From Mesodorylaimus sp. YZB2_4 (Eukaryota; Nematoda; Enoplea; Dorylaimida; Dorylaimidae): DNA of 64,000 nt. Below are positions 1-64,000 of the stretch, piece after piece. The notes under the pieces were generated by a model that was not told the origin of the DNA, searched no databases, and was given only the letters and a program-made list of their open reading frames with translations. The position numbers and the translations under genes were made by a program. Every line of letters starts with the position of its first letter. Positions within the stretch are counted from its first letter, which is position 1. The stretch is taken from assembly GCA_030248295.1 (NCBI GenBank), contig JASANH010001337.1, positions 62,001 through 126,000 of the forward strand, given 5' to 3'.

Positions 1-1922
1 GCCTCCAGGATTTGAGGCACGAGGTGGGGGGCACCCAGCACCTCCAGGAGGGGAAAATAGGCGCGTTATGAGAAGGGCTGCTGAATTACGGCTGACTGCG
101 CGCTTTTTTTGGTTTCCATTAATATTTCCAAGAACGTTTTACTTTAAATATCTGTTTTCAGGTGACCTGAAGGAGCGGGGCTAGAATGTCTTCAAAAGTG
201 GCAACTTTTGAAAACTTATTTGAGAAAATCATGCTCCTGCGATGCCATTTAAAAATTAGTGATACTCGCCAACATATAAAGTCGAAATGTGTTCAGCACG
301 TCAGTTAAATGCACCACAATGCATAAGAAAGCAAGAGCAAGTTACAAGACAAGCAAAGTAGAATTTGCAAGACATGGCATCGTCCATTACAGTAGCTTCA
401 TATTTTTCATACGTACATCCCAAAAAGGGACGTTCTTCCACGGCGTCAAAGTGGAGGGGGTGGGCTTATTCGGGAGGGCCATATATAAAGGGACAATAAT
501 CAAGCATTGACACCACAGTATGCAGGTACTGCACCAGCCGTGCAGGCGAGGCGTGTCGGACAGAGCAATACAGAAAAGAGGCTTCCGCAGCCCGAAGCCA
601 AACTTGATTAACTTTTTCGAGACAGCCTTGCAACATTAAGACTTGAAGCTGTGTTCGCTTGTGAATTAGTGCTAGTGCAGGTGAGCAGGCAGTTGTCAAT
701 AGAATCAAGACATAATCGCGGAAAATGAGTTCTAGACTCAATTCAGTCGTGTACCTAGGTGCCAGGTGAAAACACAGAGGTCATCCTTTTGCTTTGGAAA
801 AAGTGCAATAAACCCGTGTCTCATAGTTGGATTAAATACTTAATACATAAGGAATCTCCAGCTGTGGACCACCTGCCCTAATAATCTTAGGCATAAGTTC
901 ATGACATCTTAAACTTTTTTTTTCTCCACATAACCAATGGATTCTTCGAAGATGAAAATAAACTGTTTTTGCATCGGTGGATGTCACAAACTGTGCAAAA
1001 ATGTTGTGTGATGCCCATATCACGTGATCGAAGAGGACAGTGGTGCCTAGGATAAAGGATAATACGCAAGCTTTCCTTTTCAATTTCCATTCCTGCTTAG
1101 CATTGGTGCTCAGAGCCCAGGACTTTCTGGCTGCTATTTTCAATCTTATGGCAGCAACGAGACACAGGGGAAGATTATCAGGCCTGGACCCAATTTTCGC
1201 CCCGCTAATAAATTGGATAGTGAGCCTGTAAAAGTGTGCTTTCGAGAAGGACGTTGGCGGCCGTGATATACCTGTCTCCACTTTGCACCACCTGTTTGGC
1301 CGCTATTGGCCACATGTGAGCACTGCCCACCCCCAAGGACGAGCCTATCTCCGCGTAGGCTGTCCACTTGTTATCTAATTTCGAAAAAGCACTCGGAAAC
1401 TGGACAGCTGTAAAACGCTCAAAAGCGAAAAAAGCAGAGAGTGTTTACGCTGCCAACTTGATCGAATCGCCGAACGGCCATCCGTTGCCCATTTGATGCA
1501 GCCAGAATTCGAATCCCCATGAATTTGGAATTTAGGACAAAGTAAACAGGATTAGACCGTGCTGAATCATAATTAGCATAAGCCCGATCTCCAAGACGAC
1601 AGTGGCCTTGCGGTAAATCAATGTGCACCCATTGATCGATAGACGTCTCAAAGAAGGAAACATAAGAAGGTAACTTATCAGGCCGAGGATTTCAATGGCT
1701 ACAAAACTGATATATTCAACTTTATTCAAAGTTGGGTTTATTATGCACTGATAATATGAAAATGCTGAATGAAAGAATCGAATTCAGTCAAATTAAATTT
1801 GGTATCGTTTTGAGATGCTGAGAAATTAGTTCAGAAACCGAGATCACATAAGAAAGGTGATGCCATCGTTATGAGCCAAATAAGGCTAAAGTTCCCGCGC
1901 ATTTGTATACTCTTACAGTAGC
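1..1922. other. no recognisable gene
   Basis: I see no recognisable coding exon here. The longest open frame is a 149-codon minus-strand run at 832-1281. It has no family motif and is of a length expected by chance in 64 kb. The stretch is AT-rich, unremarkable intergenic DNA. Confidence 0.5.
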
Positions 1923-1969
1923 CGAGTGAACCTGGGCACGAGTTATTTGCGCGTGCCCAGGTTCACTCG
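1923..1969. repeat. 18-bp perfect inverted repeat (hairpin)
   Basis: The arms at 1923-1940 and 1952-1969 are exact reverse complements (left arm starts CGAGTGAACCTGGGCACG) around an 11-nt loop. A 20-base string just downstream (gataacgccgcaggcaacat, near 1969-1988) recurs near 2281-2300, so the hairpin may belong to a degenerate repeated unit. Confidence 0.8.
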
Positions 1970-2405
1970 ATAACGCCGCAGGCAACATCGTAAGTTACTA
2001 GCATGGAGCGGAAATGAGTTTGCTTGACTTGGGCAGACCTCCTCCCGCTGCTTTCCTAGCAAAAACTTACTATTATGGCGCAAAAACGGTTTCTGTAAGC
2101 CATTAACACCAGGCTGAATATATTCGTTGGTGGCTACAAAACAGCGCGGATGTACCCTGGATCTTTAGCTATCTTTAAAAAGCAGCAAAAATTCTAAGGA
2201 TCACTTTCACTGAAGAAAAAGTTCGAGATCAGCGTCGCGCGAGAACGGCTGATTACAGTCTCGCCTGATGATTAGAGCATGATAACGCCGCAGGCAACAT
2301 ACCAGGAACACCCAGGAAGGCTCGTCAAACTTGTGTTCGATGTTGGCTCGAAACATATACTCGTATATACCGGTATATGGCTCAGCAAAGAACATGTGAG
2401 CTTGC

Positions 2406-2434
2406 AGCAGGGGGAACCTGCAGTTCCCCCTGCT
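2406..2434. repeat. 12-bp perfect palindrome
   Basis: The arms agcagggggaac and gttccccctgct surround the 5-nt centre ctgca. The palindrome ends just before homology to the serpin last exon begins, so it may mark the breakpoint of the duplicated serpin fragment. Confidence 0.65.
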
Positions 2435-2444
2435 TAAGTTTTTG

Positions 2445-2624
2445 GTGGACGAAAAAGAAACGGAAGCAGCCGCTGTCACAGGTTTATTCGTCACTTCGGT
2501 GTCATATGTTAAACGCCCGCCCCTTTATCCATTTGTCGGCGATCACCCATTTATTCACGCGATTGTTCATGAACCAACAACCGTCGTCCTGTTTATGGGA
2601 AAAGTGAATTTAGTGAAGCAGTGA
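2445..2624 (+). pseudogene. orphan serpin last exon (reactive-loop exon)
   Basis: This is an isolated 60-codon segment homologous, at the same length, to the last exon of the serpin at 16114-16293. It encodes the hinge-like VDEKETEAAAVTG, a divergent bait region ending in VKR, then PPLYPFVGDHPF and LFMGKV before a stop. The intact gene has an AG acceptor before GTGGACG; here the bases read tttttg, so the acceptor is lost. No other serpin exons lie upstream. Homology appears to continue past the stop (about 2625-2830 against 16294-16515), so this is the 3' end of a duplicated gene and not a lone retrocopy. Hinge position P15 is Glu, where inhibitory serpins normally have Gly. It is unlikely to be an alternative loop exon of the intact gene, because it lies about 12 kb upstream with another gene between. 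Confidence 0.75.
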
Positions 2625-2830
2625 CGCGAAGCGGTGACTTTATTTTCTGGCCAGGACTTAGAATCACAGCGTAAAGTATTGTACTAAAATGGTGTAAATT
2701 TTACTTATGCCATATTTCTTGCTGCTACCATGACTTTTCGAAAAGCACTGGCTTTTCATCACTGTTTTTGCCAGAGCAGGTAGCAGCAGCATCATGATAG
2801 CTGCAGTGACCAGACACCCAGCTGGCTTTT

Positions 2831-3650
2831 CAACTATAAGTGCCCGCGATATTTAGGTACAGTTTCTCAGGTACATTAAGATTATTTCATTTTATTTCGT
2901 ATAACTTCAATTCTTTTTTGCTTGATTGATACAGTTACTGTAATTAATTAATTTAGTAATGATTATTAATACAGTCCGTGAGTGGATTAAATCGGCCTAT
3001 TAGAGTCCAGAAAACTTTTAGACCATTTAGGAGCTGAAAAAGATAAATTTTAAGCCACCAGCATCCTTGTTTCTGTAGCGGCGGTCATCTAAGCTTTGGT
3101 TGCAATTTTCTGAAAATCAGGGCTTCTCAAGCATCGTGAAGTTATGCAGGGATCCCCTCAAAATCAGATATTTCTTCTATCGCTTCGGGAACAGGTACTC
3201 CAGGGACAACTCTTCCTCCTTTTATCTCCCAGGTACATATGACGCATGATGCTCGCTTGTGTCAGGTGCAAACGCTAATACTGATAAGCGGGGGCATCAT
3301 CGTCGATGGAACAAGAAGAAAGGCAGAGGGACCTTTGATTACAGCAAAAGTCTTTGCTCATCAAATTTTGTTTGTCGAAGTATGAAATTTTAAGGTCGGT
3401 GAAAAAGGAGACTGAAGTCGAATGTTCAGCTCAGGTGCAAAGCTCACTGAAGCGCGCGAGTGATTCCAGCAAGGAGTAGATGACGCTTATCAAATGCTTA
3501 CTGATACAGGATGGTACAGGATGGAACTCACAGTACTGTGCATACACAATGTTGTGCAAACGGAGGCACGTCCTTCGCACTCTATACTTTCGAGCCAAAG
3601 CAGGACACGAGGACGGATTTGTGTTGATCGTCAATTACAAGAATACCAGG
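2831..3650. other. no recognisable gene
   Basis: This is AT-rich intergenic DNA. A short direct similarity (AAGCTCACTGAAGCGCG near 3440 and AAGCCCACTGAAGCACG near 5348) suggests old repeat debris. Confidence 0.4.
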
Positions 3651-4935
3651 TTGGGCAAGAGATGCTCGCCAATGTTAAATGGCTATGTTACGCTTTTTTT
3701 TTAATTTCGGAACGAAACTTGAGCGTCGTACAGTAGAAAGTATAGGACTCGAAATTTAAAAAAAAAATTAAAAATATTTTTCTTCAAAAATTTCCAGATC
3801 TCACTGCTTTTTTGCGTTTTTTTGCTGTAAGTGGACAGGTGTAGGAAGTGAAGTCGGCATGGAGACGAAGGACAAGGAGCTCTTTTGTAAATACCGTGAC
3901 CTTAGCTAGTCTACCGTATTTCCTCGAAATTCTCCCCCCCCCCCTTTCGAAATCCTTACCCCCTGGTTATTCTACCCCGTCTAGACCCCGATTGAACTTA
4001 ATTCTCCCCCCTCTGGAAATCGTTCCCCGAGGACGAATTCGAATCACCGCACAGAATCATCAGGTGTGGAAAATGTGAAGGATATGAGTGTTAGCGCGAT
4101 AAAAATGTTTTCCTTGAAGAGCCAGATGATGAAAGTGAGGTTGAAGACGAAGGTATCGTGCATATTCATTGAATTCGGCTATGAGTAGTATGAATACGGG
4201 AAGAGAAGTAGTGACATAAGCGAAATTAGCGGTACTTCTTGGGAAGCTTTAGGCTGTCTATCTTTCTATAATAAACTCCAAAAAAGTTTTGAGTTCTATT
4301 CTCCCTACATAAATCCCTCCCTTTATAAATCCTCCCCCCTCTGGTTTTTCTCCCCCGTCTGGGACCCATTTAAAAAATTTTCCCGGGGGGAGAATTTTCA
4401 GGAAATACGGTTTTTGGTTCTTTACCAGTGATGCCCAGGCATGCGAGCGGGAAATTTGAACGCATTACAAAATGGATGCGGTGTGAGGTAATTTTTTGAC
4501 TTCAGCGCAAGTTTTTGGAGCTGATTGTATTGACGCACGGTTTTTTGCGATAGCTCTAAATCTGAGCAGACACTAACATTTCCGATGCGGCTATATCCGA
4601 TTCGCCAGACTTCTGTTTCGACAGCCAGTCCTCCAACCAGTTTTCAATGATGTGAGCCTGCCAACTTGATACAACTGCCATGCTGTGAGTGCTGAGTGCG
4701 ATGTGATTACACATCTCCAAACAACCTGCTCCATGCAGACTTCACTTCATACACCTGTCCACTTAAAACAAAAAAGCCGCAAGATTTGAAAAGTTTTCAA
4801 CATAAAATTTTTTTTAAAATACTAAATCCTAGGCTTTGTACTGTTACAATGCTTACGTCTTGTTCAAAAATTTGAAAAAAAACCAGCGAAATATATTCAT
4901 TTAAAATCTGCGAGCATCTCCTGCCAACCCGGCAG
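3651..4935. repeat. long degenerate inverted duplication
   Basis: The plus strand at about 3651-3862 matches the reverse complement of about 4733-4935. Shared landmarks are gagatgctcgc, tttttaatttcgga-like runs, agtggacaggtgta and gaagtgaagtc. The arms are about 200 bp and diverged. The spacer contains the separate ACCGTATTTCC element. It could be a foldback transposon or an inverted duplication that later received an insertion. Confidence 0.6.
3913..4411. mobile_element. MITE-like element with ACCGTATTTCC inverted ends
   Basis: The left end is ACCGTATTTCCTCGAAATTC followed by a C run. The right end is the reverse complement of ACCGTATTTCCTGAAAATTC, also bounded by a C/G run. It is about 500 bp, has no transposase frame and has internal C-rich blocks (for example near 3960-4020 and 4310-4360). 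No clear target duplication was seen. Confidence 0.6.
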
Positions 4936-5503
4936 GTAAGCAATCCTCCAACTTTATTAATGGCAAGGGGAGAAACGTCAAATTCTTGCTCTGATCTCGA
5001 AATTACATATAGCCTTGCAAAACTTTGGAAAATGTATGCCGACGCCAATGCACTTCACCCGTCCATCCAAGCGCCAAGCAGAAAGTGCCACCCACACATC
5101 TCGCGATATTCAAAGGTTGTAAAGCAGTGACTCAAAGTGCACTCGATATTTGATATCTTTTTATCACAATAGTTTTTGTTTTAAAATGATAGAAAACGCC
5201 ATGAAATTTCCGCCGACTACAAGCAGTTTAGCGAGCAAAATGAAAGTATAGGTCGCCTCCCACAGAAATTCATTGCTTATCGAAATGAAAATGTTTGCCA
5301 GAATACGAAATCGAAAAACAAGTATATTCGTCAGCTTCCCCTGGCGCAAAGCCCACTGAAGCACGTGCGTAATTGCAGAGATTAGATCACTCATACATTC
5401 GCTCGAGTGATAAGGGATGGACTAATATTCAACCGCGACAAAACAAGACGCCAGTCCTGAGCGGATGCGGAATTAATTTCGGCCGTTTTATCGTGCGACT
5501 ACA

Positions 5504-8500
5504 ATGCCACTGAAAAACTTGGGTTCTATTGTAATTTTGGTACTTAAACTAGCATTATTTGTGAATGGGAGAAATGGGGAAGCTGAAATGATGAGCAAAT
5601 GGTCCATTGTCCAAAAAATGCACTCGATGAATGCTGAATTCAGAAATATTATCACTCCTGTTCAAGAATTATTATCTTCATCGAACAAATTCGATTTATT
5701 TTTCCCATCAATACCGAAGCAAAAACCAATTTGGTCATTAAATTTATCGAGTGCGTGCGCAGAAGACGTGCAGTTCTATCGCGATTCCAAACAGAAATAC
5801 CAACACGAATCTGCTGTCATACAGGCGTGCGCACGAGCCAATGACAGCCAATGTGTGGCGACTCACGTTGCAGAAAGGAACAAGGTGGCATGGATTCAAA
5901 AACGTAAGTACGGCCATCAGAAAAAGTATATTTACCAGCTACGCAAAAAATTCATCAAATGTGAACATTTGGTTTTTCAATTCCTCGACCACTACCAGCC
6001 GACAGAAACATTTAAATCGTTGAGTGAGCTCTATCTGAAAAGGGATAGGGGCACTTGGGTCAATTTTTAATGGGCTTTCCATACTCTCACACGTCCTTTG
6101 AGCACCCAAACTCTTGCACCTGGCCCATCCCTCGCGCCAAGGACGATGAAAATGCTATGAAATTTAAATTCGCGCCAAACGGCCTGTCTACACTCAGGTT
6201 CGTGTTGCCGATGACATAAGTGCGCGTAAATGATGCCGCTCGTCTGCTCGGAAAAAAAGAGAAAAACACCACTATCAATAGAAGATTTCGTTGTCGATGC
6301 GCTTCCACGACTACGTCCTGTAAAAAGAGAAATTGAAACTTTATCAATTAAATACGGAACAAGCTGGAAATGTGTTGGAACAAGCTTCAAACTCGGAAAA
6401 CCGCCTTTTGCAACGGATATTCTGAGCTCACAGGCATAGATCGTAATCAGATTCCCTGCTTATTCCTCCTTGTCGCTCAATTTTTACATACCATTCAAAA
6501 TAAAAGCTAATCAATTACCCGTTAACACAGTAAAGATTTCTAGTTTTCCAGTGGAACAGTGACAGTTACGCGCACACATGTCCATTCCACCCTAAGGGCG
6601 CCGTGCCGACTTTTTTGACCGTTTGACCAGCACAGTTCTGCACCGCACCGAAATAATGAAAAACTGCATCTTGACAGTCAAACAAATTTGAAATTTTTTC
6701 AAAAACGATTTTAAAGATATTTTAAGCAAAGACTTTTAAACTGTGGTGTGCATTTTAAGAATCGCCGTGCCAATTGTTTTCATCTACTTCTTCGCTTTGA
6801 ACAGTTTGATTATCGTTTTTTAAGATATTGTAGCCAAAAAAACAGCAAAAGTATGGAAGTATAGGTTTGAGATACCAACAGCTGGTAGATTCATAATTTC
6901 TCTATCGGCGATAAAAATTTTGAAGCCAGCTAATATGTTAGAAAAGGAAATGTAGCCCTGAAAGATAAAACCAGCTCACTAAACACAAAATAGAAGAGAA
7001 GATGAACGATTATTTCTAAGCTTTTGCGAGGTGCCGAAGGTGGTGTGGCGCTATGAGCTCATACGTTACTTGTGTACGGCAGATATCATGCACCAGAGCA
7101 GCAACCTTAACCATTTGCAGGATGCGAGTCACTTTCACCATTATGTACAGCATTTCCTTAGTTTACGACAGCCATGTCGCTTTGATGAAGGATAGGACAG
7201 TCTTGTTAAGATGTCCTACGACTCACAACCGCACTCGTCTAATCATGAAACCGGCTCCTGCACTAAACTGGTCTAATTGTCGTTGACCTCTGCATACAAG
7301 TCATGTAACTTTCCTCTGGTCACCTTAGGGGCAGAGGTATGCCAAAATTGCCAAAAATGCCTTCAGCTAAAAATTTCAAAAAAATCACTCCTTATCAGGC
7401 TTAAGTGAGTCACTGGTTTCTCCCTCCAGTTATCAATCTAAATTAAATTTTTTGAACCACTGCTTCAACTTTTCGTCAAACATTGTTTGTTATCTTGCTC
7501 CAATTGAAACGTTCCGCTTCTTGATCAAGCCATGCTTTCCTTGTTGCATTTGGCTGCTGCTGCTTGCATACATGTATACGTATTATTTATTGAAGGTCAC
7601 CACGTGGCTTTTTATTCTCATACAACACGGATGCAGTTTTCTGAAGGGGTTTAGACTGTCTGGTTGACAGCTTTAGGCTGTTTCCCTAAAGCATGTGGCT
7701 CAGGTTACTGCTTCAGGAGTCTTTTACTGCTGTGAGTGACACCTAACTCATCATCAGCCTTGATTATGAGTTGGAATGAATTCTGGAAGTCATCTGCATT
7801 TGAATTACCAGGCTAGAGTTAAATTGCCTAATATCGATATCTAAAATCGATATTTATCGATATCATATGGATGATAAATAAAAAAAGAATACCGGTATCC
7901 ATATTTATTCATCTTTTGCCTTATCATATTACCAATAGTGGAGAGTTAGTTTGGCGCGAATTCAAATTCAAAGCCTTTTCATCTTCCCGCGCTCGAGGGA
8001 GGGTTAGGGTGCGAGAGTTAAGGGTGCCCAAATTATTGTCAGAGGGTATGACATGAAAATGACTAGGCAAACTTTAAAAATAATTAACATAGTTCTGGCT
8101 AAGTATCAGGTAAAAATATCATTCGAAACGAGCCGAGTTGAATAAGGTCGAATGAGGCATCCATCGCTGCCAGGCGGCCAAAGAGTTTTATTTGCTTTAT
8201 AGCTAACTGTTTGAGTGTTTTAAAGACTTCTAAAGCAAACCGCCATTTTTATCTGATCACCATAGCGAGTTGCGCGTCTTTTCAGAAATAGATTCATATG
8301 GTAAACCACCATCTGGCATTTTGCGGTTTAACTACTATTGGCACGGCAGTCATGAAGAATGTGTCAACATCAACGAGAAAAGGCCTCCTGGCAATTATAC
8401 AAGCGGGTATGCTGTTTTCCAATGAAGATTTTCAAATTTTGGCTTTTCCCGCCTTTTCACTGATTATGATCAGGGTTGAAAGAACTGACACAGCGACATG

Positions 8501-11500
8501 CTGAATCAAGCGGTTGCACATTTTCAGGAAATACCGAGGGAAATATTGCTATGCAATGATGTCGCTGAGTTCTATTTTCGGCCCAGCAGCTGGTGGTTGC
8601 CCAGAAATGACGGACGACTGGACTCATTATTCCGGCGCGATTCGATGGGGCCTGTGCATCCCAAGCACATGTCATGGGAGCGATGCGCTGGCTCTAGTGC
8701 AGCAGTACGGTAAGGTTTTCTCTGTGAAACTCGTAGCTTGTCACGGATAGTAGTCAATGAATGCGAAGCATCAACCCGACAGGTTGAATGCCCTTGTGCC
8801 TACTAACGAGCACATTGCTGCCTCACAAGCTCGTGTTACACTTGTACGAGTTGTGTGATTGCAAGGGTCGACATCTTACAAGGGTGTCTCCCTCTTTTGC
8901 TGATCCCACATAAGGCAGTCCTTTCATTCATACGCCGATTTATCACAGCGGCTTTAGCGGGCTATCGACGACCCGTCTGGCGAGTCAGCAATGCTGACAT
9001 CGATATTTATTCACAGATGTACTTAAACCCGTGGCCTGCAACGTTTTTTGTCTTGAAGAGGAGCGGTTCAGTACAGGAGCAATTGCTATGATGTGAGTGA
9101 AAATATTTCACATTCTTCATTTGATCAAAATAGTGATGACTTTCAGTGCCGTGTTCTCGATTATTGGGGTCACAGTCGCCTTGGCGACAGTCGTCGACTA
9201 CGTGCAAAAGCAAGTTTTCGTAAACGAGCGACGCAGAAATTGTAAGTGCAGAAATAAGTCAGGCAACACAGCAGTAACCACCGATTTCTTTGCAGTCGCA
9301 ACCCAAGTCTTATTATGTTTTTCGTTGTACACAAATGGGAAAAAAATTTTGGACATGTCGAAAAAAAAAGGTCAATTAGAATGTTTGCACGGCATTAGAG
9401 CTATGAGCATGCTCTGGGTCATACTCGGACATAGCTACTTGGCGATGCTTACTTCAGGTAACTCAATATAACTGATACTGATACTGCATGAGTGACTCCA
9501 TGATTTCAGACAATTTGTTCGATGCCATCAAAGTGCTCAAAGAGTGGTCGTTCGAAGCAATCAATAATGCAACATTTTCTGTGGATACCTTTTTCACTAT
9601 GAGGTATGGCAGCAAGGATGCGCAACATACAGTGTGTTGCTGGATGTTAGTTTGTAACAGGACGAATGGAAAGGAATGACTGCTTTGATGACAAAAACCA
9701 AAACTACTCATGCTTGTTTTCAGCGGTTTTTTAGTTGCTTACTTATTTTTTAAAGAAGAAGAGAAATATGGCTCGACATTTATAAAGTCAAAGAAAACAT
9801 GGATTACTTATTATTTACATCGATATATCAGGTATAAAACATGGCCAAATGCGCGAATATTCAAACAGAGAACAGAGCTTATTTAATAAATGCGCCAAAT
9901 TCTGCAAAAATTTTGAGCACTGAATATTAGAAGGCGGGCGCACAGACACAGCTCGTTCTGCTCGCCTCAGATTTCTGGGGTGCTGCTAGGGTTGGCTCGG
10001 AGGCTTGGAGGGGAGGAGCCAAGGCTGTGAGAGTGTGCTCCTTGGCGCGATTCAATGTCGAATCGAGCCTAAGCTGGCTGCTCTGAACTCTTGGGGAGCA
10101 ACCCTTCTTGCTGTCCACCCCATCTGCCAGAGGCATTGTGTGGACCAGGGTCAGCAGAGTCCAAAAAGGCATTTGGTAGTCTTCCCTTTGATTCATACGA
10201 AGCGAGAAGGACCCTAGATAAGGTACTTGGCTTGTCTGCGGCTTTGTCTGCGGGCTATTGTAGATCTATAGTAGGACTGTTGAGACATCGTTGTGCATTG
10301 CTGTGCTCGTGATCAGGATCCTGTGGTTTTGACTTTGATCTTCACTGCGCCATCGACAGTGGATCTGTTCGCCAGCGCGGGCATCTTAGGACGACTAGCC
10401 TAGGCTAATTTATCATTGCACAGAGCAGTTGCAAACACCCTTGGCGGCGCGGTAAACACGTCTGTAATAGGCGGATTAGCCCTACATTGGAGAAGATACC
10501 GCGGGGAGCGGATGGACTCAGAAACCCTTCAGGCAGGTCACCTAGTCGTAGGTGCCTGAGACATCAACCCGACAAGTTTCAGCCTCGCCTGGAGGAGCGT
10601 ATCGAGCGGCCAACCAAGGCAACTGATACGCTGTATGCGGTGGCCAGTCAAGGCAGCCGCATACTGCTCCGTGCATAAGGCGGCCAGTCAAGGCAACCAA
10701 ATGCACTACCTTCTCCACAGGCCAAACACGCCTACTACACGTCTGAGGGATTGTGTAGACTGGGATCCCTGTGATTGGTGTGGACACGGTGGGATGAAGT
10801 TTTTTACCAGGCATGGGCCTTGGACAGCTCGCTTGTAAATTCAGCCCAAATCCAGCAACAGCAGTGTTGAATGTCACGCCACAACTGATTATGATTATGA
10901 ATGCTGTGCTGCTGTACTGCTGACAGCGTGAAGCACCGGCTCTAATAGCAATGTGCCACGCTAGAGTAATGCAAAAACGCTGAACTGCTCTAAACTCTGC
11001 TTGTTCACTATCAAATTAAATTGATTTTCTGACTAGCACTGCGCTGGCAGAATTCGAAAGCAGTGATATCCCCAATAAAGCGGCACTCGAAAAGAGTTCT
11101 CAGGGCATTAGGTGGTGGAATATCCTAGATTGCGACAGCATCTTGCCAATTTTCAGACTGACTCCGGTCCTTATGCTTATACTTGGAATGAACGCGACAC
11201 TAGCTCCACTTTTTGTGCGAGGGCCGCATCAATACGACATCACTTCCGCAATCGGACACGACTGCCCGAAAACGTGGTGGACCAATCTGATCTATGTCAA
11301 CAATCTAGTGCATACAGATAAACAATGTTACGGACCCGCCTGGTACCTGCCCAACGACATGCAATTCTATGCGCTGGCGCCTGCCATCTTACTCCTTCTA
11401 TTATAGTAAGTGTTTCGCTCATGGTCACATCACAGACATAACTGGTCTGACTTATCGCACGAAGGATGATCAGTGTTCAAAATCACCAGAGGGCAGCTGA

Positions 11501-12550
11501 TGCCTTATTTGTTAGAATGCCAATCTGTGTCCTACATTGCAGCTCCCCACTGGCTGGTTATATTGTTTCTGCCTTACTCATCCTGGCATCAATTGGCGGT
11601 ACTGCTGCCACAATCGTGGTGTATCGATTTCCAGCTACGTCAATAACTGGTGCGCCGGCTGATCCGTGAGAGCACTTTCAGCACACGAGATCAGCGTCTA
11701 ACATGAAGCAAGTCTTAATTCTTCAGGAAAGCTCATCACGATGATGACTACATGCGGCTTATATACATGGCCCCTTGGAGTCGGTTTCCCCCTTACCTTA
11801 TCGGGCTACTCTTCGGATACGCTTGGAAGAAAGGACTGTACAGGAAAAAGCTGCACAGGGTACTGCAGATATGGAATCTAGCTCGAGTATGTAGCCCACG
11901 TTTACAGCGAATGTGACCCTTTCCAGCTGGCCGCGCTCATCATATGGGTGGTTGCCTTCGCAGTGGCTCTGGCCATCGTCTATGGTCTAACAGACTACGT
12001 CAGAGGGACTCAATTACCAGTCGGGGTGCGTGCCTTATATGGTTCTGTCACACGTCCAATCTGGGCCCTGTGTATTTGCTGGCTCATGTTCGCTTGTCTA
12101 ACTGGCCGAGGAGGTGAGGCTGTAACTCCTCTACTCCCCAGTCCATGCTCTAAGCACACGTCTGTTCAGGGCCCATCAATGAACTGCTCTCGTGGCGTGG
12201 CTGGCTGCCAATAAGTCGACTCAGCTATTGTATTTACCTTCTGCACTACACAATTATTCCAATCGTAATCGCATCGAACGAGTTCCCGCTCCATTGGGAC
12301 ACTCATTTTAACTGGGTAATTTCCCATCAGGTCCTGCTCTCGCGTGGCGCTGACCTGACTTTCTCTGCTTTAGATTTCCAAATGGATCGTCGTAGTGGTC
12401 GTCACCACGTTCGTCTCTTTCTTCGTCAGCTGCGCCCTGGAAGCACCAGTCATCGGTTTGGAAAAACTATTCATGCACCCATCCAAGAAGGAGGGGGAAG
12501 ATGCCAAGACCAAACCCGTTCCAGATGAATCGATACCTACGAGGTTTTAG
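5504..12550 (+). CDS. NRF-6-like membrane acyltransferase (acyltransferase-3 family)
   Basis: This is a complete 14-exon gene: 5504-5903, 8286-8406, 8528-8709, 9017-9092, 9147-9241, 9296-9457, 9510-9603, 9724-9831, 11157-11405, 11543-11665, 11727-11886, 11927-12113, 12170-12315, 12374-12550. All phases join and the total is 2280 nt (759 aa). A signal peptide covers about residues 1-22. An N-terminal cysteine-containing NRF domain follows: SSACAEDVQFY, DSYGKPPSGIL (about 136-146), HEECVNI, GKYCYAMM, RWGLCIPSTC, ACNVFCLEEE. The polytopic acyltransferase-3 domain starts near residue 265 and includes CFSLYTN, GIRAMSMLWVILGHSY (about 324-339, with the family's conserved Arg and His), SVDTFFTMSG, HRYIRLTP, WYLPNDMQFY, PPYLIGLLFGY and PISRLSYCIYLLHY. 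The family (C. elegans nrf-6/ndg-4 and many insect paralogues) is linked to lipid or drug uptake and transport; the substrate is unknown. The ORF continuing past 5903 is intron read-through, since gtaagt follows and the next exon restores DSYGKPPSG. Confidence 0.93.
6080..8035. repeat. inverted pair of one repeat family in intron 1
   Basis: The segment 7949-8032 (+), running from ggcgcgaattcaaattcaaa through the gcgctcgaggga block to gggtgcccaa, matches the reverse complement of about 6092-6182. Both copies lie inside the 2.4-kb first intron of the NRF-6-like gene, in opposite orientation. The ORFs read across them are repeat-derived and not genes. Confidence 0.6.
9930..10880. repeat. GC-rich insertion in NRF-6-like intron 8
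   Basis: The intron 9832-11156 is far longer than its neighbours and its middle is clearly more GC-rich than the gene around it. It contains three imperfect copies of a GGCCAGTCAAGGCA-like unit near 10610, 10645 and 10682. No transposase or other motif was recognised. It is probably an old mobile-element insertion. Confidence 0.4.
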
Positions 12551-12883
12551 ATTACTATTTCTCGAATATGACATTGCATTTGTTGGTAGACTTTCATAAG
12601 CTATCCTAGGTATGTCGCCCTAAATTCCTTGATAGAAAGCGAGTCACGAGACGAGAAATCTTGGTACTATACTTAGTGTTATACTTTGATCGAGTCATCG
12701 CTGTTGTTTTTCCCGCATCCTTTCTGAAGGAAGCCAGCCACTATCTGTTTGGAAATGTGCACGCGGCACTATGCGAAATGAGGAGGGCAGGGCGTGTATA
12801 TTAAAAAAAAAAACAGGTTTATAGAGGATGGTGCATCCAGCTTTTCTGACGATTTCTGACATCTCGTACTGGACGACTCACCA

Positions 12884-12889
12884 AATAAA
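12884..12889 (+). promoter_or_regulatory. candidate poly(A) signal of NRF-6-like gene
   Basis: AATAAA lies about 330 nt after the TAG stop at 12550, with no earlier AATAAA. The distance is plausible for a 3' UTR. Confidence 0.4.
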
Positions 12890-13071
12890 ACTGAAGCCAC
12901 TCTTTCACTCGGCCAAAACTCTCTGGTCGATCTAATGCGGCCAACAGATGATGTTCACTCTCCAAAATGAAAATGTCCTTATTCACCTACTATGCAGCTG
13001 TTCTGAGCTTTGGAATCCGTGCTAGAAGTGTAGCTAGCATGTCAGGTGCAGCTAGCTAAGAGAAGAAGGAT

Positions 13072-13257
13072 TTGCGTGCCATGGGCTCACACCATAATTC
13101 AAAACAGCGGTGTTGCTTGAGGGTCGCTGTGTTGCTTCTGACGATTGCTGGGATAGTTCTCTCCATCAATGAGCTCCTCGCCGCTCTTGCCTCCAGCATG
13201 CTCGATCCTATTCATGTCGAAGCCGCGCTTATACGACCAGCACTTTTGTGTTCCTAG
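13072..13257 (+). CDS. hypothetical 61-aa protein with one hydrophobic segment
   Basis: The open frame begins MRAMGSHHNSKQ and has a strong hydrophobic stretch VAVLLLTIAGIVL (about residues 19-31), as in a signal anchor or single membrane helix. The base composition is less AT-rich than the following DNA. It lies between the NRF-6-like gene and the serpin on the same strand. I found no convincing donor to join it to another exon and recognise no family. It could be a small gene, a fragment of a longer one, or chance. Confidence 0.2.
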   Translation: MRAMGSHHNSKQRCCLRVAVLLLTIAGIVLSINELLAALASSMLDPIHVEAALIRPALLCS

Positions 13258-14044
13258 TATTTTAGTTTTTTTTTTAAGTATAGTTCCTAGTTTTGATATA
13301 AATAGTTGTTAATGCAAAAATTAACCTGGTTCATGGCGAAAAAGTATGAATGGGCCATCCGTGAAGGACGTCAAACACTACATTGTGGGTGTCAGAGTGC
13401 CGATGGCGAGGGGAGGGGGGCGGCAGGATGATTGCTCAGCTTACGTGCTTAGCGCACCCTATATTTCTAAGAAAATCTCTTATCAGGCAACAACAAAGTT
13501 AGCCCAGCCACTGCACTCCGACCAAATGCAAGGCGAGACTACTGTAGGTTGGCTGGACTCCCTCAGCGACGCATGCTTGAGTGGATTAAACTTTTCTACA
13601 ATCGATTCGTAAAGTCGTGGGGTCGATTCCCTATCGGATCGACTGGAAGGAGTGCGAGGCGGCTCGACAACCTGGCCAGGTGGGATGTCCCGAATGCAAA
13701 ATCGAAGAGGGTGCGTACTTCGGCATTCTGTAAACTTTCGTTTTGGTCGACCTGCAATCTCTACAATACAAATAAACACTATCGAGGCAGCACATCGTTG
13801 ACGAAACTTCGTTAAAGTCCTCTTTTGAGATCATCTAAAGTTCAGCCACGTACTTCTTGCATCTTCACAAGGGACTAGCAATAATGTGTAATGCGATGCA
13901 TGTACGCTCGCGACGACGTTATCCAATACAAAACACTTCCAGCGCCAATTCAAAAATGTGTAAAGTAACTATGACACACTATGGATATTTGACGAGCCAT
14001 GCCAGTCAGTACGTGCAGTATCTCAAGGCATTCTTTCGAAAAAC

Positions 14045-16293
14045 ATGCCGCCACCGCCGAAGCAGCCGAGCAAGAGAAGTTTCTTCGGCTTTTTCAAAAG
14101 GTTCACGAAGAAATCTCCTGCAAACAAGATGCCTGTTATGAAAAGAGGCCCTCGAAAACCGATGACCCACGGGCTTGGTCGAGAATGCGAATGCGCATAC
14201 AAAGCGGCGAAAACGATAGATAATTTGGCGATGAAATTTTACCGCGAGATTAACCGACCTGACGAAAATTGCGTCTTTTCGCCAGCCTCGATCGCCTTGG
14301 CATTGTCGCTAGTTGAACCAGGGGCCGGTGGAGAAACCAAGAAAGAAATCCATGTTTTACTCGATCCAGGCGGCCCCAGCGACTCGGACACGATGCACTC
14401 TTTCGAAGCCCTCCAGCGCAACTTGCAGATTCGCAGCACAAATTCGAACGTGTACATCAGCAACGGGCTGTTCTATTCCGACCAAATGTTCTAGGCCAAA
14501 GAATATTTGAAGAAAATCCGAAGTCTTGACGACGCTGCGATCAGCGCGCAGCCTTTCAGCACGGACCCCGAGGGGTCTCGAAATCGGATTAACGACTGGA
14601 TTTCGGAGGCAACGGCTGGCAAGATCCCCGAATTAGTGCAAGACGGCGATATCGGGGACGACACTGCGGGTTTTTTGGCTAATGCAGTGTACATGAAGTC
14701 TGCGTGGATGTATGAATTCACCGACACAGCGATTCTACCTTTCTATCGTTCTGGAAAAACTGAACTGGCGCAGAATGTAAGCTGCTAGTATTTTTCTAGA
14801 CTTTTCATTAGGATCATATGTGATCATTGTTTAGCACAAATACAACAGGGCCACTGATCAAATTTTTGGTACTGTATCTTTCGAAAAATATCCAGACAAA
14901 GGTATTCTTTCGTACATCTTCTATTTTAGCGGAGACGTGCATATTCCTTGCAAATTTTGTTTGCGAGCATCATTTAAAATTCATCTTTTCTTACCAGATA
15001 TATTTACCCTATAGTCATGGCCAGATGTAATCGAATAGCGGTTAACGTTCGGATTGGATCGGATGTATGAAAAAAACCACCCAAAACTTTAAATGGGATC
15101 ATCCGATCCGAAATTCTAAGGCAATAGTTTTTGCAATAACTGCTAACAAAAATCTCACTATTGCGAAATTTTTTTCCAACCACTCTAGTCTAATGAGAGA
15201 GGAGGTCAAAATCCCGCATTGATGCATCCGTTTTTGTGCAAGTGATTTGAATTACAAGTCAGCGTCGTATTATTTGAGGCCAGAGAAAACATTAATGGCT
15301 CTGATTTTGCGAATAGTTTAGAGTCGGACGACGGAAATATTTGTGAAAAGTGGAAGTGTAGTGGAAACATACGTTTTTATTGGAAAACTTGAAGTTACGC
15401 TTACAGAAGTTGATGAGCAGCATAGATCTTCTTTACTTTATCAGATTGAAAAGTGCGGTAGATATATGATGAGCAGTGTGGCAAAGCCCTGAGATTGGCG
15501 CTGCTTGTGCCTTAGCATCATGTTCATAAATGCTGTGTGTTCATCAAGTGGCCTTCCGAACTAATTTGATGCGTTATTGACCCCCAAAAAGCAACATTTC
15601 ATGTGATTCGATCCGATCCAACAAACCCCTTCTGATCCAGGTCTGACTCTACAGCCACAATATATTTTGTTACAGGTGACTTTCATGTTGCAAACGGGTG
15701 ACTACCGGTTTGTCGAGAAGGACAACTACAGTATGATCGAGCTAGTATATGACAGTTATCCAGAACTCATGAGCCTGTTCATTCTATTGCCCAAGGAGCG
15801 GGATGGCATTGGCCAGTTGGAACAGACGTTGACTGGAGAAGAGCTGATCTCACTTTTTAAAAATCGCCATGTGCACCGAATCGATTTAAAATTTCCAAAA
15901 TTCACAATGCGGTGCACGACGGACCTGAAACCAATCTTTCGCAAACTGGGCGTGAAGAAAATGTTCGAGCCATATGTTGCCGATTTGAGTCACATGTTCG
16001 AGCGGACGGGTCGGGCTGGATTGTGCATTTCGAAGGCTAAGCACGAAACTTTTATCAAAGTATGGCTTTTGCACGTGTCAGCTAGACCTGCATTCACCCT
16101 AACTGAGTTTTAGGTGGACGAAAAAGGAACGGAAGCAGCCGCTGTGACAGGTTCACTCGCCACTCTGCAAGCACTTGTTGTGTGCCCGCCCCCTTTCCCA
16201 TTTGTGGTCGATCATCCATTCATATACGCAATCGTCCATAACACAACAGCCACTGGTTTATTCATGGGAAAAGTGAATTCAGTGGAGCAATAA
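14045..16293 (+). CDS. serpin with one in-frame TAG (possible pseudogene)
   Basis: Three exons, 14045-14776, 15676-16059 and 16114-16293, join in phase 0 to 432 codons, a normal serpin length. Core motifs are VFSPASIALALSLV (helix B region), SNGLFYSDQMF, RINDWISEATAGKIPEL, LANAVYMKSAW, SLFILLPKERDG and the hinge DEKGTEAAAVTG followed by a loop and LFMGKV. The hinge has P15 Gly, P14 Thr and small residues at P12-P10, as in inhibitory serpins that trap proteases by loop insertion. The N-terminus has no signal peptide and is rich in Pro, Lys and Phe, so the protein is intracellular or a signal exon is missed. Codon 150 is TAG (14492-14494), with the serpin frame unbroken on both sides. A 45-nt intron ending in this ttctag is formally possible but would remove a conserved core strand. 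CAG to TAG mutation, a sequencing error or readthrough remain open. Confidence 0.85.
14492..14494 (+). other. in-frame TAG inside serpin
   Basis: The codon sits between DQMF and AKEYLKKI in the same reading frame. Serpin homology resumes immediately, so the break is a single codon and not a frameshift or deletion. Confidence 0.85.
15040..15650. repeat. repeat with GGATCGGAT ends inside serpin intron 1
   Basis: The 899-nt first intron of the serpin carries TTGGATCGGAT near 15055, the inverse ATCCGATCCGAA near 15102 and CGATCCGATCC near 15611. Similar strings occur at 58190-58240. This looks like a small inverted-end element, but exact ends and a target duplication were not found. Confidence 0.4.
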
Positions 16294-18260
16294 GGCGAAG
16301 CGGCGAGCGCTTCGAGTTTCCAGGATGCGACTCCGCACCTTCAAGGCACTGAAAACCTTGGAGTTTTGAAAATTGCGTAAATCAGGCGTAGCTTAAGGAT
16401 TTCTGCTGCGATCATAAATGTCATAAAAACATCGGCTTTTCTTTCATGTTTTTGTCAAAGCAGGTTTTTAAAAGCATCGAAACACTGTGGTTACAGTAAC
16501 GAGATCCAACTTGCTTCGATAAATGCGATTTTTAACGGTGTTTTTTGTTGGCAGATGAAAATATCAACACCATTGCACTGTCTATGTACGCGCTGTAAAC
16601 TGTGTACCGACACTACAGTGGACAGATCGTTTTTTAGATCTAGCCAATTGGCAATCCTATGTTATGAGAAAGATGGCAAAACACAAATTCCTGTTCTGTT
16701 CTTCACTGTCATACTGGTATAAAACTCTTGAGGGTGCCTCTTGTTCGACATGGGGTTGATCATAGCACGCATTCTCGTTTCTATCAGTTTCTTAGTAAGC
16801 CCTTGCAATGACCCTTCATAAAGTATCAGCTATTTCTCTGCAAGGTATAAGCAAAATTACGAGTATTATGCATGCGTAGGAAGAACAGAACCGAATCCTC
16901 ACAAAGTCTTTGGGATTGTGCACTGTTTAGACCCCCGCCTTCGTTTTCTTCTAAACCGACCCCCGCCTTCGTCTGGTACAACAAAACTCAACAATAGTTC
17001 TCCTTTACGAGGGTGATATGAGTCGAAATGACCGCGATAAATCAGATCCTACTTCGAGCTACAGTAAAGCAGTGCCGCTACTAAGATAGGTTGACTACAA
17101 ACCAAAGCTGTCGTACAAGGCACGATCAATTTCCCAAGCAAGACTCATTCTTTCCTGGAAGTCACAAGCAGGTTTCAACGTGGTTCATCGCCTTATAAGC
17201 CAGCTGTTTTATCCACTTTGAAGTCACCGTCTTTTCTGCCCAAGATTTCATTCCGAATTCTCCAAGATGGCGTCGGCTTATTGCCATCATCGATCAGCTG
17301 CCAGTACTACGCCGACTTTATGCGGTCTCTGATAGCGATGAATCTGACAGGAGTGAACAGCACGAGCGGGTAGAACTCATATGAAAAACGTACACTCTGT
17401 CACTGGTGGCCAAGCCATGTCCATTGCAACTTCCAACAGGGACTTGACTCGATTTATGAAATTCACTTGCAGTTGGGTCTCCATATTGTCGATCGTATTC
17501 TGATGATGGGAATCCGATAACTTCTTACAAACACATTTCGCTTTGGTCATGGCTAACGTGGCTCCTGTGTCCCACGTCGCGATGGCTGCTGATATGAAAC
17601 AAGCTGCCAGAGATACTTAGTTGAGAACGGATCGACGTTAATCTTTTGATGTGAATGGCATTAAATTTGTGCTAGTACTATTTAGCAGTTAATGAGCCCT
17701 TTAGCCACACACTTAAGCCTTCATGCTTAGAACCTATCGCGCGGAGCTGGCCTCAGCAACGCATATATTCCTCGACTGTCTGACACCGAAATTGAAGTCT
17801 TCCCGACATGCATTACTTTACTGGACATTATTTTGTGATGAAATAATACGTATATCAGTAATTAATAGTACATATTCACTGATCACGATAACGACTTTAT
17901 GAGAGCACCAACTAGCAGTTGGGACGGAAGTTGTAGTTTATGCGGTCTACTAGCAAGAATTAGACTGGGAACGTATTTTTAGTGCTTTTTCAAAAGAAAC
18001 CGAGGATTTATACAAAACTACTCGTACATTGATAGTATAGGTCAAAGACGAACAAAGTGTACGCTGATAAGGCACATAATATTTTGTCTCAGCAATATTT
18101 AGGGCTAGGAACAATAACATGCGTCATAAAGGTCGAATATCATATTAATCTATTCACCAGGACACTGCCAACTGAACCGTGACATAGCTGTGTTATATTT
18201 TATAATAACGTGTATATCATAGCCATATTCTTTGGTCCACCCTTTCCAATAGCTAGAAAA
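16294..18260. other. intergenic, mostly unrecognised
   Basis: The first 200 bases are serpin 3' flank shared with 2625-2830. The rest holds no gene I recognise, apart from the weak minus-strand candidate at 17378-17594. Confidence 0.4.
17378..17594 (-). CDS. possible minus-strand coding remnant
   Basis: An open frame about 70 codons long follows an acceptor-like tttcatatcag on the minus strand. It includes ATWDTGATLAMTKAKC and NMETQLQVNFINRVK and ends at TGA (17378-17380). WDTGAT resembles the catalytic motif of retropepsins, but the usual flanking features are not evident. A donor-like gtacgt occurs before the stop. It may be a transposon remnant, an isolated exon or chance. Confidence 0.2.
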
Positions 18261-18263
18261 GGT

Positions 18264-18350
18264 TGGCGTGAATCATTCCGCGTAAAATGTGTCCCTTCAC
18301 CCTCGAGTGCGCATAAGCGTTTGGTGATGTGGTAAAACATGAGCATGATG
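18264..18350 (+). mobile_element. SINE-A, truncated copy (tail only)
   Basis: The string from gtaaaatgtgtcccttcacc through cgagtgcgcataagcgtttg matches the tail of the SINE at 21258-21420 almost exactly. The tRNA-like head is missing, a normal 5' truncation. Confidence 0.65.
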
Positions 18351-18724
18351 ATGAACATGGCGTGAGTCTGTTGCCCTTATTCGATTTCGCTCTCTAACTG
18401 GCGCGATCAAGCGGATCAGGCTTTTAATATACGTAATTAATTTTTGATGTATATTACATAGCTATACATAATATATAATAGGTCACGGAGACTAAACATT
18501 TGTGTAATCTTTAGCTTGGAAAACCCTTGAAAAATTATCTTCTGCCAATATACTTGTAAGTATTATCTTGTAATAGCAAAAAGCATGAGAGCCAATCGAT
18601 AGCAGAGTCAAAAAGTCTAAGACTATTTACTTTACAAGCCCCAGCTTACATTTAGAGCGCACATGAAGCTGGTTATGACGGCCTCGATGATCCTTTAGCT
18701 AGCTAATTCAGAGCCTTTTTTCAG

Positions 18725-18746
18725 GTCCCAGTTAAAAATTTTATCC
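18725..18746 (+). promoter_or_regulatory. 5' UTR splice acceptor and leader of GPCR 1
   Basis: A pyrimidine tract and AG at 18723-18724 precede a 22-nt leader to the ATG. The same arrangement precedes the other two receptors (24-nt leaders after AG at 24416-24417 and 29287-29288, starting GTCGA and continuing with a GAAAGTG-like string). This suggests an untranslated first exon upstream in each gene. Confidence 0.55.
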
Positions 18747-19874
18747 ATGGCTCCATCAAACATATCAGCTCTTCAGTGGTTCTCGTTTCAACCACACGAT
18801 ATTTCGATGATCAATGATTCAGATAATTGTTGGCCATGGCAGGAAGTTTCGAAATCTGATTGGCTTTGGATCGCCCTCACTGTATCAAAAGTGGAATCTA
18901 TTTTTGGACAACTAAGTCATATTGGATATTTATGTATCCCTCCACTCGGGGTCGTCGGATGCGTTCTCTGCCTAGCATCTCTTTGGCGTAAGGCTTTTAT
19001 AGCAAAAGAGCGCTTTTACGTTTGGATGTTTGTCATTTCAATTCTTGAACTGATCTATAATGTTTTATTCTTATTTTACGCCCACATTAGGGGAGATCTC
19101 TACCCGAATGTGTACCAGCACAGTTATACGGGGATGAAGGCCATGCTTGCCATAAACCGGTCTTTATATGCTCTGGACTTGGGGGTAGACTTATTCATTG
19201 TCATTTTGACATTCGAAAGATTTGTAGCTCTTTGTTACCCTTCAAAAACTTTTTATAAAAACAAGTGGCTCACACTTTTTTTGGTCACATTGACTGTAGT
19301 CATTGTGTTTTTAAGATGCTCTGTTTCCATGATATCAAATCAGATTATCCAAGTTCCAAATGATCGTGGCGACAGAGTGTACGCAATCGGGTTAACTGAT
19401 TTCGCGAAAAGTCCAACCATTCAAAATTCTTTTTCCATTAGCATTGTAATAATCAGATCGATCCTGTTTTCATCAACTTTCTTTTTTTCCTTGAGAATCG
19501 CCCTTGTCATTATTAAACGACGCCGCGCCCGCGTCCATAACAGTGCTTCACCGCAGCAGCAACAGGCGGTGGAAGAACAATCTGCAGACATGCTTAAGCT
19601 CTTGGGAGTTTTAGTTTTTCTATTTTTATTGTCCCAAATTTCTATCACTATTTACTTTATCTTATGTCTGCTCAAGGAGGACCAAGAAAAAAGAGTCAAA
19701 CTTGATGGCAGAAAAAATGAAATTTTCGGGTTCGTGGGCACATTGGTGGTTTTTGCTGTTGATATTTGGCTCACAGTTTTAGCTGGGCTGTTAACAAGAA
19801 GCGCAAATTTCTTTCTGTATTATTTTTTCAGTCTTTCGTTCCGACAAGAGGTAAAACGTGTATTCGGCGGGTGA
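18747..19874 (+). CDS. rhodopsin-like GPCR, tandem paralogue 1
   Basis: An intronless 375-aa receptor with seven hydrophobic segments: about 57-80, 91-112, 135-157, 173-192, 228-256, 282-309 and 330-361. Class-A landmarks are FERFVALCYPSK at the end of TM3 (ERF in place of DRY), a basic third loop (IIKRRRARV) with a QQQQ run, and SANFFLYYFF in TM7 in place of NPxxY. The N-terminus has an NIS glycosylation site. The style is that of invertebrate peptide or orphan receptors (FMRFamide-receptor-like); the ligand cannot be told. I see no Cys at the start of TM3 or in the second extracellular loop, so the usual disulfide seems absent. It is most similar to the receptors at 24442 and 29313, which have the same length. 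Confidence 0.9.
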   Translation: MAPSNISALQWFSFQPHDISMINDSDNCWPWQEVSKSDWLWIALTVSKVESIFGQLSHIGYLCIPPLGVVGCVLCLASLWRKAFIAKERFYVWMFVISILELIYNVLFLFYAHIRGDLYPNVYQHSYTGMKAMLAINRSLYALDLGVDLFIVILTFERFVALCYPSKTFYKNKWLTLFLVTLTVVIVFLRCSVSMISNQIIQVPNDRGDRVYAIGLTDFAKSPTIQNSFSISIVIIRSILFSSTFFFSLRIALVIIKRRRARVHNSASPQQQQAVEEQSADMLKLLGVLVFLFLLSQISITIYFILCLLKEDQEKRVKLDGRKNEIFGFVGTLVVFAVDIWLTVLAGLLTRSANFFLYYFFSLSFRQEVKRVFGG

Positions 19875-21150
19875 AAAAAAAGAACATATCAGTCTTTCTT
19901 CAAAAATCACAATTTTAGAAAACACATGACGATTTTAAATTTTTTTTGGAAGCATAAGTAGCACTCAATGAATGAAGATTGTCCTCGCCTGTACGTTACT
20001 AAATACAAGACAGTTTGTCGGGTGCGTACTCAAACACTTTGCCAGAACATAGTTGAACATTGGACAAATAGTTTCGAGAGAGAAATTTTTAAGACTTAAA
20101 AATCTCTGCGAGACACGCTAAAACTTGGGGGAAATCGAAATATTGCCCTGCTCATACAGTTCGTAGCTTTCTTTTTTCAATGCTGCACTTTTTCAGCGTT
20201 AATTTTTCAGTAAAGCGCCAGTGCTTACTTTCTTTCGTTCGAAATTTTACCATGTATGCCTTCAGTGAGTTCGTATGTAATGTCATTTGAACTTTGACAG
20301 GAATCTGTAGGAGGACATGTTTTCGTGTTTCCAAGGTGTACATACGTGTAATGTTATTATTTTGTAAATGAAGTTTTCGCGGGGCTGCTCACATGCGCGG
20401 CGGAAGGAGGCTTCGAAGAGGATATTTCACTCTTTGGACCAGCATTAGGCCAGAGTAAGGAGTTTTGTGTGTAACGATCCGAATTGCGTTGTCATGGTTT
20501 TATTTAGAAAAATGTGCTTTTCACGGCGGCTGCTTGCGTATTAGCTCCGAGGGCCCAGTTGCAAGTACAAGAAACATCAGCATTATACAATACAGTATGT
20601 CATACAGTGCATTTTGCTGTGAAAGTTAAGTGGATGGCTACGATTCAGAATTTGCCCCATAAAATCCGAATTCGAATCAAATTTAGTATTACTAGGATTA
20701 GAATACTTTCGAAAAACATAATTTCCATTGTGATCGAACCTAACGCGTGCACCAAAAACATCATGAGGTGAAAAGCTGAAGGTCAAATTGAATCGTGTTC
20801 AAAATTTCGCTTCCGGTTTTCGTTTCTTAATCAGAGGGAAATTTGCTCATTCGAATTTCACTTTCGGTTTTGAGGATGTGAAAACGAAAGCGTAATCACC
20901 CCATGTCCATTTAGCATTTGCACACGCTCGTGCACGCGGAAGTTCAACTACGTTGCTGTATATGTTATAAATCTTTTCCCCCTTTCTTTGGTCTGACACA
21001 TTTTCCTCCAAAAGTAGATGGGAAGAGGATAGAATCTAACTTCTGAGGCGACGGCGGAAGGGAGTGGTAGTCGTGGTATGCATATACTGTGCGGATAATC
21101 CGCTAAAAAAAAGCCTAACTTTCCAAGATTAGAAATATTATTTTCAGAAA
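19875..21150. other. intergenic, no gene recognised
   Basis: AT-rich spacer without a recognisable exon or element. Confidence 0.4.
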
Positions 21151-21154
21151 AGCT

Positions 21155-21855
21155 TGTTACGACAGACTCGAAACTTTTAGACCAGCCAATGCACACGGTG
21201 GATAACAAGAGCTTACGATGGCTGTTCTACTCGGCCGCTACAACCACGGTCGATTGGGAAATCGTGGCCTGGTGGGTTAGGCGTCTGCCTCTCACGCCAG
21301 GTGCGCAGTTACGGGCGAGTGTTCGCCGGGCCAGTAAATCATTTCGTGTAAAATGTGTCCCTTCACCCTCGAGTGCGCATAAGCGTTTGGTCATGTGGTA
21401 AAAAATGAGCATGAACATGAGAACGTGAGCATGAGCTCTTTTTTCAAGAGTATCAGCAGCATGACTGATTGTGGGCAACGAGCAGACGGTTATTGAAATA
21501 TCCAGCTCCTGAGGTTTAGGCCATCTAATCGTAAGCCATGCCACTTTACTTGCAGCTGCGGGGCATCAATCTGGAGGCGAGAGTGGACCTGTGGCTAAAG
21601 CATACTCGGGTTGCTCTTGTGACACACCACAGCTGGTATCCTTTGGGGGGAGCCTGTATATACAGCAGCAGCACACAGGCAATGTGACTTTGGTGCTGAT
21701 ATTGGCAAGCATCTGTGTGCGAGTGATTACACATTGTGTCCAGTGCGAAGCTTGTGAGGCCTCTCTTTGTGCTGCCGGGTAGACCAGCCATTCTAAGCCC
21801 TAGTTGTCCACTGTGTGCTTTGGCTGGTCTAAAAGTTTCGAGTCTCTCATAACAG
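21155..21855. mobile_element. DNA element with about 45-bp inverted ends, carrying SINE-A
   Basis: The left end contains GACTCGAAACTTTTAGACCA at 21165 and the right end its reverse complement up to 21844. Similarity runs through ...GCCAATGCACACGGTGGA on one side and ...GCCAAAGCACACAGTGGA on the other, and outward into TTGTTA/CTGTTA. It is about 0.7 kb with no transposase frame. The SINE-A copy at 21258-21420 sits inside. Confidence 0.65.
21258..21420 (+). mobile_element. SINE-A, tRNA-like head and tail
   Basis: The head reads gtggcctggtgggttaggcg (A-box-like) and a decayed B box follows (gtgttcgccgg). The tail contains cctcgagtgcgcataagcg. It matches the copies at 18264-18350 and 44269-44440. 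Confidence 0.65.
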
Positions 21856-24417
21856 ACTGTTTTAAAAATAAGACTGCTTTTCGTTTTTGTTTCAAACTAG
21901 TTTCGACCAAAATGCCACAGGCTCATCCGTTTATCAGCTGAGAAAATTGGGTGACTACAGTGAGGGGAAATATAAGATCTAGTTCATGCGCCATGATAAT
22001 GATACCTGTTTCTAGTGTACATATTCTTGCTGCTACCTTTGCCCTGTTAGGCGTAAGTCAATATCGGGTACAAGTCATGCTGACTGGTTCCTTTGTTAGC
22101 TAGTGTTTTGTGGGTTGCACTGATAAGCTGATGCCGGTATTCTAGTTATTCGCATCTGTGTGCCTCGTAGGTGCAGTCGATTAAGCCATATTGATCCTTA
22201 TTTGTTGTGAGACATAACGTCTTACACTGCCATGAACCTTCTTCCAAACCTATGAAAAACAAAAACCTCCAACGGAACGTGAAACCTCACGCCTTGTCAG
22301 GTCCACCTAACTTAATGACTATTTCATAGTCAGAAACGCTCCTAGTGAAATGCACAGATCTTTTAAACGTGTAAATAGATACACAGGCGGAAGCGGGAAA
22401 ATTATTTCTTTCATGCTTCTATTATACCTAATACCTTATCTCTGATTGGGCAGCAAAATCAAAGACCACCCACATATTCCTTGCTCACAATAAAGTAGTG
22501 GAGTAGTGGATAGTCACAATAAAGTAATAAAGCCCTAGAAGAAAAACAAAAACGAAAAATTCTAATGGAGTGAAGTCGAACCAGGAGCCTCGCGGTTGCG
22601 AAACAAATAAGCTCGAAGTGACAGTTCCACGAAAGGGGGAGGATTATGCAAGGGTGCAAATGAACCCCTTTCCCAGAAAGCTTGTCAAAGTTCACCTATA
22701 CACACACATTTTGCTGTTGTGCCATCTCGCCATCTTATTATTATTAAACTCCTGAAATTTATATAAATTTTGACCTTTTTTAATGAGCGCTCCCTCCCCA
22801 CCTCGAGTCCTGCGCACGCCCTTGGGTAAGCCACTCTCTGCCGCGATTTACTCTGCTCTGCCAAAGAGATACTGATTTCGCAAAAAGGCGAGCAGACACA
22901 TTTAAAAAATGGACAATCTATCAAAGGCCTAGCTGATCTGAAAAAGACTAGGTCTTCTATTTCCTCAGAGCACTCCCTCCGGAGCTAAAACGACATACTC
23001 AGGTCCTTCAACTTTCATCAAGTCAATTTTGGATGTATATATATCAACAATGTAACTCCACATCAAATAAAACATGTCCTACCCATGGAAACGCTTTCTC
23101 CACATCTATTTGTATTTTTCCACATATTGGACTGACAAATTATTCTGGTATATTAAACCTATCTTTGTGAGAGCCCGCTTTCAGCCAATCAATGGCACCA
23201 GTAAATCCAGTGCCTGACGAGCGACAGATAAAAAAAGCCAAAAAAAGAGTATTTTCTAAATGACTTTTCGGAAATTGAAGCTTCAAAAAAAGAAAGCCAA
23301 ATGGTAGAGTTATGTGATTTGGTCCTTGTCCTCCGTATCCGCGCACGGATCACACAAAGCCCGGCTTACCTGTTATAAGAATTCATACGCGGGAGATTCA
23401 AATGAAGAACGTTCCAGAAACTGTGAAATGGCCTATTGATGCGTATCAGTATGCTGCACAATAGTAGATATAATCGTTCTCAAAGATAGAAAAGCACTAA
23501 ATGTTAACATTTGTTCAAAGAAAATGGTAGAAAAGAGGATAAAACATGCAAGACGCTGATTGAAATATATATATTTCATCAGGTATGCAAGAATGAGGCT
23601 GGAAAATATTGCTTTAAACTTAGCTTTAATTTTGCATGCCGTGTCGAATGTCCTTTTTTCTCGCGCACTACACAATTATCTATCTGGTGTTTAGCCGAAG
23701 CTGTCGATTCACGGCAGGAAACATTTTCTTGCTTATTTTCCGGGTAATTTTTTTTGATGCGTTGTCGATGTTCGCTCTTTTATTGCCACTTCTAATTGAG
23801 CACAAAGTCCCAGGTCTGATGTATATCTTTTTCTTAACAAGCCCCAATGCGCGCCCCGCAAGAGAATTCAGGAACATCTTTTTATATATTTTTTAATTCC
23901 AAGCCTGGGTGTGATCACTGTTGTAGCTTTTAGCATTTCTGAACACACGTATATGTCAGAAAAGATTGTAAAGATTGAATGAGTTTCTGGAAACTTCTTT
24001 CGAACCTCAGATAAATATACCTCATTGTCAAGCCATCTGAGATAAGACATTGATTGGAATTCACACCTTTTACTATTAGCCCCGAGTAAAAAGTGAAATC
24101 TGTGACGAAAATTTCTGCACCTAACGGACAAAAATTGACGCAAATGAAGACACACGAGACCTTTTTTGTGTTATTGGAGTGAATAAAATACAGTAATAAT
24201 CTTAGATATATGAGCGCTCTCTGTTACTGCCTGGTTATAAAGGCTGTAATCGTAGTAGCCAACATATTCCTCGAAAAAATATTATGCAAGATCAACAACT
24301 GGATTGCTATAGATCTTGATGATCAGCTTTTTAGAAGGGATTGATATAGTTGGTAGATCAAATGTCCGAATCGACGCATTTTTAGTATAACAATCTTCGC
24401 TCGGTCATGTTTTTTAG
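21856..24417. other. intergenic, repeats, no gene recognised
   Basis: Apart from the repeat at 23529-23644 I recognise nothing. The open frames at 23511-23896 are low-complexity hydrophobic translations of AT-rich DNA. Confidence 0.4.
23529..23644 (+). repeat. direct repeat downstream of GPCR 1
   Basis: The string from aaaagaggataaaacatgc through tcaggtatgcaagaatgagg to attttgcatgccg recurs with few changes at about 26468-26574, downstream of GPCR 2. It is either a relic of the tandem duplication block or a dispersed repeat. Confidence 0.6.
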
Positions 24418-24441
24418 GTCGAGCATCTGAAAAGTGTTATT

Positions 24442-25569
24442 ATGGCTTCTCCCAACGTATCGGCACTTCAATGGTTCAATTTTCAACCGTACCAAATTTC
24501 GATGGTCAATGAGTCTAATGAATATTGGCCGTGGCAACACCTTTCGAAATCAGATTGGCTCAGGATTTCCACCATTGTCCCCACAGTTAAATTAATTTTC
24601 GGACAGCTTAGTCATGTTGCTTATTTAGGTATCCCTCCACTGGGGGTCGTCGGATGCGCTCTGTGCCTAGCATCGCTCTGGCGCAAGGCTTTTATCAAGA
24701 AAGAGCGCTTTTACATTTGGATGTTTGTTATTTCAATTTTCGAACTAATATATAACATATTATTTTTATTTTACGCCCACGTCAGAGGAAATCTTTATCC
24801 AAATGTATACCAGCACAGTTATACAGGCATGCAATGTATGCTCTTCGTAAGCTGGGCTCTCTTTGCTTTGGACTTGGGAGTAGACTTATTGACGGTCATT
24901 GTAACTTTTGAAAGATATTTAACCCTGTGTTACCCTTCGAAAATTTTTTACAAAAGTGTCCACTTCACAATATTTGAGGTCATCTTGACACTAATTTTCG
25001 TTTTTTCAAGATGTTCTGTCTCTTTCATTTCTGATCAGATTACTGAAGTTTATTCTGTCAATAGTGGCAAAGTGTATGCTTTCGGACCAACTGATATTGC
25101 AAGAAATATAATTTTCCGGAACACATTTTATATTAGCTCTGTAATTGTAAGAATAATCTTACTTCTTGGCACCTTATTTTTTGCTTGCAGAATCGCTTTT
25201 CTTATAATCAAGAGACACCGCGCCCGCGTAAGCAATATTGTATCGTCGCAGCAGCAGCAGGCGGTCGAAAGACAATCTGCGGGAATGTTGAGACTCTTAG
25301 CGGTTCTTGTTTCTTTGTTTCTGTTTTCTCAACTCTTTCTAAGTCTTAATTTTATTTTTTATTTGATCAAGATGGGTGAAGAGAAACACATCGGGTTTGA
25401 TGCGGGTAAGGATGAAGTATATGGATATGCGAGGATGTCAATGCTCTCTGCAATTGATGTTTGGCTGACAACTCTGGCGGGACTGCTAACAAGAAGCGCT
25501 AACTTCTATCTATATTACACCTTCAGTGATACTTTCAAGAAGGAATTAAAACGATGTTTTCAAAATTAG
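24442..25569 (+). CDS. rhodopsin-like GPCR, tandem paralogue 2
   Basis: An intronless 375-aa receptor, aligned end to end without net gaps to paralogues 1 and 3. Landmarks are SALQWFNFQP near the N-terminus, IPPLGVVGCALCLASLW in TM1, ERYLTLCYPSK at the end of TM3, IIKRHRARV with a QQQQ run in loop 3, and LLTRSANFYLYYTF in TM7. It has ERY where the others have ERF. The TM3 start has a Cys (GMQCML) that paralogue 1 lacks, but I see no partner Cys in the second extracellular loop. The start ATG follows a 24-nt leader after an AG acceptor. A poly(A) signal candidate lies about 90 nt past the stop. Confidence 0.9.
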   Translation: MASPNVSALQWFNFQPYQISMVNESNEYWPWQHLSKSDWLRISTIVPTVKLIFGQLSHVAYLGIPPLGVVGCALCLASLWRKAFIKKERFYIWMFVISIFELIYNILFLFYAHVRGNLYPNVYQHSYTGMQCMLFVSWALFALDLGVDLLTVIVTFERYLTLCYPSKIFYKSVHFTIFEVILTLIFVFSRCSVSFISDQITEVYSVNSGKVYAFGPTDIARNIIFRNTFYISSVIVRIILLLGTLFFACRIAFLIIKRHRARVSNIVSSQQQQAVERQSAGMLRLLAVLVSLFLFSQLFLSLNFIFYLIKMGEEKHIGFDAGKDEVYGYARMSMLSAIDVWLTTLAGLLTRSANFYLYYTFSDTFKKELKRCFQN

Positions 25570-25658
25570 AGTAGGCAAGCAAATCAATATAGTTCACGAT
25601 AATCCGTTTTTGCGATTTTAGCGATTCAAAAATTTACATAAAAGTGAACTTATACAAT

Positions 25659-25664
25659 AATAAA
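25659..25664 (+). promoter_or_regulatory. candidate poly(A) signal of GPCR 2
   Basis: AATAAA about 90 nt after the stop at 25569, the first after the gene. Confidence 0.45.
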
Positions 25665-25669
25665 TGTAG

Positions 25670-26160
25670 ATATGCACCCACATACATATAAGTTTGTTTG
25701 TATGTACATATATACATACAATATGTACATTTGTCTTATAACCAGATGTTTATAAATACATACTTTCATTCATACATACATATACATCTACATATGCGAA
25801 TATACATACGTGTGCATATATATATTTATGTATATATATATATATGTATACCCGGGCTTGATCCCTGGTGATTTAGGTAGGGATATACGCATAATATATG
25901 TAATATAAAGACAGAAAATTTGTACATGTGTACAAATATCTATATATTTCTATATATTTCTATATATGAATATTTGTACATTTATTTATTATATATTCAT
26001 GTAATATATTAGTAAATAAATATAAATATATATAATGATATTTTTAAATAAAAAAAATTATATATTTTTTTATATTTTATATATATATAAATAACATATA
26101 CATATGTATATATTATATATATATATATACACACACAGACATACGTACATATGCACACAT
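25670..26160. repeat. TA/TACATA-rich low-complexity tract
   Basis: About 490 bp of alternating TA, TACATA and ATATAT runs with one short non-repeat island near 25850-25880. It probably grew by replication slippage. Confidence 0.8.
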
Positions 26161-26467
26161 TTTGTGTCTATATATCACATATATTATACGTATATCTGAA
26201 AACAGAAAAATCGCAACACAAAAAAGTTTTCAAGAGAGCAAAAAAACATATATTCACTCGTATCAAATTGGCATTTCAGAAATCTTTCCTCTGGGCTCGC
26301 AAAAAACCGGTTTTTGCTATTTTATATTCTATTTGCTTTTTATCTTATGAATCTTGTGGTATAATGCCCATTTGGGAATTGCTGATTGTGGATTTTTGGG
26401 GTGTTGACATTTGTGTTAAATTGCAACCTAAATGCTCTATTTTCTGTGTCAGTGGGAGTCTAGATGA

Positions 26468-26574
26468 TAAGAGAAAAGATGATTAAACATGCTTATTGAA
26501 ATATAATACATCAGGTATGCAAGAATGAGGCTGGAAAATATTGCTTCAAACTTAGCTTTGATTTTGTATGCCGC
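26468..26574 (+). repeat. direct repeat downstream of GPCR 2
   Basis: Second copy of the repeat at 23529-23644. It ends where SINE-B sequence begins (about 26577). Confidence 0.6.
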
Positions 26575-26576
26575 GC

Positions 26577-26760
26577 AGCATCATCATGGGATGTTGGTGC
26601 TGGAACAGGATGCCGTCGTGTGGAGGTGCTCCCAGTGGAGACACACAGGGAAGCGGCTATGACAGCTGGTCAACTCACGGCCTCGCTTACCATATCTTGA
26701 CTGCTGGCTGGCTGTTGGTTAAGCGGGTTGTAAGTGCTGTGGGACACGAAGGCGGCAAAA
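26577..26760 (+). mobile_element. SINE-B, 5'-truncated copy
   Basis: Contains ggatgttggtgctgg, gtgtggaggtgctcccagtg, gagacacacagggaagc and the tail near gggacacgaaggcggc. Matches 32262-32560 (+), 43660-44040 (-) and the split copy at 27190-28185 (-). Confidence 0.65.
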
Positions 26761-27303
26761 AATTAAGAAAAAAGGGCTGGAGGACGAAAATTCTTACTAG
26801 TTATCAGTCGTGTGTTCAACCCGCAGTTGAACAAATAAAACACAAATAAAATCGACTCACGCATTTGTCCGTTGCATATACTCATATATCACTTAGACTC
26901 TAGTAATCCCTCACATGAGCCTAGGGGGCCATCCATAAAGGTCGACCCCACAAAATCTCGATTTTTTGACCCCCTTCCCCACTAACCGCATGCCGACCAC
27001 TTCTCGCGAACCCCCCTCGAAAATGGTCGAGCACTTCAGCCATACCACCCTCTTTCCAAACGCTGTTTTGTGAAATGTTCCATCATGCTTTTTTGAGCTT
27101 GACAAGGTGTTCTCTCCTCCGAAAGCAAATCTTTTTTTTGATTCATTGAGCGGATTTCTATTTTGTAAAAACCCTCCACAAACTTTGCCCCATATTTTTA
27201 AAAGGTTTTGTGGGTTGGGCCCTCCGGCCCAGTTCTCCACGGGACTTTCAATCATATTAGCTGGGCAGCAGTCATGATATGATGAGCGAGGCTGTGAGGT
27301 GAC

Positions 27304-27737
27304 TAGAGACTGTACTGTAATTGAGGATCCCGATCCCGGTCCCGATCCTGACATTGAGGCATTGGGATTCTGATAATAACGGTAATTATGATATGCATGA
27401 GCATGGTACACTCTGATCCATCATATCCGCGATTAAACAGTAGCGATGAAGGGACAACAACAGCATCGGCTCAAATCGATAATGATAGCAACACTGATTT
27501 TACTTACTTGTTAGCCTAGGCAGACCTTGCTGCACGCACATCGAAAGTGCAAATGTACTCACCAATTTTAGCTTATTTTTAATGACTGAAAATCGACCTG
27601 AAAAAAAGCTTAAAAAACCTGAATGACTAAAGTGAGGAAAATAGACTCATCTCCTGCGTGCGTGCAAGCAATGTCCGACCTTAAACAAAAAAAACCTGAT
27701 CCCGATCCTGGAAAAAGGTGATCCCGACCTATCCCTA
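27304..27737. mobile_element. small hAT-like element with 8-bp target duplication
   Basis: GAGGTGAC at 27296-27303 is repeated exactly at 27738-27745. Between them lies a 434-bp insert starting TAGAGA and ending TCCCTA, the TAG...CTA form of hAT ends. Subterminal GATCCCGATCC motifs lie near both ends. Taking the insert and one duplicate out restores a continuous SINE-B body. Confidence 0.75.
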
Positions 27738-27931
27738 GAGGTGACCAGCCCTTACGGCAGTTTCCTTGTGTTTTCACTGGGAGCACCTCCACACGAGGAC
27801 ATACTGGGTGAGAGGGGGCTAAGGCAGCTTAGGGACCTTTCCAACTGGTGTTCGAGGACAGTTCCCAATTCTTTGCTCCTTGGGTGGTCGTCCGCCATTT
27901 TACAGTAGCTGCGGTGTCGCCCAGAGCCAGG

Positions 27932-28054
27932 GGCCAGTTTCACAATCGCCTAGGACATGTCCTAAATTTTACGACACCGTAAGTCCTATCTTACATCATT
28001 GCGGTTTGATCGTCCTAACTTTAGGACATGTCCCAGCTGATTGTGAAAGTGGCC
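27932..28054. mobile_element. 123-bp MITE inside SINE-B
   Basis: The inverted ends read GGCCAGTTTCACAATCGCC on the left and, reverse-complemented, GGCCACTTTCACAATCAGC on the right, with similarity running about 35 bp to GGACATGTCCTAAA. CCAGG flanks both sides (27927-27931 and 28055-28059) and fits a 5-bp target duplication. The undisrupted SINE-B at 43660-44040 has one copy of this string. Confidence 0.75.
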
Positions 28055-28741
28055 CCAGGTGTCTAAAAGCCAGCGACGAGCTACTAAACTGCCGTCCTCC
28101 GTCGGAATAGAACCCCGGCCTCCCAGTCAGGGTTGCGGGCCAGCAACGCGGATCAACGCCTTAACCAGCTGAGCCATCGCCTTTCAACTTTTCCCTTTCG
28201 GATCAGATGCCATTCCAGTTAGGAATAAGAGTCTTGATAAACCCGAAATTGCATTCTTTAGAATGAACGACCAAGGAGAAGAGAAGGCAAAAAGTTTTGA
28301 AGGCTTGAGAGCGCACTACTGGTGAAGATAAAAGGTGTTTTTTGTCATCAAAGTTGAAAATGCTGACCATTGGCCGCTACACCTCCCCCTCCCCCCGACC
28401 GCACCTGACCACTTTTTGCTACCCCCCTCCCACCCTAGGCTGCGGTCGACCTTTATGGATGGCCCCCAGAATGCAATCTCAGAGAGGGCTGAAGGTAAGA
28501 GTGAAGGGAGAGGCGCGGAAATAATTATGGCCGGCATACGAAAGACAAAAGCCATGAAATAATAACTTCGTCATGATCACTATGTTAATAAATCTATTTA
28601 CAAATGATAATGTCAACTGAAGCTTGAAAGTCAATTATTTAGTTTTACTCAAGCATCCTCGATTTTGCGGGGTAAACATATTTTCCTACCCAACGCAGGC
28701 TAGAAAGGCTTGCTGCCGGAAATCCCATTTCACTCGAAGTA

Positions 28742-29002
28742 TTGACGATAAAATTGGAAAAATGTTTCTCTATTCTTACAAATAATTACAATATACATGA
28801 TGACTTTTCGATAAAAAACTATGAGCCCACAAGTATTTATGCTCTGAAAAGTCTTTTCTCTGAAAAAATTCCAGAAAATCTTTCCGCTTTCGTTTTCTCT
28901 GAATTCTGCGATATCGATCTATTTCTTTTCCTCCTTGGGATCAATGAAAAAAGTGTTGCTTTTAGGTTGCTGAGAAATGTTTTTATAATTGGCATCGTGT
29001 AG
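28742..29002 (+). other. 86-codon open frame, not recognised
   Basis: Starts MTIKLEKCFSILTNN, AT-rich, with no motif. It lies in the spacer before GPCR 3. It is probably chance, although its length is above the local average. Confidence 0.1.
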
Positions 29003-29312
29003 CTAGAACAGTCCCAGAAAACAAAAATTGTACACTATTTGTAGCTATGAAATTCGATCGAACACATGAGACTCTCATCTGACGTCGTTAGGAAGAAAAT
29101 CGTGTTGTAGACTCCGAGATGCAGGATGAGCCGCAATCATTAGTGCATCAAAATAAGAAAGCCTAGGCTTCTTTTGTAGTCTAAATCCTACACACGGTCA
29201 GCCCTTTTCTCGTTATCTCAAAAGCGAATGGGATGGTCAGCAGATCCAATGTCCCACTCGATGACTGCTGAGCATGGTTTGTTTTTAGGTCGACCATCCG
29301 GAAAGTGCAATC

Positions 29313-30440
29313 ATGGTTTCTCCAAACGTATCAGCTCTTCAATGGTTCAAATTGCAACCAGGCGATATTTTGATGATGAATGACTCGGACAGCTGCTGGC
29401 CATGGCGGCACGTTTCGAAATCAGATTGGCTGTGGATTTCCACCACGATCCCTAAAGTTAAAAGAATTTTTGCCCAGCTGAGTCATGTTGGATATTTAGG
29501 CATCCCACCACTCGGAGTCGTCGGATGCATTCTCTGCCTAGCCTCGCTTCGGCGTAAGGCATTTGTCGAAAAAGAGCGTTTTTACGTTTGGATGTTTGTC
29601 ATTTCAGTTTTTGAGCTTTTTTATAACCTTTTGTTTCTATTCTACGCCCACACAAGGGGAGATCTCTACCCGAATTCGTACCAGCACAGTTATAAGGGCA
29701 TGCAGGCCATGCTTTGTATAAACTGGGTTCTATACGCCTTGGACTTGGGGGTAGACTTATTCATTGCCTTTCTAACCTTTGAAAGATTTGTAGCTCTTTG
29801 CTACCCTTCCAGAATTTTCTATGAAAGTAAACGGTTCACAATATTCGAGGCCACATCGACACTAATTGTTGTGTTCTTAAGATGCGCAGAGTCTTTGATT
29901 TCAAGGCGTCTTGTCGAAGTTCGAAATGGCATGGGTGACAAAGTGTATGCTATCGGGTCTACAAATTTTGCACAGAGTCCATCTTACCGATACTCCTATT
30001 ACATCATCACAATCCTAGTTAGATCGATCCTGTTTTTATCCTCTTTTTATTTTTCTTCGAGAATCGCCCTTGTTATTATCAAACGACGCCGCGCTCGTGT
30101 CCAAAACAGTGCATTACCACAGCAGCAGCAGGCCATTGGAGAGCAATCTGCGTGCATTCTCAAGCTTCTGGGGGTTCTAGTTTTCTTGTTTTTATGTTCT
30201 CAGCTCTCTATCATAATTTTTTATATTTTATGGCTTCTAAACATGGTGAAAGAGAAAGAGATCCAATTTGATAGCTCTAAGGATGAGATATATGGATATG
30301 CAGCAATGTCAATGTCTTGTACCATTGACGTCTGGCTGACCACCTTGGCTGGTCTCTTAACAAGGAGTGCAAACTTTTATCTTTATTACTTTTTTAGTGC
30401 TACATTCAGAAAAGAGGTGAAACATTTATTCGGTAAGTAG
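29313..30440 (+). CDS. rhodopsin-like GPCR, tandem paralogue 3
   Basis: An intronless 375-aa receptor of the same family. It has SALQWFKLQP, IPPLGVVGCILCLASL (TM1), ERFVALCYPSR at the end of TM3, IIKRRRARV with a QQQQ run in loop 3, and LLTRSANFYLYYFF in TM7. By eye it is closer to paralogue 1 than to 2 (ERF, NSALPQQQQA against NSASPQQQQA). The TM3 start has Cys (QAMLCINW), again without an obvious partner in the second extracellular loop. It follows a 24-nt leader after an AG acceptor at 29287-29288, nearly the same as that of paralogue 2. Confidence 0.9.
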   Translation: MVSPNVSALQWFKLQPGDILMMNDSDSCWPWRHVSKSDWLWISTTIPKVKRIFAQLSHVGYLGIPPLGVVGCILCLASLRRKAFVEKERFYVWMFVISVFELFYNLLFLFYAHTRGDLYPNSYQHSYKGMQAMLCINWVLYALDLGVDLFIAFLTFERFVALCYPSRIFYESKRFTIFEATSTLIVVFLRCAESLISRRLVEVRNGMGDKVYAIGSTNFAQSPSYRYSYYIITILVRSILFLSSFYFSSRIALVIIKRRRARVQNSALPQQQQAIGEQSACILKLLGVLVFLFLCSQLSIIIFYILWLLNMVKEKEIQFDSSKDEIYGYAAMSMSCTIDVWLTTLAGLLTRSANFYLYYFFSATFRKEVKHLFGK

Positions 30441-31080
30441 GCTGTGCAAAACAGATCACAGCTAGGCAGGCAGGTTTACCGCTTTTATGATCGCAACAGG
30501 ATATATTTTTAAATTGTCAGCACTCTGCAAACACAAATCTTACACAGCGGTGTACTGTATTTCTAACCGGTGTGTCCTTTAAAAATTATAACCCGCATTA
30601 CGGATAACGCTTCACTCTGATATTATCCAAGTATATTGAGTGTACGTTAGTCATCTATGTATATGGTATATACATACATGCACTACGAACATACATTATC
30701 CGATTTTGTACATGCATTATGGATTTAGAATACAGGAAATATAAATACTCGTATTTATATCATGTATTTCAAATCTTTTGCAGTACCTAGATCATTATAT
30801 GTCTCGCGAGCCTGCGCGAAGGTTTTGCTTTCTATGTGATTTTTGAATAGTTTGAGTCTGTTATGAGTAATGTCTTTTTTTGGATGAATATCATTGTCAC
30901 AAGGTAGAATGTTGTGCTATATCTCGTGGCACGTATTGTTTTCGATTTTCTAGGGATAATGACATTTCCGCATAAGTGATCTATTATTGCATTTTCTATG
31001 TGACTGCCCCGCACGAAAGATTAAAAAAGGAGGAAAAATATTTTCGTGAGCTCTAATAATGTCTATAAATATCAAGCTCG
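30441..31080. other. intergenic, no gene recognised
   Basis: AT-rich spacer after GPCR 3 with no recognisable element. Confidence 0.4.
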
Positions 31081-31084
31081 GCAA

Positions 31085-31129
31085 CAGTGCCGACAGGAAA
31101 CATCTAGCTGTTTCCTGTATACGGCACTG
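31085..31129. repeat. 18-bp inverted repeat with 3-nt bulge
   Basis: CAGTGCCGACAGGAAACA is followed after a 6-nt loop by TGTTTCCTGT-ATA-CGGCACTG. Apart from the ATA bulge the arms pair completely. Confidence 0.75.
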
Positions 31130-31341
31130 GAACTAGGAGCGATACATTTTGTTGTATCACTATTTTTTCAATCATTTTTTATATATTTGAAAAAGTATAA
31201 ATATAACATCAGATTCATAAATGAGGCCGCAATAAAAAGCTGTCATTACGGGTTTAATTTGGCGAAAGAAATGGAAAAGGCATCAGCAGTCGCAGAATGT
31301 TTAGCAATTTCGACACCCTTACATGGAAAGAGTGTGGGTGG

Positions 31342-31389
31342 CCCATGGCTATACTATATGTGATTTATCACATATAGTATAGCCATGGG
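31342..31389. repeat. 23-bp perfect inverted repeat with 2-nt loop
   Basis: The arms at 31342-31364 and 31367-31389 are exact reverse complements (left arm starts CCCATGGCTATACTATATG). The near-zero loop would give a cruciform or a very stable RNA hairpin. It follows the 31085-31129 hairpin by about 210 bp. Confidence 0.85.
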
Positions 31390-31573
31390 GTGGCCGGAGT
31401 TATCAACACTGTGTCCTATTCTGATCTCTGCATCGTAGCTGATACGGTATAAATCGCACGTCATTCGCAGTGTCTACAGTAGTCTGGTAGATGGGGTGGT
31501 GCAGTATTTGTAAATAGCTGCCAGTATCTAGTATATTTCCTGCGCTATTAAATTTTGAAATTTTTCAAAGACA

Positions 31574-32753
31574 GGGTTTCTGTAAGGGCTCATACGAATC
31601 TGAACTTGCCAAGTGAAAATTTTGACCCCATGAATTTTGGTGCTTAGATTATGTACTCATGATTGTATGGTGATGCAAAAGTCAAAAATGTTTTTCACCC
31701 CTCTCCCTGTGAAAATACACGTAAAAACGTGATGCTTGGGCGATATTGGCTATATCGGCCACAAGATGATAAGCTAAAAAATTTTTTTCAATTCTCCCTG
31801 GATACCTGTGCTCGTGAGAAAATCCAGCATGAGAATTCCAGTTTGCGACGCGTCTGCGACTGCGCACGCACTTTCGTTGCAGTCGCAAACGGTCGCAGAC
31901 CTGCAGGCCAGTTAGCAAAATTTTCAAGGGGTTCCATTTTCCTGTTTTGAGCTATTCGCTCAGGGAAGTTCGGAAAATTTTGAATTTTGACTTTTGGCTG
32001 GAATATCTCACGAACGGTGTTACGTAGGGGAAATTAGTGTCTCAATTTCAGTTCCTACAGTGGTGTGGCCTGCGACGGGTCTGCGACCGTTTGCGATAGC
32101 AACAAAAATGAGTGCACTGTCGCAGTCCCTTAAAAAACAGTCGAAGAAGCGTCGCAAGCTGGAATTCTCACGCTGGATTTTCTCACGAACACAGGGGCCC
32201 AGGGGAAATTTGAAAAAAATCTTTCGATAGCTTATTATCTTGCGATCATTTATATTTGTCTCTGTGGCGGACGCCGAACGAGTAGAGAATCAGGAAACTG
32301 GTTCCCGAACACCAGTCGGCAGGTCCCTCCCTTCTCGCCCAGTATCATGCTGGGACGCTGGTGCTGACACAGGATGCCCTCGTGTGGAGGTGCTCCTAGT
32401 GGAGACGCACAGAGGGAAGCTGCCATGAGAGCTGGTCACCTCACGACCCCGCTCATCATATCAAGACTGCTGGCCGGCTATAGGCAAAAACGGGTTGGAA
32501 GTCCCACAGGGAACTGGGGCGGCACGGGGCCCGACCTACAAAAATTGAAAAAAATTATGCATGTCTTAGATCATTCTAAGACCAAAGGTTGGGGAGAAAT
32601 GGCCGATATCGCCCAAGCATCACGTTATTACGTGTATTTCCAAAGGGAGGGGGTGAACACAAAAGCGCAAAAGCTACTGTACTAAGGACAAAAAATTAAC
32701 CATAAGATCGAAATTTTCATTTGGCAAGGTCTTGGTCGACCCCTACAAAAGCC
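31574..32753. mobile_element. foldback element, right arm interrupted by SINE-B
   Basis: The left arm (about 31574-31915) and right arm (about 32060-32753) are inverted copies. Matching pairs are GGGTTTCTGTAAGGG with CCCCTACAAAAGCC, cttgccaagtgaaaattttg with its complement near 32708-32728, and the cgatattggc...gcccaagcatcacg block near 31740 with that near 32603-32630. A SINE-B copy (about 32262-32560) interrupts the right arm after cttattatcttg. No coding capacity was recognised. Confidence 0.7.
32262..32560 (+). mobile_element. SINE-B inside foldback right arm
   Basis: Body from gtggcggacgccgaacgagt through gatgccctcgtgtggagg and ctgctggccggctataggc to gcccgacctacaaaaattg. The tRNA-like head is missing. 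Confidence 0.7.
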
Positions 32754-33054
32754 GTCTTAAATCGTGGCAATGAATCGAGTCACTATTTCAAAGGTTTTTT
32801 TGGAGAGCACTAACAGGTACGCTAACAATAAGATAGTGGTGCTACAGACTGCAGAGCTGTGAGTTCAGCGCTACCTGATACTATTCATCGCAGTAGCTGC
32901 TCTGGCTAATGTTTCTTGCGGCTTTTACATATATATGAAAGTTTATGCATTTGTAAGAACCACCCATCTCACCAAAGAGACATCATGCGATTCATATTAT
33001 GGTAATCCTTTTTAATGCACATACGCCAGGGTAATAATCTGATCTACTCCATCC

Positions 33055-34582
33055 GATGCAACTAGCGTTGATACAGTTTTGGGAAAAAGATTCAGTTTCA
33101 GTTACAGCTAACTGGATCTCAAAAGATTCAGTCAATGTATTTTAACTGAATGATTCAATTTTTCCTTAAAAAGCATTTCGCATCTAGATGTGAACACTTG
33201 ACGAGAACAATCTCCACTTTCCTTCATTTAAATAACTACTCTTCCGCATTCAAGACTTTAAACAGCTCACAAGGCGCAGTAAAGACCAAAGTCAACACCG
33301 AAGGGTCCTTTTAAGAGCACAGCGATGCACGACCATGTCTCAACAGTCCATCCACCAACAAATCCGAAGACAGACCAAGTACCTGAACCTTGTAGCCGTT
33401 TTATTTTTAATGCCATAACTCATGATTGTAATTTCTTTTGGTCCGAAAGAAAGCTCTGCGCAAAATATTTAGCTTGTTTGGGCAACTACTCAGCAGAGGT
33501 CAACGGCCGAAGTCCTGCAAATTTTTGGATCTTCGCAAGTCCGCTTCATCGGGTCTTTTTTGCAAAAAAATTCAGAACCAGAAGCCTAGAGGACGGAACC
33601 AAAGCCCATAACCTGAACAGCGGGTTCAGAAGAGCCCTGCGAGAGTTTCTTGACTTTCTGTCGCCTCGCAACACACGAGTTTAAAAGACCCGCAAGATTT
33701 TAGGAGCTGACTATCAGACCACTTGTCTTATAGGAGAGATTTACTACTCAACCGCACCGAACACGCACAGGCATGAACACTGATTAGTCAGACGAGCATC
33801 GACCCAAGGGCAAAAGTGCACCGGCACAAAACAAACAAATAACACACATCAGACAAGGGGAGACCGGTTCCTAACACAGCAATCACTAGATATCACCAGA
33901 CAGGCCTAATATCGATCGAGGTCATATTCATTTGCATATCCTGATCTTCATTCCCCCTTACATGACCGCAGCTGACCAGCTGGCCATTAGGGCAAAATAT
34001 TTTCAGATAGCTTTCTTCCACACCAGGAAATTGGGAAATATCGACTAAGCATGTCAAGTTCAACTTACTGGTTGCCAAAGCTTGGTAAAATCAAGAAGAT
34101 GTAACTTTAAAATGTATGTAATAAAATGATTGAAAAGGAGAAACCCTACTGTAGTTACTTTTATTTTATTTTAATTATACCGACCGACTTTGACCTCGCC
34201 TAGCTTATAACTTCTTTCACACAGCGCTAGCCTGCAGGAAATGATCAAGCACTACAATATTCGTGAAGATTTTGCAACTTCTCTACATTTGGACCACAAT
34301 TCGAATGGATCGACTTTTTCACTAGCGTTCTAAGGATAACAAAATACACCCCCAACTCGCGATTAAGATGATTCGAGCCAGCAATTCGTCTAGCTTCGTT
34401 TTGTTTCTCTCTGAGGTCTGCACGAACATCCGCAAACAGATTACTAATTTTCACAAGCGTAGTAACTCGAAAACTGAATTTAACTGATTCTAAAAAGATT
34501 CAGTTACAGTTAAATTCAGTTTTGGCCAGGAGATTCAGTTCTAGTTTAAGTTTTAGTTAACTGTAACAACGCTAGATGCAAC
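33055..34582. mobile_element. 1.5-kb hAT-type element with perfect 8-bp target duplication
   Basis: GATGCAAC occurs immediately outside both ends (33055-33062 and 34575-34582). The element itself spans 33063-34574. Its ends are TAGCGTTGATACAGTT and, reverse-complemented, TAGCGTTGTTACAGTT, one mismatch in 16. Subterminal AGATTCAGTT-like motifs are repeated on both sides. A TAG-initial inverted end and an 8-bp duplication are hallmarks of the hAT superfamily. The longest internal frame (33325-33684) shows no transposase motif, so the copy is probably non-autonomous. The near-identical ends and exact duplication suggest a fairly recent insertion. Confidence 0.85.
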
Positions 34583-34884
34583 ACACAATCGCGCACTGAC
34601 TGTGAGTCAGCGAAAATAAGTCGACACTATTCTGGGTAGAAGTGCAGCACATACTGAAAAAACTTGAGGAAAGGCATATGAGAATTTCCAAAAAAAAACT
34701 ATGAATTGGGTTCTGAAAAGCGAAAGGATATTTTGATTTTCTGCAGCTCTAGCTAAAGATTTTTAATTCGCGAAGAAAATATACAATTCATACAAAATAT
34801 TTTTATTGTAAACGTTTTATCCACTCAGATGCATTTCGGAGTTGCAGTCCTTGATTCTTCAATGTTATCATGTAAAGAAAATAT

Positions 34885-34890
34885 TTTATT
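34885..34890 (-). promoter_or_regulatory. candidate poly(A) signal of deacetylase
   Basis: TTTATT on the plus strand (AATAAA on the minus strand) about 110 nt past the deacetylase stop. Confidence 0.45.
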
Positions 34891-35000
34891 CATTCAGTAT
34901 TGTGAAAAGTATGCGTCGCCAAATCATGCCGTCTGACACTGTTGTGCCCTAGAGCAATGCTCCCTAAAAACTCACCCTCATTCCCCTACTCACACTCACG

Positions 35001-35744
35001 CTATTTTTCTCTTGTGGGAAGAGAAACGGTAACACTTTTCGTCTCTTCGCAATCATTCTTGTACACCTTGTCCTTCTCGATTCCCAGGCACGTGGTCATG
35101 TCGACAATTTTGTACCCGTGTTGACGAATGAGTTCGATTATTGATTTTTGGTAGGGCACGCTGGCATTCGACAAATCGTGTTGCAGGGAAATCCAAGAGG
35201 TTGAATCTTTCGATGCATTCCGTAAATTCGAGTTAAACTCCTCATAAATTAGTTCTGGTTGACTGCTTTTGTGCTTCCAGTCCCACGAATCCAAATTCCA
35301 CAGCACGATAGTGAACCCGAGCTCGGTCAGTATCGAAGTGACATTCTCGTTCAGTCTTCCATATGGAGGCCGCATCAGGGCTGGTTTTTTTCCCGTCATA
35401 TTGAAAATTTTCTCTTCCGTTTTTTGCATTTCCTCCTGTATTTCTTCTCGTGACAAATTGGTCAGTCGAGGATGTGAAAAAGTGTGGGAGCCGATGGTGT
35501 GTCCTTCCTTTAGTATCCTTTTCAGGGTTTGGTGATTATTCGGGCGATCAATGTATTCCCCCACCACAAAGAATGTGGCCACAGTGTTCGTATCATTCAA
35601 TATATCCAAGTACTTGTTGGTGTGCTGGGAGGGACCATCGTCGAACGTCAGGGCAAAGTGCCCATTTCTCACACATTTTCTAACAATATTTGCAGAGGTG
35701 GCCAGAATTAGGCAGAATACGATCAACTGATGGCTTGGTTCCAT
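35001..35744 (-). CDS. intronless chitin/polysaccharide deacetylase (CE4, NodB fold)
   Basis: Reading from the ATG at 35744 gives a 247-aa protein. The frame is open 42 codons further upstream, but this Met starts a good signal peptide (EPSHQLIVFCLILATSANI). All CE4 motifs are present: TFDDGP (33-38, catalytic base and metal Asp), GSHTFSHP (85-92, metal His 87 and 91), RPPYG (125-129), DSWDW (152-156) and ISLQHD (185-190, with the conserved His-Asp). The enzyme should be secreted and remove acetyl groups from chitin or a related polysaccharide. Typical animal chitin deacetylases are longer, multi-exon and carry CBM14 or LDLa domains; this one is a bare catalytic domain. GHFALTFDDGPS and the end GYKIVDMTTCLGI recall fungal and some microbial CE4 enzymes. 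No intron occurs, unlike most neighbours. It could be a horizontally acquired gene, a retrocopy or a divergent native gene. Confidence 0.9.
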   Translation of the reverse strand: MEPSHQLIVFCLILATSANIVRKCVRNGHFALTFDDGPSQHTNKYLDILNDTNTVATFFVVGEYIDRPNNHQTLKRILKEGHTIGSHTFSHPRLTNLSREEIQEEMQKTEEKIFNMTGKKPALMRPPYGRLNENVTSILTELGFTIVLWNLDSWDWKHKSSQPELIYEEFNSNLRNASKDSTSWISLQHDLSNASVPYQKSIIELIRQHGYKIVDMTTCLGIEKDKVYKNDCEETKSVTVSLPTREK

Positions 35745-35870
35745 AAAAGCTGGGTGGGATCGAAAGGGAATTTGTAAAGTGGCTTGTCGAGGACTTTCTG
35801 TACTCAAAGAAGAAGACGCACAGCAGCAAGTCTGTTGATGCTTGTGCAGCAGAAAATGCACTGCGGCCAA

Positions 35871-38123
35871 ATGGGAAAACTGACTTCTACACTGTGAGCT
35901 GTTTTACATTGTATGCGCTGCTTCGTGTTTTTATCACGTCAGCAGCAAAGAGTGTTGTGCAATGTGTGCATGAGGAAGCAGAGTATGACAACAGTTCGGC
36001 TAACGATGACAAAAAGCCAACAAATTTGCGAGGGAGTGTTGTAGCTAGCTCACAACATGACGGCAGAAATCAACACCAACATGAGTTAATGGCATAATAA
36101 AGTCCAAAATGCCTAGTGTCACTTGATCCGTAGGAACCTTGTACCTTTCAGCTTGCGAGATCAATATCGAGCCTATTTGCGGATTCTTTTGCGGAAAGAA
36201 TACTTTGTCTGGGATATTTCTCTGGGACTGCTTTGAAGGATGTTGCAACGTTAGCCACTGCGAGTCGCCTGAGATTCTTGGGGTGATGCTGGCCATTGGG
36301 GGAGTTGCTAGGGAGTATAGGGGCAGACTCCTAGGAATATGGGGTTCTTTCTTGCTCTCTCTCGATTCGAATCCAGCCAGTTCTTCTGAAATCCTAGAAG
36401 AGCTGACCTTCGAGTTTGTTGATTTCATTTAGCAGACCTGTGTGGGCATAGCGCCAGCCAAGGACTTTGATGTGTACTGACAGGGGCCTTTTCAGACTTG
36501 TCGTTGCATTCGGCTCATATTGGAAGAGTCCAGAAGTCGACTCCAGGGCAGTCGCTAAAGTTTCTGTGCGGAAGTTTGTGTGGATATCGGCATGCATCAA
36601 TGAACTTAATGGATGCTCTGATGCTGACTGGTCGTCAATGAGCCGTCGACAGTGGAAGTGGTCGCCAGCATGGTCATGTTGGGACGCGGTGCATTTGATC
36701 AGCTGTCAGGCTATATGAGATCATCACACAGTTGCTGCTTCTGCTAAGAAGACGGTTGCTGGCACTCCAACTTCAGTCCAGACAGGCATGGTATAATTGC
36801 CAGAGGAGTTTGTTTGAAAATCAAGGTTTTTGCTGACTGATTCTCTGCAGGACGAGCTGCTGTACCAAGATGAGGCCTCTTGTCCTTGCGCATCTCGCTT
36901 GATCGAATCAGCGGTGGCGTGTAACCCCGCCTAGTAGGCGCGTGGGAGAGAGTAATCGATACTCTCCCCTGGCTGGGAGACGTGAACCCCTCGGGTTGAT
37001 GTTTCACCCGTAGGTATGATCGCAAGACTTGACTGTTCTATAACGATTCAGAAAATACTGCGCGCTATAGATGAAAAACAAAAACAAACTAGAAATTTTT
37101 AATCCGTTAATGACTTTTTGTGCTGTTAGAATTTGTGCAGCTAGAGCACCGTTGAGTACCAAATATACCTCGGATTGCCGCTGTGAAATGTGCATATCAA
37201 TGCTCTAATTCGCGCTCAATGAACAAACTCCACTGTTTTTGCCGACCAAAACTTTTACTTTCCCACGAGCGTCGCTAAATCAGTTTTCGGTATGTTACAT
37301 CTTCGTCTTATTGCTCAGTGCATGAACAAGCGGACAAAGAGGACATGCAGTTACAGAGGGCGTGCAGTGCCGATGATGTGTGTTGTGGATGCTATTGGCG
37401 GTGCGAAAAATCACTTTGACGAACGTTTTCAAAATTTCGGAGAAGCTCTGACGATCGATTCTTGCGGCCTATGACGCGCTGCCGATGCCTGCATTATAAC
37501 ACTTCCACTACTGCAGTAGCAGGCATAGCATACGAAAGTCATGCACATCCTGCCATGCTGATACACTGTACAGCCCTCGTCCTCTAACGTTGAACCATAT
37601 GTTCTGCTAGACTGATAAGGGATTTATGAGTTCTGGTAAGTCTCACTTGACAGAAACAATTTTACAGTTGCTCATTCTAGGAAATCAGTAAGTTCTGCAT
37701 GGTTTAGGTTGGCTGGAAACCATAGCAGCCCTGACGCACCCCTGACTACTTTCGTAATGCTTGGTAAGAGACGACAGCGACAGCGCGCGTGTTTCTTTGT
37801 GTTCCACGACCATGTTTCGCGTTAATTGAATAATGTACAGCCAATGACGACGATCCTGATTCTGTGGCAAAAACGGAGCACCAGGTGCAATTGTGGAATG
37901 AAATAACCCTTATGACAGATTAGCGTCTTGTTTAAATCAAGTCTACATGGATCGTGCTTGGCTTGGTAAGAAACCAAGCATGCTACGGTAGCTGCCAAGA
38001 ATCAAAGCGAGACATACCCTCTCAAAATCAAAGTGGCAGGTCCCGCCTATGAGAATTGGCACCTCAATTAGCAGTGGCAGTTCAGCCGATGAGAACATCG
38101 TCTATCGAAAATCTGTCCCAGTC
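35871..38123. other. intergenic, no gene recognised
   Basis: Several open frames of 60-127 codons occur (for example 36045-36428 on the minus strand), none with a recognisable motif. The GC-rich part near 36840-37010 may be repeat-derived. Confidence 0.4.
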
Positions 38124-40038
38124 ATGTTGACTTTCATCTTCTTGATTGCAATTTGCCCCCCGTGCATTCTTGGAGGTAGATATTAGGTAATGTAATAACC
38201 AAAGTGCATCACTGCTGTCCTTTCAGTGATATTCGGCCGACCAGCTAACAGGAACGAGTTCCCATTTATACTGAGTGTACGCATACAAGACGGGGCTGGA
38301 CGGATTAGATATCCTATGTGCGCAGCCGCACTGATCAATCCCATCAGAAATAATAATGTCAGTTCAAGATTTGTCTTGACATCTGCTCACTGCGTCGAGT
38401 AAGTGTACTATGTACCGAAGGTCAGTTTCTTTTTTACTGTAAGTTTGAATTTATACAACGCTCTAATTTTCTCCTGCAGCTCTTTAATAAGTATTCTTTA
38501 TTTCTCTGGCCGCAAAGCCCTTCGTCCTCTCTCAAAAATTATTTTAAAAAATTTTAAATTCGATCAGAACTAATTTGAAAACAAATAAATATTTAACCTT
38601 CTGGCTTTTCCCTTTTCTCTTTTTCCCTTTAGAAATTTTGGAATCGTCCATGAACCGATTTCACCGTTTCTAAAAAATTTGAAAACACAACGGATACTGT
38701 ATGACTGCGTATATCATAACGAAACGGACTTAGTGTGATCTGTGCGCGAATGAACCCGCGTAAGTTTTCTTAGCAAACAGCTCAACACGTCTGTACTGCT
38801 GTCATAATGTTCAAGTTCAATTGGCATATGATCTTTCCAATTTTAAGGGAGTTCGATGGACAAAGTTTCTTTAAAATGCCTGTAAGATTTTACGTCGGTG
38901 ATCATGCCACAGCAATAAGCCCCTCTTCACCACCGCCTTATCGAGTCGCAAGCAAAATAGCTCATCCTCCTAACTACAATTATACGAGCGGACTGGATGA
39001 CATAGCACTCGTCTTTTTGAATGAACCCATAACGTTTGGTACAACCGCTGCACCACTCAAATTAATGAGGAACGACAACTGGACCTGGAAACCTCGAGAT
39101 TGCAAAACTGCCGCCTGGGGAGTTCATTCGTGTAAGTTGGGTTGATTGTGTCCGGTATGACGCAATGTCTAGCAGAATCCCATCTAGAATATATTTCACT
39201 TCTCGCGAATTAATAAGACATCATCCAGTAGTCCTGGTATGCACCATTATCCAGTAGCTGCATGCTGGAGAGAATGCCACGGCGCTTTGATACAGATGCG
39301 CATGAATCGCACAAATATTCTTGGTTGCACCATTTCGTTGCAGACATTGCCAAAAAGATAATCAATTTTAGATGTGTTGGAGCAAGGCACCTTGAATATT
39401 ACTGATCTAAAGTATGCGCCAGCCCTGCAAGTATTGGATCTTGAGCCAGTCAAAATTGAAACAGATGATACAAGATTCTTCAACGCAGCCACTGAAATAG
39501 GTTTTCTCAATGAAACAGCAGCAGCCTGCGATGTAAAAAAAGGCTTTTGTTCAGTGCCACACAAGTTTTCAGTGCTTCCCATATGTATTTTTAGGGTGAC
39601 TCCGGGGCTCCAATTTTCTGCTACATAAGCGGGGTCCTGACAATGGTCGCTGTACTCAACAGAGGTATTATAAATGGTCGTTTCCTCCCGGGTGATGGGC
39701 TTTGCGGACCAGGTGATGCCGTGGTCGGACCCAGAATAGGATTTTATTACGACTGGATCATGGATACGGCGAAGAAAATGTACTTGAATGATCCGTCCAT
39801 AAGTAAGGACCAGCCGATAGGAGGAGGCCGAAAAGGAGGAAAGGGTGGGAAACCGAACAAGCCCAGCGGCAGCAAGCCTACCGGCAATAAACCAAGTGGC
39901 AAAAAACCAAGCGGCAATAAGCCTAGTGGCAATAGACCCAGCGGCAACAGACCAAGTGGTGACAAACCCGTCGGCAATAAGCCTAAGCCCAGCGGCAGGA
40001 AGCCCAGTGGGTCAATACCGCCGCGCCGGCATGGCTAA
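38124..40038 (+). CDS. secreted chymotrypsin-fold serine protease with KPSG-repeat tail
   Basis: Six exons (38124-38175, 38227-38398, 38633-38732, 38774-39131, 39372-39532, 39595-40038) sum to 429 codons and all phases close. A signal peptide (MLTFIFLIAICPPCIL) is followed by VIFGRPANRNEFPF in the activation-site position, LTSAHCV (His57), DDIALVFL (Asp102), TAAWGVHS and CDGDSGAPIFC (Ser195). Position 189 by the standard numbering looks like Ala and not the Asp of trypsin, so tryptic specificity is unlikely. The joint between exons 3 and 4 uses a weak donor (gtgtga) and a 41-nt intron and is the least certain. An insertion follows His57 compared with simple trypsins. After the protease domain comes a hydrophilic tail of about 75 residues built on KPSGNKPSG-like repeats (about 39835-40020), perhaps a flexible linker or matrix-binding tail. 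Confidence 0.85.
39850..40020 (+). repeat. KPSG-encoding tandem repeat
   Basis: Imperfect units of about 15 nt (such as aagcctagtggcaat) encode runs of K/R-P-S-G-N/K/D. The repeat is in frame in the protease tail. Unit copies differ mainly at the last residue. Confidence 0.8.
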
Positions 40039-40455
40039 ACAATGTTGTGGGGAAAATACAGTGCCGTCATTCAGGGTGACTTTGCCTCATTTTTAGGGAC
40101 AAGCTTATGATTTCCTACTTCCATTGCTGCAGCTGATAGACGCTTTGCAGCTCATAGGAAAGAATGTACGTAGATTATGAAAATAGGCACTAAAGTTAGC
40201 TAGCTGCCGCCCTTAAAGCACTTTTTAAAAACATGGAAACAAAACAAAATCAATGCCAGTGAATCCGCCAAAAGGCTCAGTTTGCATGACATTTCAGCTT
40301 AGAAAAACAAATGAAGCACAAAATCCATGCTCAAAGAAAAATCCTGGGAGTAAACGAGATTAATCTGGTCATCATCACCCTGGATGACGGTACATACAAT
40401 ATAAAAGACAGTAATCGCTTCAAAACACGTTTCCTGCGCACGTTGAATTTTATAA

Positions 40456-40461
40456 ATAAAA
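40456..40461 (+). promoter_or_regulatory. candidate poly(A) signal of protease gene
   Basis: AATAAA about 420 nt after the stop. The distance is rather long and the link is tentative. Confidence 0.25.
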
Positions 40462-40519
40462 CTAATTTGGGCCATGACGATATTCACAAAAACAAAACAA
40501 AGGGATAAAACCAATATTT

Positions 40520-42440
40520 ATTAATACCAGTAAAGTATTACGCATCAATATCATATAACGATCGACTCAATTTTGTTCCTGCACACGGTGAATAAACTAA
40601 TACTTCAATTTAAACTGTTTGTCGGGTGTGCCATAAAGAATGACTCGCAGAAACGGCTTGTTTTCTTTTGAAGTTGCGTCGTAAACTTTACACTAACACA
40701 GGCAGAAAGAGCATTCAATTCTGCATCAGTGAAGTCGAAAGTAGCTCTGAAAGCTGTATCAGCAGGCGCATTGGTAGAAAGTTTACTGCAATGACTTGCT
40801 TAGTAAGGCTGGCAGAAGACAAAACATAAGAGGGTCATTCTTTGAGGCGCCCCTTTTTGCTAGTTGTATGCTTGATTGGAGCGCTCTTCTTGATAAAGCG
40901 GTAAACGGACACAATTTTATCATGGACCATGATTTTTCGAATTGCCGGCTTACATATTCCCTCCCCCAGTCAAACACTTTCAGTGGAGCGGAGTAAAAAG
41001 GTACCAGATCTTTGTCAGAGTCTTACATTATAAGCTGAATTTGAATATTTTCTGCGATCATTTTATGAAACAGGATGCTGTCTGGAAGAACCATGGCTCT
41101 TTTGGCGCGTTCAGTCCCAGCCTGCCCTAGTTTGCGTGTCTGGAGTCTCTGAGTGCGCTACTGTGTTTGGCTGACAGAAAAATAAATGAATATTCCAATG
41201 TAGATTGTACAGTTGGTTGCGTACAAAATACGCACACGCAAAGTTTGCGTATTACGCATTGAAATTTGGATGCGTATACGCTAGCGCATTCTAACCGATG
41301 TACGCATGTACGCATACGCAGACTGGCTTCTACGCAATACATAGAATGCGTACGCCGATAAAAGCAGCTTGAACTAAATCATAAAAAAGCCGCGCATTTT
41401 TTCGAAACAATGGCGACGATAGATAGAGACAATGTGCTCAAATCCTCTTATTAATCCATATTTCTTGTCTCATGATCAGAGTTATTGTCTGTAAGGCATC
41501 TGCATGTTTGAGTCATGCCTCATTTCTAGTTTAGTTGCGATGGACGACCACTCCGAAAGCCCATAAAATAGTTCGACGATTTGTTTTTAGTCTGAGACGT
41601 GATTGTCATACAGGTAATTTTTACTGTAGATAGAACGTGTAAAGCATAGCTAATAAAATACAAAGCAAACTGAAACAATAGAATAGTAAAGCAAGTAAAC
41701 GTGGGGAGTAATGAGTAATGAAAGTGACTATGAATGACGTATTGTAAAATGCAACATCAATCAAAATAAATCATTGCGATGCTTCGAACCATCGGGTTTT
41801 CTTCGACGCCTCGCGAAATCCAGTTGTCTCTCCTTCCGTGTGGTAAAGCTTTAATTTTAACCTAAATTAGGCATAAATCTAATGAAAGGTTATCAAACCA
41901 CCGAAAAAGGTGACTGCACCTCTGTGCTGTACGTAGGTATCTTGTTCCAATGGAACGATTTGCTTACCTCAGATCGTACATATCTGGACAGTTCTCGGAA
42001 ATATTTCCTGCTCAAGACACGAACCGATTCACGTCTTCCTGCGATGGATCAAAAGACGGATAGGCACTAGTACAGTATATATTCAGGAGCTTCGTCTTCA
42101 AAACCTGAGGAATTCATCTTCTTGCCCAGCGTACAGTCACAACTTTTCACTCGTTCGTCGAACTTCGTTCCTTCGTCTCGCAAGGCGCGCCTCTGTGCGC
42201 ACACTACAGTAGGAGTTCGGGGCGCATTTGCGCTAAACATACTGAACCTGCTTTTGCACTTTGTTTTTTGCGGTAATCGGGATTTGAAATTGTTGGACGA
42301 TTTTTTCACGAACAGCTGGTTCAGACCCGGCTGCAATTTTTTTTATTTTTCGCGTCTCGATAAGTACTTTTCACAGTTTCGCTCCCTCAGAGCGTGTGTG
42401 TGGCCCTTTAAGAGAGCAGGCTTAATCAATACACCCAATA
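40520..42440. other. intergenic, no gene recognised
   Basis: No coding exon was recognised. Near 41216-41350 there is a cluster of TACGCA/TGCGTA strings in both orientations, listed separately. Confidence 0.4.
41216..41355. repeat. cluster of TACGCA/TGCGTA motifs
   Basis: At least ten TACGCA, TGCGTA or close variants occur in about 140 bp in both orientations. Subterminal regions of DNA transposons often look like this, but no element boundaries were found. Confidence 0.5.
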
Positions 42441-42459
42441 GAAATTTCCAATGATTTTC

Positions 42460-43110
42460 GAATTTCCATCGGTCACAATCATGTCAGAAAAATGACCTTA
42501 TAGCCTTTGTCTGTGCCAGAAATTCAAAAATTGTTATCAGTGCCTGTGATTAGGAACTCGCCAGTTTTTAATTTCTGCTCCCAGCATCGTTCCTATTAAA
42601 ATAGGTTTCTCTCCTTGCCATATCATCAAGATTTTTCTAACGGGGACATCATTGCAGACCCATCTAGATTTCTAGTTCTGAACAGAATGCTCCTTTCAGA
42701 CCTAGAATCGGTAAAAGACCCTACAAGGACACATGTAAGGCGCATACTGTACGACGTGTTCAACGGCACAGCGAGCGGTCTCTTTTCGATTAAGCAGGAC
42801 AGGACGTCTTGTTAAATCGGAATATCAGAAAATTTTTATTCGCTCGCGCGCACGTATTTTTTGAAAGGATTTTAATGGGAAAATAATCCTCTCGTGTTTT
42901 CTTTTTTGACGACCTCATATGGAGCTCGTGATGTGCAAGTTAGAGGTGCCAGGTATTTACGCTCGTTTCGGCTTTTTCCCATTTTTTATCCCTTTATCCT
43001 TTTGAAGCTTTTGTAGGGAGGAGGTAGGCGGGTATCTCCAGACTCGCCCCTTTGCTACTTCCTGCTTTTTTCTTATTTATGTTGCGCGATTCGTTAAATG
43101 TTTGAAGCTG
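42460..43110 (+). repeat. duplicated upstream flank of TRPA copy 1
   Basis: Blocks such as ttctctccttgccat, aagatttttctaa and ggacaggacgtctt occur in the same order at 58490-58700 and 59700-60068, upstream of TRPA copy 2. The duplication therefore covers the promoter region and not only the gene. Copy 2 has about 0.9 kb of extra DNA here (about 58750-59690). Confidence 0.6.
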
Positions 43111-46100
43111 ATGGCTCAATCGTCGTCGAGAGTATCGCGTGGGAAAAAGAATATCCGACGTATTATTAATGTAGTTTGGGCAGTCAAGCGATTCAGCCGA
43201 CGAAGATCACGCGTTGTGGACTCAAATATCACACTTGTAGAAAGTTTTCGTAAACAATCGGCTAGGAGATTTTCAATTGGTTTGACAATGGGCAAGCAAA
43301 TATGCACATTCGAAGAGAGCCCATTCTATGTTCACAAGGTAAGTGGGGCCTCAGTGCCAGTTTTTTTTCGATGTTTACTCAATCAGTTTCATCCTCAAAA
43401 TCCGGGAAAAAGTACAAGTAATCCCGCTAGTTAATTAGTGAGTAGCCCGGGGGGGGGGGGGGGAAGAGAGTATAGGGTTATGTATTACTAATCGTAAGTG
43501 TCATTATAATTGCGCGCGCGGAAGATCTTTTGCGATCTGGAGCCAACGCGACTTCTTTTCGTACCTGGAGCAGGGTAATGTGTAAAACAATATCGTTAAT
43601 TTTTCATTGCGCTCGTACAGTTTTTTGATGGGCCAGTTTGCTTGAAGTTTTTTGTTTAAATTTTTGTGGGTTGGGCCCCGTGCCGCCCCAGTTCCCCACG
43701 GGACTTCCGATCCGGTTTGGCCAAAGCCGGCCAGCAGTTATGATACGGTAAGCTAGACGGCAGCTTTCCTGTGTGTCTCCTCCAGGAGCACCTGGACCCG
43801 AGGGCATCCTGTGCCAACACCAGCATCGCAGGATGATACTGGGGAGAAGGAAGGGACCTACCCGATTGGTGTTGACCAGTTCCCTGACTCTTTACTCGTT
43901 CGGCGTCCGCCACTCGACAGTACCTGGCGAGTCGCCCGGAGCCAGGGGTGCAAGGCCAGTGACGGGCTTACTAAATTGCCGTCCCCAGCCGGAGCTGAAG
44001 TGCGGCCTCCTGGTCAAGGTTGCTGACCCAAGCAATTTGGGACAGATTTCCTTAAAGTGCCCCCTTTTCTTGGGGAATGTACACGCGGCCTATGCGGTAA
44101 CGTGGAGGGCGTGTATATTCTCAAAGAAAACAGGTTATATGCTGCAGCAATAGGTAAATTATGGAGCAAGTTACTAAAAATTTTTGCTGCGTTAGTTCTG
44201 CTCCGATTGTTAATCGAAAACTACGCATTGTTGTCACTTTGGATCAGTTAGTATTGTTGAATTCAGAAGGCCGGGGTCGTGGCCTGGCGGGTCAAGGCGT
44301 CTGCCGCTCACGCTGGGTGCGCTCTTACGGGAGGGTTCGACTCCTGCCTCGGTAAAAAAAATGATTGTCAGTCTGCGTGTTCCTGCCTTCGAGTGCGCAG
44401 TATGTTGCAGCTATGGATAAAGTATGACATGACACAGACCGCTTAGTATATGAAGAGTGACCAAAGAGTGACGTGCCTTGCAGCTCAGAGTCGACTGTAC
44501 AGCCGTACTGCCTTACTGGGGTGGTACAGTGAGGTATGGGTACGACGCTCAAAGTACCGACCGTACCGACTTTTATTATGATTTGCGTGATAATTTGATG
44601 TTGAGGTAAACTTTTTTGCTTCATAGGGGCCAGTTAGACGTATTTAAATTTTCAAACAGTCTGAAAGCCCTCGCTCAGTATCAAAAAACCTTTCGAAAAA
44701 ATCTGCTGAAATAAAATTTTTGGTTGTTACGAGTGCAGTACGGTACGGGGCACCAGGCCGCAGGGATGGGCGCATGGTCGACCCTGGCTTGCAGCATGGA
44801 ATTCCACGAGAGACGGCTAGTCGAGTAAACTGCCCCGTTCGTGATGTGTCTGTGCATCGTTGAATGCACATATCTGTGTTTAGTGATGTGCTAGCGCATG
44901 GACATGAGCACGCGAGGCATTACTAGGTGGTCTATTATAGCAAACCACCTGCAGCAGGGTCACGCATCCTGGAAGTATTTCTAATTACTTTCGACAGTTC
45001 ACAATCAGACTTGGTGACGAGCCAGCGTTAGCACCGGCCCTGCTGACGTGACTATTCACAGATTATTTCGTGACTTTTCTCTGAAAAGGCCTTAATTACA
45101 TGGGTGTATAATAATAAATGTGTCACGAAAAGGCTATTATTTTAGGCATGCGCTCAGGGGCTGATGACGGTTGTCGAAAAACTAATTCTTCAAGATCCTA
45201 CGAGAGTCGTGCTCAAGGACAAATCTGGCTTGACTTGTTTACATCACGCGGTGGCCAGAAATAGATTCGCGATTATCGATTTCTTGCTGAGAAGTGGAGC
45301 TGGTAAGCCGAAGAAACATGAATTGTGCAAAAAGCACAAAAAATTCGCTGTATTTCTATCAAATCAACAGACAAGTATCACTTGCAATAATAACATAGTT
45401 GTGCTGACTGACCGTATATGCTGTTCTAGATATCGATGCTCAGACGCTTGAAGGAAACACAGCGCTGCACCTAGCCGTGGAAAAAGGACGAGCCGATACA
45501 GCGCGTCATTTGCTGATAGCAGGAGCCGCGGGCAATATCATCAATGAAGCGAAGCTGGCGCCGATTCATCTGGCATCGTCATTGGGGAACAAGGAAGTGG
45601 TTGCGGTAAGCTGTGTTAGAACAGCAGGAATGCCAGCAGATAGTGTTAGAGCGCACGATGGATTAAAGGAGACACATGTCCTCCTCGTTGACATATCTTT
45701 TATAAGCGCACATAATGGAAAGGTCAACATAGGTCCTTCTACTTCCTAGCAAAATGTGCTCCTCGTTGGAATCGCCATTAAATTTTAGTCAGCATTTTTC
45801 TGGGCCTCAAAGAGTGCGAAATTCCGCCATGACCTGACTGTGCTAGTTAAGTAGATAAAGAATCTTTCACTCAAAAGCCAGTGCTAGTTGTATTAAAAGA
45901 CAAATTTTCATTTCCCTGATATTTTTCTTGGCTTATGACTTTAATTTATCGCCTTTTAAAAAAGTTGTTGCTCTTGCGCTTGCATGAAAACCCTCGCGCA
46001 CATGTTTTCGAGGTGAAGCTTTTTATTTCATGAGGTTTCTCATTTACTATATGTAAAATTTTCCTTAGCAGCTCACCGAAGGAGTTACTGACTGAAAGAG

Positions 46101-49100
46101 TGCACTTAATCATAACTTGAGATGACGGCACAGATTGGCTCTAATAAATTTTTAATATTTTAGGAGTTATGCTATTTTAAAGACCTAGTTGACGTGAATT
46201 TAAAAGGATTTCGCGGACAGCTTGCTTTGCATTTTGCAGCCATTGGTGATAAGTCGGAAGCCGCCGAAGTACTGGTAAGGGGATGCTCATAAAATAGCAT
46301 TCGTTCTGGATAAGGATTTTCAGAATGCTTTTTTGACTTTTTATTAGCTGTAAGTGACTCACAATCCACCCTGAGTAGCCCGCAAATATACAGCCGAAAC
46401 TCAATTCCCTTGAATAATTTTTAGTACAATATTTACATCATTGCATTCAAAATCAGGCAAACAAAAAAAGGAGGATCAGTTCGGAATTAGCAAAAAAATC
46501 CATTCTTTCCTCTTAATTAGTTCAATCATTCCCTTAAGTTTCTCCAGGTTGCCCTTCTGAAACATTCCCTTCTCTCCTCTTCCCCCTCGCCACAACATTC
46601 AACCCCATCATTTTTTCTTGGGATCAGGCCCGGAATCCCGAACGAACGCTATCATAGAAGTTACAATGAGGCCTGAGAATTTTTTTCATAACCGTGGCAC
46701 AAATATTTGAATTTAGTTAAAGGCCGGCTGCAAGTTAGATGTGCCATCCGAAAATGGATTTTATCCAATTCATCTCGCCGCTAAATGTGGTTCAGTCAAA
46801 ACCTTGCAGTTATTTTTACAAATTGATTATTTTCCATGTAAGTTTGCTTTTTTGCCTTTCTTCCAAAAGAATCGAAATTACCAATGTCTGCCGACAAATC
46901 ATGTCTGGGTTCATCGATTCGAGTAGCTGCTAGCAAATAAAAGAGTTTACTGCACTCTAAAATTCATTTTTTTGTCTCATCCCAATTGCGATCACACCCG
47001 ACATGCTGACGCCTCCTCTGGATTTCTTTTTTAAGGGGGAACTTTAGGCTGGACGACTGAGCAGCTACTGCATCAGACTGACAAAGAAAAGAATAACGCA
47101 CTGCACATGGCTGTGAATAGTGGCAACTTACAAGTAAGTGTTTTTGTAACAAAACTTTATTTCTGTAAAATGTTTTCCATGTTATAGTCAGTATCAATTT
47201 GTTTGAAATTTGGTGCTGCAGTCGACACACGACAAGAAGATTTTTCCACGCCTTTGCATTTAGCATGTGCGCAGGGCTCACTGCCCATCGTGAAAGTATT
47301 GTATGAGACACACGTTCAACGTGTCGGCGAGGACGAGGCTTGCATTGTCTTGGAAACAAAGGACGTGCTCGACATGAGCTTATTGCACAGGGCGGCCATG
47401 TTCGATCACCCAGAAGTCGTGCAGTATTTACTGGAACAGGTGATCACATGCCAATTCACTTTTTGCACGCACAAGAATCTGATCTAGTCACTTGTTCTAA
47501 GAAACTTCGAGGGGGAACAACAAAGCGTTTCTCTTAGCACCTGGTGCTATGGGCGTGATAAAGTTAGGTTCGAGGTACTAGGGGACCTAATCAACATTAC
47601 CGGCGGTCAGGAGATGGAAACTCTCCCATGCATAGGGGACGTAAACTACTCCACTTGATGTCTCAGCGGCAGGTATACTTGAAGTTTTTTGACCGGAGAC
47701 TTCGCGATCTCGTACAACCCGTCGCTTGCGTGAGCTAGTTACACACGGCCATAGCGAGGAGGGGCGAAACAGGATTGTGGAGGGGACAACTGTTGGGTAC
47801 CGCCCCTGCACTAAGTAGCGCGCTGGAATGAGGAGTGAGCTGTCCAAAGGCACCCAACTACATTCCTATTCTGCAAATACCATGCTTTCTGAAGTTATAC
47901 CAAGAGGGTCGACCCTCACGGAAAGCCTTAAAAACCTATGACGCAAGGCGAGAAGCAAATTGAGTGTCCGTTTGTGTCAACCAAAAGGCAACGAACCCAA
48001 TTTTAGAAAGCAGACATAGAAGCTACGGACCAAGAAAAGCGCACTCCACTCCTGCTAGCCGTGGCATGCAGCGGATTTCGGGCATTCCGTATGCTTCTGA
48101 TTAATGGAGCCAACATGTCGGCAGTGGACAGAAATAAAAGAAATGTTTTGCATTATCTTGTTGGAAGAGCGTATCTTAGCGCTTTCTCGCAAGATGAATT
48201 TCATGATTTGTGTCAGGTAAGAGCCAAAGTCACTTTGTCAGGAAACCCAACTCAAAATCCCCATCGAAAATGGGCTTACTTTTTTGGACCCAAATAGCCT
48301 GAGACATTGGTAAGAAACAATGCCTGTTTTCTAAAGTCACAAATCTCGATTATCTTTCAAGTATAGAACTTTTTGTTTCGACAAGCTAGCTCTACTTTTA
48401 AAGTATCAGAAGCATTTTCAGACAGAAGATGGAAAAAAGCTGTTAAACCAGAAAGACGCATTTGGATGCACGCCTTTGCATTTGGCAGCCAAAGAAGGCA
48501 CTGTTCGATGCATCGATGCATTCCTGCCCTTGGGCGCCAATGTGCATTTGAAAGATCTTGAAGATCGATGCGCGTTGCATTTTGCGGCAAGGTAATTTAT
48601 TGTGTTGGTATCCATTTTCCTGTTTCATTTTCACACTCGAACCTGACAGATGCAGTTTTCCGCTGAGGGTGACTTTTGTCGGGGTTGGTAGTCCAGGTTC
48701 GGTCGAGATTTTCCCTAAAATATCTTATTCTGTGATATGTCCCTGCAAGTTAAACTAGATTTCCATACTTTCCTGACTGTATTATCAAGAGACAGTAAAT
48801 CGTGAGGTTACGTAGAGAAGAGCTCTGTCTGTCTGTCTGAACTCCTCTGTCTAAAACTATGAACTCTGTTTGAAAAAGATTTTTACGTTAAAGAAATTGA
48901 CAAATATTATGTTTTTTTTTCTAAGCGGAATCAAAAAAAGTTTTTAGCAGTAAGTTTTGGAAGCATTGTGGCGTGCAGGCATTAGAGTAGGTACAGTATA
49001 ATAAAGTACTTGGTCAGCGTTCGACCAGAAGGTAGTTTTGTCGCGGACAGACTCTGGGACGTTTTCCTGTCCTCGTCCCAATGGTGCGCGCTTTCGCAGA

Positions 49101-52100
49101 GTGTCTGTAAGCAGGCTTAGACCTTGAAACATATAATACTGCAGGATACTATTCTTTGTCCGCACCTCCCGCAGTACGAATAAGAGAAATCTCACGATAT
49201 TTTTTGAAGCGTTATCTAAAAAATCTTTTCCGCAGGCACGGGCGATACAACGTAGTAAAACAATTGCTTGAAAACACCGGTGCGATGAACATACTTAACG
49301 AAACTGACGGTCAGGGTATGACAGCATTGCACATCGCGAGTATGAGTGGCCATACCAGAGTCGTGCAGTTGCTATTGTACAAAGGCGCCCTTTTACACAA
49401 GTAAACCAGCATTTTCTCAAGATATGCTATATGAACTAAAAGACTACAAATTGAAAAAATGTATATTTTAAATTCCTCTCTTCAGGGATTACGTGGGTCG
49501 AAGCCCGTTGCACTTGGCTGCGCAGAATGACTTTGTCAAAACGATGGAATTGTTGTTGTCTTTTCATCACAACCTTTTGGATCAGAGGGACAGAAATGGA
49601 GTAAGACCCCCACTGCCCTCAAACAGTTCAACATGATGAATGCCCGCTGCATTTCAGAACACTGCACTGCATTACGCTGTGCAAGCCAATCGCACGCGGC
49701 CAACCGACCTGCTTTTGAGCACTGGATGCGTCTACTCGATCAACGACGATTTCGAGACGCCGATGGACATCGCCTTGCAGAGTCAGCATTTCGAAGTGGC
49801 CTTGATCATGGTCAAGCATAGAAGGTACCTTCTGTATTGCATTGTGCATCAGATTTTTCAACTTCTCTGTTTCTTCTCATTTAGATGGACAGAAATCCTG
49901 GACTATCGAGGAGCCGAGGCATTCATGGGCTTGATTAGGCATCTGCCTCAAATATGTCATGTAAGACAAATTAACGAAAATCTGTTTTGTTGAAGAAGCA
50001 GTCCTAGTTTAGGTAGTTTTGGACCGTTGCCGAACGTGTGCATTTGTTGATAACCAGTCACTTAACTACTGGGTAAGTGCTGCTTTGCATTTCACACGCA
50101 CAACTGTCCAACCAGGTCAAAATAACCAGTTCTGTCACAGTTCTAAGGTTTCATTTCACAGGAAAAATATAACTTTCGCTATTTGCAACGTGGAATCCTC
50201 AACAATGTTACAAACGAAGAGAATACGTTGGAGGAAAGATCAAGCAAACAAAGGCCAAAACAACCACTCGAGGCCTTAAATGTGAGGTTGGATGAAAAAT
50301 AGGGGATTTTTATGGTAAGGGAAAAATTTTCTAGCTCATGGTCGCGCATCAACGGGTTGACTTGCTGGCGCATCCTGTATCATCGAGTTATTTGCGAATG
50401 AAATGGTAAGTTGGCGACATCTCCTACTTTGAGTTCAGAATGCACAGTAATCTTCTTTGTGGCCTCTCTGCCCGCACATGAAGTCGGGCGTCCAACTACT
50501 TGGTCAACGTGTTTTCGATATCCCTGTGCGAGTTTCGTCTCGTCCACTCACTTTCGCACAGGACAACGACGAGATGGATCATTGTGCTATAAAGTACTGT
50601 AGCGACACACGCGGGAAATTTGAAAGTTTATGATTGCAAAAACTATTTATCCTTTATGCCTTGCGATTAAAACATGTGCACATGTACCGCGCATGAGACT
50701 CGCGGTTTCGAGTGCTGTCCAAAAAAGATAGCCTGCAAAGCTCTCGAATGTTTTTGTGACATACAAGGGAAATTAGTGAACATCTTACCCGTACATCCCA
50801 TCATTACCGTGATGCGATTGCTACGACTTGCCAAAACACTTTTGACTTCCCTGAGTAGTTTATTGTTTAGAAGCTTCTCTAGAAGCACGTACATGAGCCA
50901 GATTTTAGTTTCATCTTAAAAATATTCAAGCACATTTGGCTCGGAAAATCTTTTGCAGTTTCTGTCAGGATTAGGAGAGCCCATGCATGAGTAAAAAGCC
51001 CCATGCAGAGCCTGCCAGTGAATAAATCGAACACGTTTTCATCTTCTAGGCGTGCCTACGGGTGTTGGATATTCTCAGCTCAGATTATCTTATATTCCTT
51101 ATTTGTCGCCAGTTTCACCGCCGCTGTTTGGACTCTAGGCGACAAAAAAGTGAGAACTATTTTGGTAACAATGACAAAGTCGCAGGATGTCATCGCCAAC
51201 TCCACAGCCACGGACCCTGATGTGCAGCCGATGGAACAAGCACTGGTGAGTAGAGTGGGCGTGAAGCATTTAGTAACAAATCGGTCAGTAGAAACGAAAC
51301 TTTTAGGAAATAACGTCGCTTTACTTCTTATTGCACTCGATTGTTTTCGCTATGATTATGCTGAATGTCGTGAAGGAGTTCGTTCAAATGTACCAACAGG
51401 TAGGTTCCCTCTCGCCACATGAAAAAATATGTGCATGATCTCTTACTGAATTGAAATTAAATTGGATTGCATCAAGTTCGAGATGCAACCATGGTATGCT
51501 AATGTAGGAAATGAAAATTGGAGGGTATGGAAGACAGCATTTATGCAATTACCATACATGGGTTTTGCCTAAATTTACAAAAACAAGAATATTGACACAC
51601 AAGTATATAAATTTGAGTAAATTAAACAAATCTCAAAGCTTGTATAAAGGTTTAAATTTCCTGCGTGCGTCGTTATAGCATTCTATACCACGTTAGCCCT
51701 GTGTGAAAACAACACAACCGAAAAATCGCGCAGCAAAGGACAGCAGGAACATATTTAAATTTGCTATAAAGGATCACGAAGAATTACTGTGGCACACTTT
51801 TTTCTAATTTTTTGAACTCTGCGAATGGTATTTGCCACGGCTTCAATAAATCCGCATTCATCTTGCGAATTCAATATAATAAGCTTTTTTAGAAAATACT
51901 TTATTTCGCTGACGGCGTCAACTACTTAGAGTGGAGTTTGTATATTTCTGGCTCGATAACCGTCTGCAACACGCTATTCGGAACCTCCATTCATTCACTA
52001 TCCTGGCAGTGCGGGTCAATATCAATCTTTCTGTCCTGGTTCAATTTACTCATTCATTTGCAAAGGTATGTTGGCTGTTTCAACTAAAGTTCCATCAAGA

Positions 52101-54543
52101 ATCGAGAAATGCAAAGAACACAATGTCCTAAAGCTACATCTTTTCAGATTGGACTCGATGGGGTTGTATGTTGTGATGTTTCTTCAAATCCTCAAAACCA
52201 TGATCCGCGTCATTTCGGTATTTTCTGTACTCATTGTGGCATTTGGATTAACTTTTTATATGCTTTTAGCCAGCACGGTCAGTGTTAATTTTTTTAAATA
52301 AAATTGTGTTGCTGATCCTTTGTTTCCAGGAGGCAAATGCATTTATGTCACCACCAATCTCAGTGGTCCGGACTATCATGTTCATGATGGGTGACTTCGA
52401 TTTTGTAGCGGTAAGCTTCTTGTGAGGTTAAGTTTAGCATACTCCATCTGCACCGCTTTAAAAAAATTGCGGAAAGTAGATTTTTAGTTTGCGAAAGTTG
52501 AATTAGACGCACTTCGCGCGCATTTTACTTCGATGCGCAGGATATTGGATTACTGTAACCGCAACGACTTCCATTAAATTTGTCCAAATAGATAGAAGTT
52601 ACATATTTTCTGTTTCTTCAAGATTTAACGATGTAACTGATTTCTTCCGCTGTTGCAAAACCACTGTTATGGGAGTCCACTGTAATCAGAAACCACTTTT
52701 TACAGTAAGACCCGCTACCTGCGCATCACATTGTGAAGCGCGCCAATGCGTGCAATTCAACTTTTTTGAAAACCTGGCTTCTGATTTCCGCATTTTTATA
52801 TGGCCACGAATGGTTTAGAGGTGGCAATATCAGGCACTAGTACTCATACAGAAATGATTGGTTTCCAAAGGAGAAAGTCCCAGTTTAACCATTCTCAAGA
52901 AAATCGGGAAAAAAGTCAAAATTCAGGCTTACCGCGCGAAAGCTTCGAAACAGCGGTTACAGTAATCCGCATATTTACGGGTTGCAGTAAGCAGCAGTAC
53001 CAGTTGAATAGCAATTTTTGCGCGGTAATGCCTGATTTTCAACTTCGCTTTCTTGAGAACAGCTGAAATAGGATTTTTTCGGTCTGTATTAGCTTGACTT
53101 TATTCGTTGATCTTGTTATCTCTGACGTGTCTCTGGTCCATTAAAAAGAGCATTCAGGACAGAACAAAACAAAATGGAATTTGTCAACCCCGCCCCCTCC
53201 CTCTTTGTCCTACTTTTGCTTAGGTGATATGCAATTCTTTAGCTTTCTACGAAGCTGGAAATAACTTTTTTAAGACGTTTGTGGAGAATTTAAACAATGG
53301 AAATTTGCCATTCCCATTGCTTTCCTACGCATTTCTGCTGTTGTTCGTCGTATTAGTGCCTATTTTATTTGTGAACTTGCTGGTAAGCGCGACCAAAATG
53401 CCAGTTATCATGCAGTCTTGCAAGACTGTGAATTTTTCGAATAGATCGGTCTAGCAGTAGGCGATATTGAAATGGTGCAAAAAGATGCTCAGTTGAAAAG
53501 ATTAGCTATGCAAGTTGAATATCACACAGAACTAGAAAAAAAATTGCCTAGATGGCTCCTCAATCGAGTGGACAGAATGGAACTCGTGGTTTTCCCAAAT
53601 CGATTCAGGTCGAAATTGGCTTTTGTCGATGTAAGTTCGTTGTAACAGTCGGGTCTACTGCGCTAGTCTGAAGCAATGTTTGCTCTGGCAACATTCCGCT
53701 TTTGCATTCTTTTGACCTGCTAAGGCTTCAGGGCACAAGCTTCATCGAATTTTAGATTCGCAGGCTCTAGCGCATGTAGCGGTGCGAAATGGATCGTGAT
53801 TGACTGACACAGTTTGGCGATTGCTCGCCTGATATGACGTCATTCGGAGTCGTGTCGAAATAAAACTAATGGAATGAAGAAGTGATGAATTAATTTCCTT
53901 TGATATCTGTAACTGCGATTTTCATTTCATTTTCATTCTATTTGATATTTCATTCCGACACGAGCCTCGGATGACGCCATATCGGGTGCGCATACGCGGA
54001 ACAGTTTCGGTCAATCGCGATCCATTCGCACAGCTTCATGTCTGCTGGTCTGTTGGAGCCCGCGAACTCAAAATTCAAAAAAAGCTTGTGCCCCGTAAGC
54101 CAAGAGAAAACAATGGCAGAGACACAAGAAATGCTACGAAAAGCTGAAATAAAAAGAACATAGTCTGCAAATGTCTTGTTTGGAACTAACATTTTTAAAT
54201 CTTCTGTTCCCCAGAGCATCAAACGCCTTTTGACTCGATTACGCTACCGTTCGACGGCAGTTGATGACATCGGCCATGAAAAGGCATCCAACGGACTTTT
54301 CAAGTTTGCCTATCAACGCGATAATGCGATACGCCAGAATCCGATGGTTCTAGAGATGAATAAGACCAAGAAAAAGTATGACGCTACTCACAGTTTCAGG
54401 TAGAGTTTAACGCCAAGTTTCGTTCCAGGATCAGGCTCATTCATCAGGAACTGTCGACAGTCAAAGACCTTTTAAAGTTGGTGGTGAGAAAACTTAATAT
54501 TCAAGGCGATGATGTGGATATAATGTGCCACGGAGCTGACGTG

Positions 54544-54576
<33 letters not shown>

Positions 54577-54720
54577 TGTTACAATGAATCGCTTCTTGGT
54601 CAATGCATGGGCACGGATAAGTTGCAACCAAGCTTTGCATCAGTGCGAGCTCATCATTGGAAGAACGCTAAGACGAGGATGGTTCCAGTTGTACAAGTCA
54701 TGCAAAAAATGCATTCTTGA
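43111..54720 (+). CDS. TRPA-family cation channel, copy 1 (complete)
   Basis: Twenty-five exons join in phase to 1284 codons: 43111-43338, 45146-45302, 45430-45605, 46164-46274, 46717-46837, 47036-47133, 47188-47439, 48007-48216, 48362-48591, 49236-49400, 49486-49600, 49658-49824, 49885-49960, 50013-50072, 50162-50281, 50335-50405, 51050-51245, 51307-51399, 51893-52065, 52148-52277, 52330-52410, 53224-53382, 53445-53630, 54215-54399, 54429-54720. About the first 700 residues are ankyrin repeats (GLTCLHHAVARN, GNTALHLAVEKG, STPLHLACAQG, GCTPLHLAAKEG, RSPLHLAAQND). A pre-S1 linker (VVLDRC, YNFRYLQ) leads to S1-S6, with NYLEWSLYISG in S3, a pore MMGDFDF (52330-52410) and S6 PILFVNLL followed by the TRPA signature IGLAVGDIEMV. 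The C-terminus contains an Asp run. TRPA channels sense irritants, heat or mechanical cues as plasma-membrane tetramers. The start was chosen by alignment with copy 2; an ATG three codons upstream is less conserved. Confidence 0.94.
43660..44040 (-). mobile_element. SINE-B in TRPA copy 1 intron 1
   Basis: On the minus strand it ends with the tail gggcccaacccacaaaaatt near 43662. The body contains ggatgccctcgggtccaggt and gcccggagccaggggtgcaa (plus strand). It lacks the insertions found in the 27190-28185 copy and so serves as an uninterrupted reference. The head near 44000-44030 is degraded. Confidence 0.7.
44269..44440 (+). mobile_element. SINE-A with intact B box
   Basis: The head reads gtggcctggcgggtcaagg with a perfect B box GGTTCGACTCC (44334-44344). 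The tail has cttcgagtgcgcag. It lies in TRPA copy 1 intron 1 and is more diverged in the tail from the 18264 and 21258 copies than those two are from each other. Confidence 0.7.
54544..54576 (+). repeat. (GAC)11 microsatellite coding for poly-Asp
   Basis: Eleven uninterrupted GAC triplets in the last exon of TRPA copy 1 give an Asp run in the cytosolic tail. A pure single-codon run suggests recent slippage and probable length polymorphism. Confidence 0.9.
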
Positions 54721-57700
54721 TGTGTGGGATCTTGTAACGAAAGTGGCGCGCCGCTTGTTGGAAATATTTTCTCCCAGAATTGCTTATAAGTGTTTGAAGT
54801 TAACTTGTAAGCTGTTTGTGACGTGATAGAATTTATGCGAAAGTCTTGATGATGTATCTTGTCCGGTTTCTTGAACTTATTCGCCATTGATTCACGTGCA
54901 TGCAACCACATTCGAAATGGTTGATCACCTTTATATTTTGATTTTCAAACCCCCTTTATTATCACAAAGACGCGGCTTTCTGGCATCGTCGACCCAGTGG
55001 CGACCAAGCTTTAAGTTTTTGACCACCTACTTTTATGTGCGAGTTTGATGCATCCATGAATGGCGATAGTGTTTTCAACAGTTTTTTCACAGTTTTTTTG
55101 CAACAGTTTTTTTCACGCAAACTCGACTTCATGGAGCTGTCGCAAAAATCGTGTTTTTGCAAGTGGTTGACCAAGTTCCAGATGGTCGCAACTATTAAAT
55201 TTCCCGCCCGAGCGCCGCTTATGACATAAGAGCGGTTAGGAGGGTTAGGAGTGGTTAATAAGAAACTGTTTAGTTTTTTTACTTTCCATGACGAGCCGAA
55301 CTGGTTTTGTACTAGACTATCGATTATTTGTGAAAAATAAGAAAAGTTTTAAATCACGTGCGGTTTCTGGATTTCTAATGTTACAAGCGGCGCGCGGGCG
55401 GGAAATTCAAAAGTTGCCTACTTCTGGCACTTGTTGGTCTCTACCTTCTTCCCTCTATTTCAACAGTTAGCAGTCGAATTTCAAACGGGAAAAACTAATC
55501 AGTCCAATTTTTATGGTCCATCCGAAAATGAAGTCTATGTTATCTACATAGTTTATAAGATTTTAAGAAATCAATTTTTTTTAATTTTTCCGTAGTTGGC
55601 TGCAGTGTTTTGTATATCTGGATAGCAAAATGTTATGCTAAAGTATAGGATGAAAGGGGGCTACGTTGAAAGCTAGATGGATCGGTCATATTTCAGCTGG
55701 TGAAACACCGTCTTTCAATCCACAAAAGGTCTGAAAGTCGTCGACCTGGTGTGGTGGGCATCTTAAGCTTTAGCGCCCTATATTTCAAGAAGGGGTGAGG
55801 AGAAAAATTTTTTACGACTAGCATTCGATCTCTCATTCATTTGCGAGCACGCTGATGGGATCGCTGATCATATAAGACCGAAAGTCAGTAAGTTATGACC
55901 GATATCGCCTAGCCACATCCGAAGAAACGTATTTCGCGATATTTCTTTGAAAATCGAGTTTGTACAAAAAACGACTGTTGATAGTGACTGTTGTGTCACT
56001 ATCACCACTCATAGGTGCATAGAAGTCACTCATAACGTTAAAAGCAGGAGGTCAAAAATTGAAGCATGGTCGTCCATGTTTTCCATGGATCGAATCTATA
56101 CAGAAAGCTTATCCCTGTGCCTGTGCCTTGTACAGAAGTGTGTGACAAGGAACATGAGCATGCCTGCTCTGATAAAGCCATCACGCAGCGATGCTAGCCC
56201 AAGTTTAGATGAAACAGATCGCTCGACATTAGAAAAAGAGACAAAAAATATTTCACGCTGCGACTTTTCTAAACGATTGTTGAGTCCAAAACTATGCACT
56301 TAAAATCTGCACACACATCAGGACAACTCAGTCGGGGAAGTGCCAATGCATATGAAGTCGCTTAAGGGGGGTCAGTAGAAACACGATTTTCATGACAAAA
56401 AGGCAAATGAAGGCTCGTTGGCATACAATGTAATATTTATAAATTCACTACCTACAAAAGTATTTCGAGTAAAATTGCGTTTTTCTAACGCAGGAATGAG
56501 TTTTTGCATAAAATACAATCACGATCCCGATCAAAGTCAGAGTTCTATACATATTTATAACGCGAGTAAGAGATCAACTTTTTCTTACAGGCCATGGATT
56601 TCTATTTTATTTACATCACCACTTTAGGCAGGGTTTCTGACACCCAATATATTATAGGTGGGTGGCTAGGCGAAAAAATGATATCTCTCTCGTCGTACCT
56701 GCATGCATTGATGAAGGTTCAAATTGGGGATGTGCAGATGGGGTGTAAGTAGGCTAGTTAGTTTTAGGATACAGCACATAACTTGTTCTAAAAAATGCAA
56801 AATAGTCAGCCGCTGTTATTCTGTCTGATTTCCTCAAAATCCAAAGTTTAAGGCATTCAAGGAAATCAGTGGCTAAAATAACTTTCGCAAGCACAAAAAA
56901 TTAAATCACCCGGCACTAAATTATCCACATATCGTACAAATTCGAGATAAAAATTCCATACGCATCCTGAAGTCACTAAAATTCTTAAACCTTTATGTTC
57001 TTGGCATAATTTTTATCTCCTAGTTTGTCCAGGGTAGCTAAACATGTTTGTCCTCTGACAGACTGGCTGCATGTGCATATCACCTTACAATGATATTGAG
57101 ATGGACGAAAGGTTGAGCAAGCCGGGAGACTGTTCAGTTACGTTAAGCGTCCTGGGCCCAGTTTCAACGAGGCACTTCCAAGTGTTCTAAGCGCCACAAG
57201 TGCTCGTTTTACAAGTATTCGCGTTTCACCACAAACAAACTCATAAGCAAGAAATTCAAGCGTGAGAGACGCCTAGTTACAAGGAGCTTGTGGGCATCAA
57301 GTAAACACACGCTGCAAGTATAAAGAACTACGGGCAATAAGTCACAAGCCTGACGAACGAGCGTTTCACCACGACTTTTTCGGCCCTTGTGGAAAAGCGG
57401 GCTTGCATAAAGTGACTCGTGAAAAATGGAGGCAGAACTTGTGAACTAGCCCAAACTTGGAAGGCAACAGCGTAATGATTTTTCGAAAGGTGAGGGGACA
57501 AGGTGCTTCGATAAGTTAGGCCCCTTTCGAAGGGCAGACAAATTCTGGTTTCCGGCCATCATCCGTGACCTGCCAAAAAACGAAAGGAAAGGGATCCATG
57601 GGGAGAACATAGGGAAAATGGATGAAAACCAGCAAGGCAACAAGTCGTCGTAGTCGCTAAATTCGAGCTTCTAGGTCAGCATAGTGTAGGTGTCGAATAG

Positions 57701-58180
57701 GTGATAACCCAACTAATAAAAAAGTATGAAAACCAAACTCATTTGTAATAATGTCGATAAAAAGGTATCGAAGGAACCCTGGGCCATGCAACAATACTTG
57801 ACTGGTAAGTTTAGGAGAAGTAGGTTTTTTTGGTGCCTGCATTAATTCATGATTGCTAACATCCAAAAAAATGATAAGAAAAAATACTGCAGCATAACTT
57901 CAAACTATGTAAAAAAACGGATATTTCCACTCCTCACTAACAAATATTTCTGTCGACTAACTCCAACCTGTTTGCAAAGAGTCATCCACGTTTTCACTGG
58001 TCTTAAATAATACTAACGACAAGATGACTTGTAACTCTATTCGTGAGCAGGGAAAAGGAAGCATCAATGCAGAATATTGATCTCATCTAATTCGTTTTAC
58101 TACACAAGGGGTTGGAGAACAATTTTAATGGTTAGTTGTTTGCATGCGGTTTTCTAAACACCCTTGGCTCGGAACTTCAG
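54721..58180. other. intergenic, no gene recognised
   Basis: About 3.4 kb between the TRPA copies. The 118-codon open frame at 55947-56303 has no motif. A GGGCCCAGTTTCA string near 57159 resembles MITE ends but has no partner. Confidence 0.4.
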
Positions 58181-58189
58181 ATTGGATAA

Positions 58190-58245
58190 TTCGGATCGGA
58201 TGATACGATCCGAACGGATGGGATCCGATCCGGCCGTGACTTGTA
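58190..58245. repeat. GGATCGGAT palindromic cluster
   Basis: TTCGGATCG at 58190-58198 and CGATCCGAA at 58206-58214 are perfect inverse arms, followed by GGGATCCGATCC. The same motif family occurs in serpin intron 1. Confidence 0.55.
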
Positions 58246-58489
58246 GCGCGTGAACTTGTTTTGCTTTGTAACTTGGTAAAACCTGGCCAAAATTGCGCCT
58301 CTTTGTTCATAAAAACTATCCAATTTTTCAATTTCACAATTGAATTTTCTACATTGTTTCTCATGTTTTCCGCACAGCTTATGTTGAATGAAGCTTGAAT
58401 CATCAAATAATTTGCACTAGACAAAATACGAGAATACTTTTCATTAAACACTTGTTCGAAAAAGAAATTCCACCTGATTCTCGGAATAG

Positions 58490-60068
58490 CAGCAAAACGA
58501 CCTTATAGCCGTCGTATGTGCGAGATGTTGTAATGTGATTATCAGTACATTCCTAGGAACCCGTCAGTGTTTAATTTCTGCCCTTACCATCCGAAAGCGA
58601 TATCTATTTTCGTTTATTGAACTAGGTCTTTCTCTCCTTGCCATTGTGAAGATTTTTCTAAACGGGACACTGCATTGTCTGGCATAGCTCTTTTGAACAC
58701 TTGAAATGATCAGGGAGCCTTGTTAGCCTTCTGATAGTCTTTGTAAAAATACGATATACTTTATGTATTCGCCTACGCGCCTTTAATAGCCTCATTCTCG
58801 ACTCATTTCTCATTTCATCCTTATTCTGCTCTTCAAGAATTTGACCCCTATTTGTTATACGATCTTCTACAAAGTTATTACAAGCTATCGTACTATTGTT
58901 GGGTTTGTCCTTGGCAGCCGAGCGTCTCATCATATTATTCGCTGACAATAAACGTCACGCTCCAACATTTCGACCCGACTTGCCACGGCGGAAAAGGTTA
59001 CTAAATTTCATCATAGCCTCGATTTGGTATTATACCAACTCGATATGCAAGCAAAAAATTGACTTGCGAGGCTAAGAGAAAGCCAAACCCAAGTTTTAAA
59101 AGGGCGGATGTAGAATATTTGATTCCACCTGAAAATGTAGAATGGGGGTTTTAAGCAGTCAAATCACAAAAGTTCTAAGAATGGCGTGTTTTGCTCTTTC
59201 GAACTTGTCTGCCAAAGTGTCCTTATTTAGTACAAATAAATAATTAAAATCAAGCAAAATCGATCGACTTGTTATTGAACGAGGACAACTCTTTTCCCCA
59301 AGACTTGGCATCGATCATCTCACTTTTTCTTCGAGTAGACCTTCGGCATGGCGTGCTGATTCATGGCCACCTAGTCGGACAAAGTCCAATCGTGGCATCA
59401 CAGTCCAGACTTAGCGGGTGGACAGCAGTTTTTCATGATGTCGCTGGCGCACTTTCTGCTTTTCACTCTTTAGATTGCGTGATGTTAAAAAGTGGTGGAG
59501 CCAGGTACGACGCCAAATTAATTATGAAGTGGTTTTGTTAAAGACGCAAATTGTGGAATGTGAATAACTTCACCCTCTGCTCGATCTGGCCAGTCAATCC
59601 CTGAAAGTGGAGCATAATTGGAAAGCAATGCTGGGCTGTGCAGCCATGCAATGGTCTCCCACGACAGCGTAACGACACGCCTACTTGGGTCAAGCCTCGG
59701 TGGCCGAAGAGGACAGGACGTCTTTATCGATAGGCGAGCCAGAGAAGCATATCAGATACATAGCTGATGGGACGGATGTAATTCCGTTTACTCTTCAGGG
59801 AGTTATATAGAAAAGAAATAATTCATTTTTGTTTCCTTTGTCGACGACCTTATTCATGCAGCGCGTGATGGACAAGCTAGAGCCAGGTTAATAGTGCTTT
59901 ATACAGGGTCATCTTGACTTTTTCTCATTTTCTATTTCCTTATCATATATGTATGTCCATGGGAAAAGATTGAGGTGAGCGAAGGTTTTTCCAGGTCCAT
60001 CACCCCTCCCACTTCCTGCCCCTTTTTTCATTCGATCTCGCCCAGCTTGTCCAATTTCGTTTTAGCAA
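58490..60068 (+). repeat. duplicated upstream flank of TRPA copy 2
   Basis: Counterpart of 42460-43110, expanded by an insertion of about 0.9 kb. The open frame at 59269-59541 inside the insertion contains GWTAVFHDVAGALSAFHS, which weakly resembles one ankyrin repeat. I could not join it to the gene. Confidence 0.5.
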
Positions 60069-63000
60069 ATGGTTCAATCGTCGTCGACTGTGCCGCGACG
60101 AGAGAAGAAGCTGTGGAGTGTTGTTAATGCGGTTGTAGCAGTCAAGCGATTCAGTCGGCGGAAATCACGCGTCGTCGACTCAAATATCACGTTTGTAGAA
60201 ACGTTGCCCAAAGCTTCGACTGAAAAATTATCAACTGGCATTAAAATGGGCAAGGAGATTTGTACGTTTGAAGAGAGTCCATTTTATGTCCACAAAGTAA
60301 GTGTGTCAATATGGCTCGGAATATGCTGATCGAGAATAGGACAATGTTGAATGATTCAGCAAAACTTTTGATTCAATGAACCACCCAGGTCTTGCTTCAT
60401 TAGTGCTTACTTACCCTGCATCGCAGCTCACAGCCATGGTATGCATACGTGACAGGAATTTCAAAAACTTAAGGCGAATCTTTGTATTCATGAACAAAAA
60501 GATATTTTGGCAGAAAGTGGCATTCTAAACAAAAGTGCGAGGCAAATTTTCAAGTTCAAAAAAAAATTAAAAAAGAAACTTAACAACTCCTAAGCCTATA
60601 GATTGATGGTTTTGTAAGATTTTACAGCTGATTTAAATATGCGTCTTTGTACCCAGTATGCTTGTAGGAAAAAACCATAGGTCTTATTTGCATGACGAGG
60701 TGCGCTAATGAAAACTCACTAGCTTTCTTAAATAAGCGTTGCTTCTAAATCTTGAAATGCCGCAATGCAAGATTCATTTTCTCTGCTTTGGAGCCCTTCC
60801 TTGTAGGTGTGTTGCTAAAAATATTAAAATTTCTTGCGATTTTCCTGCTGTGCATACTTACTCCTACTGTACTGTATTGTATCCCCATTCTTTTCCTCCT
60901 CCTCATGTGATCCTTTTATTGCCCTCTTTGAATGGCGGTGGTGGAAAATACCGTCTTTCTTCTCAAATTCTTTGCAGAAAGCGTAGCTCTTCTCTTTTCG
61001 CGATTGCGGCATTTTTGTCGGCAAAAATGCTTAGATGTCGAAAATTTGTTGTTTTAATAGGATCTGCAAAGTGTTTCGACGAACTGGCACCTTAACTTGT
61101 TTATGGGGAGCTCTATCAATAGAGACACTAATACGTTAGATATCTAAAATTATCGAGGCGTTGGATCATTCCTGAGACATTTTTCACATTTGCTACATTT
61201 AACGATGAGACTTGGTGGTCGGGGTGAACCAGCACTGGCTGGTACTTCCCCCACACTGGCGTGACCTTATTGAATCGTGACTCCCGTTTGAAAACACGTT
61301 AATATAATGAATGTAAAATAATGAATGTGTCACTCCAAACTGACTATTTCAGGCCTGCGCTCAGGGGCTGATGACGGTTGTCGAAAAACTAATTCTTCAA
61401 GATCCTTCGAGAGTCGTGCTAAAGGATAAAGCTGGCTTGACGTGTTTACATCACGCAGTGTCCAGAAATAGATTTGCGATCATTGATTTCTTGCTGACAA
61501 ATGGAGCAGGTATGCCAAAGGACAAAATGTACAGTACTGTATGTTCTTCATCTTACAATCCTTGCAGCTGTGAACTTTGATCTCTTTATTCACAAGCGTA
61601 CTAATCTAACATTGCATGCTGAGTTTCTGACCGAAACTCCCACTGTTTCAGATATCAATGCGCAAACGCCAGAAGGGCATACTGCGTTGCACTTGGCAGT
61701 GGAGAAGGGACGGGCTGACACAGTGCGTCATTTATTGATGGCAGGAGCTGAGGGCAATATTATCAATGAAACATTACTAGCGCCTCTTCATTTGGCAGCT
61801 TCACTGGGAAAGAAGGAAGTGGTTGCGGTAAGTTAATTTCTCTGGGGCAAAAAGATGCGTAGAAAAAGCATTCATAAATACCGAATAATTGGTCTGGGGC
61901 GGATAACTTAATATGAGCCTGGAGCGGAAAATAACCGCATTCTGACATCAAAGTTTCATAAAATAAGTGATTATTTTTTTAATCAGGGCAGACATCTTTG
62001 CAGCACATGGAATTTCCTAGATAAAGCATAGTTTCATCCTTCTAACCTTCTAGGAACATTGCAGTGTCCATGGGCCAAGTCAGTGTGTGCCATGTGCTAT
62101 CCTGAGGAAACTGAGTGCCTAGTGGCTCTCAAAAATCCAGTTTCTTATGCACTTTGATTTATATGCATAGCTTATGCGAATGTCGCGGTATCAACCTCGC
62201 TGCCAAGTGTCATACGCACCCATCGTGAGACCATCAACCGCTTATGGAAAATCTCCACATAACACTCGACAACTGTGCCAACAGAAAAGTGTTCCAACCG
62301 ATCTTATGCTCGCCCTGACTTACAGTATATTTAAGCATGCTGCTGCATAAAGCATGTGCGCAGTAATTCAAATTCTTTATCCCATACATACGTGAGATTT
62401 CCGTCACTTTCCTTCTGCATAAATGACAAAACACTGTTATCAAGCTGCAGTAACTTTTTTACTGCTCGACTCTCAAAGAAACCTTCTGCCTATAGGAATT
62501 ATGCGAGTTTCGGGACTCCGTTGACGTGAATTTAAAAGGATTCCGAGGACAGCTTGCTTTGCACTTTGCAGCCATTGGTGATAAGTCGGAAGCCGCCGAA
62601 GTTCTGGTAAGGTCATTCAGTATTTATGGGGTATGAAGATTTAAATTTTCAATGATTTCTGTTCTCTTTGAAATAACTTTTTCTGGTTTAAGTTAAAAGC
62701 TGGATGCAAGTTAGATGTGCCATCCGACAATGGCTTTTATCCTGTTCATCTCGCTGCCAAATGTGGTTCAGTGAAAACTTTACAGTTATTTCTAGAAATT
62801 GATTATTTTCCATGTAAGTTTGCTATTTTGTGCTGCCTCATCCGCAAAGCCTGAGGATATCAATTTTGTCATCCATCTGACATATTCTGTCCTTAGTGCA
62901 TTGATCAGGTAGCGCTAGCAAATGAAAAAGTCTCAAATTTAGTTTTTTAATTTCCTGTGATTCCGAGCTGCGATTACGCGCACGAAAAAAATTTGCTTGC

Positions 63001-64000
63001 TCTCTTATTCAGAAAATTCTTTCTTATTTCCCAGGGGGCAATTTGGGCTACACAACAGAGCAGTTATTACACCAAATTGATAAAGAGAAGAATAACGCAC
63101 TGCACATGGCTGTGAATAGTGGCAATTTACAAGTAAGTGTTTTTGTAACAAAACTTCATTCCTGTAAAATGTTTTCCATTTTATAGTCAGTATCAATTTG
63201 TTTAAAATTTGGTGCCGTAGTCGACACACGACAAGAAGATTTTTCCACCCCGCTGCATTTAGCATGTGCTCAGGGCTCGCTGCCCATCGTGAAAGTATTG
63301 TATGAGACACACGTTCAACGTGTCGGCGAGGACGAGGCTAAAATCGTCTTGGAGACGAAAGACGTGCTCGACATGAGCTTATTGCACAGAGCGGCCATGT
63401 TCGATCACCCGGAAGTCGTGCAATATTTACTGGAACAGGTGATCACATTTCAAGTACAACATTTGTAGATGCACATGAATGTGACCTACTTGCCAGAGAA
63501 ATTAGAGAAGCAGCAAAATACATTAGCGCTTACAGAACGTTGGTGGATCATACATAATGCATTGAGGTGAAGTTATAACGCTGTGTAGGCGGTGTAGGAC
63601 ACGACCTGGATTTGAGAAGACATGACTTCTGGCTGCATACAAATCCAGCATACTTCATGCATCTGCCCTTGAGACTTACAAGGAAGTTGAATTCACAATG
63701 AGAAACAGGAGGAAATAGGGTGACTGCCTCCTTGTAACAAACATCATACGCATTTGCCTGCAACAGTAAAAGCAATGTGAACGAAACCCTGGTTTTTAGA
63801 AAGCGGATATAGAAGCAACGGACCAAGAAAAGCGCACACCACTCCTGCTAGCCGTGGCCTGCAGCGGATTTCGGGCATTTCGTATGCTTTTGATCAATGG
63901 AGCCAACATGTCGGCAGTGGACAGAAATAAAAAGAGTGTGTTGCATTATCTTGTTGGAAGAGCATATCTTAGCGCTTTTTCGCAAGATGAATTCAATAAA
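60069..64000 (+). CDS. TRPA-family cation channel, copy 2 (5' part, cut by window end)
   Basis: Eight exons are visible with the same lengths and phases as copy 1: 60069-60296 (228), 61353-61509 (157), 61652-61827 (176), 62496-62606 (111), 62693-62813 (121), 63035-63132 (98), 63187-63438 (252) and 63800-64000 (201 of an expected 210). They code for the N-terminal segment and the first half of the ankyrin array. Landmarks are CTFEESPFYVHK, GLTCLHHAVSRN, GHTALHLAVEKG, GQLALHFAAIGD and STPLHLACAQG. No stop or frameshift is seen. Most differences from copy 1 are synonymous or conservative. The 54-nt intron between exons 6 and 7 is nearly identical to that of copy 1, while longer introns have diverged or received insertions. 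Same strand, about 5.3 kb downstream of copy 1's stop: a head-to-tail tandem duplicate. Confidence 0.93.

Follow-up and report, generated by a model that had tools for sequence, protein, structure and literature searches.

A single-exon, microbe-type CE4 deacetylase gene resident in a nematode genome, probably derived from an old horizontal transfer

Structure of the gene and its product

In the 64,000-nucleotide stretch of DNA analysed here (referred to as the window), a CE4 polysaccharide (chitin-type) deacetylase gene was found on the reverse strand at positions 35001-35744. The ATG...TAG frame was a single exon encoding 247 amino acids with no internal stops, and its ATG was the first one inside a stop-to-stop frame of 300 amino acids. 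In a Pfam scan of the protein, Polysacc_deac_1 (PF01522) was matched at residues 25-146 with an E value of 5.7e-39 (133.3 bits; cut-off, 23.1), and the matches to Glyco_hydro_57 (5.1e-6) and DUF2334 (0.076, below its own cut-off) overlapped with this region. No Pfam family beyond these three, and no accessory CBM14, LDLa, or EB module, was detected in the protein up to an E value of 1. Twelve NCBIfam families also matched, none of which reached its cut-off.

The motifs of CE4 enzymes have been defined as TFDD, H(S/T)xxH, RxPY, DxxD(W/Y), and LxHD (PMC5855634), and all five were fitted by the protein, in the following reverse-strand positions: TFDD as motif 1 (residues 33-36, assigned from the sequence and alignment; 35637-35648), HTFSH as motif 2, containing the metal-binding histidines by homology (residues 87-91; 35472-35486), RPPY as motif 3 (residues 125-128; 35361-35372), DSWDW as motif 4 (residues 152-156; 35277-35291), and LQHD as motif 5 (residues 187-190; 35175-35186). 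An AlphaFold2 model (mean pLDDT, 86.4; pTM, 0.83) was obtained from 55 sequences, and its alignment contained prokaryotic relatives only (54 of the 80 prokaryotic rows described below). On the basis of the motifs, the profile match over the cut-off, and the predicted CE4 fold, the protein is a CE4 carbohydrate esterase. The frame, the Pfam scan, and the motifs therefore agree with the initial annotation, which had described a complete one-exon CE4 domain with all catalytic motifs and no accessory domain. The AATAAA claimed downstream was also present: this polyadenylation-like signal (34885-34890, reverse strand) starts 113 bases downstream of the stop codon, counted from its first base. As for the signal peptide claimed together with them, the hydrophobic N-terminal run LIVFCLILATSA (approximately residues 1-20; 35685-35744, reverse strand) looks like one by eye, and residues 4-16 in this region had pLDDT values of less than 50 in the model.

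Six N-glycosylation sequons were present in the protein, compared with a mean of 1.76 in the 80 prokaryotic rows (shuffle P, 0.013). Since the domains of four fungal chitin deacetylases (CDAs) contain only 0-1, this excess says little about the origin of the gene.

Host genome and neighbourhood

The assembly holding the gene consists of 1067 contigs (145 Mb), and the gene is located on a 271-kb contig. Among 40 candidates scored in the assembly, 27 matched TTR-52 (PF01060), which we regard as a nematode-specific family; therefore, the host is taken to be a nematode. The SL1 spliced leader was not found in the assembly with up to one mismatch, which presumably fits Enoplea, and the host 18S appears, in our judgement, dorylaimid-like. 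A full-length 18S was located on contig C791, and divergent 18S-like copies were found on C162 (L010, with an internal insert) and C352 (L011, shortened). A six-frame search of the host genome gave no match to GH12 cellulase, which is the foreign enzyme known from Xiphinema and Longidorus (PMC5664137).

Dispersed repeats of the host were found on both sides of the gene. On the side of the stop codon, one piece of a repeat (33600-33711, forward strand) occurred in at least 38 other places; the query began at 33600, and the repeat may extend further. A larger piece of the same repeat (33963-34575, forward strand) occurred in at least 39 other places with 83-87% identity, and ends approximately 425 bases from the stop codon. 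These two pieces are split by approximately 251 bases (33712-33962), and are adjacent in many of the other places listed. On the opposite side, a short repeat (36919-37038, forward strand), with at least 42 other places, lies approximately 1.2 kb upstream of the ATG.

Animal-type genes flank the CE4 gene on both sides of the contig. When ten neighbouring frames were scanned by Pfam, serpin was matched by two of them, and trypsin, ankyrin repeats, and 7tm_1 by one each, the last of these slightly below the cut-off; the other five had no match. The GC3 of the gene (0.53) was within the range of eight host coding stretches (0.40-0.63). A codon log-odds score failed to distinguish genes from random stretches and was set aside.

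Several features of the neighbours were also observed. Three similar GPCR-like genes are arranged in tandem at 18747-30440, each as one open frame of 376 codons (including the stop) from the first ATG. Two of them were scanned: one gave the 7tm_1 match just under the cut-off, and the other had no match. An in-frame TAG (14492-14494) occurs within a serpin-like frame, and reading continues in the same frame on either side. Ankyrin-repeat-like frames at 45146-50000 and 61498-63468, for which the Pfam match comes from the frame at 49111 only, contain near-identical pieces, such as 47188-47487 and 63187-63468, and resemble tandem duplicates.

The gene occurs only once in the assembly, where no paralogue of the same CE4 type was detected in the host; both observations would fit contaminant DNA or a chimeric contig, fungal or bacterial, as the source. 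In spite of this, such a source is very improbable because of the host-wide repeats on both sides, the host-like GC3, and the animal-type neighbours on both sides of a contig of this length. The gene is physically resident in the host nematode genome, with repeats lying approximately 425 bases from its stop codon on one side and approximately 1.2 kb from its ATG on the other. The initial annotation had the gene flanked by animal genes and SINEs, and animal-type genes and host repeats were found on both sides. The description of the locus as intron-rich held only in part: the locus is an animal one, but the three GPCR-like neighbours (18.7-30.4 kb) are intronless too.

Significance of the absence of introns and modules

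The same annotation had read the intronless and module-free structure as a sign of foreign origin. Both features are present, but each is weak as evidence. Approximately 14% of the genes of Trichinella spiralis are single-exon, and introns were no reliable guide to the origin of nematode cyanases, according to the consulted portion of PMC9079694; together with the intronless GPCR-like neighbours, these statements make the absence of introns weak evidence of transfer. Nor is a missing module in itself a sign of foreign origin, since insect group 5 CDAs are also without accessory domains (PMC3396651, in the portion consulted). It is sequence similarity and the tree with animal rows, rather than the missing module, that mark the gene as foreign.

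Distinction from animal-type chitin deacetylases

Two animal-type CDAs (C32 and C237) were found in the host assembly, each as a pair of matches, the two being 405 bases apart in C32 and 709 bases apart in C237. One match in each contained an internal stop, as is the case when a match runs into an intron. EB-module frames at L012:4234-4626 (reverse strand) and L013:1140-1448 (forward strand), just upstream of these two genes, may belong to them. In a six-frame search of the host genome with PF01522, the only match was at the microbe-type gene; however, the best score of this profile on the split exons of the animal-type CDAs was 16.4 bits (cut-off, 23.1). Since the profile hardly sees these exons, the single match does not count the animal-type CDAs.

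A tree of 38 rows included four animal CDAs (two from silkworm and two from the host; C. elegans C54G7.3/lgx-1 and F48E3.8 were left out). The initial annotation had named nesting within animal CDA groups as the result that would speak against a foreign origin, and this was not found: the animal rows formed a clade at 100/100 that excluded the microbe-type protein. The similarity to one host CDA, represented by an approximate joined translation, was only 26 bits over 97 columns. Furthermore, the insect CDA structures (5zns and 5z34) were absent among the 46 PDB sequences matched at an E value of 0.01, which we take to be bacterial, fungal, or microsporidian CE4s. On the other hand, a tree constrained to unite the protein and the animals in one clade was not rejected (p-AU, 0.439). 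The branch of the animals is long, and the protein may be linked at their stem.

This last result bears on another explanation, in which an old eukaryotic CE4 was inherited vertically, surviving in a few animal lineages and disappearing from the majority, or came from an unsampled protist. The long terminal branch of the protein (1.25 to 2.12 across the four trees of this study) is also in line with it, as is the appearance of Entamoeba polysaccharide deacetylases (PDAs) in the tree of PMC3396651. However, the animal-type CDAs of the host form a separate and distant clade with those of insects, the nematode PDAs in the consulted portion of PMC3396651 are homologues of C54G7.3/F48E3.8 and nearer to insect groups 1-4, and no compact microbe-type nematode PDA is mentioned in that portion of this nematode survey. 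We consider retention by descent, or a protist source, to be improbable. Because the animal CDA clade excludes the protein and the gene resides in the host, it represents a CE4 of microbial type within the genome of an animal, probably, and most simply, through old horizontal transfer.

Relationship to fungal and bacterial enzymes

The fungal sample comprised four PDB chains (2iw0, 2y8u, 7bly, and 8hfa) and one sequence of yeast CDA1; the fungal chain 8he1 and microsporidian 2vyo were left out of all trees. The prokaryotic rows (30-41% identity) were the best 80 of at least 583 relative-encoding stretches (593 examined) from a scan of GTDB contigs with alignment A1, and one of them (L061) was from an archaeon. 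Seventy-nine of these rows were used in an 86-row tree (L070 was dropped), and a hand-picked set of 29 in the smaller ones. A GTDB contig scan with the protein alone yielded 37 stretches, none of which was confirmed as a close prokaryotic relative.

The protein was the sister of the four fungal CDAs in the 86-row tree (81/92) and in a 34-row tree (94/82). The support for this position decreased to 60/28 when the C-terminal columns were removed, and in the 38-row tree with animals the protein was placed at the base of bacteria (89/38), without recovery of the fungal sisterhood. Thus, fungi were the sister group in three of the four trees, and the support was never starred. Yeast CDA1 (36% identity over 190 columns to the protein) had a long branch apart from the other fungi in the 86-row tree.

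A signature consisting of an N-terminal Cys and a C-terminal Cys-Leu-Gly, defined in this analysis from the four fungal rows, was present in the protein. The C-terminal element, Cys219-Leu-Gly (35082-35090, reverse strand), was found in all four fungal rows, whereas Cys219 was found in none of the 80 prokaryotic rows (the best 80 of at least 583), and a Cys within three columns in only three of them. The N-terminal Cys (C24) was found in four of the four fungal and 20 of these 80 prokaryotic rows. Using Foldseek, the first match of the model was the Colletotrichum CDA (2iw0; E value, 3.0e-21; TM, 0.82), followed by the Bacillus cereus deacetylase (4l1g; 6.1e-20).

Pairwise identity, in contrast, was highest with bacterial ArCE4A (41%, versus 31-34% for the fungal rows), and in the PDB sequence search ArCE4A again ranked first (3e-35; A. 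niger, 1.7e-33). Motif 4 was DSWDW in the protein, DTKDY in three of the four fungal rows, and DTNDW in the remaining one. Among matching plasmid records (378), the best identity in the 20 listed was 38.2%. The identities to ArCE4A, the listed plasmid records, and the 80 prokaryotic rows, the absence of introns, and the position at the base of bacteria once animals were included may be explained by a bacterial donor of a PgdA- or ArCE4A-like CE4, in which case the C-terminal Cys-Leu-Gly would be convergent. The distribution of Cys219 and of nearby Cys residues, the fungal sister position in three trees (if never starred), the fungal CDA as the first fold match, and the failure of all 12 NCBIfam families to reach their cut-offs argue against such a donor, and we regard it as rather unlikely.

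Viral sequences were also considered. With alignment A1, 24 of 49 IMG/VR stretches encoded relatives with 25-45% identity (the value of 45% spans residues 31-121 only). Matching phage records numbered 26, with up to 36.8% identity among the 20 listed, and 19 fold matches in BFVD at an E value of 0.001 or better had 8-19% identity. A viral source was set aside. With the protein alone, none of seven IMG/VR stretches was confirmed; with the alignment, the best E value in IMG/VR (8e-35) was weaker than that of the best prokaryotic locus (4e-41).

These results give a fungal or fungus-like donor about an even chance or slightly better; a fungal donor is favoured, but unproven. The proposal in the initial annotation of horizontal gain from a fungus or microbe is therefore sustained in its general form by the non-animal type of the CE4, its residence in a nematode, and the host-like GC3, whereas the fungal part is weakened by the loss of tree support without the C-terminal columns or with animals.

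Proposed origin and physiological role

We consider it reasonably probable that a microbe-type CE4 gene entered the genome of an ancestor of this nematode and was kept as a secreted enzyme, with a fungus or fungus-like eukaryote being a likelier donor than a bacterium. The protein would enter the secretory pathway, and Cys24 and Cys219 may form a disulfide. By homology with CE4s in the consulted portion of PMC5855634, Asp36, His87, and His91 would bind a divalent metal, while Asp35 and His189 would act as the base and acid, respectively. Acetyl groups would be removed from the GlcNAc units of chitin or chito-oligomers, the presumed substrate in view of its relatives, and the putative role, as far as the sequence indicates, is that of a secreted, metal-dependent deacetylase of these compounds. 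In C. elegans, PDAs are located in the pharynx and remove acetyl groups from chitin in vitro (PMC3396651, in the portion consulted), and by this analogy the pharynx or gut is a fair guess for the site, where the enzyme might work beside the two animal-type CDAs; its target might be dietary fungal chitin or the worm's own chitinous lining, both with low confidence. A GH46 chitosanase, a candidate partner enzyme, was not found in the host, with one control genome positive, and this counts against the proposal. More tentatively, an early-branching nematode could have taken a fungal CDA and now secrete it as a second, independent system of chitin deacetylation beside the animal-type enzymes, against fungal food or fungal enemies, or for chitin-based recognition; we regard this fuller reading as possible rather than likely.

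Carbohydrate enzymes of foreign origin are well known in nematodes, and plant parasites have been studied best. Among the listed titles and abstract openings of open-licence PMC papers, none reported a nematode chitin deacetylase of microbial type, and the word "deacetylase" was absent from the main texts of PMC9079694, PMC4521475, and PMC5664137, the last of which deals with Xiphinema and Longidorus. Should the donor be established and expression demonstrated, chitin modification would join the acquired functions of nematodes, here in a genome negative for GH12 by six-frame search. The gene is a genuine, well-integrated microbe-type CE4 of a nematode, probably acquired horizontally long ago.

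Comparison with known systems

The fungal CDAs (ClCDA, 2iw0; AnCDA, 2y8u; AngCDA, 7bly; VdPDA1, 8hfa) resemble the protein in their compact single CE4 domain, the five motifs, both parts of the Cys signature, and the first fold match, but differ in their identity of 31-34%, in motif 4 (DTKDY in three of four), and in having 0-1 sequons against its six. Bacterial CE4s (ArCE4A, 5lfz; Bc1960, 4l1g; PgdA) are similar in the fold, the motifs including the RPPYG and DxxDW forms, and, for ArCE4A, the identity of 41%; they differ in that Cys219 is missing in all 80 prokaryotic relatives (the best 80 of at least 583) and that no NCBIfam cut-off is reached. Animal CDAs (BmCDA1, 5zns; BmCDA8, 5z34; C. 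elegans C54G7.3/lgx-1 and F48E3.8; host C32 and C237) share the CE4 superfamily and the presumed substrate; the four tested rows, however, are a separate clade (100/100), those of the host are split into exons with EB-module exons nearby, and the insect structures do not match the protein at an E value of 0.01. The horizontally acquired cyanase of Trichinella, as described in the consulted portion of PMC9079694, differs in the type of enzyme and its plant-like source, but is likewise a single-exon gene for a foreign enzyme in an early-branching nematode.
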